From NCBI GenBank assembly GCA_012517095.1, contig JAAYVQ010000157.1, forward strand, positions 1 through 46,776: DNA of 46,776 nucleotides, in the 5' to 3' direction. The stretch comes from Phycisphaerae bacterium. Lineage in GTDB: Bacteria; Planctomycetota; Phycisphaerae; Sedimentisphaerales; Anaerohalosphaeraceae. The notes under the pieces are model-generated. The model searched no databases, had not been told where the DNA came from, and saw only the letters and a list, made by a program, of their open reading frames with translations. How positions within the stretch are numbered: position 1 is the stretch's first letter; every line of letters begins with the position of its first letter. This document shows, piece after piece, positions 1 to 46,776 of the stretch. A program made the translations under genes and the position numbers.

Positions 1-732
1 AATGGCGGCTGGGCTACGGACGAAGTCATCATTCGAGATCGAATCGATTTCTTAAACCGGCATGGAATGGACAGATTGAAGATAAGCTGGGATCCATTTC
101 ATGCGGAGTTTATCGATATTCAGACGGTCCGGCGACTGGTGGACATCGCGCGAGAAATGTTGGGAAATCCGCGCGTCTTGGTCCGATGGGAACCCTATCT
201 CCATCGCTCGATTGAACCTCAATCATGCAACCCTCACATCGTAAGCCGCGAATTGTCAACGACCGTAGCGGAGTACCCGATTCGTTTTACCGGCCGGGCC
301 GGAGGCGATTTGGCGAATGGGTTCGCTTCCTCTACGGTGGGGGAACTTCAATCCCATCGATGTCTGGAAACATTTCTGTCCGCCAAAGGCGTGCATATCG
401 ATCCTTTCGGGAATCTCTTCAGCGGACTTTGCAGCGGTATCATCATCGGCAATGTCGATCAAGAGAACCTGGATGATATTTGGAAAAGATTCGATCCGAA
501 CAGATCGGATTTGATCGGTCTTCTGTGCCATGAAGGTCCCTGCGGATTGTTACCTGACGCCCTTGCACAAGGGTACTTGCCGAGGCCGTTGTATGCCGGG
601 AAATGTCACTTATGTACCCATCTCCGGCAGTTTTTTTTTGACAAAGGCCGGGATTGGTCGATAATTGGACCATCGGACTGTTACGAGCAGCATCATCAGG
701 CACAGACAGGAGCAGATCTTGTCCACGAATGA
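1..732 (+). CDS. Radical SAM/SPASM-like protein, C-terminal part (5' end outside window)
   Basis: The frame is open from the first base, so this is the last 243 residues of a longer protein; the first internal ATG at 67 is not the true start. The N-terminal part has the look of the second half of a radical SAM barrel (DRIDFLNRHGMDRLKISWD). The second half has an auxiliary-cluster-like region: HIDPFGNLFSGLCSG, then an IGN turn, a tryptophan followed by KRF, LLCHEGPCG, and a closing GKCHLCTHLRQFFF with a CxxC pair. That order (a 'DPxG' strand, C, 'IGN', 'IW', then CxxC) is typical of SPASM-type proteins. The CxxxCxxC cluster motif would lie upstream and cannot be seen. The stop overlaps the start of the kinase gene, so the two are probably co-translated. 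The substrate is unknown. Confidence 0.7.
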   Translation, partial: NGGWATDEVIIRDRIDFLNRHGMDRLKISWDPFHAEFIDIQTVRRLVDIAREMLGNPRVLVRWEPYLHRSIEPQSCNPHIVSRELSTTVAEYPIRFTGRAGGDLANGFASSTVGELQSHRCLETFLSAKGVHIDPFGNLFSGLCSGIIIGNVDQENLDDIWKRFDPNRSDLIGLLCHEGPCGLLPDALAQGYLPRPLYAGKCHLCTHLRQFFFDKGRDWSIIGPSDCYEQHHQAQTGADLVHE

Positions 733-1951
733 CACGACAGGGTTTGATACATTATTCGGCCGTATGGCCGTCGAGCAGAGACTCTGTACGGAGGAAGAGC
801 TGCAACGGTGTCAGGATGAGGCAAAACAGCGACAGGCCTCTGATCCCACCTCGGTCGAATACCTCCTGATTCATCACCAGTTCATCACCAAAAATCAGGC
901 CCATCGCCTGCGATCGAGTATCCGTGACAGCAAGGACGCCACCAGTCAGATTCCCGGATACAAAGTCATCAACAAGCTTGGATCCGGAGCGATGGCCGTG
1001 GTTTATAAAGCCAAACAGATCAGCTTAGATCGGGTCGTGGCCATCAAGGTATTGCCGAAACGATTCAGTGAAAAACCCGACTACATTCGCCGGTTTTTCC
1101 AGGAAGGGAAAATCGCCGCCAAACTTAATCACAACAACATTGTACAGGCCATCGATGTCGGCGAGGCCGGCGGCGTGTATTATTTTGTAATGGAATATGT
1201 CGAAGGCAAGACGCTCTACGACGACTTATCCAAAGGCAAGATCTTCCTTGAAAGCGAGGCCCTGGACATCATCATCCAACTTGCCCACGCCTTGCAGCAC
1301 GCCCACGCTCAGGGCTTGATCCACCGCGATGTCAAACCCAAGAATGTCATGATCAACATGGAAGGCGTGGTCAAACTGGCGGATATGGGTCTGGCCCGCG
1401 AAACGGCCGATATCAAGGCGGCTCGGAATGAGCAGGGCAAGGCCTTCGGAACCCCGTATTATATTTCGCCTGAGCAGATTCGCGGGGAACTGGATATCGA
1501 TGGACGATCGGATATCTATTCCCTCGGCGCGACCCTCTATCACATGGTAACCGGCCGGGTGCCGTTCGACGCATCAACACCCGCGGAAGTCATGCGCAAA
1601 CATCTCAAGGAACCCCTCGTTCCACCGGATCACCTCAATACCCTCTTGTCGGCGGGAATTTCCGAGGTCATCGAGGTCATGATGGCCAAGAATCGGCAGG
1701 ATCGTTACTCCAATGTGGAAGAACTGTTGTTGGATCTGGAAGCGATTCGCAATGGACAATCTCCGTTGCGCGCCCGGCAGAAATTCAACCTGCAGGCCCT
1801 TGAACAACTCGAACAGGGGGAGACGGTGGACATGGAGACCAAGGATTCCTCCGTTGTTCCGGCCGAGACGGTTACCCGATATCGGGTGACTTTGGTGTTT
1901 TTGGTCGCCGTTGTCGTCGTATTGATTCTGGTCATCTTGGCTTTACTGTAG
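719..1951 (+). CDS. Membrane-anchored Ser/Thr protein kinase (Hanks type)
   Basis: I chose the TTG at 719 (410 aa) because an AGGAG lies at 708-712, six bases upstream; an in-frame ATG at 665 has no such site and lies deeper in the preceding gene. Residues 1-75 form a small helical region (FGRMAVEQRLCTEEELQRC) of a kind seen before kinase domains in planctomycetes. The kinase domain runs from about 81 to 345: glycine loop LGSGAMAVVYKA (87-98), VAIK with K110, catalytic loop HRDVKPKN with D204, a DMG at 222-224 in place of DFG, and SPEQ at 250-253. Residues 390-410 are one hydrophobic C-terminal membrane helix, so the kinase faces the cytoplasm. There is no extracellular sensor domain. It overlaps the radical SAM gene by 14 bases. 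The phosphorylated target cannot be read from the sequence. Confidence 0.93.
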   Translation: MSTNDTTGFDTLFGRMAVEQRLCTEEELQRCQDEAKQRQASDPTSVEYLLIHHQFITKNQAHRLRSSIRDSKDATSQIPGYKVINKLGSGAMAVVYKAKQISLDRVVAIKVLPKRFSEKPDYIRRFFQEGKIAAKLNHNNIVQAIDVGEAGGVYYFVMEYVEGKTLYDDLSKGKIFLESEALDIIIQLAHALQHAHAQGLIHRDVKPKNVMINMEGVVKLADMGLARETADIKAARNEQGKAFGTPYYISPEQIRGELDIDGRSDIYSLGATLYHMVTGRVPFDASTPAEVMRKHLKEPLVPPDHLNTLLSAGISEVIEVMMAKNRQDRYSNVEELLLDLEAIRNGQSPLRARQKFNLQALEQLEQGETVDMETKDSSVVPAETVTRYRVTLVFLVAVVVVLILVILALL

Positions 1952-1979
1952 AGAGGACCCTGACACTTGAGGGTATCCC

Positions 1980-1995
1980 TGCCGACGGATCGGCA
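1980..1995 (+). repeat. Perfect 6-bp hairpin between the kinase and phosphotransferase genes
   Basis: TGCCGA and TCGGCA flank a CGGA tetraloop in the 86-base gap between the two genes. No T-run follows, so it is not a normal intrinsic terminator. It could stabilise or process the message. Confidence 0.4.
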
Positions 1996-2037
1996 AGGCC
2001 GTTTATCCTTCAGCATCAACCCAAGGACTCAAGCCGT

Positions 2038-3084
2038 ATGCCTCGAGGCGGAGCCCATTTTGATAACCGAGAACTGGATAAAGTTCTGAGTCATTATCGG
2101 CTCGGAATGATTTATCACAACGAACCCCTCAGCGCCGGGAATCAGCGCTCCCCCAAACGGCTACTGGTCACCAGCCGGGGTCGATTTATCCTCAAGCGTC
2201 GCAGTCCGGGTAAAGACGATCTGTACCATGTCGCGTTTGCTCACGCGATCCAGCGTCATCTGTCCTCCAAAGGAATGCCGGTCGCAGGCCTGGTTCCACT
2301 GCCGGATATGACCACGGCCTTATCCGTCGATGGGCATACGTACGAGGTATTTGAATTCGTCAACGGAAGTCGTTGCGATGGATCCGTAGAGGCGATTCTT
2401 GACGCCGGCAGGACACTGGCCCGGTTTCACCAGACGCTATCGGATTTTGCCTGTAACTGGACGCTCCTTCGCAGAACCTGCCACGACTCCGAATTGGTTC
2501 GGGGGGATATTCAGTCGATTCGGGGAAATGAATGGACCCCTCCTCCGGCACCCCAAAGCGTCGTCGATATCGCCCAACAATTGATGCTCTACTACAATCG
2601 TTCGAGTTCAACCGTCAACCTGCTGGGATACGATCAATGGCCCGAACAAATCGTCCATAGCGACTGGCATCCCGGAAATCTCTTGTTTGAAAACCATCGA
2701 GTCTCCTGCATTCTCGACTTCGATTCGGTCAAACTCGGTCCCGCCGTTCTGGATGTGGCCAACGGAGCATTGCTGTTCTCGATCGTCGGAGACCGTCCGA
2801 ATCCCAAAGACTGGTCCCCCTACCTGGATCAGGCAAAAATGGGGTACTTTCTCGAAGGATATGAACAATTCGGGTCGCTTCCCGAAAATATGCTCAGTGC
2901 AATCCCCGATCTGATGATCGAATTGCTGATCGCGGAAGCCGCCCGCCCGATCGCAGCCACCGGTCATTTCGGCCATCTATCCGGAATGGATTTTCTCCAG
3001 ATGATCCTGCGCAAATGCGAGTGGATCGATGACAATCGATCGAGTCTAAGGGAGGTTATTTTTCACGGAAAGGACTCGGCATGA
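2038..3084 (+). CDS. Aminoglycoside phosphotransferase (APH)/homoserine-kinase-II-like fold kinase
   Basis: The protein (348 aa) is a soluble ATP-dependent small-molecule kinase of the APH superfamily. The N-lobe has the strand 'LLVTSRGRFILKRR' with the likely nucleotide-binding lysine. The C-lobe carries the Brenner-type catalytic loop HSDWHPGN at 207-214, with D209 as catalytic base, and the metal-binding ILDFD at 225-229. These are the hallmarks of APH, CotS and ThrB2-type kinases. The real substrate (an amino alcohol, sugar, homoserine or other) is open. It follows the Ser/Thr kinase by 86 bases and its stop overlaps the TetR start by four bases (ATGA), so the two are very probably co-translated. 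Drug resistance is unlikely from the context alone. Confidence 0.8.
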   Translation: MPRGGAHFDNRELDKVLSHYRLGMIYHNEPLSAGNQRSPKRLLVTSRGRFILKRRSPGKDDLYHVAFAHAIQRHLSSKGMPVAGLVPLPDMTTALSVDGHTYEVFEFVNGSRCDGSVEAILDAGRTLARFHQTLSDFACNWTLLRRTCHDSELVRGDIQSIRGNEWTPPPAPQSVVDIAQQLMLYYNRSSSTVNLLGYDQWPEQIVHSDWHPGNLLFENHRVSCILDFDSVKLGPAVLDVANGALLFSIVGDRPNPKDWSPYLDQAKMGYFLEGYEQFGSLPENMLSAIPDLMIELLIAEAARPIAATGHFGHLSGMDFLQMILRKCEWIDDNRSSLREVIFHGKDSA

Positions 3085-3593
3085 CATATCGCAATACCCA
3101 AACACGGGATCGGATTATTCGGATCGCCGCCGGGTTATTCGGATCGCACGGTTGGCAAGCCACTACGCTGGACGATATCTTATCCGCGGCCGGCATCACC
3201 AAAGGGGCCTTCTATCATTATTTCACGGGAAAACAAGCCCTTTGTGAGGCCAGCATCAATCAGGCCGTTTCCGAGGTCCAATGGCTGATTCGATCCATAG
3301 ATTTTCAACAATCGGCTCGAAATTCCTCCGATTCTATATCGCTCTGGATTGAGGCGTTTAACCGTTCAGAACAAAGAACCTGGTTTCGGTTCCTGGTTCG
3401 ATTATCGTCTGACTCAACCGAATCGTATCCCTCCATTCATGCCCGGCTGGGGCATTTCTGGAACGAATTTCATCGGGATCTCCTTTCGCTTTGTTCCCAT
3501 AACGACAAAACGGAGAACCCGATCGGTACGAAGGACCTTATTTTCCGGATGGCGGGTTCGATAGTGTTGGAACGATATTTATCCGAAGAATAG
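3081..3593 (+). CDS. TetR/AcrR family transcriptional regulator
   Basis: The protein has 170 residues. Residues 6-52 form a canonical TetR helix-turn-helix: RDRIIRIAAGLF, then TTLDDILSAAGITKGAFYHYF and a conserved K/ALCEA segment. The rest is an all-helical ligand-binding domain (about 60-170) with no recognisable subfamily signature. The C-terminus is somewhat short for the family, where about 190-210 residues is usual. The start ATG overlaps the stop of the preceding kinase gene in an ATGA, implying translational coupling. A TetR protein coupled to a small-molecule kinase suggests control of its own operon by the kinase substrate or product; this is inference. No operator palindrome was found in the gap before this cluster because the 5' end lies outside the window. 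Confidence 0.9.
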   Translation: MTYRNTQTRDRIIRIAAGLFGSHGWQATTLDDILSAAGITKGAFYHYFTGKQALCEASINQAVSEVQWLIRSIDFQQSARNSSDSISLWIEAFNRSEQRTWFRFLVRLSSDSTESYPSIHARLGHFWNEFHRDLLSLCSHNDKTENPIGTKDLIFRMAGSIVLERYLSEE

Positions 3594-3639
3594 GCGGAAT
3601 ATTCGGGAGAACATTTGTTGCCGTCAATCGACGGATTTT

Positions 3640-3668
3640 TTGACAATTTTCGGCGAGAAGGATAAAAT
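3640..3668 (+). promoter_or_regulatory. Sigma70-type promoter for the 3712 gene
   Basis: TTGACA at 3640-3645, a 17-base spacer, and TAAAAT at 3663-3668. Transcription would start near 3675 and give a leader of about 37 bases. The element excludes the longer reading frame that begins at 3640, since that start would be inside the promoter. Confidence 0.85.
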
Positions 3669-3711
3669 CATCGTATCAATAGATAACAGACTGTGGTTTG
3701 GAGCATGGACG

Positions 3712-4899
3712 ATGGTTCGTTGGGTGGGATGGATTCTGGCGGTATTCCTGACGGTGGAAATCACCGTAGCGGATACCTTTGTTCCCCGCTCGGGTGGACC
3801 TGCCCTTCATGGTTATATCACCAGTCAAACAGAAGGTCAGAAAACGGTTGTTGTCACTCCGGACCACGGGATTCTGTCTTTGGATATGGCCGACTACAAA
3901 ATTCAGCGGGATAGCCAGGGTCGGCAATCGCATGTGGCGCTGATTTCCATACCGGGGGAAATCGAACTGGAGATGGAAACGACCGCATTTGAGAAGGCCG
4001 TGATGGAAGAGGCGAATCGCGGCCCTTTGTGTCTCGTTGTTGAAATCGATTCTCCCGGCGGTCGAGTGGATCTGGTCAAACGAATGTGTTCGGTCCTCTC
4101 GTCGGTCAACTTTTGTCCGACGGTGGCCTACATTCGTGGTGGCAAGCATGGTGGCGCCTATTCCGGCGGAGCCGTGGTGGCCCTGGCCTGTCAGAAGGTC
4201 TTCATGGCCAAAAATACGGCTATCGGCTCAGCCAGCATGGTTATTCTTTCCGAAGGAAGCGGCCCGTTGGATCTGAAGAAGGTTCTTGGGGAAGATGTGG
4301 GGGAGAAGATGAATTCGGCATGGCGAAATTATGTCGGCTCCCTGGCCGAACTGAACAATCGTCCGGGCCTTCTGGCCAAGGCAATGGTTGATAAGGATAT
4401 CGTTGTCGTCGAGATCGACAAAAACGGCAAACGAGAATTCGTCGAGTCCTTTAACCAGCAGGCCGGGGATAAGGTCGTCAAGACCTGGTCTCGAAAAGGT
4501 TCGCTTTTGACCCTGACAGCCCTGGAAGCCGTTCAAACCGGAATCGCTGACGGGATCGCAGGTTCCCGGGATGAATTACTCCAGGCCGTTAAGATTCCTC
4601 CAGTCCCGATCCAGGAAAACGGTCGGATCGCAGAAACCCGTAAACAATACGAGGGCATCCTGAAACGATTTAAGAAGATTAACGATTCCCTGGACCTCAG
4701 GGTTCAACAGTTGAACTCCTTCGCCAACACCGTTCCTCGGGCTCAGATTCTCAAGACCTATCAAGGAGTGCTTCAGGAAATCCGGGCCTTGATCCGCATG
4801 GTTCAGACATGCCCCGATCTTCCCTATTCGGAAGATGAACTGAAGGCGGTATTAAACACGGTCCAGGCCCAGTACGACGCAGTTCGAATGACCCGATAA
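3712..4899 (+). CDS. Exported ClpP/SppA/NfeD-fold serine protease-like protein
   Basis: The start at 3712 has GGAG at 3700-3703 and a proper signal peptide (MVRWVGWILAVFLTVEITVADTF); it lies after the promoter. The 395-residue protein has the crotonase-like fold of NfeD N-domains and SppA: VEIDSPGGRVD (oxyanion region), IRGGKHGGAYSGG with S151 as the expected nucleophile, GSASM, and EKMNSAWRNYVGSLAE with K199 as the expected general base, followed by the family-typical LLAKAMVDKD. A C-terminal segment (about 290-395) is helical and probably coiled coil. Unlike true NfeD proteins there are no C-terminal membrane helices or OB domain. The expected location is periplasmic or secreted. It is followed after 41 bases by a paralogue, and the two probably form an operon. 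Confidence 0.75.
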   Translation: MVRWVGWILAVFLTVEITVADTFVPRSGGPALHGYITSQTEGQKTVVVTPDHGILSLDMADYKIQRDSQGRQSHVALISIPGEIELEMETTAFEKAVMEEANRGPLCLVVEIDSPGGRVDLVKRMCSVLSSVNFCPTVAYIRGGKHGGAYSGGAVVALACQKVFMAKNTAIGSASMVILSEGSGPLDLKKVLGEDVGEKMNSAWRNYVGSLAELNNRPGLLAKAMVDKDIVVVEIDKNGKREFVESFNQQAGDKVVKTWSRKGSLLTLTALEAVQTGIADGIAGSRDELLQAVKIPPVPIQENGRIAETRKQYEGILKRFKKINDSLDLRVQQLNSFANTVPRAQILKTYQGVLQEIRALIRMVQTCPDLPYSEDELKAVLNTVQAQYDAVRMTR

Positions 4900-4940
4900 A
4901 TGAAACATGAGATGATACGATCAAATATAGGAGAATTCCA

Positions 4941-6455
4941 ATGAATCGAAACATCCTTTTCCATGCGGTTTGGATCGTGACTTTGGGGTGCATGGCCTTC
5001 GGAGACACTTTCACCCATCGAACCGACGGCAAGATTTTTCATGGTTACCCCACGCAAAAAACCAACCGCCAGCAAACGATGGTCTTTAATTCCGAGGCCA
5101 ACAAATACGAACCGGTCAACCTGGCCGAATATGATATCGTGTACAACAAGGAGGGACGCAAGAATATCGTCAGCGTCATTCCCATTCAATCGCCGGAAAT
5201 CCTGATTTCCGAAGCCGTCGCGCGGGAAGTGGCAGATCAGATCATCACGGCCTCCAACAACGGCCCGCGCATGATTCTGATCGACATCGACAATCCCGGC
5301 GGCAACGGAGAATACATGAAGATCGTCAGTTCGGCCATCTCGGGCACTTCGAATTGCCCTGTGGTCGCGTATATCAGCGGCGAGAAATACGGAGGCGCAT
5401 ACTCGGCGGCGGCACTTCTGACCTTGTCGTGCAAAAAGATTTTTATGGCCCCCGATGCGGTTCTGGGAGCAGTATGCCCGATCGTCATTCCATCGTCCAG
5501 TAATCTGACATCCGAATCGGACGCTTATCAATTGTTCAGTCCTCCCACTCTGGGGGCTTACCGAAGCTATGCCGCATCTCTTGCCCGCCAGTCGGGACGC
5601 AATGAGACGCTGGCCATGGCGATGGTTGATCCCGAATTGGAGGTGGTCGAGGTGAAAGGAACAGACGGAAAACAATCGTTCATCGACCGACGAGATCGTC
5701 AACCAACAGAAACAATCATCCGTTCCTGGACGCGGATCAATCAAGCCGACGAAACGACTCAGGCCAAGCCAACCGCCAGTCAGATCGCTGCCGGTCGACT
5801 TTCGTTAACCGCACAGGACGCCGCGGCTTCTAAAATGATCGATGGCATCGCCGCTTCGGCCGCGGATATCCTCAAGACGATGGAGACGGCCGACGCCCAG
5901 ATCGCCGAAAATCGCGGCATCGACCAAGTGATTCGGCGATTCAAGGCCAATCAGAAAACCGTGAATTCGGCGTTAGCCAATATTGAAATTCTCCAGAAGA
6001 GGGCTGACGATTTACAGAAAAATATTTCGGATGTCGAAGAACAAGTACGGACTGGAACCATGACACGGGAATACAATCGCGGAAACACCGATTACCAGTT
6101 CGGCTATACCCGGTCGGGTTCCCAATATCGTCGGCAGGATTATAATCGCGACCAGGATCTGCGACGAAACGATTTATACAACGATCGAAATCGGCGACCC
6201 TACGGTCTCCGCGAGGGTGAACGGATTACGGCGGATCTGCCGGCGATGCCGATAGGTCCGATGATCACGGAACTCAATGACATCCTGATTAACCTGACAC
6301 GGGAATATCGGCGTGTCATTTCCCTGGCCCAGCGGTATCCCGGTACGCTGCCTCCGGATATTACCATCCCTGCCCTGCAACAGAAACTGGACACGGCAAC
6401 CGCATTGCAGAATGATATCCGCCGCCGATATTATGATCCTGGATTGATGCGATAA
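4941..6455 (+). CDS. Exported ClpP/SppA/NfeD-fold paralogue, probably lacking the catalytic lysine
   Basis: The start is supported by AGGAG at 4930-4934 and a signal peptide ending ...CMAFGDTF. The 504-residue protein aligns along its first 300 residues with the upstream gene (DIDNPGGNGEY, GEKYGGAYSAA with S155, KKIFMAPDAVLGA, and YRSYAASLARQSGRN...AMAMVDPE). At the place of the upstream K199 the sequence reads SPPTLGA, with no lysine, so it may be proteolytically inactive. Residues about 380-440 form an insertion rich in Arg, Tyr, Asn and Asp (YNRDQDLRRNDLYNDRNRRPYG) that looks disordered. The C-terminus (440-504) is helical and ends in RRRYYDPGLMR. It probably works with the upstream protein, for example as a hetero-oligomer partner or substrate binder; that is inference. 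Confidence 0.7.
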   Translation: MNRNILFHAVWIVTLGCMAFGDTFTHRTDGKIFHGYPTQKTNRQQTMVFNSEANKYEPVNLAEYDIVYNKEGRKNIVSVIPIQSPEILISEAVAREVADQIITASNNGPRMILIDIDNPGGNGEYMKIVSSAISGTSNCPVVAYISGEKYGGAYSAAALLTLSCKKIFMAPDAVLGAVCPIVIPSSSNLTSESDAYQLFSPPTLGAYRSYAASLARQSGRNETLAMAMVDPELEVVEVKGTDGKQSFIDRRDRQPTETIIRSWTRINQADETTQAKPTASQIAAGRLSLTAQDAAASKMIDGIAASAADILKTMETADAQIAENRGIDQVIRRFKANQKTVNSALANIEILQKRADDLQKNISDVEEQVRTGTMTREYNRGNTDYQFGYTRSGSQYRRQDYNRDQDLRRNDLYNDRNRRPYGLREGERITADLPAMPIGPMITELNDILINLTREYRRVISLAQRYPGTLPPDITIPALQQKLDTATALQNDIRRRYYDPGLMR

Positions 6456-6605
6456 CTGGCCAATTGAGTGCAGAAATTTCCGATCTGATCGCAGGCAGTC
6501 GCGTCCGATAACTCAGTTCGGCCGGCCCCGGAATCGAGGAAAATCGCTAATCCCCGAGTGCTCGGATATTTTGTATCGTTTCAATAGAGCATTCGGAGGA
6601 TTTCT

Positions 6606-6932
6606 GTGCCCGAAACCGAACACGGACAACTCTTTCTTCTCCTGTATGAGAATGCGATTCGATACCTGAATCAGGCCGTTGAATGTTGGCGTCTCGAATC
6701 CTCGGGGCAAGCCGTTGATTTGTTGCGACGAGCGGCCGATATCCTGCGAGAACTGGATGCAGGAGTGGACTTGTCCAGCGGCCGACAAACCGCCTCCGAT
6801 CTTCATCGGATCTACGGTTTCCTGCTCGAACAACTTCAACAAGCGGAATTGACCGGAGATGCGTTCCTCCTTCGGGAAATTACCCGGCTTCTGGAAGAGC
6901 TCCATCAAAGCTGGAAGGTCATCGCCGGTTGA
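6606..6932 (+). CDS. fliS: Flagellar secretion chaperone FliS
   Basis: The GTG start at 6606 is set by GGAGGA at 6595-6600. The 108-residue, all-helical protein matches FliS along its length: LLLYENAIRYLNQAVE (helix 1), LLRRAADILRELDAGVD, LHRIYGFLLEQLQQAEL and ITRLLEELHQSW, which mirror the family's 'LYDGAIRFL', 'II.EL...LD', 'LY.YM...L' and 'L..LR.AW'. FliS binds the disordered C-terminus of flagellin in the cytoplasm, keeps it monomeric and hands it to the FlhA export gate. No flagellin, FliD or FlaG gene is next to it, which is unusual because fliS normally follows fliD. It sits between the protease-like pair and a convergent metalloprotease gene. Confidence 0.85.
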   Translation: MPETEHGQLFLLLYENAIRYLNQAVECWRLESSGQAVDLLRRAADILRELDAGVDLSSGRQTASDLHRIYGFLLEQLQQAELTGDAFLLREITRLLEELHQSWKVIAG

Positions 6933-6961
6933 AACGAGATTGCCGTTGGATTTCTTTTGCC

Positions 6962-8164
6962 TCAGGGAACATCGATCCCCACGATCCAGGGATTGTCGGA
7001 CAACACCCGAACATTCGACGGAGCAAGCTGAAGGACCGAACTGGGAATCGGCTGGTTCCCTTCCAACGGCATAAATAAGTGGTTGATGTGGTCAAATCCC
7101 CTCTCCATCAGATCCGTCGCTACGCCCGAATGCGACAGGCCCAAAACATGACCCAATTCATGCAATGAAGCCCCCAGACCCGTCGTAAAGTTTGCCCAGA
7201 AGGTCCCCCGGAGGGCGCTATCATCATAGAGGCCGAAATCCGACACGACGCGCACATCGGAAAACCGAGTCGCGATTTCATCCGGCGATTGCGGCCATGT
7301 ATGCAGATTCCCGCTGCCATAGAGAGCCAGATTTCCTCCTCCCAGTGCGGTATGGGCGATTACCTTTCGTGTGACGGGATCAAACCGGGTCATGGAGAGA
7401 AAGGCAAGATACTTTCGATCCATAAAAGACGGATCTGTTTTTTGCAGGTACTGGTAGAGTTCCAGCCAGATTTGCAATCCGGCCATCGTCTGGATCTGTC
7501 GGGTGGTCAGGGGAAGACGGACGACACCGACATCGACGGAACCGTCGAAATTGGATTCCGGACAAAATGTCATTCGGGGTTGGCCGGCCATGAAAAGCAA
7601 TTCGGCAATGGCCGCTTGTTGCAGTCGGCCCGCCGTCGCGATTCGTCGCAGGGCGCTGGTTTGATCAGCCGGCTCGCCCGGAGGCGCCTGAAAGGAACCG
7701 TCTCCATCTGAAGACAGCACATAGAGAAATCGGAGCCGATGGGAGGTCTGGATTGGAACATGCCGGATTCGCAGTATCCTGTTGGGATGTCCCGGAGCCG
7801 AAATGCGAATTTCGTTGTCTCCCGGTTCGAGTTGGACGACCCCCCGATAGAACGACTCGGCCGTCGGCCAAATCCGGGATTGTGTGGGCACTGTCACGGT
7901 AACATGATCGGGCTTTCCCGTAGCCCTTCCGGACAAAATCAACAAGGGATAGCCGACGACTTCGCCGTCCGACAGGTTGGCGACTTCAATCAAGGGATTC
8001 CCATTCTCCGACAAAGAACCCGGCCCGACCGGTTTGGGTTCCGGCCTGGCGAGGATGGGGTTGGATTGTGGAACCGGATCGGAAGACTGGATGTACGGCC
8101 GAAGGCAATATCCGGCTGCAAGGGCCAGGAGGACGACTAAGAGCACAATCCAAAGACGCATCAT
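6962..8164 (-). CDS. Membrane-anchored matrixin/metzincin metalloprotease
   Basis: The N-terminus (MMRLWIVLLVVLLALAAGYCLRPY) is a signal anchor, so the bulk of the 400 residues is outside the cytoplasmic membrane. Residues 60-150 look like a beta-sandwich domain (NLSDGEVVGYPLLILSGRATG). The C-terminal domain carries the zinc site HELGHVLGLSH at 335-345 (H335, H339, H345, catalytic E336), followed by LMERG, whose M353 fits the metzincin Met-turn. Upstream there is the fold-typical DFGLYDDSALRG. Such proteins cleave extracellular peptides. Matrixin fits best; archaemetzincin is less likely because no further Cys zinc site follows. An unusual pair of palindromes sits just before the start codon. 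It may be the last gene read from the sugar operon, about 100 bases downstream of the cupin, but its function looks unrelated. Confidence 0.8.
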   Translation of the reverse strand: MMRLWIVLLVVLLALAAGYCLRPYIQSSDPVPQSNPILARPEPKPVGPGSLSENGNPLIEVANLSDGEVVGYPLLILSGRATGKPDHVTVTVPTQSRIWPTAESFYRGVVQLEPGDNEIRISAPGHPNRILRIRHVPIQTSHRLRFLYVLSSDGDGSFQAPPGEPADQTSALRRIATAGRLQQAAIAELLFMAGQPRMTFCPESNFDGSVDVGVVRLPLTTRQIQTMAGLQIWLELYQYLQKTDPSFMDRKYLAFLSMTRFDPVTRKVIAHTALGGGNLALYGSGNLHTWPQSPDEIATRFSDVRVVSDFGLYDDSALRGTFWANFTTGLGASLHELGHVLGLSHSGVATDLMERGFDHINHLFMPLEGNQPIPSSVLQLAPSNVRVLSDNPWIVGIDVP

Positions 8165-8166
8165 AG

Positions 8167-8200
8167 GGTCGAACCTTCGACCTCAATCAGGATTGAGGTC
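8167..8200 (-). promoter_or_regulatory. Two overlapping perfect palindromes before the metalloprotease gene
   Basis: The first palindrome is GGTCGAA-CC-TTCGACC at 8167-8182 (7-bp arms). The second is GACCTCAATC-AG-GATTGAGGTC at 8179-8200 (10-bp arms). They share 8179-8182, so as RNA hairpins they exclude each other. No T-run follows either one on the minus strand. They could be an alternative-fold leader, a stabilising 3' end for the upstream operon, or tandem operators. Confidence 0.6.
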
Positions 8201-8265
8201 TTGAGAATGAATCCGGACAAGAATACCGACTCGCACGGAAACTGGGGTAACAATCGCGTTTCGAA

Positions 8266-8943
8266 TCAGAGCTTGGCCTGCGGATGGCTGAACCGCAATC
8301 CATCGCCGTCATGGTAAGTCGCATATTCGGTTACGATAGCACCCTGGGGGCCGGCCTTCATCCAATGCCATTGCTCGGCTCCGGCAAGCATTCCGACCTG
8401 ACCCGGAAGGATGAGTTGTTCCTTCCGAGCTTTGCAGCATTCGCGATGGGTCGGAGGAATCCGTGCCTCGACACCCTGGGTTGCGTCACCCTCGCCGTAA
8501 ATGTGGATCAATCCGTGTCGGACATGCCAACCTTCCATTTTCGGGCCGGCCTTTTCCGTCTTGAGGTGGCGATGTTCGGGAATCGACTGGCCGGGTAACA
8601 AGTAGATCTCGTGGCCAAAGTAGTTGTGTTCCTGGTGGTTCACCCAGAAGATTCCGGCCATTCCGATTTCGGCGAATTGACCCATTCCGAAATCGATCGC
8701 CCAGAATTCATCACTGCGAAGACGATCCGGAATGGGGTACTTATAGTAATTCATCATGTCATAATATGCTTTTTTCGCTTTGTCGGCGTTGAACTTTCCA
8801 TCGGAATAAAAGTAACTGTTGTCATGCTGAAATTTAGGTTTCGCTGCCATTGAAAACGTCTCCTGTTTACTGCATCCACTGGAGGCAATCATTACTGCGC
8901 CGACCGCCCCGCCGATTAATTGTCGCCGATTCAATTCCATCAT
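8266..8943 (-). CDS. Tat-exported cupin, D-lyxose ketol-isomerase-like
   Basis: The start at 8943 is supported by AAGGAG three bases upstream; the next codon at 8940 is also ATG. A longer frame from 8967 would begin at the stop of the aldolase gene. The N-terminus ELNRRQLIGGAVGAVMIASSGC is a twin-arginine signal ending in a lipobox-like SSGC, so the enzyme may be a periplasmic lipoprotein. The rest (about 185 aa) resembles the cupin sugar isomerases of the D-lyxose isomerase group: HEIYLLPGQSIPEHRH (metal histidines and glutamate), KMEGWHVRHGLIHIYGEGD, and a later AEQWHW carrying another metal-ligand-like histidine. Members convert an aldose to a ketose with a divalent metal. It is the last gene of the DhaK-DhaL-LsrF operon. 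The exact sugar is unknown, and an exported isomerase is odd. Confidence 0.75.
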   Translation of the reverse strand: MMELNRRQLIGGAVGAVMIASSGCSKQETFSMAAKPKFQHDNSYFYSDGKFNADKAKKAYYDMMNYYKYPIPDRLRSDEFWAIDFGMGQFAEIGMAGIFWVNHQEHNYFGHEIYLLPGQSIPEHRHLKTEKAGPKMEGWHVRHGLIHIYGEGDATQGVEARIPPTHRECCKARKEQLILPGQVGMLAGAEQWHWMKAGPQGAIVTEYATYHDGDGLRFSHPQAKL

Positions 8944-8966
8944 GATCTCCTTGTGTCCTGTATCCA

Positions 8967-9872
8967 TCAGGATTTTCCCTTTTTCTTCCTGGCCCGGTCG
9001 CTACTGAGATCGTTGAACATCGCAAATGCCTTTTGCGGCGACAGCATCTCATGCACAACGGCGTGTACGGCCTGTACCATCGCCACCGGATCTTCGGCTA
9101 GGAAAATATTACGACCCATATCCACGCCCGCGGCACCCTGGTCCACCGCCTTATACGCCATAGTCAGGGCCTCCAGTTCGGGTAATTTTTTCCCTCCGGC
9201 GATGACAACCGGAATCGGACAACCCGCAACAACCTCGTCGAAACCCTGCTCACAATAGTAAGTTTTGACGAAATGGGCTCCCAGTTCGGCAATCACACGA
9301 GTGGCCAGTCCCAGGTACCGGCTGTCACGGGTTAGTTCACGCCCTACCGCTGTTACTCCGAGGGTCGGAACCCCATAGGAATTGCCCTGATTGATCAGAT
9401 AAGCCAAGTTCGCCAGAGTCTCTTTTTCATAGGGACCGCCGATATAGACCTGCGTGGTCACGGCAGAGGCATTCAGACGGATCGCCTCTTCGACCGTCAC
9501 TCCGATGACTTCGTTGGATAATTCCTTGAGGATTGTCGCACCCGTGCTGCACCGAAGAACGATTGGTTTATTGGTCGTCGGCGGAATACAGGTTCTCAAG
9601 GCCCCCCTCGTCCCCATCAGGCAATCGACATAGTCGGCCAGCGGCGCGATCGCCAGGTCCATTCTCTCAAGACCCGAGGTCGGTCCCATGATGTAACCGT
9701 GATCGAAGGCCAGCATGACTGTCCGGCCGGTTTTGGGATGAAAAATCCGACTCAGTCGGTCCTTCATCCCCCAATCCAGATGACTGCTGCCTTTCAGGAA
9801 ATAGTCACCGGTCTTTTGCGGGATGTCCACAGAAAAATTTTTTGTTTCGACAGTTGAATCCTTATCCGGCAT
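8967..9872 (-). CDS. LsrF-like class I aldolase/thiolase
   Basis: The 301-residue protein matches E. coli LsrF (3-hydroxy-5-phosphonooxypentane-2,4-dione thiolase, 291 aa) nearly end to end: PQKTGDYFLKGSSHLDWGMKDRLSRIF near the N-terminus, TVMLAFDHGY, GPTSGLERMD, KTYYCEQGF, VIAGGKKLPE and GVDMGRNIF. The Schiff-base lysine is K203, the same number as in LsrF. I chose the ATG at 9872, which overlaps the end of the DhaL gene by 11 bases and has AAGGAG inside that gene, nine bases upstream; a longer frame from 9932 has no support. There are no lsrACDB, lsrK or lsrR genes nearby, so autoinducer-2 breakdown is not obvious. In this operon it more likely cleaves a phosphorylated ketose. Confidence 0.85.
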   Translation of the reverse strand: MPDKDSTVETKNFSVDIPQKTGDYFLKGSSHLDWGMKDRLSRIFHPKTGRTVMLAFDHGYIMGPTSGLERMDLAIAPLADYVDCLMGTRGALRTCIPPTTNKPIVLRCSTGATILKELSNEVIGVTVEEAIRLNASAVTTQVYIGGPYEKETLANLAYLINQGNSYGVPTLGVTAVGRELTRDSRYLGLATRVIAELGAHFVKTYYCEQGFDEVVAGCPIPVVIAGGKKLPELEALTMAYKAVDQGAAGVDMGRNIFLAEDPVAMVQAVHAVVHEMLSPQKAFAMFNDLSSDRARKKKGKS

Positions 9873-10503
9873 GGGAATTGACTCCTTCAGCAAAACCTTT
9901 AAAAAGCAATGAAACCGAGGTTGCTCCGGCATCGGGATGACCCATCGCGGCGGCCCCGAGATTTTTCGCCCGGCCGAACCGCGGCTGCATCGCTTGTGTG
10001 GCCTGGGCCCCTCTGGCTGCGGCAGCCGCCGCCGTTTGGAGGGCTATGGAAATGCTCTGATTCTGTTGGGCGGCAGCTCTGAGAGTGTCGACCGCCGGGA
10101 TAAGGGCATCAACAAGGGTTTTATCACCAACTTTGGCTTGTGTCAGTGTCGAAAGATTCTGCCATCCGGCTTCAAACATTGCGGCAAGCGCCTGAATATC
10201 TGCCTGATTAGTTGCCGGCGCCTTCTCGGCCATCCCCGAAAAGAAACTCCCCAGCAGAGGGCCAGTCGCTCCGCCATCGACACCCATAATCGCCCAACCG
10301 ATGTTATTGAGCAAATCCCCCAAAGAACCATTGGTCGTCTGGTTGATCCCCTTTTCGAGGCAACCCATCGCCCGCAGCATCGTTGTGCCGTGATCGCCGT
10401 CGCCTCCGAAAGAATCAAGCTTGGAGAGCATCGGATGATTGGCCTGAATCTCTTGAATGGCCTGTCGGAACATTTTCACAAAATCGCCATATCCAAGCTT
10501 CAT
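9862..10503 (-). CDS. dhaL: Dihydroxyacetone kinase L subunit-like (ADP/ATP-binding)
   Basis: This 213-residue all-helical protein is the nucleotide-binding partner of the DhaK-like subunit. LDSFGGDGDHGTTM contains the three Mg-coordinating aspartates at D30, D35 and D37, the same positions as in E. coli DhaL. GGATGPLLGSFF and KVGDKTLVDALIPA are further family motifs, and the C-terminal GHPDAGATSVSLLF closes the barrel. No DhaM or other PTS protein is encoded here, and in family terms a DhaK/DhaL pair with no phosphotransfer partner suggests the two use ATP directly, as in the fused eukaryotic and Citrobacter enzymes or in erythrulose kinases. It starts 12 bases after the DhaK gene ends and overlaps the aldolase gene by 11 bases. 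Confidence 0.88.
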   Translation of the reverse strand: MKLGYGDFVKMFRQAIQEIQANHPMLSKLDSFGGDGDHGTTMLRAMGCLEKGINQTTNGSLGDLLNNIGWAIMGVDGGATGPLLGSFFSGMAEKAPATNQADIQALAAMFEAGWQNLSTLTQAKVGDKTLVDALIPAVDTLRAAAQQNQSISIALQTAAAAAARGAQATQAMQPRFGRAKNLGAAAMGHPDAGATSVSLLFKGFAEGVNSHAG

Positions 10504-10515
10504 CGCTGCGGATTC

Positions 10516-11517
10516 CTATCGAACGGTAAAGGCCGGACTGTCACACGGCGCATCCCACAGATCGAGCAGTTCTTTGTCCATCTTGGCCGCGAACATCTGA
10601 AAACCACCCATTTCCTGCACGGTCAGGTATTCGCCGACCAGTGATCGAACCAGCTTGATCTTCTTGTCCTTGAGAACCTGCTCAACCCGACGCAGGACCA
10701 AGTACATCTCCATCAGCGTCGTCGATCCAACGCCGTTGATCATGACCAGCAATTCATCACCGGCCTTGACCCGGAGGTCATTGACCAGCAACTCGATCAT
10801 AATCTCGGCCGTACGGTCCGCCGAGGCCAACGGTTGTTCGCCGCTGCCCGCCTCGCCGTGCTGGCCCATGCCTACCACCATTCGCCCTTCCGGTAACTCT
10901 GCGATAACCGCGCCGGTACAGGGATGCGTCGCTCCGGAAACGGCCACAGCCAGAGTAGCCATATTCCGCTCTATCCGTTCGGCCACCGCCACGCATTGAT
11001 CAAGGGAATACCCTTTCTCCGCCGCAGCTCCCGCGATCTTGATCACCGGAAAACACCCCACAAGCCCGCGACGATCTTTCGGATCCTGGCGGCTCGGCAC
11101 CGAGATATCCTCGTGTGTCAGGATCTGTTTGACATTCAGGTTTTCTTTTTTGGCCATTTGCATCGCGACAGTGGCGCTGAGCACATCGCCAGCGTGGTTC
11201 AGTACCACCAGCAGAACACCGGCCTTACGATTAACCAACCGCAAAGCTTCGATCAGACGGGGCGGACCGGGGGCAGCAAAAATCTCGCCGGGAACGGACA
11301 CATCCAGCATTCCGAAACCGACAAAACCGCTCAAGGCCGGTTCATGACCGCTGCCGCCCAGCGTGACGACCGCCACCTTGTCGGCACTTTTTGCGTGGCA
11401 ACGGACTACCAGGTTGCTTCCGGCCAACTTGACCTTTGCGGCGTTGGCCAAAACGAATCCTTCCAGAAGTTCCGCGACCAGTTGGTCCGGGGCATTGATG
11501 AATTTTTTCATCGCCAT
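10516..11517 (-). CDS. dhaK: Dihydroxyacetone kinase K subunit-like (ketose-binding)
   Basis: The 333-residue protein has both DhaK domains. GGSGHEP at 54-60 is the phosphate/substrate loop. H58, D111 (in NHAGD) and H220 (in GMGQHGEAG) match E. coli DhaK H56, D109 and H218; the last forms a hemiaminal with the ketone of the substrate. So the chemistry (covalent capture of a short ketose and phosphorylation with the DhaL-bound nucleotide) should be intact. The start has AAGGAT upstream, and the gene follows the VOC gene by 22 bases. In this context with an aldose isomerase and an aldolase, the substrate is likely a 4- to 6-carbon ketose or erythrulose rather than dihydroxyacetone; this is inference. 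Confidence 0.88.
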   Translation of the reverse strand: MAMKKFINAPDQLVAELLEGFVLANAAKVKLAGSNLVVRCHAKSADKVAVVTLGGSGHEPALSGFVGFGMLDVSVPGEIFAAPGPPRLIEALRLVNRKAGVLLVVLNHAGDVLSATVAMQMAKKENLNVKQILTHEDISVPSRQDPKDRRGLVGCFPVIKIAGAAAEKGYSLDQCVAVAERIERNMATLAVAVSGATHPCTGAVIAELPEGRMVVGMGQHGEAGSGEQPLASADRTAEIMIELLVNDLRVKAGDELLVMINGVGSTTLMEMYLVLRRVEQVLKDKKIKLVRSLVGEYLTVQEMGGFQMFAAKMDKELLDLWDAPCDSPAFTVR

Positions 11518-11539
11518 AGAAGATCCTTATTGGATGAAA

Positions 11540-11860
11540 TTACTCTTTCATTTCCATCACTTCCATCAGCGCATCGCCGTCCTTGATGAAAGCCACTCGC
11601 AATGTAGGGGAGACTTCCATCGGAGGCAGGATCACCTGCTTGCCCTTGATCGCCTCATCAAGACTGGGGACGACAAACGCGGCATGTGGAGTTTTCTTGA
11701 TGGGGTCGGGCATGGGACTGTCGGGAGTAAATCGCAAAAACTCCACCGAATAGGGGTGACTTTCGGGATCGGTGATATAGACCCCTGCATCTTCAAGAAA
11801 GGTTTCCTTGCTGCCCTTGACGGTCGTTGGTACTCCGAAATGATGAAATTTGGCCTTCAT
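11540..11860 (-). CDS. Glyoxalase/VOC-fold small protein
   Basis: This is the first gene of the sugar operon, 106 residues. It has a VOC (vicinal oxygen chelate) pattern: KFHHFGVPTT at the N-terminus with a metal-type histidine, YITDPESHPYSVEFLRF in the middle, PHAAFVVPSLDEAI with a second histidine, and VAFIKDGDALMEVMEM with a terminal glutamate. That H...H...E spacing over two beta-alpha-beta-beta-beta modules is what single VOC subunits show. It may epimerise, isomerise or lyase a small keto-sugar or its phosphate. The protein is soluble and cytosolic; no signal peptide is present. It carries its own good promoter (11905-11932), which makes it the entry point of a five-gene transcript. Confidence 0.7.
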   Translation of the reverse strand: MKAKFHHFGVPTTVKGSKETFLEDAGVYITDPESHPYSVEFLRFTPDSPMPDPIKKTPHAAFVVPSLDEAIKGKQVILPPMEVSPTLRVAFIKDGDALMEVMEMKE

Positions 11861-11904
11861 CGTCGTTCCTTTCCATAGGTTTCGTCAATCCAACAGGTTT
11901 GGTC

Positions 11905-11932
11905 ATTATAGTCTGGATCACGCGAAATGCAA
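11905..11932 (-). promoter_or_regulatory. Promoter of the VOC-DhaK-DhaL-LsrF-cupin operon
   Basis: On the minus strand, TTGCAT (11927-11932), a 16-base spacer and a perfect TATAAT (11905-11910). Transcription would start near 11898 and leave a leader of under 40 bases before the start at 11860. Confidence 0.75.
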
Positions 11933-11963
11933 GGTTCAAATCCATCTTGGAACAGGTCAAACC

Positions 11964-11992
11964 TTGAACACTCCTGAAGCGTAAGGTACAAT
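11964..11992 (+). promoter_or_regulatory. Promoter of the hydroxypyruvate-isomerase-like gene
   Basis: TTGAAC at 11964-11969, a 17-base spacer and TACAAT at 11987-11992. It points away from the operon promoter at 11905-11932, with 31 bases between the two -35 boxes, so one regulator could act on both directions. Confidence 0.7.
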
Positions 11993-12025
11993 GGACCTAA
12001 ACCATAATGCTCGAAAGGATATTCC

Positions 12026-12910
12026 ATGGATCATACAAAACAGAATCCACAGGCGGATTTAACGCGTCGGGATTTGCTGGCCGGCATGGCCGGGGCCACT
12101 GTCCTGGGTATGTCCGGGACATCGCTGGCACAGGACAAGGCCGGCGTGAAAAACGGTAAGATCAAACAATCCGTCTGCCAATGGTGTTACGGGAAAGTCG
12201 ATTTTGAAACGCTGGCCGCGCACGCCGCCAAAATCGGTCTGAAGGGATTCGACCTGGCGGGACCCGATCAATGGGCGGCTCTGAAAAAACACGGCCTGAT
12301 CTGTACGATGACGCCCACCCATGGCATCACCAAAGGCCTAAACCGTAAACAAAACCATGAGGAATGCCTGAGTATCATCCGAAAACGAATCGAAGAGACG
12401 GCCCAGGCCGGTTTTCCAAATGTCATTTGCTTTTCCGGAAATCGCGAAGGCATGGACGACGCTGAAGGCATGAATACCTGTGTTGAGGCCCTCAAGCAGG
12501 TTGCCAAGCTTGCGGAGGAAAAGAAGGTCACGATCTGCATGGAGCTTCTCAACTCCAAGGTCAACCACAAGGACTACATGTGCGACCGCACCGCCTGGGG
12601 CGCCGAGATGTGTAAGAAAGTCGGATCTCCGCGGGTCAAACTTCTGTACGATATCTACCACATGCAGGTCCAGGAAGGCGATGTCATCGCCACGATTCGC
12701 AAATATTCCGAGTACATCGGCCACTATCACACTGCCGGCGTTCCCGGCCGTAACGAAATGGACCTCACTCAGGAGTTAAACTACCCCGCCATCGTCAAGG
12801 CCATTATTGATACCAGGTTCGACGGCTACATGGGCCAGGAATTCATCCCGAAAAAACCGGATGCACTCAAGTCGCTGACCGAGATGGTTGAACTATGTGA
12901 TGTGGCCTGA
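12026..12910 (+). CDS. Tat-exported hydroxypyruvate isomerase-like TIM-barrel protein
   Basis: The 294-residue protein starts with a twin-arginine signal (LTRRDLLAGMAGATVLGMSGTSLAQ) and then a xylose-isomerase-like TIM barrel. It fits the hydroxypyruvate isomerase (Hyi/YgbM/OtnI) group: QSVCQWCYGKVDFETLAAHAAKIG at strand 1, VICFSGNREG, and the metal ligands in CMELLNSK (Glu), LLYDIYHMQVQEGD (Asp and His), and GYMGQEFIP (Glu). IGHYHTAGVPGRNE carries the remaining His and the substrate loop. The family shifts a carbonyl between C1 and C2 of 3- to 4-carbon keto acids or of erythrulose/threose-type sugars. It is divergent from the DhaK-type operon, so the two may share a substrate. An exported version is typical of planctomycetes, where the real role is not known. 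Confidence 0.8.
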   Translation: MDHTKQNPQADLTRRDLLAGMAGATVLGMSGTSLAQDKAGVKNGKIKQSVCQWCYGKVDFETLAAHAAKIGLKGFDLAGPDQWAALKKHGLICTMTPTHGITKGLNRKQNHEECLSIIRKRIEETAQAGFPNVICFSGNREGMDDAEGMNTCVEALKQVAKLAEEKKVTICMELLNSKVNHKDYMCDRTAWGAEMCKKVGSPRVKLLYDIYHMQVQEGDVIATIRKYSEYIGHYHTAGVPGRNEMDLTQELNYPAIVKAIIDTRFDGYMGQEFIPKKPDALKSLTEMVELCDVA

Positions 12911-12943
12911 CGGATCGTATTGTCCATGGATTGAACGCTATGG

Positions 12944-12974
12944 CCTCCCGGATTGAATTTCCGGGAGGTTTTTT
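12944..12974 (+). terminator. Intrinsic terminator after the hydroxypyruvate-isomerase-like gene
   Basis: CCTCCCGGA and TCCGGGAGG pair perfectly over nine bases around a 7-base loop (12953-12959), and six Ts follow at 12969-12974. The element lies 34 bases after the stop codon. Confidence 0.95.
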
Positions 12975-12980
12975 CTGGTC

Positions 12981-13008
12981 TTGATCTTCTCCTTCGTCTC
13001 GGTATGAT
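12981..13008 (+). promoter_or_regulatory. Promoter of the DUF1080 lipoprotein gene
   Basis: TTGATC at 12981-12986, a 16-base spacer and TATGAT at 13003-13008. It begins six bases after the T-run of the preceding terminator, so the lipoprotein is an independent transcription unit. Confidence 0.65.
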
Positions 13009-13040
13009 GGGATTCCAATTGGACAATTAGGAGATCCCAA

Positions 13041-13781
13041 ATGAAATCGTTATTCCTTGTCATCGTACCCGTCACACTATTGATCGTGTCCGGATGCAAA
13101 TCCGAACGGCCGGAATTGTCTAAACCAACCCCGGGTACTTCGGTATCAACATCCGACCCTGGACCGGAAAAGATAGTAGTACCCGAAAAACCAAAGGAAA
13201 CTCTGGAGGCCCCCGAAACAACGGAAAAAGAGATGGTTCTCTTTGACGGAAAACAGATGGGGCAATGGGTTCCCGCTGAATATGTGGAAGGCGGTAAGGT
13301 CGAACTCAAAGACAGCATGATTGTCATCGAAAAGGGAAATGATATGACCGGCATCAAATGGACCGGACCCCTTATGCGGATGAATTACGAATTGACGCTG
13401 GAGGCCATGCGCATCGACGGCGAGGATTTCTTTTGCGGCCTGACATTTCCCTATGGCAACGCCCCCTGCACGCTGATTTGTGGCGGCTGGGGGGGATCGC
13501 TGGTCGGCCTGTCCAATATCGATTACTACGATGCGGCCAACAACCAGACCTGCACCAGCAGGACCTTTGAGAATGGAAAGTGGTATCCGATTCGTTTGCG
13601 CGTTACATCAGACAAAATCGAAGCATGGATCGAGGGTGACGACAAGATCATTGACTTTGAAACAGCCGATCACAAGATCGGAATCCGTTTTGAAGTCTCA
13701 CCCTGTAAACCCCTGGGCATCGCGACATGGCGTACAACGGGGGCTGTCCGAAATATCAAAGTCGTCCGGATCACTCCATAG
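13041..13781 (+). CDS. DUF1080 (3-keto-disaccharide-hydrolase-like) lipoprotein
   Basis: The start at 13041 follows AGGAG, with a lipoprotein signal MKSLFLVIVPVTLLIVSGC whose C19 would be lipidated. Residues 20-75 are a Pro/Thr/Glu-rich linker. Residues 77-246 form a jelly-roll domain of the DUF1080 kind: MVLFDGKQMGQW, then a 'GKVELKDSMIVIEKG' strand, INYELTLEAMRIDGEDFFCGLTF-like core strands, SNIDYYDAANNQT and NGKWYPIRLRVTSDKIEAWIEG. The family includes 3-keto-glucoside hydrolases and many sugar-binding members, and is strongly enlarged in planctomycetes. It would sit in the cell envelope on the periplasmic side. Its last 11 bases overlap the last 11 bases of the convergent release-factor-like gene. 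Confidence 0.8.
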   Translation: MKSLFLVIVPVTLLIVSGCKSERPELSKPTPGTSVSTSDPGPEKIVVPEKPKETLEAPETTEKEMVLFDGKQMGQWVPAEYVEGGKVELKDSMIVIEKGNDMTGIKWTGPLMRMNYELTLEAMRIDGEDFFCGLTFPYGNAPCTLICGGWGGSLVGLSNIDYYDAANNQTCTSRTFENGKWYPIRLRVTSDKIEAWIEGDDKIIDFETADHKIGIRFEVSPCKPLGIATWRTTGAVRNIKVVRITP

Positions 13782-14136
13782 TCGGTTTTGATGTATTCCT
13801 CCGCCTTCGACGGCGATCTTTCTGCTTTCGGATCCTTGATCGTTGTTGATTTCGAGGACTTTGCGGTCCAAGTGATTGTTCTTCCAGCAATTCGCACAGC
13901 CGTCGGCGAGCGAGAAACCGATTCATCGGCTGGCTCCGGCTTTTCTGCATCTTGACGGATAAGCCCGTCGGCCGATGCAGCAGACACACGCAGGTTGCGG
14001 ATTTGTTGACTTTTTGTCCCCCTGGACCACTGCTGGAAATGAAAGTCTCATCGAGATCCTCTTCCCGAAGTCCACAGGCCCCCATCCTCTGACGAAGCTG
14101 TTCGGCTTTTTTCTGCGTCACCGGAAATGAAATCAT
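13771..14136 (-). CDS. GGQ-domain release-factor-like protein (ArfB/YaeJ type)
   Basis: The 121-residue protein contains the catalytic GGQ loop in SSSGPGGQKVNKSATCVCLLHRPTG, the signature that hydrolyses peptidyl-tRNA in the ribosome. It has no domain 1, SPF/PxT codon-recognition or domain 2 region, so it is not RF1 or RF2. The C-terminus is very basic (RSRIRKQKDRRRRRRNTSK), as in ArfB/YaeJ, where a basic tail enters the empty mRNA channel of stalled ribosomes. A rescue role is therefore likely but not proved; planctomycetes also carry shorter 'peptide chain release factor-like' proteins of uncertain function. It follows the metallo-beta-lactamase gene after eight bases, so the two are co-transcribed. 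Confidence 0.8.
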   Translation of the reverse strand: MISFPVTQKKAEQLRQRMGACGLREEDLDETFISSSGPGGQKVNKSATCVCLLHRPTGLSVKMQKSRSQPMNRFLARRRLCELLEEQSLGPQSPRNQQRSRIRKQKDRRRRRRNTSKPTME

Positions 14137-14144
14137 CGATCCGC

Positions 14145-14945
14145 CTACCGAATCTTAACCACCACCGATGGGACTTTCAGCGGCGCCGCAATTAATTCAA
14201 AGTCCAGCTTCATTCCCCGCTTGGAAAAGGCGGTTGTGGTCTCGCGAATCGCAATACGGGGCTCGTTCCTTTGAGAACTAATATGGCCAAGCATGACGGC
14301 CTTCGGCGCTCGGCAACTACAACCGCGAACATGACACAGCAACTCCGCCGTCTGCGGATTGCTCAGGTGAAAGCGGCTGTTGGGATTGAAATACCGCTCC
14401 AGGAGTTCCAGGTCGTGATTGGACTCGACGAAAATGAAATCCGCATCGACCAGATGCGGTGCAATCTTTTTCCATTTGCAGAAATCCGTCAACAGGACCA
14501 TCCGAGCATTCTCGCGTTCCGTGCGACATTCCACAACAAATCCATAGGTCGCAAACGCCGGATGATGATCCAGCGCAAATGGCTGGATGGAAAAATCGCC
14601 GATTGAAAATCCCGCATCGTCAAACGGCCGTAGAATCAACTGCCCGAAACCGTACGGATAGAAAAACCGTTCGCGAAGCTGCGACAAGCATTGGTAATGG
14701 ATATGAACCGGCAGTTGAAGCTGCTCGATGACTCGCAGGGGATAATGGCTGACATGATCGCTATGGGCATGCGATACAATCACCGCATCCGGTCGAGCCG
14801 GACCCTCGGTAAATCCAAGCAAGGCCGCCCGGGTCCGCTTCATCGATCCAAATCCGCAATCGAACACCAGTCGCGTACGGTCCGTCCAGAGGGTCAGACA
14901 ATTGCCGTTGCTGCTACTGCACAAACTCTGAAAATACACCGCCAT
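14145..14945 (-). CDS. WalJ/YycJ-like metallo-beta-lactamase-fold hydrolase
   Basis: The 266-residue protein opens with SLCSSSNGNCLTLW, the 'SGSxGN' strand of the YycJ/WalJ group, followed by RLVFDCGF. The metal motif is HAHSDH at 59-64 (H59, H61, D63, H64), then further ligand-like residues in LDHHPAFATYGF, in TDFCKWKKIAPH and in VESNHD. It ends with a beta-sheet segment containing VMLGHISSQRNEP, where the His-containing GHISS is the last metal-ligand motif of the fold. WalJ-type enzymes are predicted 5'-to-3' nucleases linked to DNA repair or cell-wall two-component control; no substrate can be read here. It is cytosolic. It is divergent from the 15155 gene, with 209 bases between them. Confidence 0.8.
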   Translation of the reverse strand: MAVYFQSLCSSSNGNCLTLWTDRTRLVFDCGFGSMKRTRAALLGFTEGPARPDAVIVSHAHSDHVSHYPLRVIEQLQLPVHIHYQCLSQLRERFFYPYGFGQLILRPFDDAGFSIGDFSIQPFALDHHPAFATYGFVVECRTERENARMVLLTDFCKWKKIAPHLVDADFIFVESNHDLELLERYFNPNSRFHLSNPQTAELLCHVRGCSCRAPKAVMLGHISSQRNEPRIAIRETTTAFSKRGMKLDFELIAAPLKVPSVVVKIR

Positions 14946-15058
14946 CCGTGACCGTCCAATTGTGTTTCGTTATCGCCGCCGAATCAAAACCATACGATAA
15001 CAGGAAATCATGCAAATGAAAGATTTCGCCTCACAAATTTATCGGACGATACTCCCAG

Positions 15059-15074
15059 CCCCCGCCATCGGGGG
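15059..15074. repeat. GC-rich 6-bp hairpin in the 14946-15154 divergent gap
   Basis: CCCCCG and CGGGGG pair around a CCAT loop. A second imperfect palindrome, ACTTGGAATTTCAAGT at 15103-15118, follows. Neither is followed by a T-run. Both lie between divergent genes and may bind a regulator. Confidence 0.4.
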
Positions 15075-15154
15075 GTAATTGTACCGCAGGTTGTCGCTAA
15101 CCACTTGGAATTTCAAGTTTTATATTCCGACAGGTCGATAAAACACGCAGAACC

Positions 15155-18100
15155 ATGTGTCCAGTATGGATTGACAGGGATTGTCAGGAATCGTCACGGA
15201 TGAATGGACCGGCTGTACCCGGAACCTCGATTGTTCATCGGCAATCGTCAGCTACCGTTGAGCCGCTTCGTCCTTGCGCGAATCATTCTCCGATTGAATC
15301 TTCATCCTGTCATCAATCCGGCGGCGATCTTCCATCGTTACAATCCAATTTCGAGATGCTGTTTAACCTGGCTCCCATCGGATATTTGATCCTCTATGAA
15401 GATATGGCGATCCGGGAAGTCAACCATACGGCTGAATCGCTTTTGGGGATTTCACGACAGGAGTTGCTTGGGAATCCTCTCATTCTGTATGCGCCGGTCC
15501 CGTTTCGTGAATCCCTGCGAATTCATTTTCGCCGGGTTTTTTCCGGTCACGAAGAGAGTATCGAGCTGAGGTTTGATCACCCCGGGGGATCGGTTCCCGT
15601 TCAACTACACAGTGCCCGAATTCCGCAAACCACAACCCACCGACCTTGTTGCCTATGCTCGTTGATCGACCTTTCCGGCCGGCAAAATACCCAGGATGAG
15701 CTAATCCGTCATCAGGCACGACTGAAAGCCCTCCAGATCGAACAGGCCAAACGCGTAGCCGAACTCCAGGACCGATTGCTCGAAGAATCCACGATCCGTC
15801 GCAAAGCCCAGCAGGAGGCCCGGCTTCACAGCCAGACCGTCCAGGAACGATCTGAGGAACTTGACCGGTTGCGTCGTGATCTGGCTGAACAGGCAACCAA
15901 GCAGCTTCAAACGGAACAGCATCTGACCCGTTTACAACAACATCTTTCTCGATTGACGCAGGGATTCGTGAAACCCGATATTGGGCCCACACAGTCGGGC
16001 TCTTCCGAATCTCCGATCTCCGAAGAACTTCCGTCTCCTGAACATCTCCATCAGATCCATCACCGTCTTCTCAGTCGGATCGAGAAACTGGATGAAGGAG
16101 TGCGTCGCCGCCAGGCCGCCATGGAACCCAAGATCCGGCTTGTCCTGCGTTTGTTGGCTCAGGCCGATCGACTTCGAAGATTACGAACGGAAAATCCCGA
16201 AAGGACCAGCAGACAATCTCTGGATCAGTCCCTGCAAACCAACGAAACCCTGCTCCAAAAAACCTGCCGCCTCAACTCCCTGGCCGCCTGGCAATATGAT
16301 CCTGTTCGTGAACAGTGGATAGTCGGTATCGGTCGGGTTATGCTGATGGGAAATTGTAAGGAGGGATTCGAATCGGATCCTACAATATTTTATGATTCCG
16401 TCATCCCCGAAGACCGTTCACTCTTGCGTCGGATACTGCAATCCACTCCTTCGAATCCTCGAATTCAGATTGTGGATCTTCGTCTCGCCCGGGAAAACGG
16501 GACCATTCGGCATATCCGACATACCCTCGAAATCCTTCCGCAACCGGATAATACCATCCGGATATCGGCTGTGGTCGTTGATATTACCGCCTGGAAAAAA
16601 AGTGAATTCTGCAAAACCCGACTCCTTCACCGGATCGGCCGTCTCGGACGCGACCAGATCGATATCCTGTCCACTCAGCGGGATCAGCTCCTGCTTGAAC
16701 AATCCTCTCTGCAAACCCAGATTGAGGATTTGAGTCGGCAGCGTCATGTTCTCGGGAATCGCATTGAAACTCTGCAGAAAGGACTGGCTTCGCTTCGACA
16801 ACAATATGCAAACGAACGCGAACGGAACCGACAACTTGTATCCCAGTTCCGAAAACACAAAGAACGACTGACACGGCTTGTCGGAGAACGAACCCGACAG
16901 ATCGAGGATATCCGTCGGTCGGTCGAAACCCGCATCCGAAACCAGCGGGCCTGTATCGCTGATCTGACGGTGCAACTCGACGAAAGCCGATCTCTTGCCG
17001 AGCAACACCTCCGGAGATATGAACAATTACAACAGCGGGCAATCCAACAGCAACAATCCGCTCAACTTCAGCTTGTCAACGATCGGGAATCCTATACATC
17101 CCGTATTCGCGAATTAACCGACGCCCTCGTAGCAGCTCAACAGAATGCGGAGATGCAACGGCGTAACGCCATCGAATTCCAATCCGAGTTTCACGAACAA
17201 CGCGAATCCCTTCAATCCGCTCTGGTTGATGCCGAAGAGAAGGCCGTCCGCCTGGGGGATAACCTCCAGCAACTCACCAGCCGATACAATACCCTTGCCA
17301 TACAGGCCTCGGAAGAAATCGAACGGCTCAAAACCGAACTTGCCCACTCTCGTTGTGAACGGCTTGCCTCCCAATCCGAGTACAAACGAGATATCGACGA
17401 TGTACAAACCGCTCGAGATAACGCCATATCTGAGATCCAGCGGATTCAATCGGCTCTCGACCTGAGTCATCAGACGATCGCCGATCTGCAAAAACAACTT
17501 CAGTCTCAACAGGATCAATCCCAATCATTGAGTCAATCTCTCCAGTCCGAACTGGAAAACCTCAGGTATCGTCTGGGCGAATCTCTGAGAGATTTGGCGG
17601 GGTTTGCACAGATGATCCGTGGAGACATCCAGCAAATACTTTCTCATATCCAACAGGGAACCAATCATTCTGAATGGTCCGATCTTGCTTCGCACATCGC
17701 CGAACTGGGAGACATCGCGGACCTTCTGATCGTAACCCGACAACTGGGCAATCGAACAAATGTGGATGTTCAATCTGTGGTGGAATCCGTTCTGGATTCC
17801 TTTCAGAACTGGATTCAACAAGCCGGCGTTCAAATCGAGATAGGACCTCTGCCGGAATGCCATGCCGATGCCCATTTACTGGCCCGGCTCTTTTATGAGC
17901 TGATCGACAATGCGCTCAAATTCCTTGTTCCTCGTCGGCCAGGCCGAATCATCATTACCTCCCGGACGGGCGAAGGGAAATGGTTTTTCCACATCCAAGA
18001 CAACGGAATCGGGATGCATTCGGATCAGATCGATCAGGCCTTCGATCTTGGTGTTCAACTGACTCCCCGAACTCCCGGACGCGGGCTGGGGCTGGCCATT

Positions 18101-18196
18101 GTTCGAAGAATCGTCAACCTCCACAACGGACACCTCGAAGTCCAGTCCCAACCCGGAAACGGGACTGGCATCCTGGTGGCGTTGCCATTAGACTGA
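15155..18196 (+). CDS. Large PAS/coiled-coil sensor kinase-like protein with a degenerate H-box
   Basis: The protein has 1013 residues and no signal peptide or membrane helix, so it is cytosolic. Residues about 66-180 form a PAS domain (FNLAPIGYLILYEDMAIREVNHTAESLLGISRQELLG). A coiled coil rich in Gln, Arg and Glu follows (180-370), then a second PAS/PAC region (about 370-475). A very long coiled coil (480-800) links to the C-terminal kinase core. The ATPase domain has an N-box (YELIDNALKF, N919), G1 DNGIGM and G2 GRGLGLAIV. The H-box segment reads YRLGESLRDLAGF, where phytochrome-type kinases have H-D-L-x-x-P-L-R...GF, so Y805 stands where the phosphorylated histidine should be. The start is uncertain: neither 15155 nor an ATG at 15200 has a strong ribosome site. 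No response regulator is adjacent. Confidence 0.85.
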   Translation: MCPVWIDRDCQESSRMNGPAVPGTSIVHRQSSATVEPLRPCANHSPIESSSCHQSGGDLPSLQSNFEMLFNLAPIGYLILYEDMAIREVNHTAESLLGISRQELLGNPLILYAPVPFRESLRIHFRRVFSGHEESIELRFDHPGGSVPVQLHSARIPQTTTHRPCCLCSLIDLSGRQNTQDELIRHQARLKALQIEQAKRVAELQDRLLEESTIRRKAQQEARLHSQTVQERSEELDRLRRDLAEQATKQLQTEQHLTRLQQHLSRLTQGFVKPDIGPTQSGSSESPISEELPSPEHLHQIHHRLLSRIEKLDEGVRRRQAAMEPKIRLVLRLLAQADRLRRLRTENPERTSRQSLDQSLQTNETLLQKTCRLNSLAAWQYDPVREQWIVGIGRVMLMGNCKEGFESDPTIFYDSVIPEDRSLLRRILQSTPSNPRIQIVDLRLARENGTIRHIRHTLEILPQPDNTIRISAVVVDITAWKKSEFCKTRLLHRIGRLGRDQIDILSTQRDQLLLEQSSLQTQIEDLSRQRHVLGNRIETLQKGLASLRQQYANERERNRQLVSQFRKHKERLTRLVGERTRQIEDIRRSVETRIRNQRACIADLTVQLDESRSLAEQHLRRYEQLQQRAIQQQQSAQLQLVNDRESYTSRIRELTDALVAAQQNAEMQRRNAIEFQSEFHEQRESLQSALVDAEEKAVRLGDNLQQLTSRYNTLAIQASEEIERLKTELAHSRCERLASQSEYKRDIDDVQTARDNAISEIQRIQSALDLSHQTIADLQKQLQSQQDQSQSLSQSLQSELENLRYRLGESLRDLAGFAQMIRGDIQQILSHIQQGTNHSEWSDLASHIAELGDIADLLIVTRQLGNRTNVDVQSVVESVLDSFQNWIQQAGVQIEIGPLPECHADAHLLARLFYELIDNALKFLVPRRPGRIIITSRTGEGKWFFHIQDNGIGMHSDQIDQAFDLGVQLTPRTPGRGLGLAIVRRIVNLHNGHLEVQSQPGNGTGILVALPLD

Positions 18197-18254
18197 AACG
18201 CACAAAAAAACGCAGGCATCGAATACCCGGCGTCGATGAAGTTCCGATAACCGG

Positions 18255-19367
18255 TCAGGGTTCGGTTGTCGCTCGCTTGATATAGATCAAATCGATATCC
18301 AGAAGCAATTTCGATCCCGACAATACCTCCACCTCGTCGAGTACTTTTTCCAGTCCCGCGGATAAAGTTCCCGTACCACGCTTTGACGATAAATCGATGG
18401 GACCCTGCCCGAAGGCCTGGTGCATCTTTTGAAGATATTCCTTTTCCGGATCCGTCAAGGTATCCAGATTGATCTGGCGATATTGATCCCACGAGCCGAC
18501 CATTTCCTCCAGAGATGCAACATAGATCATTTCTTCAGAACAGAACGCTCGCTGGGGACCGATCCCCCACTTCCGATAGGCGGCGGAATCAAACACCCCC
18601 ATGGCCGGCCGAGATGGAAGATCCTGGGGATTTTTCGCAAACATTGCCCGGCAATATCTTCGCACATAGGCCTTCTCGGACTTGCTCAACTGTGGATTGT
18701 TTTCCGTCGCCCAGATTACCTTCCAGCATCCCGTGATGGCCGTAAAATCCGTCGGCCGCCCGGAACAGATTGCGCAGGCCGCTCGGGGCATATTGGATAC
18801 AATCGCCCCGCATCCATTACAAACCCAGTATTGGTCACCCAAGCGCCCCCCCAGCAATCCGAGGGATCCTCGACCTGTCTTGATCCATTCAAGATGGTCT
18901 TCTTTAATCTTCCGTTCCTGCTCGACGGACGCAATCGCCTCGGCATTCCCCTCCCGCCGGATCATCTCCATAAACAGCGAATATCGTTTATCTACACCGG
19001 CCAAACCGACATTGATCATCAGATCCATATCATGCTTGGTCCCATGCAGAGCCACCTCGCCGGACGACGAATCTGGGGCCTCCTGGTCGAAGGCAGCCAT
19101 CAAAAGCTGGTTGTTCTCGGCAAGAACCTCCTGGGAGCGTGCCAACGCCGCAAATAACTGGGCAATCGCCTCATGTCCTTCCCGGCTGGCCTGGTTGGCA
19201 TAAGTCAAATAGGTCTTGGCGTCTTTTTGGGCATCGGAATACATCAATTGCAGAACCGATACGGTCTCCGGGCACCGCGCGGCAGAGTACCGGCCCGCCG
19301 CCACGACCAGAAGGGGACAAAGAAAAACCGTAATTGCCATGCTGATAAGGAGCGTGATTCTTTTCAT
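18255..19367 (-). CDS. Exported rubrerythrin-like protein with a rubredoxin-type metal site
   Basis: The start has AGGAG 8 bases upstream and gives a signal peptide (MKRITLLISMAITVFLCPLLVVAAG), so the protein acts outside the cytoplasm. Residues 30-170 follow the four-helix rubrerythrin pattern (YANQASREGHEAIAQLFAALARSQEVLAEN; IKEDHLEW). A rubredoxin-like module at about 175-205 has intact CNGC and CAIC pairs. The first ExxH pair of the diiron site is replaced (SQEVL instead of xEKEH), and the second pair reads KEDH rather than ExxH, so the diiron centre may be changed or lost. The last 160 residues match nothing I recognise. Ordinary rubrerythrins are about 190 residues and cytosolic peroxide scavengers; this is a long, exported relative. 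A clean promoter precedes it. Confidence 0.75.
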   Translation of the reverse strand: MKRITLLISMAITVFLCPLLVVAAGRYSAARCPETVSVLQLMYSDAQKDAKTYLTYANQASREGHEAIAQLFAALARSQEVLAENNQLLMAAFDQEAPDSSSGEVALHGTKHDMDLMINVGLAGVDKRYSLFMEMIRREGNAEAIASVEQERKIKEDHLEWIKTGRGSLGLLGGRLGDQYWVCNGCGAIVSNMPRAACAICSGRPTDFTAITGCWKVIWATENNPQLSKSEKAYVRRYCRAMFAKNPQDLPSRPAMGVFDSAAYRKWGIGPQRAFCSEEMIYVASLEEMVGSWDQYRQINLDTLTDPEKEYLQKMHQAFGQGPIDLSSKRGTGTLSAGLEKVLDEVEVLSGSKLLLDIDLIYIKRATTEP

Positions 19368-19703
19368 AATTCTGTCTCCTTTCTAAAGGGATCCAGAAAT
19401 TGATTCTTGTAGTATACCGTAAATCTCCTTGTTCGTCAAGAAAACACACCTTCATTATCGAACGATTTTTCGAAATTAAGCCAATAAAATTCCCGGATAT
19501 GATCTTATAGACGCCGGATTCCCCCGTTTGATTGCACAAAATCCGTTATATTCCGAAAATTCACATTTCCTTTACCATACCGCAAATTTGTCCAAATGTT
19601 GAACTTTTGGATTAACAATTCGAGTTATCAACATCGCCAATGCTATTAGTCATTGAACGAGAGTTGTTTTTTAGTCCATCCAATGGGAACCGAAACTCAT
19701 CAG
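19368..19703. other. Intergenic region of 336 bases
   Basis: It holds the minus-strand promoter at 19411-19439 for the rubrerythrin-like gene. The rest is AT-rich (for example the run around 19500-19650) and has no reading frame with a ribosome site. The region also contains the 3' end of the transcript that ends at 19704; I see no strong terminator there. Confidence 0.6.
19411..19439 (-). promoter_or_regulatory. Promoter of the rubrerythrin-like gene
   Basis: On the minus strand, TTGACG (19434-19439), a 17-base spacer and TATACT (19411-19416), close to consensus. The leader would be roughly 35-40 bases before the start at 19367. Confidence 0.85.
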
Positions 19704-22700
19704 TTATTCTCTCTCCGGAATAAAAATATCCTGTGCATCGATGGACCAATACGGCATGAAACCCTCAGCGAAAAGGACTTTAAGTTTGTAGAGTTCCAGC
19801 GACCAGACGTTCGGCTCACCTGAAACGGGAGCTGTCAACTGAACCTCATATCGCCCCACATCTTCAAAATCCACGAACTTCTGGACCGTCGAAACGATTC
19901 GTCCCATCGAATCATACAGGGCCGCCCTGTGAAAACCTTCCCCCATCACCTCAAAGCGGATTTTGACTTCTTTTATCCCCGGCCTTAAGCAGCCGTATGC
20001 CCGTGGCAATAGACTCGCTAACTGCGTGTGTCTGGGGTCGACCACCGTCAGTTTGCATCGGCCGTCCCACTGGACTTGCCAAGCGTAGGCATCGCGACTT
20101 TCGCAGCGCAAACGATAGATGCCCGGCCCCGACAACAAAAGCGAATCGGCTTCGAACATCCTGCGGTCGTTGGCAAAGGTTTTCTCCACAAGGGATTTCC
20201 CCCGCAGATCGTCGATGGTGATCTTGCCCTGTGCCAGTCCTTCTCGAATCAACAGGATGGGAGCGGACACATTCCACTCAACCTTCAGGTACATCTCCGC
20301 GGCGGGATTGACAAAGCGGATCGCCTTCCAACTCGCCACTTCCGGCATTGCTTTGGGGGGCTCTTCGAACACCGGAAACAATCCATATCGCGCCGCGAAG
20401 GCCGGGAACATCCACGCGTGCGTTTCTTCCGCGACGCTATCGCGGTCGTGCAGGAATTCCATCGAACTGATCCACGACCGCTCCATCGCGTCGAGGTACC
20501 GCCCGTCCGGCTTTCGGCCCAGAATCCAACTGAAGGCATTGAGCGTCCGGCAGGCGTACTCCGGATACATCCCCAGCGTACGGTTGGCCACACGATCAAT
20601 CGCCTCGGCGAGTGTGTTGTCGCCGGAAAGCTGTTGTACCGTCAGCATCCCATTCATCGCAATGCCGTTGAAAAACGCAATCCGATTGTCCCAGCGGATC
20701 TTGAATTTGCCTGTCGGCGATTGGCCCTCGATGAGCCGGTTGCAGGCCGTTGTCGCCGCTTCGAGAATCTCGGGATTGCCCGTCACTTCATACAGTCCGC
20801 TGAGGGCATACAACGACCAACCAATCTGTCGTTCATTACCCAGTCCCTCGCCGCGTTCGAGTTGGCCGGCGATCCACTTGCCGATCTTCTCGGCGGTTTC
20901 GAGACTGCGGATCTCACCCGTCAGCAGATAATGCAGCAGCAGGCCCCGGATAAACACATGCCCCAGCTCAGCCTGCGTCGTCGTGTGTTGGGGGCTGTGT
21001 TTCCACTGGAATCCCGCGGCGTTTTCGGTGTCGATGTCGGCCTGGTGCCGCACCATCACTTCGGCCTGGTTCAGGTACCATACATCCCCGGTCCGCAGAA
21101 ACTGCATCAGGAAATTCCACGGTATATCATATTCCAGGTCCATGTACGCATTCTTGCCCTTGTATGGCCCGCCCATGTACCCGTCGCCGAAATCCCGGAA
21201 GCCAAACGGCATACCATTGACGAATTGCTGCATGTCGATCTGCCGTCGCGCCTCCCAATACGGCAACGATTCAAGCGACTCAGGGGTTCGCGGCATCAGC
21301 GCCCCCGCCGCTTTTGTCCCGCACACCCACGCCGGAGGAATCACCGCCCGCAACGGGTCCAGATGCATTGTCTCGGGTTTGTCCAGTGACATCTCCAAAA
21401 CCACCTCGTGCGTCTTGGCCAAGCCCCCTTCCCACTCGAAGGGTTCCTTGCCTGCCCACAACCGAACGCCGAAATTGTCTTTGGATACAAAGAGCTGCTT
21501 GGGACAATTCTGCCAGAAATGCCGCAGGCCGAATTTCGTCCATCGTCCATTGGCTTGTACCCCCAGCCAGCCGGGGCTTCGCGTTCCCTCGATGGGTTTT
21601 TGCCCCGGCCGCTCGATCGTATAGTGCAACTCATCCGGCTGATCGAGCACAACCTCGCTATCGACCGGAACATCGACCACACCCGATTCCGATCCAAATC
21701 GTACGGCCGTGATCTCCCCCGCCGGCCGAAAGACCCAGCGAATGTCCTTGACCTTCACGACTGGATTCGGCGTCTCATACGGTTGTTTTCGTGCTACTGC
21801 ATGCGTTACCGTTAAACACATCCGCATCTGCGGACCCTCACGCATCAGTTCAGTTTGAAGAGTATAATGAAATCCAGTAGGTTTATGATCTGAATCGACA
21901 AGGGTACCCCCCTGCTCATCTTTCAACATATTTGCAGAAGGTGTTATCCGATGATTTTCGTCCTGAAGGGATTGCCATTGCTCGGACCCAGACTCGGTCT
22001 GAACCTTCATCAACAAATCGGTTTCTTTAAAAAGAACCTGATCCTTATCACCCTCCCATACTGAACAGAGCGGTCCCGGTAGCGGTTTGACTTTGATGTT
22101 GGTAACCGGCCAGGGCTTAAACCACGATGCAAGTATCTTCGCTGGGTCGATAGTCTCTGTAGTCGAAACATTCGTTTCGGTAACTTCAGAATTGTTGATT
22201 TCCAGGGTCCGTGTTTCACCCGCATTTGCATCGTATTCTGCTAATAGCCAACGGATCGAACCATCGGGCCATTGGGAAAGGATCTTGACCTGAAGAGATG
22301 CTGGATTTCGCGATGAATCAAGCAATTGAATCATTTTCGGATTACAGAACATCCCTTCCGGCAATGGAAAGCCGGTCCGTACCAATCCCTTCTGTCTCGG
22401 GACGCCGACGATGGTGATCGGGATTCGGCGTGATTCCTTGAGTTTGTCGAATTCGGTCTCGAAAGAAAGTTTTCGCGGCGGGCGAAGGGAAGTATCCAAT
22501 CGCTTTTCCGCCTCCGCAATTACCGCTATCGGATCATACGGCGGCGATTGGCCCGGCAAGTCCTTTACACAGCGAAAACCGACAAAGTCGTGCGCCCCAT
22601 ACGGAACCAGCCGCGCACGCTGCGTACAGGTCCCGGTGTTCGGCACGCCATAGAGATACACTCCCCCCCCGCCGCGGATGACCTTGTATTGCTGGCCAAA

Positions 22701-23321
22701 GTGCGGGCTCCTCGCCGAAGTCCCCGGATAGCCCTCGAACCAGTCGGCCGTCCATTCCCACGCGTTACCCGACATGTCGAGGCACCCAAACGGTGAAGCT
22801 CCTGTCGGAAACTGGCCGACAGGCCGGAGCTTTTCAGAGTCGAGATTGCGCCTGGCTGGATCGTCCACATTGCCCCATGGAAAGAGCCGACCGTCGGTCC
22901 CCCGAGCGGCCTTTTCCCATTCCGCCTCGGTTGGCAGTCGTTTGCCTGCCCAGGCCGCATATCGCATCGCGTCCAGCCAGGTGAGATTGGTCATCGGAAG
23001 TTTGTCGCGTCCGGCCGGGGGCTTTCCTTCGGCCCAGTCAGCCGGTGCCGCGGCCCCGGTGGCCGCAATATACCGCGCGTACTGCTCGACGGTGACCTCT
23101 TCGGCATCGATGTAGAAGGTGGGTATCTCGACCGAGTGCGGCGGCGTCTCCTCGGCGGCGCCGAGATTTGAGCCCATGACAAACGGCCCGGACGGGATCA
23201 GAACCATCCGTGAGCCATCCGAAGTTACGCTCTCCTTTGCCGCAATCGCAACCTCTGTGGATGGTGTAGCCGAAACCGCGGAACATACATACGCCGCAAG
23301 AATGACGATCCAAAATCGCAT
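19704..23321 (-). CDS. Secreted fusion of a SUMF1-type domain and a PcRGLX/YetA-like (PL26-like) lyase region
   Basis: I chose the ATG at 23321 (GGGAG five bases upstream, signal peptide MRFWIVILAAYVCSAVSA), giving 1205 residues. Residues about 35-255 are a formylglycine-generating-enzyme-like (SUMF1) domain: MVLIPSGPFVMGS, EVTVEQYARYIAATG, RLPTEAEWEKAARG, SGNAWEWTADW and GFRCVKD. The C-terminal cysteine pair of true FGE is missing (only one Cys in GTCTQRAR), so it is probably a binding domain. Residues about 295-1100 match the exo-rhamnogalacturonan lyase (PcRGLX/YetA) layout: RIFT barrel (PITIVGVPRQKGLVRTGFPLPEG), beta-sandwich (GWLGVQANGRWTKFGLRHFWQNCPKQL), then an alpha/alpha toroid with AWMFPAFAARYG. 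Rhamnogalacturonan-type pectin is the likely target. It has its own promoter at 23385-23412. Confidence 0.8.
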   Translation of the reverse strand: MRFWIVILAAYVCSAVSATPSTEVAIAAKESVTSDGSRMVLIPSGPFVMGSNLGAAEETPPHSVEIPTFYIDAEEVTVEQYARYIAATGAAAPADWAEGKPPAGRDKLPMTNLTWLDAMRYAAWAGKRLPTEAEWEKAARGTDGRLFPWGNVDDPARRNLDSEKLRPVGQFPTGASPFGCLDMSGNAWEWTADWFEGYPGTSARSPHFGQQYKVIRGGGGVYLYGVPNTGTCTQRARLVPYGAHDFVGFRCVKDLPGQSPPYDPIAVIAEAEKRLDTSLRPPRKLSFETEFDKLKESRRIPITIVGVPRQKGLVRTGFPLPEGMFCNPKMIQLLDSSRNPASLQVKILSQWPDGSIRWLLAEYDANAGETRTLEINNSEVTETNVSTTETIDPAKILASWFKPWPVTNIKVKPLPGPLCSVWEGDKDQVLFKETDLLMKVQTESGSEQWQSLQDENHRITPSANMLKDEQGGTLVDSDHKPTGFHYTLQTELMREGPQMRMCLTVTHAVARKQPYETPNPVVKVKDIRWVFRPAGEITAVRFGSESGVVDVPVDSEVVLDQPDELHYTIERPGQKPIEGTRSPGWLGVQANGRWTKFGLRHFWQNCPKQLFVSKDNFGVRLWAGKEPFEWEGGLAKTHEVVLEMSLDKPETMHLDPLRAVIPPAWVCGTKAAGALMPRTPESLESLPYWEARRQIDMQQFVNGMPFGFRDFGDGYMGGPYKGKNAYMDLEYDIPWNFLMQFLRTGDVWYLNQAEVMVRHQADIDTENAAGFQWKHSPQHTTTQAELGHVFIRGLLLHYLLTGEIRSLETAEKIGKWIAGQLERGEGLGNERQIGWSLYALSGLYEVTGNPEILEAATTACNRLIEGQSPTGKFKIRWDNRIAFFNGIAMNGMLTVQQLSGDNTLAEAIDRVANRTLGMYPEYACRTLNAFSWILGRKPDGRYLDAMERSWISSMEFLHDRDSVAEETHAWMFPAFAARYGLFPVFEEPPKAMPEVASWKAIRFVNPAAEMYLKVEWNVSAPILLIREGLAQGKITIDDLRGKSLVEKTFANDRRMFEADSLLLSGPGIYRLRCESRDAYAWQVQWDGRCKLTVVDPRHTQLASLLPRAYGCLRPGIKEVKIRFEVMGEGFHRAALYDSMGRIVSTVQKFVDFEDVGRYEVQLTAPVSGEPNVWSLELYKLKVLFAEGFMPYWSIDAQDIFIPERE

Positions 23322-23384
23322 ACGATCTCCCGTTGCTGGTCGAGATTGATTTCCTTCGGACACTCTCCCCACACCCAGCCAGTC

Positions 23385-23412
23385 ATTATCTTCGAGCCAG
23401 TCCCGAAATCAA
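23385..23412 (-). promoter_or_regulatory. Promoter of the SUMF1-PL26-like gene
   Basis: On the minus strand, TTGATT (23407-23412), a 16-base spacer and GATAAT (23385-23390). It lies just after the terminator of the upstream operon. Confidence 0.6.
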
Positions 23413-23458
23413 AACAAATCCCTCTCCTGTTGGGCCGGTATCCCTGGAATCTGAACCC

Positions 23459-23495
23459 AAAAAAACAGGGCCCGCTTCCCTTCGAAAGCGAGCCC
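23459..23495 (-). terminator. Intrinsic terminator of the PA14/LamG operon
   Basis: On the minus strand a 12-bp stem (forward arms 23468-23479 and 23484-23495, two G-U pairs, 4-base loop) is followed by TG and seven Ts (23459-23465 on the complement). It lies 51 bases after the stop of the 23547 gene. Confidence 0.93.
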
Positions 23496-23546
23496 CGATA
23501 TTGATTCTACATCTGCAAGGATCAATAATCCCTGCACCTTGACCAT

Positions 23547-25700
23547 TTACTCAACCATGTTATCCTTGAGCCAATCAGCTGCAAAGATGAGGAGGTCCGG
23601 CACATCGACAACGCAGTTTCCATTGAAGTCATACGCAGGACCGGTACCCTTCACGCAACCAGTCGGGTTGGCATCCAGATACAATGCCGCGATCTCCTGA
23701 TCCGACAGGGCATAGTTGTAAATCCGCGCCTCATCGACCCATCCACGGAAGAGTGCGGTCTGATTAGAAGGAGCCCGCTTTCCGATGTGGACGATATCCT
23801 GCGTCTGCAGTTGCTGACCTGTCGCCTGACCGGTATAGACGCCATCAAGATACCACTTGACGATCCGAGTGGCCGGATCATAGCTGGCTACCAGGAAGTG
23901 CCATGTACCGTCCATGGGGGCAAAGCCCCAGTCGCCACCATACCGCGTGATGCAATATTGGGCATTACCGCCGTACTTATTGAAGTCGAAGACATACTCG
24001 TTGGCGGAGGTTGTGCTGGTAAATCCGAAAACATTGCACCAGTTGCCAACTTCGGCAGCAGGAACGGCGTTCTTTGCCCAGCAGGCAATCGTCCGCGGCG
24101 AATTATTCCCGACACCTGTCGGGCTGAAACCCGTCATGAACGGCGCGGCCAATCGGGCATACTGCGAGTTGGTTGTGCCAGCGATGTTGACGGCAAGAGC
24201 ATTGCCCTTCATTCCCGGTTCAAACACAGGGGCCGAGGCGTCGGTGGAGTAATAAGTACCCGGCAACAGATTACCCGTGTCATCGGCCAGATCCTCATCC
24301 AACGGCCAGTAAGCCACCAACTTCTTCGCCGGTTCAACCTTGGTGAAAAATCCCCAGGTTGGACCTGTGGTGATCGTGGGTTGTCCACCTGGCGTCTCAT
24401 TGGGTTCGGAAACATCGACGCGCCACTGATAGGCCTTATCGACAACCAGTTCGGGATCATACGAGGTTTGGGTACCTTCGGCCACCTTGACCAGGGTTTT
24501 TCCGGCCTCGGCAAAATATACCACATTGGTGAAATTCGTCTTGCCAACCGGATTGGACCAAGTCAGCACGGCATCCACCGGCACATACATCTTATTGTGC
24601 GGATAGGGCGCACAGGCAGTTTTTGCCGAGTAGATCGCCTCCATCGGGATTTCCTTCCACGGAATCGTGGAGGTACGATAGTTCACCTGGAGGATATCAC
24701 CGCCGCCGTCTTCGAACATCTCGACAACGATTCCGGCATAACCGGCGGGCAATTCAATACTGCCATACCGCCACTGACCACCATGCCAGCCGTCGTTGTT
24801 GACCACGAGGGTCAGCGGGCCGCTTTCCCACCAGTTGCCGATATACAGCTTGCTGCCGTCATCGGAGGTGGTTCCAAAGGTATAGAGATCGGCCACATCA
24901 ACCTTGATGATACCGTACTGGCGGTAGACATAGTCATCCGTTTGGGCAGGCATATTAACCCAGAATTTGGCCATGGTCCCCGTCGATGTCGGAGGTGTGG
25001 TGATCGTCGAGAAATCGGGCATGATACCATTGATGATCCCCAATTCGGAAACATCGGTGGCCGCTTTCCAATACTGGTATTCCACCGCACCGACATTGGT
25101 ATACGGATGAACCAGATCCACCGGACAGGTGTTGGACACATAGGCCATCGGAACCAGAGTTGTGGTGGTTACGCCGGCCTCGGCGCACTGGAAACCGACG
25201 CCACAACCATCGCCGCCGCCGCCTTCACTCCAGGCAGCCCAGAAATAGTAGGGCTGATTGGCTTTCAACGGAAGCCATCCCGACGGTACGATATCGGCAT
25301 CTCCAAAATCATTCTGGCCTGTCCAGCCGTTTTCTGTGGCAATCTTCACCGCACCGGCCGGGTTCTCGCTGGTGCTCAGCCACAACTCGGCATAATCATC
25401 GGCCGCAATCCAGAACTTGTAGTTCCCATCAATCGGGGGAATCATCCAACCCTCAAAACGCGCGGCATAGTTTCCGCCGTTTTCCCAACTCGGTGTCGTA
25501 AGACCCGCTGGAGAACCACTTCCGGCATAGGCGTAATTGGTACTCGTCGGCGGCGTCGTGAAATTGCGCGTGTACGCCCGGACCGTCGTCGTCCCATTAC
25601 CATCATCCCACCGATGATAAATCATCTTGCCACGCTCGGCCGAGACAACCCCGGCAAGTCCCATACTGACTAACATGACTAAAATGAGCAATTTCTTCAT
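23547..25700 (-). CDS. Secreted PA14-PA14-LamG protein with a C-terminal half-dockerin
   Basis: The ATG at 25700 has GGAGGA eight bases upstream and a signal peptide (MKKLLILVMLVSMGLAGVVSA); the protein has 717 residues. The first part (about 25-180) is PA14-like (NYAARFEGWMIPPIDGNYKFWIAADDYAELWL). A second PA14-like unit follows at about 190-345 (GIIKVDVADLYTFGTTSDDGSKLYI). Residues 350-450 form a FN3-like repeat (TNVVYFAEAGK...YQWRVDVSEP). A LamG/concanavalin domain spans about 460-675 (AYWPLDEDLADDTG, WVDEARIYNYALS). The last 30 residues (YDFNGNCVVDVPDLLIFAADWL) are one dockerin-like EF repeat; a full dockerin has two. No enzymatic motif was found. It probably binds polysaccharide outside the cell. 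It is read with the next gene, 62 bases upstream. Confidence 0.8.
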   Translation of the reverse strand: MKKLLILVMLVSMGLAGVVSAERGKMIYHRWDDGNGTTTVRAYTRNFTTPPTSTNYAYAGSGSPAGLTTPSWENGGNYAARFEGWMIPPIDGNYKFWIAADDYAELWLSTSENPAGAVKIATENGWTGQNDFGDADIVPSGWLPLKANQPYYFWAAWSEGGGGDGCGVGFQCAEAGVTTTTLVPMAYVSNTCPVDLVHPYTNVGAVEYQYWKAATDVSELGIINGIMPDFSTITTPPTSTGTMAKFWVNMPAQTDDYVYRQYGIIKVDVADLYTFGTTSDDGSKLYIGNWWESGPLTLVVNNDGWHGGQWRYGSIELPAGYAGIVVEMFEDGGGDILQVNYRTSTIPWKEIPMEAIYSAKTACAPYPHNKMYVPVDAVLTWSNPVGKTNFTNVVYFAEAGKTLVKVAEGTQTSYDPELVVDKAYQWRVDVSEPNETPGGQPTITTGPTWGFFTKVEPAKKLVAYWPLDEDLADDTGNLLPGTYYSTDASAPVFEPGMKGNALAVNIAGTTNSQYARLAAPFMTGFSPTGVGNNSPRTIACWAKNAVPAAEVGNWCNVFGFTSTTSANEYVFDFNKYGGNAQYCITRYGGDWGFAPMDGTWHFLVASYDPATRIVKWYLDGVYTGQATGQQLQTQDIVHIGKRAPSNQTALFRGWVDEARIYNYALSDQEIAALYLDANPTGCVKGTGPAYDFNGNCVVDVPDLLIFAADWLKDNMVE

Positions 25701-25762
25701 TGTAATGTTCCTCCGCAAATTCGATTCATTAGTATTCATCCTAATTTCGGACTTTGGGGTTG

Positions 25763-28700
25763 TTATAGACTGCTCTTGGCCCACTCAGCCGCAAACAAGC
25801 TGAAATCGTTCAGATCGACCGCGCAGTCTCCGTCAAGGTCGCCCGTCAGGGCCTTATAGCAAATCGATCCAGGATAGACCCCCTGATACAGGCCAACCGC
25901 TTCTTCCGGAGTCAACGCATAGTTGTACAGACGGAAGTCGTCGATATACCCCTGGAAGCGGTTCACATCGTTGTTATACCGACCGAGGACAAAGTTGGCC
26001 CCATTGTCGGTATTCAGGGTAACGGCATAATCCACGACGAGTTTACCATTGGCGTAGAGCTTGCTTCGGACACCATCGTGTACCAGAACAAAGTGAACCC
26101 AGGTGTTATAGCTGGGGATCACCGCAGTATCCGCATCGGCCGCATAGTACTGAACGCGCCAGGTTCCTTCGGTGGCCGCCATCGTTCGCAGGCAGAAATT
26201 CTGCCGTTCGGCATAAGCACCCACATCAAACAGACCGCCATCATTAAAGGCCTGTGCCTTGGCCCAGACGCTGACGGTTCTCGGGAAGTTTCCGGAAATA
26301 CCGAGTTCCATCGGCTTTTTGTTGGTGGTGATATAGGCGTTGTTCGGGTCGTTGGGGCCAAGCAACTTGATGGCCTTGCCAAGCCCGATACCGCCATCGG
26401 CCAAGCTGTAATACGGAGCAGAGCCGCCCGCCGGGCAGATCAGCGTGCCATCAAAATTACTGGCCGACTGATCCGGAACGATATTGGTGCCTTCGATGGA
26501 CTCGAAAGTATAGTGCAGCATCAGACGATGGGTCAGCAACAGGCCGTTCGAGGAGCTGGTCGGACCGACGGTGTTGGTGACGACGCAGTGGTAATACCCT
26601 TCATTGGCCAGTTGAACATTCGCCACAGCCAACGGGCAATCATAATTGCCATCGACATCCGGGCCGATCGGAACGCCTTCGTAGATCTTTGTCTCGCCGA
26701 AGAACCACTCGTACTTGACCATTGGAACCAGATCGGGAACGGTCGCGGTCGAGGCCTTGACCGTCAGGTTAGCCGTCGCACCGGCATTGACCACGGTCAA
26801 TGGAGCGACATCTGTCCGAATCTGCGGGTACTGTTTGACGGTGTCAAAGGTCCAGACATCTCCAGTCGCCGTGGTTGTACCAACCACAGTATCGACTCTC
26901 CAGTAGATGGTCTCATTGAACGGCAGGTTATTGGCGGGAAGCGTGAATTCGGTCACATCCGGATCCGTCTGACCATACAAAGTCATCGAATCCGCGGACA
27001 AGCCGCCATAGACCTTGTAATAGCCGCCGCAGGGCGCCGCATCGGATTTGGTCCAGGTCACCTTCAGATCCTTCGTGGGATCGACCCACCCTTCCGGTGT
27101 CAACGGATCATACACCGGATTGGTCGGCTGCCAGAAGGTAAGGCCGGCAAACGACGCACTAACATTGTCAAACACGCTGGTGTTTAAGGCACCCGTACTG
27201 TGAGCACAAACCGCCAGACCCGCATACACATTGGCTCCCATTGAAATCGTCACGGAACCGTGCTGCGCCCAGTTGACACCATCGGCCGAATAATATCCCG
27301 TGAAAGTATTGCCCGAACGGGTAATACGAACCCATTGGGGAGCATGCAGGTTGGGCGAACCGCCGGCAGCGGCACCACCCCCGGTCGAGGTACGATATTG
27401 GAAAATGTCGGCGGCGCCGTTGGAAGAGGGAATTACCGGCATGATGGCATAGGTGGAATTGGCATTCAGGGTTTCACGGATCATGACACCCGACTTGCTC
27501 CACCCGTCCGTGTTCGTGGTATTCAAACTGACAACACGGGCCGAGATTGAACCGTCTCCGGACACCGGAACATAGGCATATTCGAAACCATCGGCCGTAT
27601 TCCAGATGTCATCGCCGGAACCGATTACGGTGAAGGTGTTTCCGCTCCGGGTCATCCCAACACCCGGTTGATTGCCAGTCCCGATTGCAACCGCAGTCAG
27701 GTTCGGAGTCCCGGAGTACATCAAGAATCGAACTTCGGTGCTCTTGGTCATTCCATTCTTATTGCTGACTTCGACCCAATAGGTATTGGGATCATTCTTC
27801 GCCGGGATCAATTGAGAATACGACGAGGAGAAGATCTCCGGATCCGCCGTTGCCACACCCGCTTCGGTTTTCAGCGTGGTGCCATCGGCTTTCTTCCAGA
27901 CAAAGGTCATGTCGCCCTGGTCCGCATAATCGCCGGATTTGGCCTCGACCGTCATTGTCGCCAGGCAGTTCACTGCGACCGAAGTATCGGTGGGTTGCTT
28001 GGTAATGATGGGCCGGGCCGACTTGGTCGTAAAGGACCACCAGAAGCCCCGGGCCACATCCGAATTGACCGTATTGGTGGCATCGACGCGCCAGTAATAG
28101 GTCTTGCCCGCTTCCAGCGTCGGGCTGTTGATCTGCCGCGTGGGCTCGGTCACGGTGCCAATCAGCACAACATTTGGATCATGCGGAGAAGAACCAAAAT
28201 AGACTTTCCAGTCCTTGATGTATCCGCCGGCTTCCGGATACGGAATGGCGCCCCAGGACAACTGCACCGGTCCGGGGTAGTCCACATTCAGTTCGCCTTT
28301 GGCGGGAACAGGAGAAGCCGCGCCATAGTTGAACTGGATGGTGTCAAACACCGCAATGGACAATGAAGCAGCATTGTGCGGGCAGGAAGCCAGACCGATG
28401 TACAACGGGTCGGTCAAGGCCATACTGAGATTGCCCGCCAGCTCGGCATTTCCGGTCATCCAGGTCCATTCCACACCATCCTGAGAATAATACCCGTTAA
28501 AAATGTTCCCGACACGGGTCATTCGGAGATACACCGGCTGGTAGTAACTGGCACCCGACTGGTTGCCGAGGATATAGGTTTGAGGATCCGTCGGCGGATC
28601 TGCCGGCCTGCGGCATTGCCAGGAGATTCCATTGTTCGGCTGCGCAGAATCACCATGCGCGGTTGCGGCAATCAAAGCATAGGGCGAAGCCCCGCTGGTG

Positions 28701-29032
28701 TCGATGTTCTGTCGAACCATGATCCCCGCTTTGGACCAGCCATCCCCCGTGTTGGAGGTTGTGAAATTCTGCAAACAGCAGGAAATATCAAAATCACCGG
28801 AAATCTGCATATAGGCATATTGGAACGCGTCATTGGTGTTCCAGATGTCATCGCCGGTACCCTTGACCGTGTAGGTATTCCCATCGCCGCTGACATCGAC
28901 GCCATAACCTGGGTTCGTCCCGGTTGTGCCGATCTTGATCCCGGTCAGGACCGGCGTACCGAACGCGGTCCCCAGACCGACTCCGCTACTGGCCAGTCCA
29001 ATCACCAACAACATAATTAAGACTTTTTTCAT
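25763..29032 (-). CDS. Secreted multidomain protein: two DUF1349, FN3, Ig, LamG and a half-dockerin
   Basis: The protein has 1089 residues and a signal peptide (MKKVLIMLLVIGLASSGVGLG); the GGAGGA before the start lies in a leader like that of the next gene. Residues 30-235 and about 445-650 are two DUF1349/concanavalin-type domains: each has GDDIWNT, a 'GWSKAGIMVR' or 'GWSKSGVMIR' core and a GYYSxDGVxW strand. Each is followed by an FN3-like unit (WRVDATNT; YWRVDTVVG) and an Ig-like unit (WKKADGTTLKTEAG...; WFFGETKIYEGV). A LamG domain spans about 860-1040, and GDLDGDCAVDLNDFSLFAAEWA closes as a half-dockerin. The double domain set shows internal duplication. No catalytic residues were found; a polysaccharide-binding or surface role is likely. 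Confidence 0.82.
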   Translation of the reverse strand: MKKVLIMLLVIGLASSGVGLGTAFGTPVLTGIKIGTTGTNPGYGVDVSGDGNTYTVKGTGDDIWNTNDAFQYAYMQISGDFDISCCLQNFTTSNTGDGWSKAGIMVRQNIDTSGASPYALIAATAHGDSAQPNNGISWQCRRPADPPTDPQTYILGNQSGASYYQPVYLRMTRVGNIFNGYYSQDGVEWTWMTGNAELAGNLSMALTDPLYIGLASCPHNAASLSIAVFDTIQFNYGAASPVPAKGELNVDYPGPVQLSWGAIPYPEAGGYIKDWKVYFGSSPHDPNVVLIGTVTEPTRQINSPTLEAGKTYYWRVDATNTVNSDVARGFWWSFTTKSARPIITKQPTDTSVAVNCLATMTVEAKSGDYADQGDMTFVWKKADGTTLKTEAGVATADPEIFSSSYSQLIPAKNDPNTYWVEVSNKNGMTKSTEVRFLMYSGTPNLTAVAIGTGNQPGVGMTRSGNTFTVIGSGDDIWNTADGFEYAYVPVSGDGSISARVVSLNTTNTDGWSKSGVMIRETLNANSTYAIMPVIPSSNGAADIFQYRTSTGGGAAAGGSPNLHAPQWVRITRSGNTFTGYYSADGVNWAQHGSVTISMGANVYAGLAVCAHSTGALNTSVFDNVSASFAGLTFWQPTNPVYDPLTPEGWVDPTKDLKVTWTKSDAAPCGGYYKVYGGLSADSMTLYGQTDPDVTEFTLPANNLPFNETIYWRVDTVVGTTTATGDVWTFDTVKQYPQIRTDVAPLTVVNAGATANLTVKASTATVPDLVPMVKYEWFFGETKIYEGVPIGPDVDGNYDCPLAVANVQLANEGYYHCVVTNTVGPTSSSNGLLLTHRLMLHYTFESIEGTNIVPDQSASNFDGTLICPAGGSAPYYSLADGGIGLGKAIKLLGPNDPNNAYITTNKKPMELGISGNFPRTVSVWAKAQAFNDGGLFDVGAYAERQNFCLRTMAATEGTWRVQYYAADADTAVIPSYNTWVHFVLVHDGVRSKLYANGKLVVDYAVTLNTDNGANFVLGRYNNDVNRFQGYIDDFRLYNYALTPEEAVGLYQGVYPGSICYKALTGDLDGDCAVDLNDFSLFAAEWAKSSL

Positions 29033-29186
29033 TTTTTGTTCCTCCGCTAAAATTGACTTATACTTTTTGCACTACATAAGGACTCATTCGATCGTTTCTG
29101 CCAGACTCCTCAGATTCTACGGGTACTTCCATTCAGTATCCTCCACGAGGTTTTATCGTACGCCCAAGCTGATAAGTTGATGGAAA

Positions 29187-29195
29187 ATTATAACA
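29187..29195 (-). promoter_or_regulatory. Possible extended -10 for the 29032 gene
   Basis: TGTTATAAT on the minus strand: a perfect TATAAT with the TG extension one base upstream. No good -35 at normal spacing was found, which an extended -10 tolerates. Confidence 0.45.
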
Positions 29196-29462
29196 ATCTG
29201 CATGCGCCGAGCACGCAAGGAGCGTCCGAGAAAAACAAGAAAGGGGAAAAAGGTACGGAATGCCGAAAATAACAATTGATCCTAATAGCGTCGCTATCAG
29301 GGTTATCACCCCTCCGGCTTCACCACTCAACCTACCTGCTCCCGACATCACCATCATTCCTCGCGATACAATCCATACTTTCGTATCTTCAACCCACTCT
29401 CCGCTTTCGGCGGGACTCAGATCGCGAACAACCCGGTTCAACATTCTGTGAAACAAAACCCT

Positions 29463-29495
29463 CCGCTCTTGTCATAGGGTTATTATGACGAGCGG
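29463..29495. repeat. Bulged inverted repeat in the divergent gap
   Basis: Arms CCGCTC and GTCATA (29463-29476, with TT between) pair with TATGAC and GAGCGG (29484-29495) around a 7-base loop. No T-run follows on either strand. Confidence 0.45.
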
Positions 29496-29723
29496 CATTT
29501 TGACACAGATAACATCACAATTATCGGTATCTGGCAATTTGTATTTATAGCACATTCCATCCGAGATTGCAATTAAATTTTTCACATTTTTTCGTTTTAT
29601 CCAGAAATCCGACTGATTCAGGAGGATTTCCGAGTTCCGTAGCAACAAAAACCGCGATTTTCCGCAGGACTCAAACCGGAGCGGTAAGATTGGCAGGAAA
29701 TGAACTCGTAAATCGCTGTCGGA

Positions 29724-29752
29724 TTGACTTTTACGGGAATTTCTGGTAAAAT
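29724..29752 (+). promoter_or_regulatory. Promoter of the CotH/lamin-tail gene
   Basis: TTGACT at 29724-29729, a 17-base spacer and TAAAAT at 29747-29752. The layout and -10 match the promoter at 3640-3668. Confidence 0.8.
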
Positions 29753-29794
29753 GGTAAAAAATTACGATTTCTGACACGGCAGGAGATCCAGGCC

Positions 29795-32700
29795 TTGTAT
29801 GCGGCGATGAAAGCAACCTTTTGTGCCGGACTGTTGACCTTGTGGGCATCCTTGTTGCCCGCACAATGTCCCCCCGGCGACCTGAACCACAACTGTACGG
29901 TCGATTTGCCGGATTTGGTGATTTTTGCCGAGCAATGGATGGCTCCGGCGGGGTGTTCCGGACACGCCAATGACTGCGCAGATTTTTACTTCAATGACGG
30001 TGTTAATTTCTATGATTTTGAATATTTCACCCATGCCTGGGGCCGTCATACACCCCCCCTGCTGATCAATGAATTTATGGCCTCGAATAATTCCCGCCCC
30101 CCGCTGGATCCGGGAGAATTGCTGGATGAGGATGGACATTCTTCGGATTGGATCGAGTTATATAATCTGTCCGGGGTCACAGTCCCCCTGGCCGGATGGA
30201 TCCTGACCATCGATCCGGATCACCAAAAGGTCTGGACATTTCCTCAGGGCGTAATGCTCGAAAGCGGACATTACCTCGTCGTCTTTGCGTCTGAAAAAAA
30301 CCGGATCGATCCGGAAAGCGAATTGCATACGGACTTCGTTCTGGACAAGGCCGGTTCATACCTGGCTTTGATCGAACCGGACGGCGTGACGATCGCCAGC
30401 GAATTCGCCGGCAACGAGTTCTTGTTTCAACACTATGGCTATCCGCCACAGGAAACCAACGTGTCTTACGGTCGAATGGAGGCAGACCTTCGGTACTTCT
30501 CCTCCCCCACTCCCGGCCAACCCAACAACGGAGCGTTTCTCGGTTTTGTCGGACCGGTCACCGTCAGTCAAAAGCACGGTTTTTTTTCCGAAGACTTTGA
30601 GGTCCGCCTGACCTGCGAAACCACGGACGCCCAAATTCGATACACAACCGATGGATCCAATCCGACCGAAGCCAACGGGATCACCTACGATCCGGCAACC
30701 CTGATCCAGATCAACAAGACAACCGTTTTGCGGGCGGCAGCGTTTAAAATCGGGTTCCGGCCGAGTCGTACGGAAACCAATACTTATCTGTTTCTCGAGG
30801 ACGTGATCGTCCAGTCGCCCAACGGTGAAATTCCCGCGCCCGGCTGGCCGGAGGGTTCGGTCAACGGACAGGTCATCAATTACGGCATGGATCCCGAAGT
30901 CGTCGAAGATCCGCGATACGCCGGACACATGCTGGAGGCAATGAAGGCCATTCCCTCCATTTCCATCACGACGGATCTGGCCAATCTGTTCGATCCGGAG
31001 ATCGGGATCTATGTCAACGCCTGGGATGACGGACGAGATTGGGAACGGCCCTGTTCGATGGAATTGATCCATCCGGATAAGACCGAGGGCTTCCAGGTCA
31101 ACGCCGGCCTGCGAATCCGCGGGGGTTTCAGCCGATCGGACCAGAATCCCAAACACGCCTTTCGACTATTCTTCCGCCAGCAATATGGTGACAGCAATCT
31201 GAACTACCCCCTGTTCGGAGATGAGGGCATCGATTCATTCGATAAGATCGACCTGCGGACGGATCAGAACTATTCATGGAGCTTTCGTGGCCAAGGAGGG
31301 ATGGATAATGGTTCCAAAAATACGATGGTCCGCGAAGTTTTCTCGCGTGACACGCAGGGCCAGATGGGCCAGCCCTATACCCGGAGCCGTCACTATCATC
31401 TATATATCAACGGCCAGTACTGGGGGATTTATCAAACCCAGGAACGGCCGGAATCGCGATATGGGCAGGATTACCTCGGCGGCGACAGTACCGAATACGA
31501 TGTCATGAAGGTCGAAGCGGGTCCCTATTCGATCAATCCCACCGACGGAAACGACGCCGCCTACAAACGGCTTTGGCTGGCCGCCATCGAAGGTTTCGAG
31601 TCGGATGAGGCCTATTACGGCATTCAGGGATTGAATCCCGACGGTTCCCCGAATCCCGATCGAGAAAAACTACTCGATGTCGATAACCTGATCGACTACA
31701 TGGCGATCATCTATTATACGGGGAATTACGATTCCCCCCTGTCGAATTTCCTCGGAAACAACCGTCCCAACAATTATTACGCCATGTTCAATCGGCAAAC
31801 GCCGGACGGGTGGAAATTCTTCTGCCACGACGCGGAACATTCTCTGTTTCTCGGATGGGATCGTACCGGACCCTGGGATGACCCGGACCTGCGAAAATTC
31901 AAGTATTTCAATCCACAATGGTTACATCAACAACTCTGCGTTCACCCGGAATATCGGATGCGCTTCGCCGATCGGATCCATACCTATTTCTTCAATGACG
32001 GCCTGCTCACACCCGACAAGGCGATGCAGCGTTTGAAAGCCCGAGCCGATCTGCTTGAGACAGCCATCATTGGCGAATCGGCCCGCTGGGGCGATTCGAA
32101 GGTGACAAAACCGCGTACCAAGGATGACGATTGGCTGCCGGAACTCAATCGCCTATATGAGGACTACTTCCCCTATCGCACCGACGAGGTCCTGTGGCAG
32201 TTTATCGGGCAGGGATGGTACCCTGGGACAATAGCGCCGATCTTTTATATTGGCACTCAATACCAGCATGGTGGAAGGGTAACGCCCCCCAATAACATCC
32301 TGAACATCATCAATCCGAATATCACGGGTACTCTTTATTACACCACGGACGGAACCGATCCGCGAGGGCTGATTGCCCCGCCGCCTCCATCAACGGAAAC
32401 GGTCCCCCATTTGTCTGAAACACCGGGGACGACCGATACCGATAGTACTACCGTGCCCCCCCCGCCGGCGGATGGAGAGCTTGGCGAAGCCGACATCGCC
32501 TGGATCACGGATACCGATCTGGATACCGAATTCACCGATTTGTTGGACGATCATGGTTACTCCGTGGATCGTTATGAAAGGATGATGCGGGGCCCGTTGG
32601 ATTCCCGGCGAATCGCTCTGCTGAACAAGGCCAAACTGGTCATTGTCAGTCCCGCGACGCTCGATATCAGCTATGGCGATCCGTCCGGTTGGAACGGCAT

Positions 32701-35101
32701 CACCACCCCGTTGATTCTTATGAATCCATCCCTGTCCGGAAGCGAAAATGGCCGATGGGAATGGATCGCGACGGCCGTCGAGAGCAATTCGTACGAACCG
32801 ACGGATTTATGGACTCCGATGCCGGACGATCCTCTGTTCTTCGGAATCTCTTTGACGGGAGGCGACAGCGTCAATGTCGTTACCAGTAATACGCCTTTCG
32901 TCCCGGTCAATGAGGATCAATTCGCGTACCCCAATAACAACGGGTTGGCCAAGGCCTTTCGCGTCGATGATACGACACCCTATCTGTGGATCGCCCAGTG
33001 GGATTCGTGGCAGGATCAGCCGTATCATTGGGGTACCGACCAAAAACCGGCCGGGGGAAGAATGTTACTGACGCTGGGGCAAGGGATTGATTCGCTGAAA
33101 CCCTTCAATCTCAACGCCAGCGGCAAGAAACTGTTCCTGAACGCCGTTGAGGTCATGTTGAACTACGCCAATCCCGACGATGTCAATTTCAGCCCCTATG
33201 TCTGGGCCGGTTGGGATGAAGAAATCATGTGGCCGGAAAAGGAAGTGCAACTCTTCGGCTGGATCGATGATGACGGAATGTTGCCCGATCCGAATGATCT
33301 GACCTGGGAATGGTCCAAGCTTTCCGGACCCGGCGAAATGACGATTGTTACGGAAGAAAGCTACCGATACGATTACTCTTGGGGTCCCTACTCCTATCGT
33401 ACAATCCTGACTTTTCCAACGATGTCCTTCTCGGCTCCGGGGGTCTATGAAATCCAACTTGAGGCCTTTGATGGTGAATACTATTCCTCCGATACGGCTA
33501 TCGTTAAAGTACTCGAACCGGTCGCATCGTTGACTCTCGACAAGAGTACCCGCATCAAGTCCCGCATCCTCAGCGAGTATGGCGAGTGGAGCGCGCTGAA
33601 CGAAGCCACTTATGGCGTCGGTCCGGTCGCCGAGTCTTTGCGGATCTCCGAAATCCACTATCATCCGGATGGCGACCCGAACAGCGAATTTATCGAGGTC
33701 GTCAATGTCGGAACGGAACCCATCAATATTTCCTGGGCCGCGTTTACCGAGGGAATCCGTTTTGAGTTCCCCGATATCGACCTGCCGCCCGGCAAGTATT
33801 CAGTCGTCGTCCGCAACCAAGCCGCCTTCGAAAACCGGTACGGAAAGACGATCCCCGTGGCGGGCCAATACCAGGGAAATCTCGAGAACGCCGGAGAGCG
33901 AATCGTCCTGAGGGATGCCGTGGGGAAAGTGATCCACTCGTTTAAGTTCTCCGACGGTTGGCATCCGACCACAGACGGTCAGGGTTTTTCGCTGACCTTC
34001 CGCAATCCGAAGAATCCCGATCCAGTCGCATGGACGGTCGGTTCTTCCTGGCGGCCCAGTTCGCTGGTCGGCGGTTCGCCCGGCAGCGACGACGACGGCG
34101 TCGTTCCGCCTCCCGGCACGATCGTGATCAACGAACTTCGCGCTCACTCCGATGACCCGTCCGGAGATTGGATCGAGCTCTATAACAACTCTCCCGATGC
34201 CGTCAATATCGGCGGCTGGTTTTTGTCCGATAGCGACTCCGATGATCCCAATCGGATGAAATTTGAGATCCCGGAAAACACGATCATCGGTGCCAATGGC
34301 TTCAAGGTTTTCTACCAGACTACCGACTTCGGAAATCCATCCAACGACAACCCGTTTGCCCTTAGCGAAAACGGCGAGACGGTCTATCTTCGTTCGCGTT
34401 TGGATTCTACAGGGCACTTCACCGGTTACTTTGCCGAGCAAAAGTTTGACGCTTCCCTGGTCAATACGTCGATCGGCCGATATCTGCGTTCCGACGGTGG
34501 CGTTGATTTTGTCGCCCAGAGCCGGCCAACGCCCAACGAGACCAACGCCTATCCGAAGGTCGGTCCCGTTGTGATCAGTGAAATCTATTACAACCCTCCC
34601 ACCGGCGGGACCTATGACAGTGAGGAATACGAATTTTTCGAACTGATGAATATCACCACAAGTCCGGTCACTTTCCAGTCGTTCGATAACGAGCTCCAGA
34701 CGGATCTGCCCTGGGTCATCAACGAGGGAATCCAGTTTACTTTCCCCTTGAACACCACGCTTGCCGGAAATAAACGGATGATTCTGGCCCGCAACCCCGC
34801 TGCCTTCACCGAACGGTTCGGCAGCAGCCTTCCGTCCGGAACCGTCGTGCTCAAATGGACCAGCGGCAAGCTCGACAACGGCGGTGAAAAACTCCAGTTG
34901 TCCCAGCCCGGGGACAAGATCGGCTCGACAAGATATTACATCCCCGTCGATACCGTCAAATACTCCGACCAAAGCCCCTGGCCGACCTCTGCCGACGGAA
35001 ACGGACATTCCCTCTATCGCAAACTGCCAACCTTCCCCAATAAAAACTATGGCAACGACCCGGCTAACTGGAACGCAAATACCCCCACACCGGGAAAATA
35101 A
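29795..35101 (+). CDS. Giant secreted CotH-kinase/lamin-tail-domain protein with an N-terminal dockerin-like repeat
   Basis: The TTG at 29795 is preceded by AGGAG at 29781-29785 (nine bases); an ATG four codons on has no such site. The 1768-residue protein has a signal peptide, then DLNHNCTVDLPDLVIFAEQW, a half-dockerin placed at the N-terminus, and a related FNDGVNFYDFEYF segment. Lamin-tail domains occur at about 88-250, 1283-1400, 1441-1560 and 1590-1750 (INEFMASN, ISEIHYHP, INELRAHS, ISEIYYNP with DWIELYN-type strands). A chitobiase-C-like unit is at 253-330. The CotH kinase-like domain (about 383-770) has LRIRGGFSR, KHAFRLFFR and YLYINGQYWGIYQTQERP-like features. A second chitobiase-like unit is interrupted by a Pro/Thr linker and a flavodoxin/GATase-like segment (about 905-1090). 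A PKD-like unit is at 1136-1245. Confidence 0.8.
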   Translation: MYAAMKATFCAGLLTLWASLLPAQCPPGDLNHNCTVDLPDLVIFAEQWMAPAGCSGHANDCADFYFNDGVNFYDFEYFTHAWGRHTPPLLINEFMASNNSRPPLDPGELLDEDGHSSDWIELYNLSGVTVPLAGWILTIDPDHQKVWTFPQGVMLESGHYLVVFASEKNRIDPESELHTDFVLDKAGSYLALIEPDGVTIASEFAGNEFLFQHYGYPPQETNVSYGRMEADLRYFSSPTPGQPNNGAFLGFVGPVTVSQKHGFFSEDFEVRLTCETTDAQIRYTTDGSNPTEANGITYDPATLIQINKTTVLRAAAFKIGFRPSRTETNTYLFLEDVIVQSPNGEIPAPGWPEGSVNGQVINYGMDPEVVEDPRYAGHMLEAMKAIPSISITTDLANLFDPEIGIYVNAWDDGRDWERPCSMELIHPDKTEGFQVNAGLRIRGGFSRSDQNPKHAFRLFFRQQYGDSNLNYPLFGDEGIDSFDKIDLRTDQNYSWSFRGQGGMDNGSKNTMVREVFSRDTQGQMGQPYTRSRHYHLYINGQYWGIYQTQERPESRYGQDYLGGDSTEYDVMKVEAGPYSINPTDGNDAAYKRLWLAAIEGFESDEAYYGIQGLNPDGSPNPDREKLLDVDNLIDYMAIIYYTGNYDSPLSNFLGNNRPNNYYAMFNRQTPDGWKFFCHDAEHSLFLGWDRTGPWDDPDLRKFKYFNPQWLHQQLCVHPEYRMRFADRIHTYFFNDGLLTPDKAMQRLKARADLLETAIIGESARWGDSKVTKPRTKDDDWLPELNRLYEDYFPYRTDEVLWQFIGQGWYPGTIAPIFYIGTQYQHGGRVTPPNNILNIINPNITGTLYYTTDGTDPRGLIAPPPPSTETVPHLSETPGTTDTDSTTVPPPPADGELGEADIAWITDTDLDTEFTDLLDDHGYSVDRYERMMRGPLDSRRIALLNKAKLVIVSPATLDISYGDPSGWNGITTPLILMNPSLSGSENGRWEWIATAVESNSYEPTDLWTPMPDDPLFFGISLTGGDSVNVVTSNTPFVPVNEDQFAYPNNNGLAKAFRVDDTTPYLWIAQWDSWQDQPYHWGTDQKPAGGRMLLTLGQGIDSLKPFNLNASGKKLFLNAVEVMLNYANPDDVNFSPYVWAGWDEEIMWPEKEVQLFGWIDDDGMLPDPNDLTWEWSKLSGPGEMTIVTEESYRYDYSWGPYSYRTILTFPTMSFSAPGVYEIQLEAFDGEYYSSDTAIVKVLEPVASLTLDKSTRIKSRILSEYGEWSALNEATYGVGPVAESLRISEIHYHPDGDPNSEFIEVVNVGTEPINISWAAFTEGIRFEFPDIDLPPGKYSVVVRNQAAFENRYGKTIPVAGQYQGNLENAGERIVLRDAVGKVIHSFKFSDGWHPTTDGQGFSLTFRNPKNPDPVAWTVGSSWRPSSLVGGSPGSDDDGVVPPPGTIVINELRAHSDDPSGDWIELYNNSPDAVNIGGWFLSDSDSDDPNRMKFEIPENTIIGANGFKVFYQTTDFGNPSNDNPFALSENGETVYLRSRLDSTGHFTGYFAEQKFDASLVNTSIGRYLRSDGGVDFVAQSRPTPNETNAYPKVGPVVISEIYYNPPTGGTYDSEEYEFFELMNITTSPVTFQSFDNELQTDLPWVINEGIQFTFPLNTTLAGNKRMILARNPAAFTERFGSSLPSGTVVLKWTSGKLDNGGEKLQLSQPGDKIGSTRYYIPVDTVKYSDQSPWPTSADGNGHSLYRKLPTFPNKNYGNDPANWNANTPTPGK

Positions 35102-35288
35102 TATTGGATACTTGACATTGATCTTCTTTCTCCCGTCGAAAGACCAAAAGAATTTCGGCAGGAGGGGCTGATTTTGTCAAGCTATCTTCATTTTACGGTA
35201 AAACCACCGAAGGGAAGAACGAACTCCAAGCCGATATATGAGATACCTTGCCCTTCCGGGAATTTCACCCCAATTTCCAAAATAATCA

Positions 35289-35316
35289 TTGCAGGATCGG
35301 GATTCGGAGTTATAAT
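35289..35316 (+). promoter_or_regulatory. Promoter of rpsO
   Basis: TTGCAG at 35289-35294, a 16-base spacer and a perfect TATAAT at 35311-35316. The leader would be about 95 bases. The rest of the 317-base gap from 35102 holds nothing else I can name upstream of this. Confidence 0.75.
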
Positions 35317-35418
35317 GTCTTCCGGTATGAGAAAAAACAAGACATCCCGGACGGCGCCGATAAGGGTCGGCGAGTGCGTGAAAGGGGCCGGGAACCAGAG
35401 AAAGGGTTTGTAGAAACG
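35317..35418 (+). promoter_or_regulatory. Structured rpsO leader, possible S15 autoregulatory RNA
   Basis: The transcript can form GTCTT/AAGAC (35317-35321 with 35339-35343). It can also form an outer CCCGG/CCGGG stem (35346-35350 with 35388-35392) enclosing a perfect hairpin CGCCGA-TAAGGG-TCGGCG (35355-35372). S15 is known to repress its own translation through leader RNAs of varied shapes, so this is a good place for one. The leader also holds a 28-codon frame (35327-35413). Binding has not been shown. Confidence 0.45.
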
Positions 35419-35685
35419 ATGTTGACCAAAGAAAAGAAGACCAAAGTGATCAGCGATTTCCGAATGACAGAGACCGATACCGGATCGCCGGAAGTCCAGA
35501 TCGCCATCTTGACCGAACAGATTAACGAGCTTACAGAGCACCTCAAGGTCCACCCCAAGGATCATTCCTCGCGTCGCGGATTGCTGAAAATGGTCGGCAA
35601 CCGGAACTCGTTGCTCAAGTTTGTCAAAAACACCGACATCCAGCGGTACCGGACCATCATCAACCGTCTGGGCCTCCGGAAGTAA
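35419..35685 (+). CDS. rpsO: 30S ribosomal protein S15
   Basis: The 88-residue protein starts at the ATG at 35419 ([14 protein letters not shown]) and ends NRLGLRK, matching S15 length and sequence throughout: [39 protein letters not shown] and a final [11 protein letters not shown]15 binds helices 20-22 of 16S rRNA and starts assembly of the platform of the small subunit. A longer frame from 35248 would add 57 unrelated residues and would start before the promoter, so it is wrong. The ribosome site is weak, in keeping with translational control. pnp follows after 122 bases, the usual rpsO-pnp order. Confidence 0.97.
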
Positions 35686-35740
35686 GTGCATCGCCTCGGC
35701 CGATTGACCCGGCTGATCGTCTATTCCCTCGATCGGTATC

Positions 35741-35766
35741 GGGCCCGGCCGTAGGTCCGGCCCTTT
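35741..35766 (+). terminator. Hairpin between rpsO and pnp
   Basis: GGGCC (35741-35745) and GGCCC pair, with an inner GGCC/GGTC stem and one mismatch, followed by TTT. It resembles the weak terminator and RNase III-type processing hairpin that sits between rpsO and pnp in enterobacteria. It is probably leaky, since no separate pnp promoter was found. Confidence 0.55.
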
Positions 35767-35807
35767 CCAAACAAGAGTTTACCGATTCAGATTAAAAGAA
35801 GGCACGC

Positions 35808-38045
35808 ATGTTTACCATTCATAAAGTCCAGCGGACCATCGCAGGCAAGGAATTCATTCTCGAAACTGGAAAAATCGGCCGTCAGGCCCACGGCGCCGTC
35901 ACCGTTCAATGCGGCGAAACGATCATCCTGGCCACGGCCGTCATGGCCGATCCTCGCGAAGGCGTGGACTTTTTCCCGCTGAGCGTCGATTACCGCGAAA
36001 AATATTCCGCCGCCGGCAAATTCCCCGGCGGATTTATCAAACGCGAAGGCCGGCCGTCCCAGAAGGAAACGCTGACCGCCCGCATGATTGATCGCCCCAT
36101 ACGGCCCCTTTTCCCCGATGGATTTTTCAACGAAGTACAGGTTCTCATCACCGTCTTTTCCTTCGATCAGCAACATGATCCCGATATCCTCGGGATGATC
36201 GGCGCTTCGGCCGCATTGGCCATCAGTAAGATCCCCTTCCAAGGTCCTCTGGGGGCCTGCCGCGTCAGCCGGGTCAACGGCCAGTTCGTGATCAATCCGA
36301 CCCACCCCGAACGCGATCAGAGCGATTTTAACCTGGTCCTGGCCGGACGACGCGAGGCGATGAACATGATTGAAGTGGACGCCCGGGAAGCCAAAGAAGA
36401 GGTCGTCACCGAAGCGATCGCACTCGGTCAGACCGTCATTACGCAGGTCTGTGACATGATCGATGAGTTGGCGGCCAAGTGCGGCGTTCAGAAGGAAAGC
36501 CCCGAAATCGAAACCGACGCCGATGGGTCGATTACCGAAATGATTCGCTCCAAAATCGGGGGGAAACTCCGTCAGGCATACCAGATCACCCTCAAGGCGG
36601 ATCGACAAAAGGCCGTCAAGGAAATCAAACAAGCCCTCATGGAAGAGATTTTCCCCGAAAAGTCCGAGACTGAACCCCTCTGTTCACCCGGTTTGTTCAC
36701 GCGGCTGGTGGAGAAGGTCGAGGAAGAAACGGTTCGTACCCTGATCCTCGAAGGAAAGCGTCCAGACGGTCGTTCGTTCGATCAACTTCGCCCGATCACC
36801 TGCGAAGTCGGTTTGTTGCCCCGCTCGCATGGTTCAGCCCTCTTTACCCGCGGTGAGACACAGGCCCTGGTTTCAGTTACCCTTGGTACCGGCCGCGACG
36901 AGCAGATTGTGGATGGATTGCTGGAGGAATACGGCCAAAAATTCATGCTGCATTATTCCTTCCCCCCTTCTTCGGTCGGTGAAGTCAAGCCGATTCGGGG
37001 ACCCGGCCGGCGGGAGATTGGCCACGGCGCCCTGGCCGAAAAGGCCCTTGAGCAGGTCCGCCCCGACGAAACCGAATTTCCCTATACGATCAAGATCGCC
37101 TCGGACATCACCGAGTCCAATGGCTCCAGTTCGATGGCCTCCATCTGCGGCGGTTGTCTGGCTATGATGGATGCCGGCGTGCCGATTAAGCGGCCGGTGG
37201 CCGGCATTTCGATCGGCCTGGTGACCGCTCCGGGAAAGCATGTGCTTTTGACTGACATCGTCGGTGACGAAGACCACTTCGGCGACATGGATTTCAAGAT
37301 CGCCGGAACCACTGAAGGTATCACCGCCATCCAACTCGACATCAAGTCGCAGGGACTGGACTATGCCATCATGAAAGAAGCGGTCTATCGTGCCCGCGAT
37401 GCCCGGATGGAAATCCTGAGGATCATGGCCACCGCCCTCGACAAGCCGCGTTCCACGATGAGTCCTTATGCCCCGCGGATCGTCATCATCAAGATCGACC
37501 CGGAATACATCGGCAAGATCATCGGCCCCGGCGGATCGATGGTCAAGGGCATCCAGGAACAGACCAAGTCCGTCATCGAGATCGAAGAGGACGGCACGAT
37601 CATGATCAGTTCCACTGGCGGATCCGAGGGACACCTGACCGCCAAGAGCATCATTGAGAACATGACCACGCCGCCGCAGGTTGGCCGCGTGTACGAAAAT
37701 GCCCGCGTTGTCACCGTCAAGGAATTCGGAGCGTTCGTCGAAATGACTCCGGGGGTCGAGGGGTTGTGCCATATTAGCGAACTATCCGACGGCTATATCA
37801 AAAGCGTGGACGAGGTCTGTAAGGTCGGCGACCATATCTCCGTCAAACTAATCGCCATCGACGACCAGGGACGATTCAAATTGTCCCGGAAAGCGGTCTT
37901 GCTGGGCGACAAAGCCGAAGGTTCGGAATCCAACCAGGATTCCGACGCCTCGCGAAAGGGCCAGGGGCATGGCCAGGGCGGTCGCCCTCGCCGAGACGAA
38001 AAAAATCGATCAGGCCATAGACCTCCCAACAAGCCGAGGGTATAA
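35808..38045 (+). CDS. pnp: Polyribonucleotide nucleotidyltransferase (PNPase)
   Basis: The 745-residue protein has the full PNPase layout. The first RNase PH domain is at 1-215 (ETGKIGRQAHGAVTV, REGVDFFPLSVDYREKYSAAGKFPGG). An all-alpha linker follows, then the catalytic second PH domain at about 315-545 (RPDGRSFDQLRPITCEV, RSHGSALFTRGETQ, SDITESNGSSSMASICGG). A KH domain has IIGPGGSMVKGI (GxxG), and an S1 domain has GRVYENARVVTVKEFGAFVEMTPG. The C-terminal tail is Gly/Arg/Asp-rich and disordered. It degrades RNA phosphorolytically 3' to 5', alone or in a degradosome, in the cytosol. AAGAAGG lies five bases before the ATG. The -10 of the next gene overlaps its stop codon. Confidence 0.98.
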   Translation: MFTIHKVQRTIAGKEFILETGKIGRQAHGAVTVQCGETIILATAVMADPREGVDFFPLSVDYREKYSAAGKFPGGFIKREGRPSQKETLTARMIDRPIRPLFPDGFFNEVQVLITVFSFDQQHDPDILGMIGASAALAISKIPFQGPLGACRVSRVNGQFVINPTHPERDQSDFNLVLAGRREAMNMIEVDAREAKEEVVTEAIALGQTVITQVCDMIDELAAKCGVQKESPEIETDADGSITEMIRSKIGGKLRQAYQITLKADRQKAVKEIKQALMEEIFPEKSETEPLCSPGLFTRLVEKVEEETVRTLILEGKRPDGRSFDQLRPITCEVGLLPRSHGSALFTRGETQALVSVTLGTGRDEQIVDGLLEEYGQKFMLHYSFPPSSVGEVKPIRGPGRREIGHGALAEKALEQVRPDETEFPYTIKIASDITESNGSSSMASICGGCLAMMDAGVPIKRPVAGISIGLVTAPGKHVLLTDIVGDEDHFGDMDFKIAGTTEGITAIQLDIKSQGLDYAIMKEAVYRARDARMEILRIMATALDKPRSTMSPYAPRIVIIKIDPEYIGKIIGPGGSMVKGIQEQTKSVIEIEEDGTIMISSTGGSEGHLTAKSIIENMTTPPQVGRVYENARVVTVKEFGAFVEMTPGVEGLCHISELSDGYIKSVDEVCKVGDHISVKLIAIDDQGRFKLSRKAVLLGDKAEGSESNQDSDASRKGQGHGQGGRPRRDEKNRSGHRPPNKPRV

Positions 38046-38046
38046 T
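38018..38046 (+). promoter_or_regulatory. Promoter of the cold-shock gene, overlapping the pnp stop
   Basis: TAGACC at 38018-38023, a 17-base spacer and a perfect TATAAT at 38041-38046; the TAA inside the -10 is the stop codon of pnp. Transcription would start near 38053. Confidence 0.6.
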
Positions 38047-38052
38047 TTGGGT

Positions 38053-38155
38053 GTGCCACCCCCCTGCGCAGCTCCCGGATGGGCTGCGGGGAGTGCGAGG
38101 ATACGCCGGTCGGGATGACCGGTAGTTTGCAGTGGGATTATGTAAGGAGGTGAGC
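38053..38155 (+). promoter_or_regulatory. Structured leader of the cold-shock gene
   Basis: About 103 bases with two perfect 6-bp hairpins: CGCAGC/GCTGCG (38067-38072 with 38083-38088) and CCGGTC-GGGAT-GACCGG (38106-38122). The ribosome site AAGGAGGTGA follows at about 38143-38152. A long structured leader is how cspA-type genes sense cold; that role here is inferred. Confidence 0.5.
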
Positions 38156-38440
38156 ATGGCCAAGGGCACCGTAAAATGGTTTGACCCAAAAAAGGGATTT
38201 GGTTTTGTCATTAATGCCGACGGACAGGATGTCTTCGTGCATTATACCAGCATCGACGGGGACGGGTTTCGTTGTCTTCGTTCGGGCCAGGTGGTGGAAT
38301 ACGAAGAGTATTCGTCTGACAAGGGATTACAGGGTAAGGGGGTCCAGATTCTGGATCTTAAGCCCGCTCCGGAACCGGTTAAAACCCGGCCGGTTACAGT
38401 CAAAAAAAGCCCCTCCGGAAATCGCCGGGCTCGCAAGTAA
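38156..38440 (+). CDS. Cold-shock domain protein (CspA family) with a basic tail
   Basis: The ATG at 38156 is set by a near-perfect AAGGAGGTGA. The 94-residue protein starts MAKGTVKWFDPKKGFGFV (RNP1 KGFGFV) followed by DVFVHYTSI (RNP2), the OB-fold of CspA that binds single-stranded RNA and DNA. Residues 1-68 are the domain, which is the usual whole length (about 67-70 residues). The last 25 residues add a Pro/Lys/Arg-rich extension (PVKTRPVTVKKSPSGNRRARK) that could add non-specific RNA binding. It lies between pnp and a histidine kinase gene and has its own promoter. It acts in the cytosol as an RNA chaperone. Confidence 0.95.
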   Translation: MAKGTVKWFDPKKGFGFVINADGQDVFVHYTSIDGDGFRCLRSGQVVEYEEYSSDKGLQGKGVQILDLKPAPEPVKTRPVTVKKSPSGNRRARK

Positions 38441-38521
38441 CGGCTCTGTTCGACTCAATCTCTTGGCAAGACGGGTCCGCAACGGTTTGTCCGGGCAAGC
38501 CGTAACCAGGGAGCCCAGACC

Positions 38522-39310
38522 GTGATCGAATATGTGCTGGGAGCAATGATCGCCCTTGTGCTGGCGATTGGAGTCGGGAGTGGGTTGTATTGGTTTGGGT
38601 TGCGTCCGAAGAGTCGTGTTCTTCGTCGAGCGCAGCAGCAAGTCGAAGACTTGAGCCGTCTGACAGGTGGTTTGGCCCACGAAATAAAAAATCCACTCTC
38701 CACAATCAAGGTTAACCTCCAACTTCTTAGCGAAGATTTTCAGGTTTCCAATCCACAGACCTTGCGATGGCGAAAAAAACTGCAAGTCGTGCAAAAGGAA
38801 ACCGATCGTCTTCAGACCATTCTTGACGAGTTTTTGCGTTACATCGGAAAACCCGAGTTGAATCCGGTCCCGACAGATCTCAATGGAGTTCTCAACGATA
38901 TGGCGGATTTCTTTGCGCCTCAGGCACAGTCGGCGGGTATTCTGATCCGTCGGGTCCTTTCCGCCAAACCATTGATGGTCGCTATCGATATCAATGCCAC
39001 CAAGCAAATGCTCTTGAACCTGTTCATCAATGCTCAGCAAGCCATGCCGAGCGGAGGCGAATTGATCCTTCGGACCGGTCAGGACAAGAAAACCGTCTTC
39101 ATCGAAGTGATCGATACCGGTTGCGGGATCGATCCGCAGAATCTTGACAAAATCTTCCTTGCATATTATACAACAAAAGCTTCCGGCAGCGGATTGGGAT
39201 TGCCCACCGCCCGGAAAATCGTCACCGCCCTTGGCGGGACGATTACCGTCTCTTCGCAGGTCGGAAAGGGATCTTGTTTTCGGGTTGACCTTCCCGCCCT
39301 GCCGGGATAA
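38522..39310 (+). CDS. NtrB-like sensor histidine kinase
   Basis: The GTG at 38522 has AGGGAG at 38508-38513. The 262-residue protein has one N-terminal membrane helix (5-27) and no periplasmic sensor domain. The H-box GGLAHEIKNPLSTIKVNL has the phosphorylated H53, with the HEIKNPL typical of NtrB-type kinases. The ATPase has LNLFINAQQAM (N-box), DTGCGI (G1), an F-box-like IFLAYYTTK and GSGLGLPTARKIV (G2). The lid ends in GKGSCFRVDLPAL. The gene ends 11 bases before the sigma54-dependent response regulator, so the two form a pair. As no input domain is visible, the signal probably comes from a partner protein or through the membrane helix. Confidence 0.92.
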   Translation: MIEYVLGAMIALVLAIGVGSGLYWFGLRPKSRVLRRAQQQVEDLSRLTGGLAHEIKNPLSTIKVNLQLLSEDFQVSNPQTLRWRKKLQVVQKETDRLQTILDEFLRYIGKPELNPVPTDLNGVLNDMADFFAPQAQSAGILIRRVLSAKPLMVAIDINATKQMLLNLFINAQQAMPSGGELILRTGQDKKTVFIEVIDTGCGIDPQNLDKIFLAYYTTKASGSGLGLPTARKIVTALGGTITVSSQVGKGSCFRVDLPALPG

Positions 39311-39321
39311 CCATATTGTCA

Positions 39322-40686
39322 ATGAAAAGCAATCCGGCCATTCTGGTTGTCGATGACGAAAAGGACCATGCGGATGTCCTCGTCGAAGCCCTGCATCGTC
39401 AGGGATCGGCCGTTGGGGCTTATTCCGTCGAGGACGCCCTCCGCCAGATCGACCGCCGTCGATTCGACATCGTTATCGCGGACCTCAACCTTCGCAGCGA
39501 CAAAACCGGGCTGGATATCCTCGACGCCGCCCGCGAAAAACATCGCGATACGGTCGTGATCCTGATCACGGCCTACGCCACCATCGAAACCTGCAAACAA
39601 GCCCTTCGTCGCGGCGCCTACGACTATCTGGTCAAACCCATCGATGTCGATCAACTCCGCCTGATGGTCACGCGTGCTCTGGCCTCCCGCAAGGGCTCCG
39701 AACCGGAAAGCGATTTTGTCTTTCCCGGCGTGCGCAGCCGCAGTCCGGCGATGAAGCGAATCTTCCATGTCCTGCGCCGCGTCGCGCCCACAACCCTGTC
39801 GGTGTTGATCGAAGGGGAATCGGGAACCGGAAAAGAACTGACGGCCCGTGCGATTCATGACAACTCGCCGCGACATGACAAGCCCTTCCGCCCGATCAAC
39901 TGTGCTGGCCTGACCGAGTCGCTGCTCGAAAGCGAATTGTTCGGCCATGTCAAAGGCGCTTTCACCGGCGCCGCCACGGACCGAAAGGGACTCTTCGAAG
40001 TGGCCGACAAGGGTACATTGTTTCTCGACGAAATCGGCGACATGCCCCTGTCGATGCAGGCCAAGCTCCTGCGGGTTCTCGAAGACGGCCTGGTCTTTCC
40101 GGTCGGTTCGACCAAGCCCATCGTCGTCGATGTCCGCGTGATCTCGGCGACCAACCACGACCTGGCGAAACTCGTCGAGGAAAAGAAATTTCGCCAGGAC
40201 CTCTACTTCCGCATCCGCGGCGTGTCGATCACCCTTCCGCCCCTCCGCCATCGGCTGGAGGATATTCCGGAATTGTTCGGCTATTTCCTCAACCAGACGA
40301 CCACCGCCCTCGGCCGCGACATTCATCGAATCACCGAGGCGGCCATGAATATCCTGATCAACTTCGGATGGCCGGGCAACATTCGCCAGTTCCGTTACAC
40401 TGTTCAGACCATGGTGGTTATGTGCGACTCCGACACTCTGGATGTCCAGGACATCCCGCCGGAAATCACCCGCATCAAGCAACTCTCCGGCCAGGTTCAG
40501 GCCGACGTCGTCGCCGCTCCCGTGGCCTCCACCGACGCCCTCTTCGGTAAAACGCTCGAAGAGGTCGAACGCGAACACATCGCAAATACCTTGCGCCTTA
40601 CCCACAACAATCGCGCCGAGGCGGCGAAAATTTTACAGATCGGCGAGCGGACGCTTTACCGCAAGATCAAGGAATACAACCTCTAA
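39322..40686 (+). CDS. NtrC-family sigma54-dependent response regulator
   Basis: I used the ATG at 39322 (454 aa); a TTG two codons upstream is also in frame. The receiver domain is at 1-120, with the acidic pair DD at 11-12, D54 (VIADLNLRSD) as phosphorylation site and a lysine in YLVKPID. The AAA+ sigma54 activator domain (about 140-370) has Walker A GESGTGKE, the sigma54-contacting GAFTGA loop in VKGAFTGAATD, Walker B GTLFLDEIGD and FGWPGNIRQF. The C-terminus is a Fis-type HTH (IANTLRLTHNNRAEAAKILQIGERTLYRKIKEYNL) that binds enhancer sites. All motifs are intact, so it should activate sigma54 promoters when phosphorylated by the upstream kinase. The target genes are not evident; no clear sigma54 site was seen nearby. 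Confidence 0.95.
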   Translation: MKSNPAILVVDDEKDHADVLVEALHRQGSAVGAYSVEDALRQIDRRRFDIVIADLNLRSDKTGLDILDAAREKHRDTVVILITAYATIETCKQALRRGAYDYLVKPIDVDQLRLMVTRALASRKGSEPESDFVFPGVRSRSPAMKRIFHVLRRVAPTTLSVLIEGESGTGKELTARAIHDNSPRHDKPFRPINCAGLTESLLESELFGHVKGAFTGAATDRKGLFEVADKGTLFLDEIGDMPLSMQAKLLRVLEDGLVFPVGSTKPIVVDVRVISATNHDLAKLVEEKKFRQDLYFRIRGVSITLPPLRHRLEDIPELFGYFLNQTTTALGRDIHRITEAAMNILINFGWPGNIRQFRYTVQTMVVMCDSDTLDVQDIPPEITRIKQLSGQVQADVVAAPVASTDALFGKTLEEVEREHIANTLRLTHNNRAEAAKILQIGERTLYRKIKEYNL

Positions 40687-40755
40687 GCCGGACGGTTGTC
40701 GAAATCTTTTCCCGCAATCTTCTTGCTCTCGATCCCCGAGCGGATAGACTGGTAC

Positions 40756-40772
40756 TTTTTGGATTCCAAAAA
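40756..40772 (+). repeat. Perfect 7-bp inverted repeat before the nucleotide-sugar dehydrogenase gene
   Basis: TTTTTGG and CCAAAAA flank ATT, 33 bases before the start codon. It may be an operator or a leader hairpin. No strong promoter was found in the 119-base gap. Confidence 0.45.
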
Positions 40773-40805
40773 CTGAACGGTTGTTATGCGAAAGGGACAA
40801 GACCC

Positions 40806-42446
40806 ATGGCTCAGGTTTCCATCAGCCCCAGCGGTGAATCATTCCCCATCCCCGTCGAATCCGATTATGCCGCCGAATTTCAACGGCTCTCTCGTCTGGC
40901 CGAATCCGCCCGTCGGGAAGGGAAAGAGGTCGTCGTCGTCATGGGCGTCGGATTTGTCGGCGCGGTCATGGCCGCCATTATCGCCGACACCGTCGATCCC
41001 GCCTCCGGTAAGCCGAGCAAGTTCGTCATCGGTTGCCAGCGTCCCAGTCCCCGCAGCTATTGGAAGATCCCCCTGCTCAACCGCGGCATCTCGCCGGTAA
41101 AGGCCGAAGATCCCGCCGTCGATCCGATGATCGAACGCTGTGTCAATCAGAAACGGACGCTGGTCGCCACCTACAACAGCGATTGTCTCAAGCTGGCCGA
41201 TTGCGTGGTCGTCGATGTCCAGTGTGACTACAGCAAGCGCGACTTGGGCAACCTGCGAACCGGCCAGGCCGACATGAAGGCCCTTGAAGAAACCATGCGG
41301 ACCCTCGGCGATAAAATCCAGCCCCACTGCCTGACGCTGATCGAAACCACTGTCGCACCGGGAACGACGGAGTTTGTCGCCTGGCCCATCCTCAAGAAGG
41401 CCTTCCGCCAGCGCGGCATTGATTCCGAACCGATCCTGGCCCATAGCTTTGAGCGTGTCATGCCCGGCCGTGAATATGTCGCCTCGATCCGTGATTTCTG
41501 GCGAGTCTGTTCCGGCTGTAATGCCGAAGCCCGACAGCGGGTGGAAAAGTTCCTCCGCGAAGTCCTCAATACCAAAGACTTCCCGCTGACGGTCATGGAT
41601 CGGCCCATCGAATCGGAAACCACCAAGATCGTCGAGAACTCCTACCGTGCGACCATCCTGGCGTTTCTCAATGAATGGAGTTTGTTCGCCGAACGCAACG
41701 GCGTGGACCTGATCAAGGTCATCAAGGCCATCAAGATGCGTCCCACGCACAGCAATATGATCTTCCCCGGCCCCGGCGTCGGGGGTTATTGTCTGCCCAA
41801 AGACGGCGGCCTGGGTTTCTGGGCCTACAAACACATCCTGGGTTTCGACGACGACATCTTTAAAATCACCACCACCGCCATCGACATCAACGACACTCGC
41901 GGTCTGCACGCCGCCACGCTGACCCGCGACGCTTTGCGAAACATGGGCCGTTACATCGCCGGAGCCAATGTCTTGATCTGCGGGGCCAGTTATCGACAGG
42001 ATGTCGCCGACACCCGTTATAGCGGCTCGGAGGTCGTCGTGCGAAAACTCACCGAAATGGGCGCCGAGATGCGAATCCACGATCCCTATGTCGAGCACTG
42101 GTACGAACTGGAAAATCAGGATACCTATCCCGCTCCGGGTGCCAGCTTGTCGCGGTTCTTTCGCAACCAGGCCGACCTGACGAAGAGCCGGATTCTTCAA
42201 GATCTCCCGACGGCACTGAAAGGTGTGGACGCATTGATCCTGGCCGTGCCGCATCAGCCCTATCTCAATCTCAATCCCGACGATATCGTCAAGTGGGCGG
42301 GCGGACCCATCGCGGTGATTGATTGTTACGGGATCTTGAAGGATGACCAGATTCGCCGATACTTCGAACTCGGTTGCGAGGTCAAGGCCCTCGGCCGCGG
42401 TCACATTCAGCGCATCAAGGAATCCGTTCGTGGCTTACGAAAATAA
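40806..42446 (+). CDS. Nucleotide-sugar dehydrogenase (UDP-glucose/GDP-mannose dehydrogenase family)
   Basis: The 546-residue protein has an N-terminal NAD-binding domain (VVVVMGVGFVGAVMAAIIAD, with the GxGxxG-type turn at GVGFVG), a central helical domain, and a C-terminal nucleotide-sugar domain (ANVLICGASYRQDVADTRYSGSEVV, the family's 'G.aYK.dv.D.R.SP' motif). The catalytic cysteine is C329 in FPGPGVGGYCLPKD, and the general acid/base region ENSYRATILAFLNEW has the conserved Lys/Asn. It oxidises the C6 hydroxyl of a UDP- or GDP-sugar, or a UDP-HexNAc, to the uronate in two NAD-dependent steps. It is 90-100 residues longer than most family members: about 40 extra residues at the N-terminus and an insertion near 440-460. 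It would feed exopolysaccharide or cell-surface glycan synthesis. Confidence 0.9.
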   Translation: MAQVSISPSGESFPIPVESDYAAEFQRLSRLAESARREGKEVVVVMGVGFVGAVMAAIIADTVDPASGKPSKFVIGCQRPSPRSYWKIPLLNRGISPVKAEDPAVDPMIERCVNQKRTLVATYNSDCLKLADCVVVDVQCDYSKRDLGNLRTGQADMKALEETMRTLGDKIQPHCLTLIETTVAPGTTEFVAWPILKKAFRQRGIDSEPILAHSFERVMPGREYVASIRDFWRVCSGCNAEARQRVEKFLREVLNTKDFPLTVMDRPIESETTKIVENSYRATILAFLNEWSLFAERNGVDLIKVIKAIKMRPTHSNMIFPGPGVGGYCLPKDGGLGFWAYKHILGFDDDIFKITTTAIDINDTRGLHAATLTRDALRNMGRYIAGANVLICGASYRQDVADTRYSGSEVVVRKLTEMGAEMRIHDPYVEHWYELENQDTYPAPGASLSRFFRNQADLTKSRILQDLPTALKGVDALILAVPHQPYLNLNPDDIVKWAGGPIAVIDCYGILKDDQIRRYFELGCEVKALGRGHIQRIKESVRGLRK

Positions 42447-42463
42447 AACCGTTTAAACAGTCG

Positions 42464-43387
42464 TCATCCGACGGTTACGGCTTCGACCCGTTTGCGAAGA
42501 CACCGATCGATCGCCTCGATCATACCCTTGCTGTCGGGTTTGGATACTTGGGCGTCGGCCCCGACGGATTTGCCCTTGCGAAGGTTGTCCTCCGTAATCA
42601 GAGAAGAAAATAGCACGACCGGAATGGCGGATAACGACGGGTCTTCCTTGATTCGGCGAGTCAGGAACAAACCATCCATCCGCGGCATTTCAATATCCGT
42701 CAGGACCAGGTCACACGGGCCTTCCGGATCGTGACGGTGTTTCTCGATTGTATCCCACGCCTCCTGCCCATCCGTACAAACCGTTAATTGTTCAAATCCG
42801 GCCAGAGTTAGAATCTGCACCAGATTGTTTCGCAGGATCGAGGAATCGTCGGCCAGAATGATGCGCGATTTTTTTCGATCCGACAGGACGGCGATATCCT
42901 GCGGTTTCGCCGTCGTTGCATTTTCGACGCCGAGAATATCGCTGATCAGCGTCTCAAAATCCGCGATTAACACGATCTGGTTATCGACCTTGGCCACACC
43001 GGTCACCGGAACTCGCATATCCACCAGGTACTTCGATGGCGCCTCGATCTCATCCCAGCGCAGACGATAGATCCGCTCAACCCGATCAACCAGTACTCCA
43101 CAGGTCACCTCGTTGAACTCGACGACAATGATTAACCCATTGCCCCCGCGGGTTTCGTCCCCTTCCATGTTGAAATGCCGACCGAGATTGACCAGCGTCA
43201 GGACCCGATCCCGTAACAGAAAACTGCCCTCCACGGCCAACGGCGCATGGGGAATATGGAGGGTCTTTTGTCGTTGGACGACCTCTCGGACCTTGGCAAC
43301 ATTGATTCCGAACGGCGTCTTTCCGAGCTTGAATACCAGCAACTCCATTTCGTTGGTTCCGGCTTCAAGCAAAATCGAACTGGCCAT
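42464..43387 (-). CDS. cheV: Chemotaxis coupling protein CheV (CheW-receiver fusion)
   Basis: The 307-residue protein has a CheW domain at about 12-155 (LLVFKLGKTPFGINVAKVREVV, GSFLLRDRVLTLVNLGRHF, VLVDRVERIYRLRWDEIEAP) and a receiver domain at about 172-300 with acidic residues D180-D181, phosphorylated D231 (LVLTDIEMPRMDG), threonine/serine in VLFSSLI and the lysine in QVSKPDS. CheV links chemoreceptors to CheA and is tuned by phosphorylation of its receiver; it works at the cytoplasmic face of the receptor array. It is alone here, with no CheA, CheB, CheR or receptor gene beside it, and it lies 152 bases downstream of a minus-strand metallophosphoesterase. A small palindrome (CGGACAAGTCCG, 43508-43519) lies upstream of it. 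Confidence 0.95.
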   Translation of the reverse strand: MASSILLEAGTNEMELLVFKLGKTPFGINVAKVREVVQRQKTLHIPHAPLAVEGSFLLRDRVLTLVNLGRHFNMEGDETRGGNGLIIVVEFNEVTCGVLVDRVERIYRLRWDEIEAPSKYLVDMRVPVTGVAKVDNQIVLIADFETLISDILGVENATTAKPQDIAVLSDRKKSRIILADDSSILRNNLVQILTLAGFEQLTVCTDGQEAWDTIEKHRHDPEGPCDLVLTDIEMPRMDGLFLTRRIKEDPSLSAIPVVLFSSLITEDNLRKGKSVGADAQVSKPDSKGMIEAIDRCLRKRVEAVTVG

Positions 43388-43507
43388 ATCCGTACTCTCG
43401 CAAACGCACCCTGGGCTTTCGTCTTTCTCGGCCGGGCTCCAATCCCGGTCTGTCGCTGGATTATCGTCTGAACCGATATGAGGAATAATCCGATTTTACC
43501 GAAAGTA

Positions 43508-43519
43508 CGGACAAGTCCG
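43508..43519. repeat. 12-base palindrome upstream of cheV
   Basis: CGGAC-AA-GTCCG, perfect five-base arms, in the 164-base gap before cheV. It may be an operator. No -35/-10 pair with good spacing was found around it. Confidence 0.35.
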
Positions 43520-43551
43520 ATAAACGAAAGGAAAATCCCGACAACAAACCC

Positions 43552-44205
43552 TCATACGGATAACAGTTCAAAGCTGCAAAGATCCGAATGAATCAGAATA
43601 GACGCATATCGACCGTGACGGAAGGCCCCGGGATTGACCAAGGTGGTTTTTCCCAGACGGTCCCATCCTACGGAATCGTGAAAATGCCCGGATAAGGCCA
43701 GAACCGGCTGAGTTCGCTCGATGAATTCGCGGATCTCACGGCTCCCGGAATGGCAATCCCCATTTCGATCGACGGCCGTGTTCGCCGGAGGCATGTGCGA
43801 AACAAAGATGACCGGGCGATCGGAGGGAAATTGCGAGGTCAACCAATCCAGACAGCTTGACACCCAATCGTGGGCGTTGACGGGTTGGGGAACATGGGGA
43901 CAAGCGAGCCAACTGCAAAAACCCAGCAGCGTCCAATCCCGAAAATCCACCCGACGGCAGTGAAGATCGGTTTTGGATTCAACCAGGTATTGATTGACGG
44001 CCAGCCCATCGCAATTTCCGGGAACCGCGAATACATGGGGATTAAACCGATGCATCTCGGCAAGAATATCCCGCATCTCGCGACGTCCCCCGAAATTGGT
44101 GATATCCCCGGAAATCAAAACCAGATCCGCCTTGGCCATCGATTCGCCAATCGCCGGAAGAAAATCCAGATCGCCGTGAACATCCGATATCGCAATGATT
44201 TCCAT
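43552..44205 (-). CDS. Calcineurin-like metallophosphoesterase
   Basis: The start at 44205 has GAGGTG ten bases upstream and lies after the promoter at 44246-44274; the longer frame to 44274 would begin inside that promoter. The 217-residue protein shows the phosphoesterase blocks in order: ISDVHGDL (DxH), SGDITN (GDxxx), VPGNCDG (GNxD/E), VSHMPP and ALSGHFHDS (GHxH), which hold two metal ions. It resembles the small single-domain branch (YfcE/MJ0936-like, cytosolic) that cleaves cyclic or phosphodiester substrates. The actual substrate is unknown. It is divergent from the DAHP synthase gene, and the two promoters face away from each other in a shared gap of 147 bases. Confidence 0.88.
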   Translation of the reverse strand: MEIIAISDVHGDLDFLPAIGESMAKADLVLISGDITNFGGRREMRDILAEMHRFNPHVFAVPGNCDGLAVNQYLVESKTDLHCRRVDFRDWTLLGFCSWLACPHVPQPVNAHDWVSSCLDWLTSQFPSDRPVIFVSHMPPANTAVDRNGDCHSGSREIREFIERTQPVLALSGHFHDSVGWDRLGKTTLVNPGAFRHGRYASILIHSDLCSFELLSV

Positions 44206-44245
44206 TTGTTTTCCGTTCACCTCTGATAATGAATGTTGTTCGGTG

Positions 44246-44274
44246 ATTGTAGGACCCGGACTCCGACGGGTCAA
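44246..44274 (-). promoter_or_regulatory. Promoter of the metallophosphoesterase gene
   Basis: On the minus strand, TTGACC (44269-44274), a 17-base spacer and TACAAT (44246-44251). It fits a start codon at 44205. Confidence 0.82.
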
Positions 44275-44284
44275 TGGAAAACGC

Positions 44285-44313
44285 TGGTCAGCCCCCCTGA
44301 ATCACGATACAAT
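44285..44313 (+). promoter_or_regulatory. Promoter of the DAHP synthase gene
   Basis: TGGTCA at 44285-44290, a 17-base spacer and TACAAT at 44308-44313. The leader would be about 33 bases to the ATG at 44353, which shows that the longer frame from 44233 is not used. Confidence 0.65.
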
Positions 44314-44352
44314 ACGATCAAACTTCAGAATTCCGATACGAGGATGATTGCC

Positions 44353-45372
44353 ATGATTGTCGTCATGAAACCCGGAGCCACCAAAGACCAGGTTCGTCAT
44401 GTTGTCGGACTGGTCCGCGAGTTCGGCCTTAAGGAACATATTATCGAAGGCACCGACCGTACCGTCGTCGCCTGCATCGGCGATAAACGGATGGTCGAGA
44501 AGGACGCCATTGAAAACGCACCGATGGTCGAGCGGATTGTTCCGATCCTGGCGCCGTACAAAATGGCGTCCCTGGAAGTTCGGCAGAGCCGGAGCGTTTT
44601 TGAGATCGGTCCGCAACGATTCCCTCTCGGAGCCGCTCGTGTCGGCGTCATCGCCGGGCCCTGTTCGGTGGAAAGCCGAGATCAGATTCTCCGGACCGCC
44701 GAGGCCGTTAAGGAGTCCGGGTGTATCGGTCTTCGGGGCGGCGCTTTTAAGCCCCGAACGAGTCCCTACGCTTTTCAGGGTCTGGGATCCAAAGGGCTGG
44801 CGATTCTGGCCGAAGCCCGCGAAAAAACCGGCTTGGCGATTGTCACCGAAGTCATTGGTCTTGAACAACTTGACGAGGTCGCCGAAGTCAGTGATGTCCT
44901 GCAGATCGGGGCTCGTAACATGCAGCATTATCCCTTACTGGAGGCCGTGGGAAAAGTCCGAAAACCGGTTTTACTCAAGCGCGGAATGAGCGCGCGGCTG
45001 GACGAGTTTCTGCTGGCTGCAGAATATATTATCAACGCCGGAAACAACCAGGTCATTCTTTGCGAACGGGGAATTCGGACCTTCGAGGAATATTGCCGAA
45101 ACACCCTGTGTCTGACGGCCGTGCCGGCCCTGAACGAAATGACCCATTTGCCGGTTGTCGTCGATCCCTCCCACGGTACCGGACATGCCCATTTTGTCCC
45201 ACCCTTGTGCCGCGCCGCGGTGGCCGCCGGAGCCGACGGTCTGATCCTCGAATGTCACCCCGACCCGGAACATGCCTCCTCCGATGGCGCTCAATCTGTA
45301 ACTCCCGCCGTCCTCTCGGATCTGATGAATCAGCTACACCGTGTCGCACGAGCCATCGACCGAGATTTATAA
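44353..45372 (+). CDS. aroF: 3-deoxy-7-phosphoheptulonate (DAHP) synthase, type I-beta
   Basis: The start at 44353 follows GAGGA by nine bases and gives 339 residues, the length of the Thermotoga-type enzyme. Residues 1-70 are an N-terminal ferredoxin-like/ACT-type regulatory domain ([18 protein letters not shown]). The barrel begins at about 95: [11 protein letters not shown] (phosphoenolpyruvate-binding loop), [17 protein letters not shown] (phosphate and substrate site), [22 protein letters not shown], and [13 protein letters not shown], with the metal-binding histidine. It joins phosphoenolpyruvate and erythrose 4-phosphate in the first step of the shikimate pathway. Type I-beta enzymes are commonly feedback-controlled by Phe or Tyr through the N-domain. 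A strong hairpin terminator follows. Confidence 0.96.
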
Positions 45373-45390
45373 AACGACCCAGAGAAATAC

Positions 45391-45421
45391 AAAAGGCGTG
45401 CGGGAGAGACGCACGCCTTTT
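45391..45421. terminator. Bidirectional intrinsic terminator
   Basis: A 12-bp perfect stem, AAAAGGCGTGCG with CGCACGCCTTTT, around a 7-base loop. The four Ts at one end and four As at the other let it act on both the DAHP synthase transcript (+) and the convergent 3D-domain gene (-). Confidence 0.93.
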
Positions 45422-45465
45422 GATTACCGAATTTCGAGAACTGAGGTGTTCGATTTGAATCTGGA

Positions 45466-46122
45466 TTAGCTGACTTTTACCCGAACATTCATATATTTGA
45501 CGCCGAATCTTTTCGCCTCGGCATGACTATGGAAAAACAGGTCTAATCGATTGCCCTTAATGGCGCGGCCGCGATCCATCACCTTGACGGGCTGACCGTC
45601 ATTGTATCCGGGAATCATCATTTGGGTTCCAAAACGGAACTTCTTGTCGGCCGCAACCAGAACATCCCCGGCACGGATGCGATGCATATTGGCCGTAATC
45701 CCGTCGTCTTTGCCGCAGCATTTCGTGCAGGCACAATACCCCGTGACGCGCATCCGAACCGTTACCCATTTTTCATCCTGGGTCTGTTGCTGGAATTGCT
45801 CAACCATGACCGGCAGGGTTCGTAACTGATCCAGAAGCTGATTGTCGGTAGAAAGGTTCGTTTGAATTTCAGTTACAGGATCGGAATGTCCAATCACCGA
45901 ATCCTGAAGGCGAACTTCGGCACGGTTATCGGACTGACCAAACCAGGGCCGACTCAAGGAAATCAACTCATGGCCCTGTTCTCCGTTGCCAACGGAAAAC
46001 CATATCGCGCATCCGCCGATGGCAAGGATCAGCGTCGCCAGGCCCTTGGGACTCAAAAAGAAGCCCCAATTCACTTGCCGAAACAACCATCCTAAAACGC
46101 TTCCAGTCATATTTGATCGCAT
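45466..46122 (-). CDS. 3D-domain (RlpA/MltA-like beta-barrel) membrane-anchored protein
   Basis: The 218-residue protein has one membrane helix near 27-45 (LATLILAIGGCAIWFSV), a linker rich in Gln, Ser and Asp, and a C-terminal domain facing outward. The last 100 residues carry the 3D signature, with three key aspartates: MRVTGYCACTKCCGKDDGITA, VLVAADKKFRFGTQMMIPGY, KVMDRGRAIKGNRLDLFFHSHAEAKRFG. This fold is shared by MltA, EG45-type endoglucanases and the Bacillus YuiC/YabE group, which act on peptidoglycan. It may trim cell-wall strands, but the substrate is not proved. The start (46122) has a GAGAG nearby, and a good promoter lies further upstream. Confidence 0.85.
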   Translation of the reverse strand: MRSNMTGSVLGWLFRQVNWGFFLSPKGLATLILAIGGCAIWFSVGNGEQGHELISLSRPWFGQSDNRAEVRLQDSVIGHSDPVTEIQTNLSTDNQLLDQLRTLPVMVEQFQQQTQDEKWVTVRMRVTGYCACTKCCGKDDGITANMHRIRAGDVLVAADKKFRFGTQMMIPGYNDGQPVKVMDRGRAIKGNRLDLFFHSHAEAKRFGVKYMNVRVKVS

Positions 46123-46147
46123 GTATTTCTCTCGGGTTTTGATTTAT

Positions 46148-46165
46148 CCTGTTATTTTCAACAGG
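46148..46165 (-). repeat. Hairpin in the leader of the 3D-domain gene
   Basis: CCTGTT and AACAGG pair around ATTTTC, 26 bases before the start codon, inside a leader of about 110 bases. Confidence 0.45.
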
Positions 46166-46240
46166 TTGAACTCGATTGTCTTCAGCGATCCTTCGGTGTG
46201 AATCCAGCCCCATATCCCTGGGTCGTTGACTGTGAGGGTT

Positions 46241-46269
46241 ATTGTAGGAAGTCAACCGTAAAGAGTCAA
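46241..46269 (-). promoter_or_regulatory. Promoter of the 3D-domain gene
   Basis: On the minus strand, TTGACT (46264-46269), a 17-base spacer and TACAAT (46241-46246). Confidence 0.85.
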
Positions 46270-46559
46270 GAAAATAGCCGCTATCCGATTGAATATTATC
46301 CGATAATAATCCCATTTTCTATGCTCGAAAACGCGTTTTTGAAAAATTTTCCGGTCCAATAAATCAAACCGGATTTATGGAAGGTCCGTTTTTGTTTTCC
46401 CAGAAAATCGAGCTTGGAGAATCTCGTCATTCTTCGGGGATACAGCTTTTTCCTTTTCACTTGACCTGCAATCCGTTATATAGAGTTTTCCGAGAACCCA
46501 ATCATCGTCCGATAACCTGAAGTTGAATAATGGATCCATAGAGAGATTGAGGAGAACCC

Positions 46560-46776
46560 ATGAAACGAGCGGCATTGCTTTGTATCATGTTTGGATGTAT
46601 CGAGATCGATCCCGTAAATGCCGCCGACCTTTATGTTTCTCCCCAAGGGAATGATCGCTGGTCGGGATCGCTTGCTATGCCCAATTCTGAAAAAACTGAT
46701 GGACCAATGGCGACGCTGGTTGCCGCGCGTGATGCCATACGGAAACGGACATCAGCCGGTCCTCTTACCCAACCCA
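46560..46776 (+). CDS. Secreted protein, probably right-handed beta-helix (3' end outside window)
   Basis: Only the first 72 codons are inside the window. GAGGAG at 46549-46554 sits five bases before the ATG. The N-terminus (MKRAALLCIMFGCIEIDPVNAA) is a signal peptide, followed by DLYVSPQGNDRWSG and GPMATLVAARDAIRKR. This 'YVSPxGNDxWSG ... GPxATLxxARDAIR' start is common to bacterial right-handed beta-helix proteins and pectate-lyase-like or DUF1565-type polysaccharide enzymes, and is frequent in planctomycetes. Catalytic residues would lie beyond the edge. It fits the polysaccharide-degradation theme of this region. Confidence 0.75.
   Translation, partial: MKRAALLCIMFGCIEIDPVNAADLYVSPQGNDRWSGSLAMPNSEKTDGPMATLVAARDAIRKRTSAGPLTQP

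Follow-up and report, generated by a model that had tools for sequence, protein, structure and literature searches.

What does a bacterium break down with an operon that joins a DhaK- and DhaL-type kinase to an LsrF-type enzyme, and adds to these a VOC-fold protein and a cupin of the D-lyxose isomerase type? The question is raised by a locus within a 46,776-nucleotide stretch of DNA from a Phycisphaerae bacterium (the window). To us the locus looks like an undescribed breakdown route for an unusual keto-sugar. Its features are listed below.

8266 to 8943, minus strand: D-lyxose-isomerase-type cupin with a Tat lipoprotein-like leader (NRRQLIGG...SSGC; open reading frame to 8967)
8967 to 9872, minus strand: LsrF-type class I aldolase/thiolase (open reading frame extends to 9932; NF006081, 452.6 bits)
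9862 to 10503, minus strand: DhaL-type nucleotide-binding kinase subunit (PF02734, 5e-44; D30/D35/D37 intact)
10516 to 11517, minus strand: DhaK-type ketose-binding kinase subunit of a divergent clade (PF02733, 1.6e-101; PDB alignment; 83 sequences)
11540 to 11860, minus strand: VOC-fold protein of 106 aa, candidate isomerase/epimerase (putative metal site H7/E40/H59/E100)
11905 to 11932, minus strand: putative sigma-70-type operon promoter (-35 TTGCAT at 11932-11927, 16-bp spacer, -10 TATAAT at 11910-11905)
11964 to 11992, plus strand: putative divergent promoter of the TIM-barrel gene (TTGAAC-N17-TACAAT, a scan match)
12026 to 12910, plus strand: xylose-isomerase-like TIM barrel with a Tat leader (PF01261, 2.5e-28; PDB)
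12942 to 12970, plus strand: terminator-like hairpin and T run between the TIM-barrel and DUF1080 genes (11-pair stem)
13041 to 13781, plus strand: lipoprotein of the DUF1080 (3-keto-disaccharide hydrolase) family (PF06439, 5.8e-08, above cut-off)

The VOC, DhaK, DhaL, LsrF and cupin genes form a real five-gene operon on the minus strand, running from 11860 to 8266. A first, sequence-only reading of this DNA had claimed gaps or overlaps of 11 to 24 bases, and the measured values agree with it, namely 22 bp (VOC/DhaK), 12 bp (DhaK/DhaL), about 23 bp (LsrF to the probable cupin start at 8943) and an 11-bp overlap of DhaL and LsrF, with the LsrF start set at M21 (9872). LsrF residues are numbered here from M21, which gives K203 and D251; counted along the long open reading frame, K203 becomes K223. 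A single promoter had also been claimed, and the putative element TTGCAT-N16-TATAAT supports it, being matched once in the window against 0.01 expected and recurring at the equivalent position in the sister species (locus L048), where the spacer has diverged. A consensus promoter scan of the window returned nothing above chance and missed the operon promoter. The L048 counterpart of the putative TIM-barrel promoter reads TTGATC...TACAAT.

The same reading had made its proposal depend on the genes staying together in related genomes, and DhaK, DhaL and LsrF are indeed found together in 30 of 30 complete neighbourhoods. This core occurs in at least six phyla, mostly in uncultured degraders of complex carbohydrate, and the VOC protein and cupin are joined to it mainly in Planctomycetota, Hydrogenedentota and Verrucomicrobiota/Lentisphaerota. 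The divergent DhaK clade and LsrF co-occur in all 11 genomes that carry the former, and LsrF was found in only 4 of 48 others.

The kinase pair carries the signature of the DAK kinase superfamily, consisting of the His/Asp/His of DhaK (H58, D111 and H220, equivalent to E. coli H56, D109 and H218) and the Asp triad of DhaL, all three residues of which are kept in 68 of 68 sequences. The catalytic residues earlier listed for DhaK, DhaL and LsrF are invariant or nearly so among 68 to 83 relatives. Against TIGR02363, the equivalog of PTS-dependent DhaK, the protein scores 311.8 bits, below the cut-off of 406.25. Throughout the clade A82, L106 and H108 replace S80, K104 and Y106 of E. coli DhaK, and given that the changes of S80 to A and K104 to L lie next to the catalytic residues (82 of 83 sequences), a ketose other than dihydroxyacetone (DHA) is the likely substrate. 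DhaM, reported as missing at the locus, was detected in none of 59 related genomes while the positive controls were, and ATP is for this reason the probable phosphate donor. Ordinary DHA or glycerol metabolism, with LsrF and the cupin as unrelated passengers, would account for the DhaK and DhaL families and their catalytic residues, but with no DhaM, altered pocket residues and an LsrF bound to this DhaK clade only, we consider it most improbable.

LuxS was likewise found in 0 of the 59 genomes (positive controls detected); its absence argues against AI-2 signalling, and that of DhaM against a PTS-driven metabolism of DHA. Neither the window nor any of 80 neighbourhoods contained a linked set of LsrK, LsrR, LsrACDB and LsrG; an FGGY kinase above the LsrK cut-off was found in 0 of 11 module genomes, control genomes also falling below that cut-off. 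The earlier view that the module stands apart from both DHA metabolism and AI-2 signalling is supported, in the first case by the missing DhaM and the altered DhaK pocket, in the second by the missing LuxS.

The LsrF protein shares 55.7% identity with its E. coli counterpart, which branches among the LsrFs of module members, and scores above the cut-off of 297 for the LsrF thiolase equivalog. K203, Y205, D251, G226, G227 and G253 are invariant (71-72 sequences). Roles have been described for K203, D251 and the phosphate-binding glycines 226, 227 and 253, and the position of D251 is occupied by alanine in close aldolase homologues of LsrF (PMC2728841). E. coli LsrF is a CoA-dependent thiolase with DHAP and acetyl-CoA as products (PMC7828210). 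Enzymes of acyl-CoA or acyl-phosphate metabolism are linked to the module in 11 loci, representing about four independent events, and none occurs in the window itself. Given that LsrF is of the CoA-thiolase type, that D251 is kept and that such genes are linked elsewhere, thiolysis (keto-ketose 1-phosphate + CoA to DHAP + acyl-CoA) is tentatively favoured over a plain retro-aldol cleavage.

The only PDB matches of the cupin are D-lyxose isomerases (2y0o and 7nzo, 2e-16), with which it shares the fold and four metal ligands; H132, H134, E145 and H201 are invariant and align with H69, H71, E82 and H137 of 2y0o. It differs from these enzymes in its added Tat/Sec-like leader, and the similarity is at most about 30% and covers the cupin core only. 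As leaders of this kind, recognised by motif and by eye, are present in nearly all members (about 45 of 46 relatives), isomerisation probably takes place in the periplasm rather than as a cytosolic first step. The VOC protein has no Pfam match, its fold being assigned from an AlphaFold model (pLDDT 95.6) and Foldseek matches. H7, E40, H59 and E100 are invariant in 40 of 40 sequences, and with this 2-His/2-Glu site intact it is probably a pathway enzyme; its specific role, taken from fold and position, is a guess.

These results bear on the isomerase-kinase-aldolase route that had been read from the sequence, whereby DhaKL would phosphorylate an ordinary ketose at C1 and LsrF would cleave the product by retro-aldol reaction to DHAP and an aldehyde. 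Such a route makes a second carbonyl unnecessary and agrees with the class I aldolase fold and K203 of LsrF (PMC2728841), as well as with a lyxose-isomerase-type cupin whose metal ligands are intact. However, the cupin is exported, judging from its leader, LsrF is a thiolase equivalog with D251, acyl-CoA genes are linked and the VOC protein is left unexplained, and the route therefore appears rather unlikely to us. What survives of it is the formation and splitting of a ketose phosphate; the cytosolic first step probably does not, and the split into two simple fragments yields to the thiolysis favoured above.

The TIM barrel resembles hydroxypyruvate isomerase and D-psicose epimerase. This divergent gene was correctly placed at the control region, but it is an occasional partner outside the core, close to the module in five loci (the window, L048, L039, L093 and L109). 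The DUF1080 gene, probably transcribed on its own, adjoins the TIM barrel in L048 and L039 as well. Module genomes hold a median of 19 DUF1080 copies versus 7 (5.0 versus 2.1 per Mb, p = 9e-6), a density that we accept as support for 3-keto-sugars but reject as proof, since both genome size and common descent are confounding factors. Hydrazine-synthase-like proteins are encoded in the same operon as the sugar module in at least 16 loci, and other substrates have been suggested for the non-anammox members of this family (PMC10732223). Among isolates, Lentisphaerae bacterium WC36 and Planctomycetes bacterium CA13 carry the operon, which in CA13 includes hydrazine-synthase-like genes. The links to these proteins and to 3-keto-disaccharide hydrolases point to periplasmically oxidised sugars. 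A scan of 84 flanking proteins gave no signal of a common flanking gene naming the sugar, the commonest families having three members each (sulfatase, S9 peptidase and GFO/IDH/MocA) and DUF1080 two.

It could be argued that the module scavenges environmental AI-2 (DPD), DhaKL standing in for LsrK and the VOC protein for LsrG with LsrF unchanged, given that LsrF is very close to the E. coli enzyme and that a kinase, a small isomerase-like protein and LsrF form one set. We regard this as very improbable: neither LuxS nor a linked Lsr transporter is present, the operon encodes a sugar isomerase with an export leader, DhaK chemistry prefers a HOCH2-CO- group that DPD is missing, and the hydrazine-synthase-like and DUF1080 partners fit poorly.

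Our tentative proposal, to which we give somewhat less than an even chance, is that the operon serves sugar catabolism by turning a ketose with a second carbonyl into DHAP and an acyl-CoA. The exported cupin, aided in some species by the TIM barrel, would isomerise an oxidised sugar outside the cytoplasm, and the VOC protein may then adjust the position or configuration of a carbonyl, as LsrG does for phospho-AI-2. By analogy with their families, DhaK would hold the HOCH2-CO- end via H220 while DhaL transfers phosphate to C1, and LsrF, via K203 and D251, would cleave the 1-phosphate with CoA to DHAP and a short hydroxy-acyl-CoA. Genes linked elsewhere suggest that the acyl-CoA could be converted to the acid with gain of ATP or enter central metabolism. 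The second carbonyl could come from an SDR, which accompanies a second type of LsrF. Against the proposal, linked acyl-CoA enzymes are absent from the window and elsewhere few and partly related, and LsrF, as a member of an aldolase superfamily, could perform a retro-aldol reaction on another substrate. A more specific version, a terminal pathway for 3-keto-sugars, seems unlikely. Here, periplasmic oxidation of the sugar and an exported isomerase would give a 2,3-diulose, the VOC protein would shift the carbonyl to C4, DhaKL would phosphorylate C1 and LsrF would thiolyse the 2,4-diulose 1-phosphate to DHAP and a hydroxy-acyl-CoA yielding ATP, with the operonic hydrazine-synthase-like proteins of Hydrogenedentota as the sugar-oxidising complex.

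The acidobacterial loci have an accessory set of their own (ABM, SDR, lactonase and permease), and an ABM-superfamily protein is encoded directly downstream of DhaK-DhaL-LsrF in 12 of them. As an LsrG orthologue this protein was rejected: it and LsrG have no more than the superfamily in common (E = 0.19 against LsrG), and its closest match in the PDB is SO0527. Two pathways for different sugars, one in Acidobacteriota and one in PVC/Hydrogenedentota, may have been built on one core, as accessory sets track phylum, VOC/cupin and ABM never occur together in one locus, and a loop of LsrF has the sequence YFQG in 12 of 13 members from Acidobacteriota, as it does in the E. coli enzyme, against YIMG in 54 of 60 others. 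Phylogeny and function are nevertheless inseparable here, and we hold this division, which is compatible with the thiolysis model rather than opposed to it, to be quite improbable.

Apiosidase-like genes (PF13204 and similar) lie close to the module in most acidobacterial loci, and the same search gave no match from PVC or Hydrogenedentota loci. Apiose, named earlier among the candidate sugars, keeps this acidobacterial association but is chemically awkward for the enzyme set and was rejected as substrate: apulose phosphate lacks the second carbonyl that thiolysis requires, and formaldehyde would result from its cleavage by a retro-aldol reaction.

Several known systems share parts of this logic, and no description of the DhaK-DhaL-LsrF combination was found in the open-access literature searched. 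The Lsr system of E. coli and Salmonella (LsrK-LsrG-LsrF) has the same LsrF family and catalytic residues and likewise couples a kinase to LsrF, and acidobacterial modules also place an ABM-superfamily protein close behind LsrF; the module, however, uses DhaKL instead of the FGGY kinase LsrK, has no linked Lsr transporter, adds the VOC protein and exported cupin, and resides in genomes without LuxS. E. coli DhaKLM shares the DhaK and DhaL folds, the catalytic His/Asp/His and the Asp triad, whereas the module is not PTS-driven, has no DhaM, carries A, L and H for S80, K104 and Y106, and is always found with LsrF. In Mycobacterium, erythrulose kinases and tetritol pathways provide examples of DhaK-family kinases acting on ketoses larger than DHA. 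Erythrulose phosphate is isomerised there and LsrF has no part; the operon differs in having DhaK and DhaL as separate chains, together with LsrF. The L-fucose and L-rhamnose routes employ an isomerase, a kinase and a class II aldolase, with C1 phosphorylation and release of DHAP. The order of reactions is alike, but all three enzymes are unrelated, and in the module the isomerase is predicted to be exported and cleavage is probably CoA-dependent. With 3-keto-glycoside pathways the module has periplasmic sugar-isomerase-type proteins in common, and a DUF1080 gene adjoins it in this genus and in genome G010. Where such pathways with DUF1080 hydrolases were studied, 3-keto-glucose is reduced to glucose, and what becomes of 3-keto-galactose is described as unknown (PMC9007349, PMC10628242).

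If the proposal is true, LsrF thiolysis would be a general, energy-conserving way of opening keto-sugars, of which AI-2 degradation is one instance. The 3-keto-sugar reading, if true, would supply a fate for 3-keto-sugars and a role for the non-anammox hydrazine-synthase-like family, and the operon makes the function of these widespread proteins testable.

The window corresponds to contig 286 in a 4.26 Mb genome with 93.5% completeness. The operon and gene families first read from its sequence were confirmed, with five minus-strand genes lying head to tail and gaps or overlaps of 11-23 bases between neighbours:

8266-8943, minus strand, cupin
8967-9872, minus strand, LsrF
9862-10503, minus strand, DhaL
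10516-11517, minus strand, DhaK
11540-11860, minus strand, VOC protein
12026-12910, plus strand, xylose-isomerase-like TIM barrel, divergent from the five-gene set
12942-12970, terminator-like hairpin behind the TIM-barrel gene
13041-13781, DUF1080 lipoprotein gene, after the TIM barrel and hairpin

The VOC family, which no sequence library assigned, was identified from an AlphaFold model (pLDDT 95.6) and Foldseek; since H7, E40, H59 and E100 are invariant in 40/40 sequences, the protein is probably a metalloenzyme. Elsewhere, the window encodes a 1222-aa protein (19704-23372, minus) that begins with an FGE-sulfatase domain and also has a PcRGLX-like domain of rhamnogalacturonan-lyase type. 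Three very large, secreted-looking proteins (29795-35101, plus; 23547-25784 and 25763-29032, minus), two of which terminate in dockerin-like D-N-VD--D repeats, are, from their sequence, probably extracellular and carbohydrate-related.

A stock promoter scan of the minus strand returned nothing convincing. When the intergenic region was aligned with that of the sister species (mean column identity 82%), TTGCAT-N16-TATAAT was found to be retained although the spacer had diverged. An exact match is present at a single site in the window, against 0.01 expected, and again at the matching position in the sister-species locus L048, so that the single promoter proposed in the sequence-only reading is borne out as a putative one. 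TTGAAC-N17-TACAAT, before the divergent TIM-barrel gene, is likewise retained.

The window DhaK shares about 50-76% identity with relatives across many families, against 33-41% with other DhaKs of the same phylum, and belongs to a separate clade. We assembled 80 named loci from Hydrogenedentota, Planctomycetota, Acidobacteriota, Verrucomicrobiota, Lentisphaerota, Armatimonadota and single other groups. Among the 30 with both flanks long enough for gene-content counts, DhaL and LsrF are always present (30/30), the VOC gene in 16, the cupin in 15 and all five genes in 14. The proposed joint conservation therefore holds as linkage across relatives, but the invariant core comprises only DhaK-DhaL-LsrF. 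Among 59 related genomes, in counts that ignore phylogeny, LsrF occurs in 11/11 with this DhaK versus 4/48 without it, and those four carry an LsrF of different type. Two genomes (G014 and G019) have the module divided, with VOC-DhaK on one contig and DhaL-LsrF-cupin on another.

Catalytic residues are conserved throughout: DhaK H58 and H220 in 83/83 sequences and D111 in 82/83, the DhaL aspartates in 68/68, K203, Y205, D251 and the phosphate glycines of LsrF invariably, and the lyxose-isomerase ligand set in the cupin. E. coli DhaK S80 and K104, which we take to be dihydroxyacetone (DHA) ligands, are replaced by A82 and L106 in 82/83 sequences, and Y106 by H108 in the window DhaK. The window LsrF is 55.7% identical to that of E. 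coli, which groups inside acidobacterial members (support 0.997; midpoint-rooted tree, no outgroup). In the LsrF structure D251 lies 2.9 A from K203, and close aldolase homologues have alanine there (PMC2728841).

Nearly all cupins appear to carry a twin-arginine or hydrophobic leader: called by motif and inspection rather than by a predictor, about 36 have RRx[FLMVIY], 4 a variant twin arginine and 5 a Sec-like leader, with a short ORF as the remaining one. A Tat leader is also present on the TIM barrel, and a lipobox on the DUF1080 protein; kinase and LsrF have no leader. A plain cytosolic chain from aldose to ketose to ketose phosphate would not agree with an exported isomerase and a cytoplasmic kinase. 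The outline of that earlier interpretation stands, while its location and chemistry are wrong or incomplete.

The sugar phosphate could be cut by CoA-dependent thiolysis to DHAP and an acyl-CoA, or by retro-aldol cleavage to DHAP and an aldehyde. Characterised LsrF is a CoA thiolase yielding acetyl-CoA and DHAP (PMC7828210). Some module operons contain, or have nearby, enzymes that use or make acyl-CoA or acyl-phosphate: L115 has phosphotransacylase alongside an ACT protein, L090 a fusion of phosphotransacylase and acyl kinase, and L131 an acyl kinase and a phosphotransacylase; a SucC/SucD-type ligase follows LsrF in L107, L111 and L113. Multi-subunit 2-oxoacid:ferredoxin oxidoreductase genes, named POR-type from sequence, directly precede DhaK in L083, L085, L091 and L092 and lie farther off in L088, all five being Sedimentisphaerales-type loci. 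Once related loci are grouped, acyl-CoA/acyl-phosphate enzyme linkage has arisen about four times independently among the 80 loci, which suggests thiolysis without proving it. An ABM protein, of the same superfamily as LsrG but not LsrG itself, immediately follows DhaK-DhaL-LsrF in 12 acidobacterial loci. A second LsrF type from the same order, without DhaKL, has the loop YFQG, as in E. coli, against YIMG in the module type of PVC and Hydrogenedentota. It is coupled to an SDR (L148 9293-11040, L149 6529-9398, L151 6920-16680) and possibly marks another LsrF sugar pathway; in L151 the set extends to a kinase resembling rhamnulokinase and an Rpe-like epimerase. Such coupling would be expected if the ketose 1-phosphate cut by LsrF must carry a second carbonyl. 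This SDR is related to the RhaD C-terminal domain, and L151 also holds a RuBisCO-like (DK-MTP-1P enolase-like) protein. Because of the known thiolase activity, the linked acyl-CoA/acyl-phosphate genes, the adjacent ABM protein and the SDR coupling, we tentatively favour thiolysis and regard retro-aldol cleavage as somewhat less likely.

Each enzyme family is already known; for the gene combination, the kinase clade and its spread across phyla, we found no description in the open-access literature searched. The substrate is neither AI-2 made by these organisms, since LuxS is absent from 59 genomes, nor PTS-driven DHA, since no DhaM was found in them either. The TIM-barrel and DUF1080 genes adjoin the module in the window's genus and in one further genome (G010). 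DUF1080 is a family of 3-keto-disaccharide hydrolases (PMC9007349), twice as dense in module genomes as in others, a confounded comparison, and annotated sugar phosphate isomerases/epimerases, the annotation type of the window TIM barrel, can be 3-keto-glycoside eliminases or hydratases (PMC10628242). A giant hydrazine-synthase-alpha-like protein (PF18582, with an FGE-sulfatase domain in the one example scanned) stands in the operon chain of at least 16 loci (L066, L067, L069, L070, L073, L075-L077, L097, L125, L126, L129, L130, L136, L139, L140; also L040 and L042), 6 of which have a beta/gamma-like protein too. The hosts are non-anammox bacteria. As 20 module genomes hold 2-23 such alpha domains each, we estimate chance adjacency at about 1% or less; a possible activity of these proteins on other substrates has been proposed (PMC10732223). 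Together, the DUF1080, TIM-barrel and hydrazine-synthase-like links point to periplasmically oxidised sugars as a candidate class, with no single sugar named.

The acidobacterial version (e.g., L135, L133, L123, L105, L145) is accompanied by an SDR, an SMP-30-type lactonase, an APC-type permease, a BhcC-like PLP enzyme, an AraC regulator and apiosidase-like secreted proteins. In one unclassified bacterium (L117, 2677-19471) the module includes additional DhaK and VOC-like genes and lies between sugar ABC-transporter genes, together with a GFO/IDH/MocA-like gene and a regulator of SorC/DeoR-like type; the solute-binding protein of this locus might indicate which sugar is used.

Follow-up and report, generated by a model that had tools for sequence, protein, structure and literature searches.

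A SUMF1/FGE-like domain fused to a predicted PL26-like lyase in a few Planctomycetota

We describe a gene of a Phycisphaerae bacterium (assembly GCA_012517095.1) whose product joins a SUMF1/FGE-like domain to a region related to PcRGLX, the PL26 exo-rhamnogalacturonan lyase of Penicillium chrysogenum. The gene lies in a 46,776-nucleotide stretch of contig JAAYVQ010000157.1, analysed as a whole and called here the window. The fusion is real and recurrent in a few other Planctomycetota, since the same join is found again in them. With a probability of about one half, we take the protein to be a PL26-like lyase that is secreted and guided by an FGE-fold domain with a binding, non-catalytic function, an estimate that extends to substrate, chemistry, binding and location, all of them predicted. 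Its building blocks are known, and it is their arrangement that is new and rare. Multi-modular carbohydrate enzymes of planctomycetes are known in general (PMC11131199), so that the new element is this specific combination; no description of a SUMF1-PcRGLX fusion was found in the titles and abstract openings listed from the open-access literature.

The fusion gene and its surroundings

The original prediction had placed one 1205-residue chain at this locus. The reading frame bears this out, on the minus strand, an indication that was missing from the prediction (Table 1). An in-frame GTG located 51 bases upstream of the ATG is an alternative start. The protein looks like an exported one, and its Sec-like N-terminus would place it outside the cell.

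Table 1. Features of the fusion gene and its upstream flank (window coordinates).
Feature	Residues	Position	Strand	Basis
Fusion-protein CDS, 1205 aa		19704..23321	(-)	ATG at 23321, stop at 19704
Sec-type signal peptide	~1-18	23268..23321	(-)	Hydrophobic stretch then AVSA, by eye
SUMF1/FGE-like domain	38-253	22563..23210	(-)	PF03781 (FGE-sulfatase), E=3.7e-54
Remodelled FGE active-site segment	216-251	22569..22676	(-)	Alignment to human FGE
Linker	~254-298	22428..22562	(-)	
PcRGLX-type N-terminal RIFT barrel	~299-375	22197..22427	(-)	PF19501 at 313-374; model strands
Central beta-sandwich (PcRGLX_2nd-like)	~376-655	21357..22196	(-)	PF21345 in orthologs; model strands
Alpha/alpha toroid, probable catalytic domain	~656-995	20337..21356	(-)	Model helices; PcRGLX top match
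Most conserved toroid stretch (R758, H759, D762, D764, H775, H779, H788), putative active site		20958..21050	(-)	Invariant or near-invariant columns in family alignments
C-terminal beta-rich module	~996-1205	19707..20336	(-)	Model strands; alignment; close clade only
Terminator-like hairpin		23466..23497	(-)	3' of upstream LamG/PA14 gene, by consensus scan

Directly upstream and also on the minus strand, two genes (23547-25784 and 25763-29032) encode large, secreted-looking PA14/LamG/DUF1349/Ig proteins, both with a dockerin-like stretch at their end, as judged by eye. The hairpin of Table 1, which comes from a scan whose total sites were no more numerous than in shuffles, lies between the LamG/PA14 gene and the fusion gene and suggests a separate transcript; an operon of the two was thus not assumed. 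The plus strand carries, at 29795-35101, the gene of a 1768-residue protein with a CotH kinase, four Lamin Tail Domain stretches and chitobiase-C-like repeats. Downstream of the fusion gene, 18255-19367 (minus strand) encodes a secreted-looking rubrerythrin/nigerythrin-like protein, whose matches are far below the curated cut-offs. A defence-system reading of the locus was discarded, as PADLOC gave no match. No viral relatives were found, and a structure search among viral proteins returned low-TM matches only.

The same join is found in other genomes

As the window genome is in 493 contigs, a frameshift or an assembly chimera could be suspected at residues 260-295, the place pointed out in the original prediction. 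However, the fusion is uninterrupted and in one frame in L009 (locus L061), L060 and L011 (locus L063), and in genome G587 the SUMF1 part and the lyase part run off two different contig ends that have a 12-base end in common. Including the window, this amounts to four uninterrupted copies and one split copy; the contig of L015 ends before the SUMF1 region. All 45 linker positions of the join region could be aligned, with 33-44% identity. A tree of 35 rows, from which L013, L022, L026, L028 and L043 were left out, groups six lyase parts into a single clade (support 100/100). These independent copies of the same join led us to reject the frameshift or chimera, whose probability is negligible.

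The distribution of the fusion is patchy. In the phylum, 89 of 392 genomes had some match to the lyase part, close only in the window's own genome and G290. At class level, 9 of 397 genomes matched it at E<=1e-10; five of these genomes, one of them the window's own, gave close matches, and none of the 20 other genomes listed for the same family had a match. The SUMF1 part was found at E<=1e-40 in 6 of the 397 genomes, namely the window's own, four fusion genomes and one with a distant stand-alone copy. The nearest neighbour, L015, is listed only as belonging to the same phylum, which together with the patchy spread is a hint of horizontal transfer.

Among 34 relatives extracted, 22 entered the family alignment together with the window protein, and 10 more were scanned with Pfam (L013, L022 and L064-L067 were outside the Pfam scan). 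SUMF1 was detected in none of the 28 distant lyase relatives scanned; 20 are clean negatives with the 5' end in view, and in the other eight (L024, L026, L028, L032, L034, L035, L038, L039) this end lies beyond the fetched stretch.

The SUMF1 domain has lost the FGE activity residues

The first part had been predicted to have an FGE-like fold, and the Pfam search confirmed this with a full-length match to the FGE-sulfatase family (184.5 bits for a cut-off of 23.3, Table 1); in a search of its own genome the domain scored E=1.9e-55. A model of the domain built from three sequences reached a pLDDT of 38, and no structural claim was built on it. NCBIfam matches of this part to EgtB, SenA, PvdO and GldK are all far below their cut-offs.

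The domain is thus alike FGE over its whole length, but differs from it at the active site, and by being part of a predicted secreted glycan enzyme. In human FGE, mutating S333, C336, H337, Y340 or C341 alters activity (PMC4505483). Upon alignment, these five residues are all substituted in the fusion protein, by G219, Y222, L223, V226 and P227 respectively. The catalytic cysteine pair (C336 and C341) is therefore absent, as had been noticed from the sequence, and a role as sulfatase activator, already doubted then, was rejected on these residues. No sulfatase was found among the scanned neighbours in the window or beside the orthologs, though the genome has 17 sulfatase matches. The structural disulfides of human FGE are C346-C235 and C365-C218 (same source). 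Opposite C346 and C365 stand C232 and C251, retained in every fusion member seen, and Y222, Y224, N228-T-G, C232, R235 and R237 were likewise retained in the members seen.

The lyase part is related to PcRGLX

The second half had been likened to PcRGLX, a claim supported by the first PcRGLX domain, by the sequence profile and by the fold. In the window protein, PcRGLX_1st (PF19501) scored 26.2 bits for a cut-off of 22.1 (E=7.1e-6). PcRGLX_2nd (PF21345) was above cut-off in three orthologs, L009, L010 and L011. As to PcRGLX_3rd (PF21346), the window protein and the three close orthologs scanned were below cut-off; neither of these two families appears among the matches of the window protein at E<=1. 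Across 23 family members at E<=0.01, the three domains were detected in 20, 14 and 8 proteins respectively. Searched against the PDB, a profile built from 23 relatives matched PcRGLX (5XQ3) at E=2e-39. Profile and fold matches to PcRGLX both extend into the toroid.

A structure model of residues 262-1205, made from six sequences, was of modest quality (pLDDT 64, pTM 0.54) and shows a barrel, a sandwich and a toroid, then more beta strands. Every one of its best PDB matches was a PL26 entry, with a Foldseek E of 7e-16, a TM of ~0.37 and an rmsd near 11. In a comparison of the model with PcRGLX, 554 residues were aligned with a Z of 21.6 and an rmsd of 7.0, against a Z of 16.0 for the next unrelated row. 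The low TM is probably due to the modest model, so that the kinship is better supported by the sequence profile. The order of RIFT barrel, beta-sandwich and alpha/alpha toroid is the same as in the PcRGLX structures (5XQ3, 5XQG, 5XQJ, 5XQO), and about 14% of the structurally aligned residues are identical; the window protein differs by its additional N-terminal SUMF1 domain and C-terminal beta-rich module.

Could the toroid be a hydrolase, of the GH127, GH88/105 or aceric-acid-hydrolase type, rather than a lyase? It is related to that of GH127 beta-L-arabinofuranosidases: three orthologs (L009, L010, L011) match the GH127 family (PF07944) above the Pfam cut-off, while the window protein, at 15.6 bits for a cut-off of 24.9, is below it. 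Weak matches to aceric acid hydrolase were also found in L009 and L011. However, GH127 structures rank well below PcRGLX in the fold search and do not have the PcRGLX domain order, which the fusion protein has in full. We consider a hydrolase unlikely, and keep to a lyase in what follows.

Residues invariant or nearly so across relatives include G712, D713, D732, R743, H759, D762, H775, H788 and R831. In the profile alignment, examined by eye, PcRGLX has the same residue at F602-W603, P607, G712-D713, E730, R743-T-G, H759, D764, H775 and H779. This suggests, at the level of aligned residues, that fusion protein and PcRGLX have a catalytic site in common.

The C-terminal module and the conservation of the parts

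The two-part layout first proposed for the chain proved incomplete, as it overlooked the C-terminal beta-rich module. This module aligns in all six close members, and not in the distant relatives displayed. Its sole NCBIfam match is a weak one to Por_Secre_tail (13.9 bits versus 23), and it was barely covered by the fold search.

Identity of the window protein to L009, L060 and L011, respectively, was 65, 66 and 62% for the SUMF1 domain, 67, 67 and 53% for the toroid, 40, 42 and 39% for the RIFT barrel, 34, 33 and 30% for the beta-sandwich, and 44, 44 and 40% for the C-terminal module. The constraint on the SUMF1 domain thus resembles that on the toroid, which is probably catalytic (62-66% against 53-67%), the other accessory parts being at 30-44%. 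This level of conservation shows that the domain matters, and leaves unsaid in which manner. It counts against a plain binding module, because the catalytic domain would often be the slower to evolve of the two.

The same conservation, together with the residues retained around the former active site, might also be read as the mark of an enzyme whose active site has been rebuilt, with the same glycan or a partner protein as its target. Other enzymes of the SUMF1 fold include EgtB, OvsA, SenA and PvdO, and SUMF1-fold enzymes of other chemistries are among the PDB matches. But nothing is left of the FGE catalytic motif, and the EgtB, SenA and PvdO families are those matched far below cut-off, so that we hold this reading to be improbable. 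Still further from expectation, the domain might modify the polysaccharide chemically beside the lyase, which would make a new kind of two-step glycan-cutting enzyme.

Proposed role of the fusion protein

We favour a binding role for the SUMF1 domain in a secreted planctomycete PL26-like enzyme. RIFT barrel, beta-sandwich and toroid would form one catalytic unit, cleaving a polysaccharide of rhamnose and uronate (rhamnogalacturonan I or similar) by beta-elimination, like PcRGLX. The N-terminal FGE-fold domain, whose FGE copper/cysteine site is lost, would be a non-catalytic binding module that keeps the enzyme on its polysaccharide, and probably aids it in locating its sugar substrate. Within the C-type-lectin fold, the FGE subclass serves ligand binding as well as catalysis (PMC5006420), which makes such a role reasonable. 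According to that source, the FGE-type fold is used non-enzymatically in the binders Mtd and TvpA; the sequence match of TvpA to the window protein is weak (E=0.04). Both the lectin-like guiding role and the rhamnogalacturonan substrate that had been proposed are plausible.

Should the binding role be borne out, FGE-fold domains that lack catalytic residues would count as carbohydrate-binding modules. This would account for some of the many planctomycete SUMF1 copies annotated as sulfatase modifiers, and SUMF1 counts should not be taken as a capacity for sulfatase activation.

SUMF1 domains and glycan enzymes in the genome and beside orthologs

The window's own genome (G000) contains 16 SUMF1 matches (loci L044-L059). 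The domain was seen in 8 of 9 frames scanned, the frame of L054, without SUMF1, being probably a wrong one. Leaving L054 and L059 aside, the FGE spacing of the two cysteines was found in none of the SUMF1 segments viewed in this genome, and its sulfatases may, judging from this spacing, be matured another way.

Two of the eight SUMF1 frames also have PA14 (one of them LamG as well), while GLUG occurs in one and sialidase-like BNR repeats in one. The company of PA14 and LamG, and the SUMF1-like folds of GldK/PorK, would fit a domain that attaches to a protein or to the cell surface, so that the enzyme is anchored in a complex for secretion or at the surface instead of on its substrate. Against this, no conserved partner stands next to the fusion gene in the neighbourhoods viewed, and GldK is matched far below its cut-off; we regard anchoring as a possible, though doubtful, function. 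For the glycan-binding lyase that we prefer, the gene content gives points on both sides. GH88/105 enzymes normally handle lyase products, and their lack of any match above cut-off in this genome counts against a lyase.

In its favour, the genome has four GH78-type rhamnosidase matches and three PL11 C-terminal matches, and other SUMF1 copies have PA14, LamG, GLUG or BNR domains beside them. Genes for GH123, heparinase II/III-like, DUF5054/GH38-like and arabinofuranosidase proteins, found among the neighbours of the orthologs, count on the same side. Finally, the BNR-containing frame (L052:1-1884), with its SUMF1 domain followed by the sialidase-like repeats, is a further case, within this genome, of SUMF1 fused to an enzyme.
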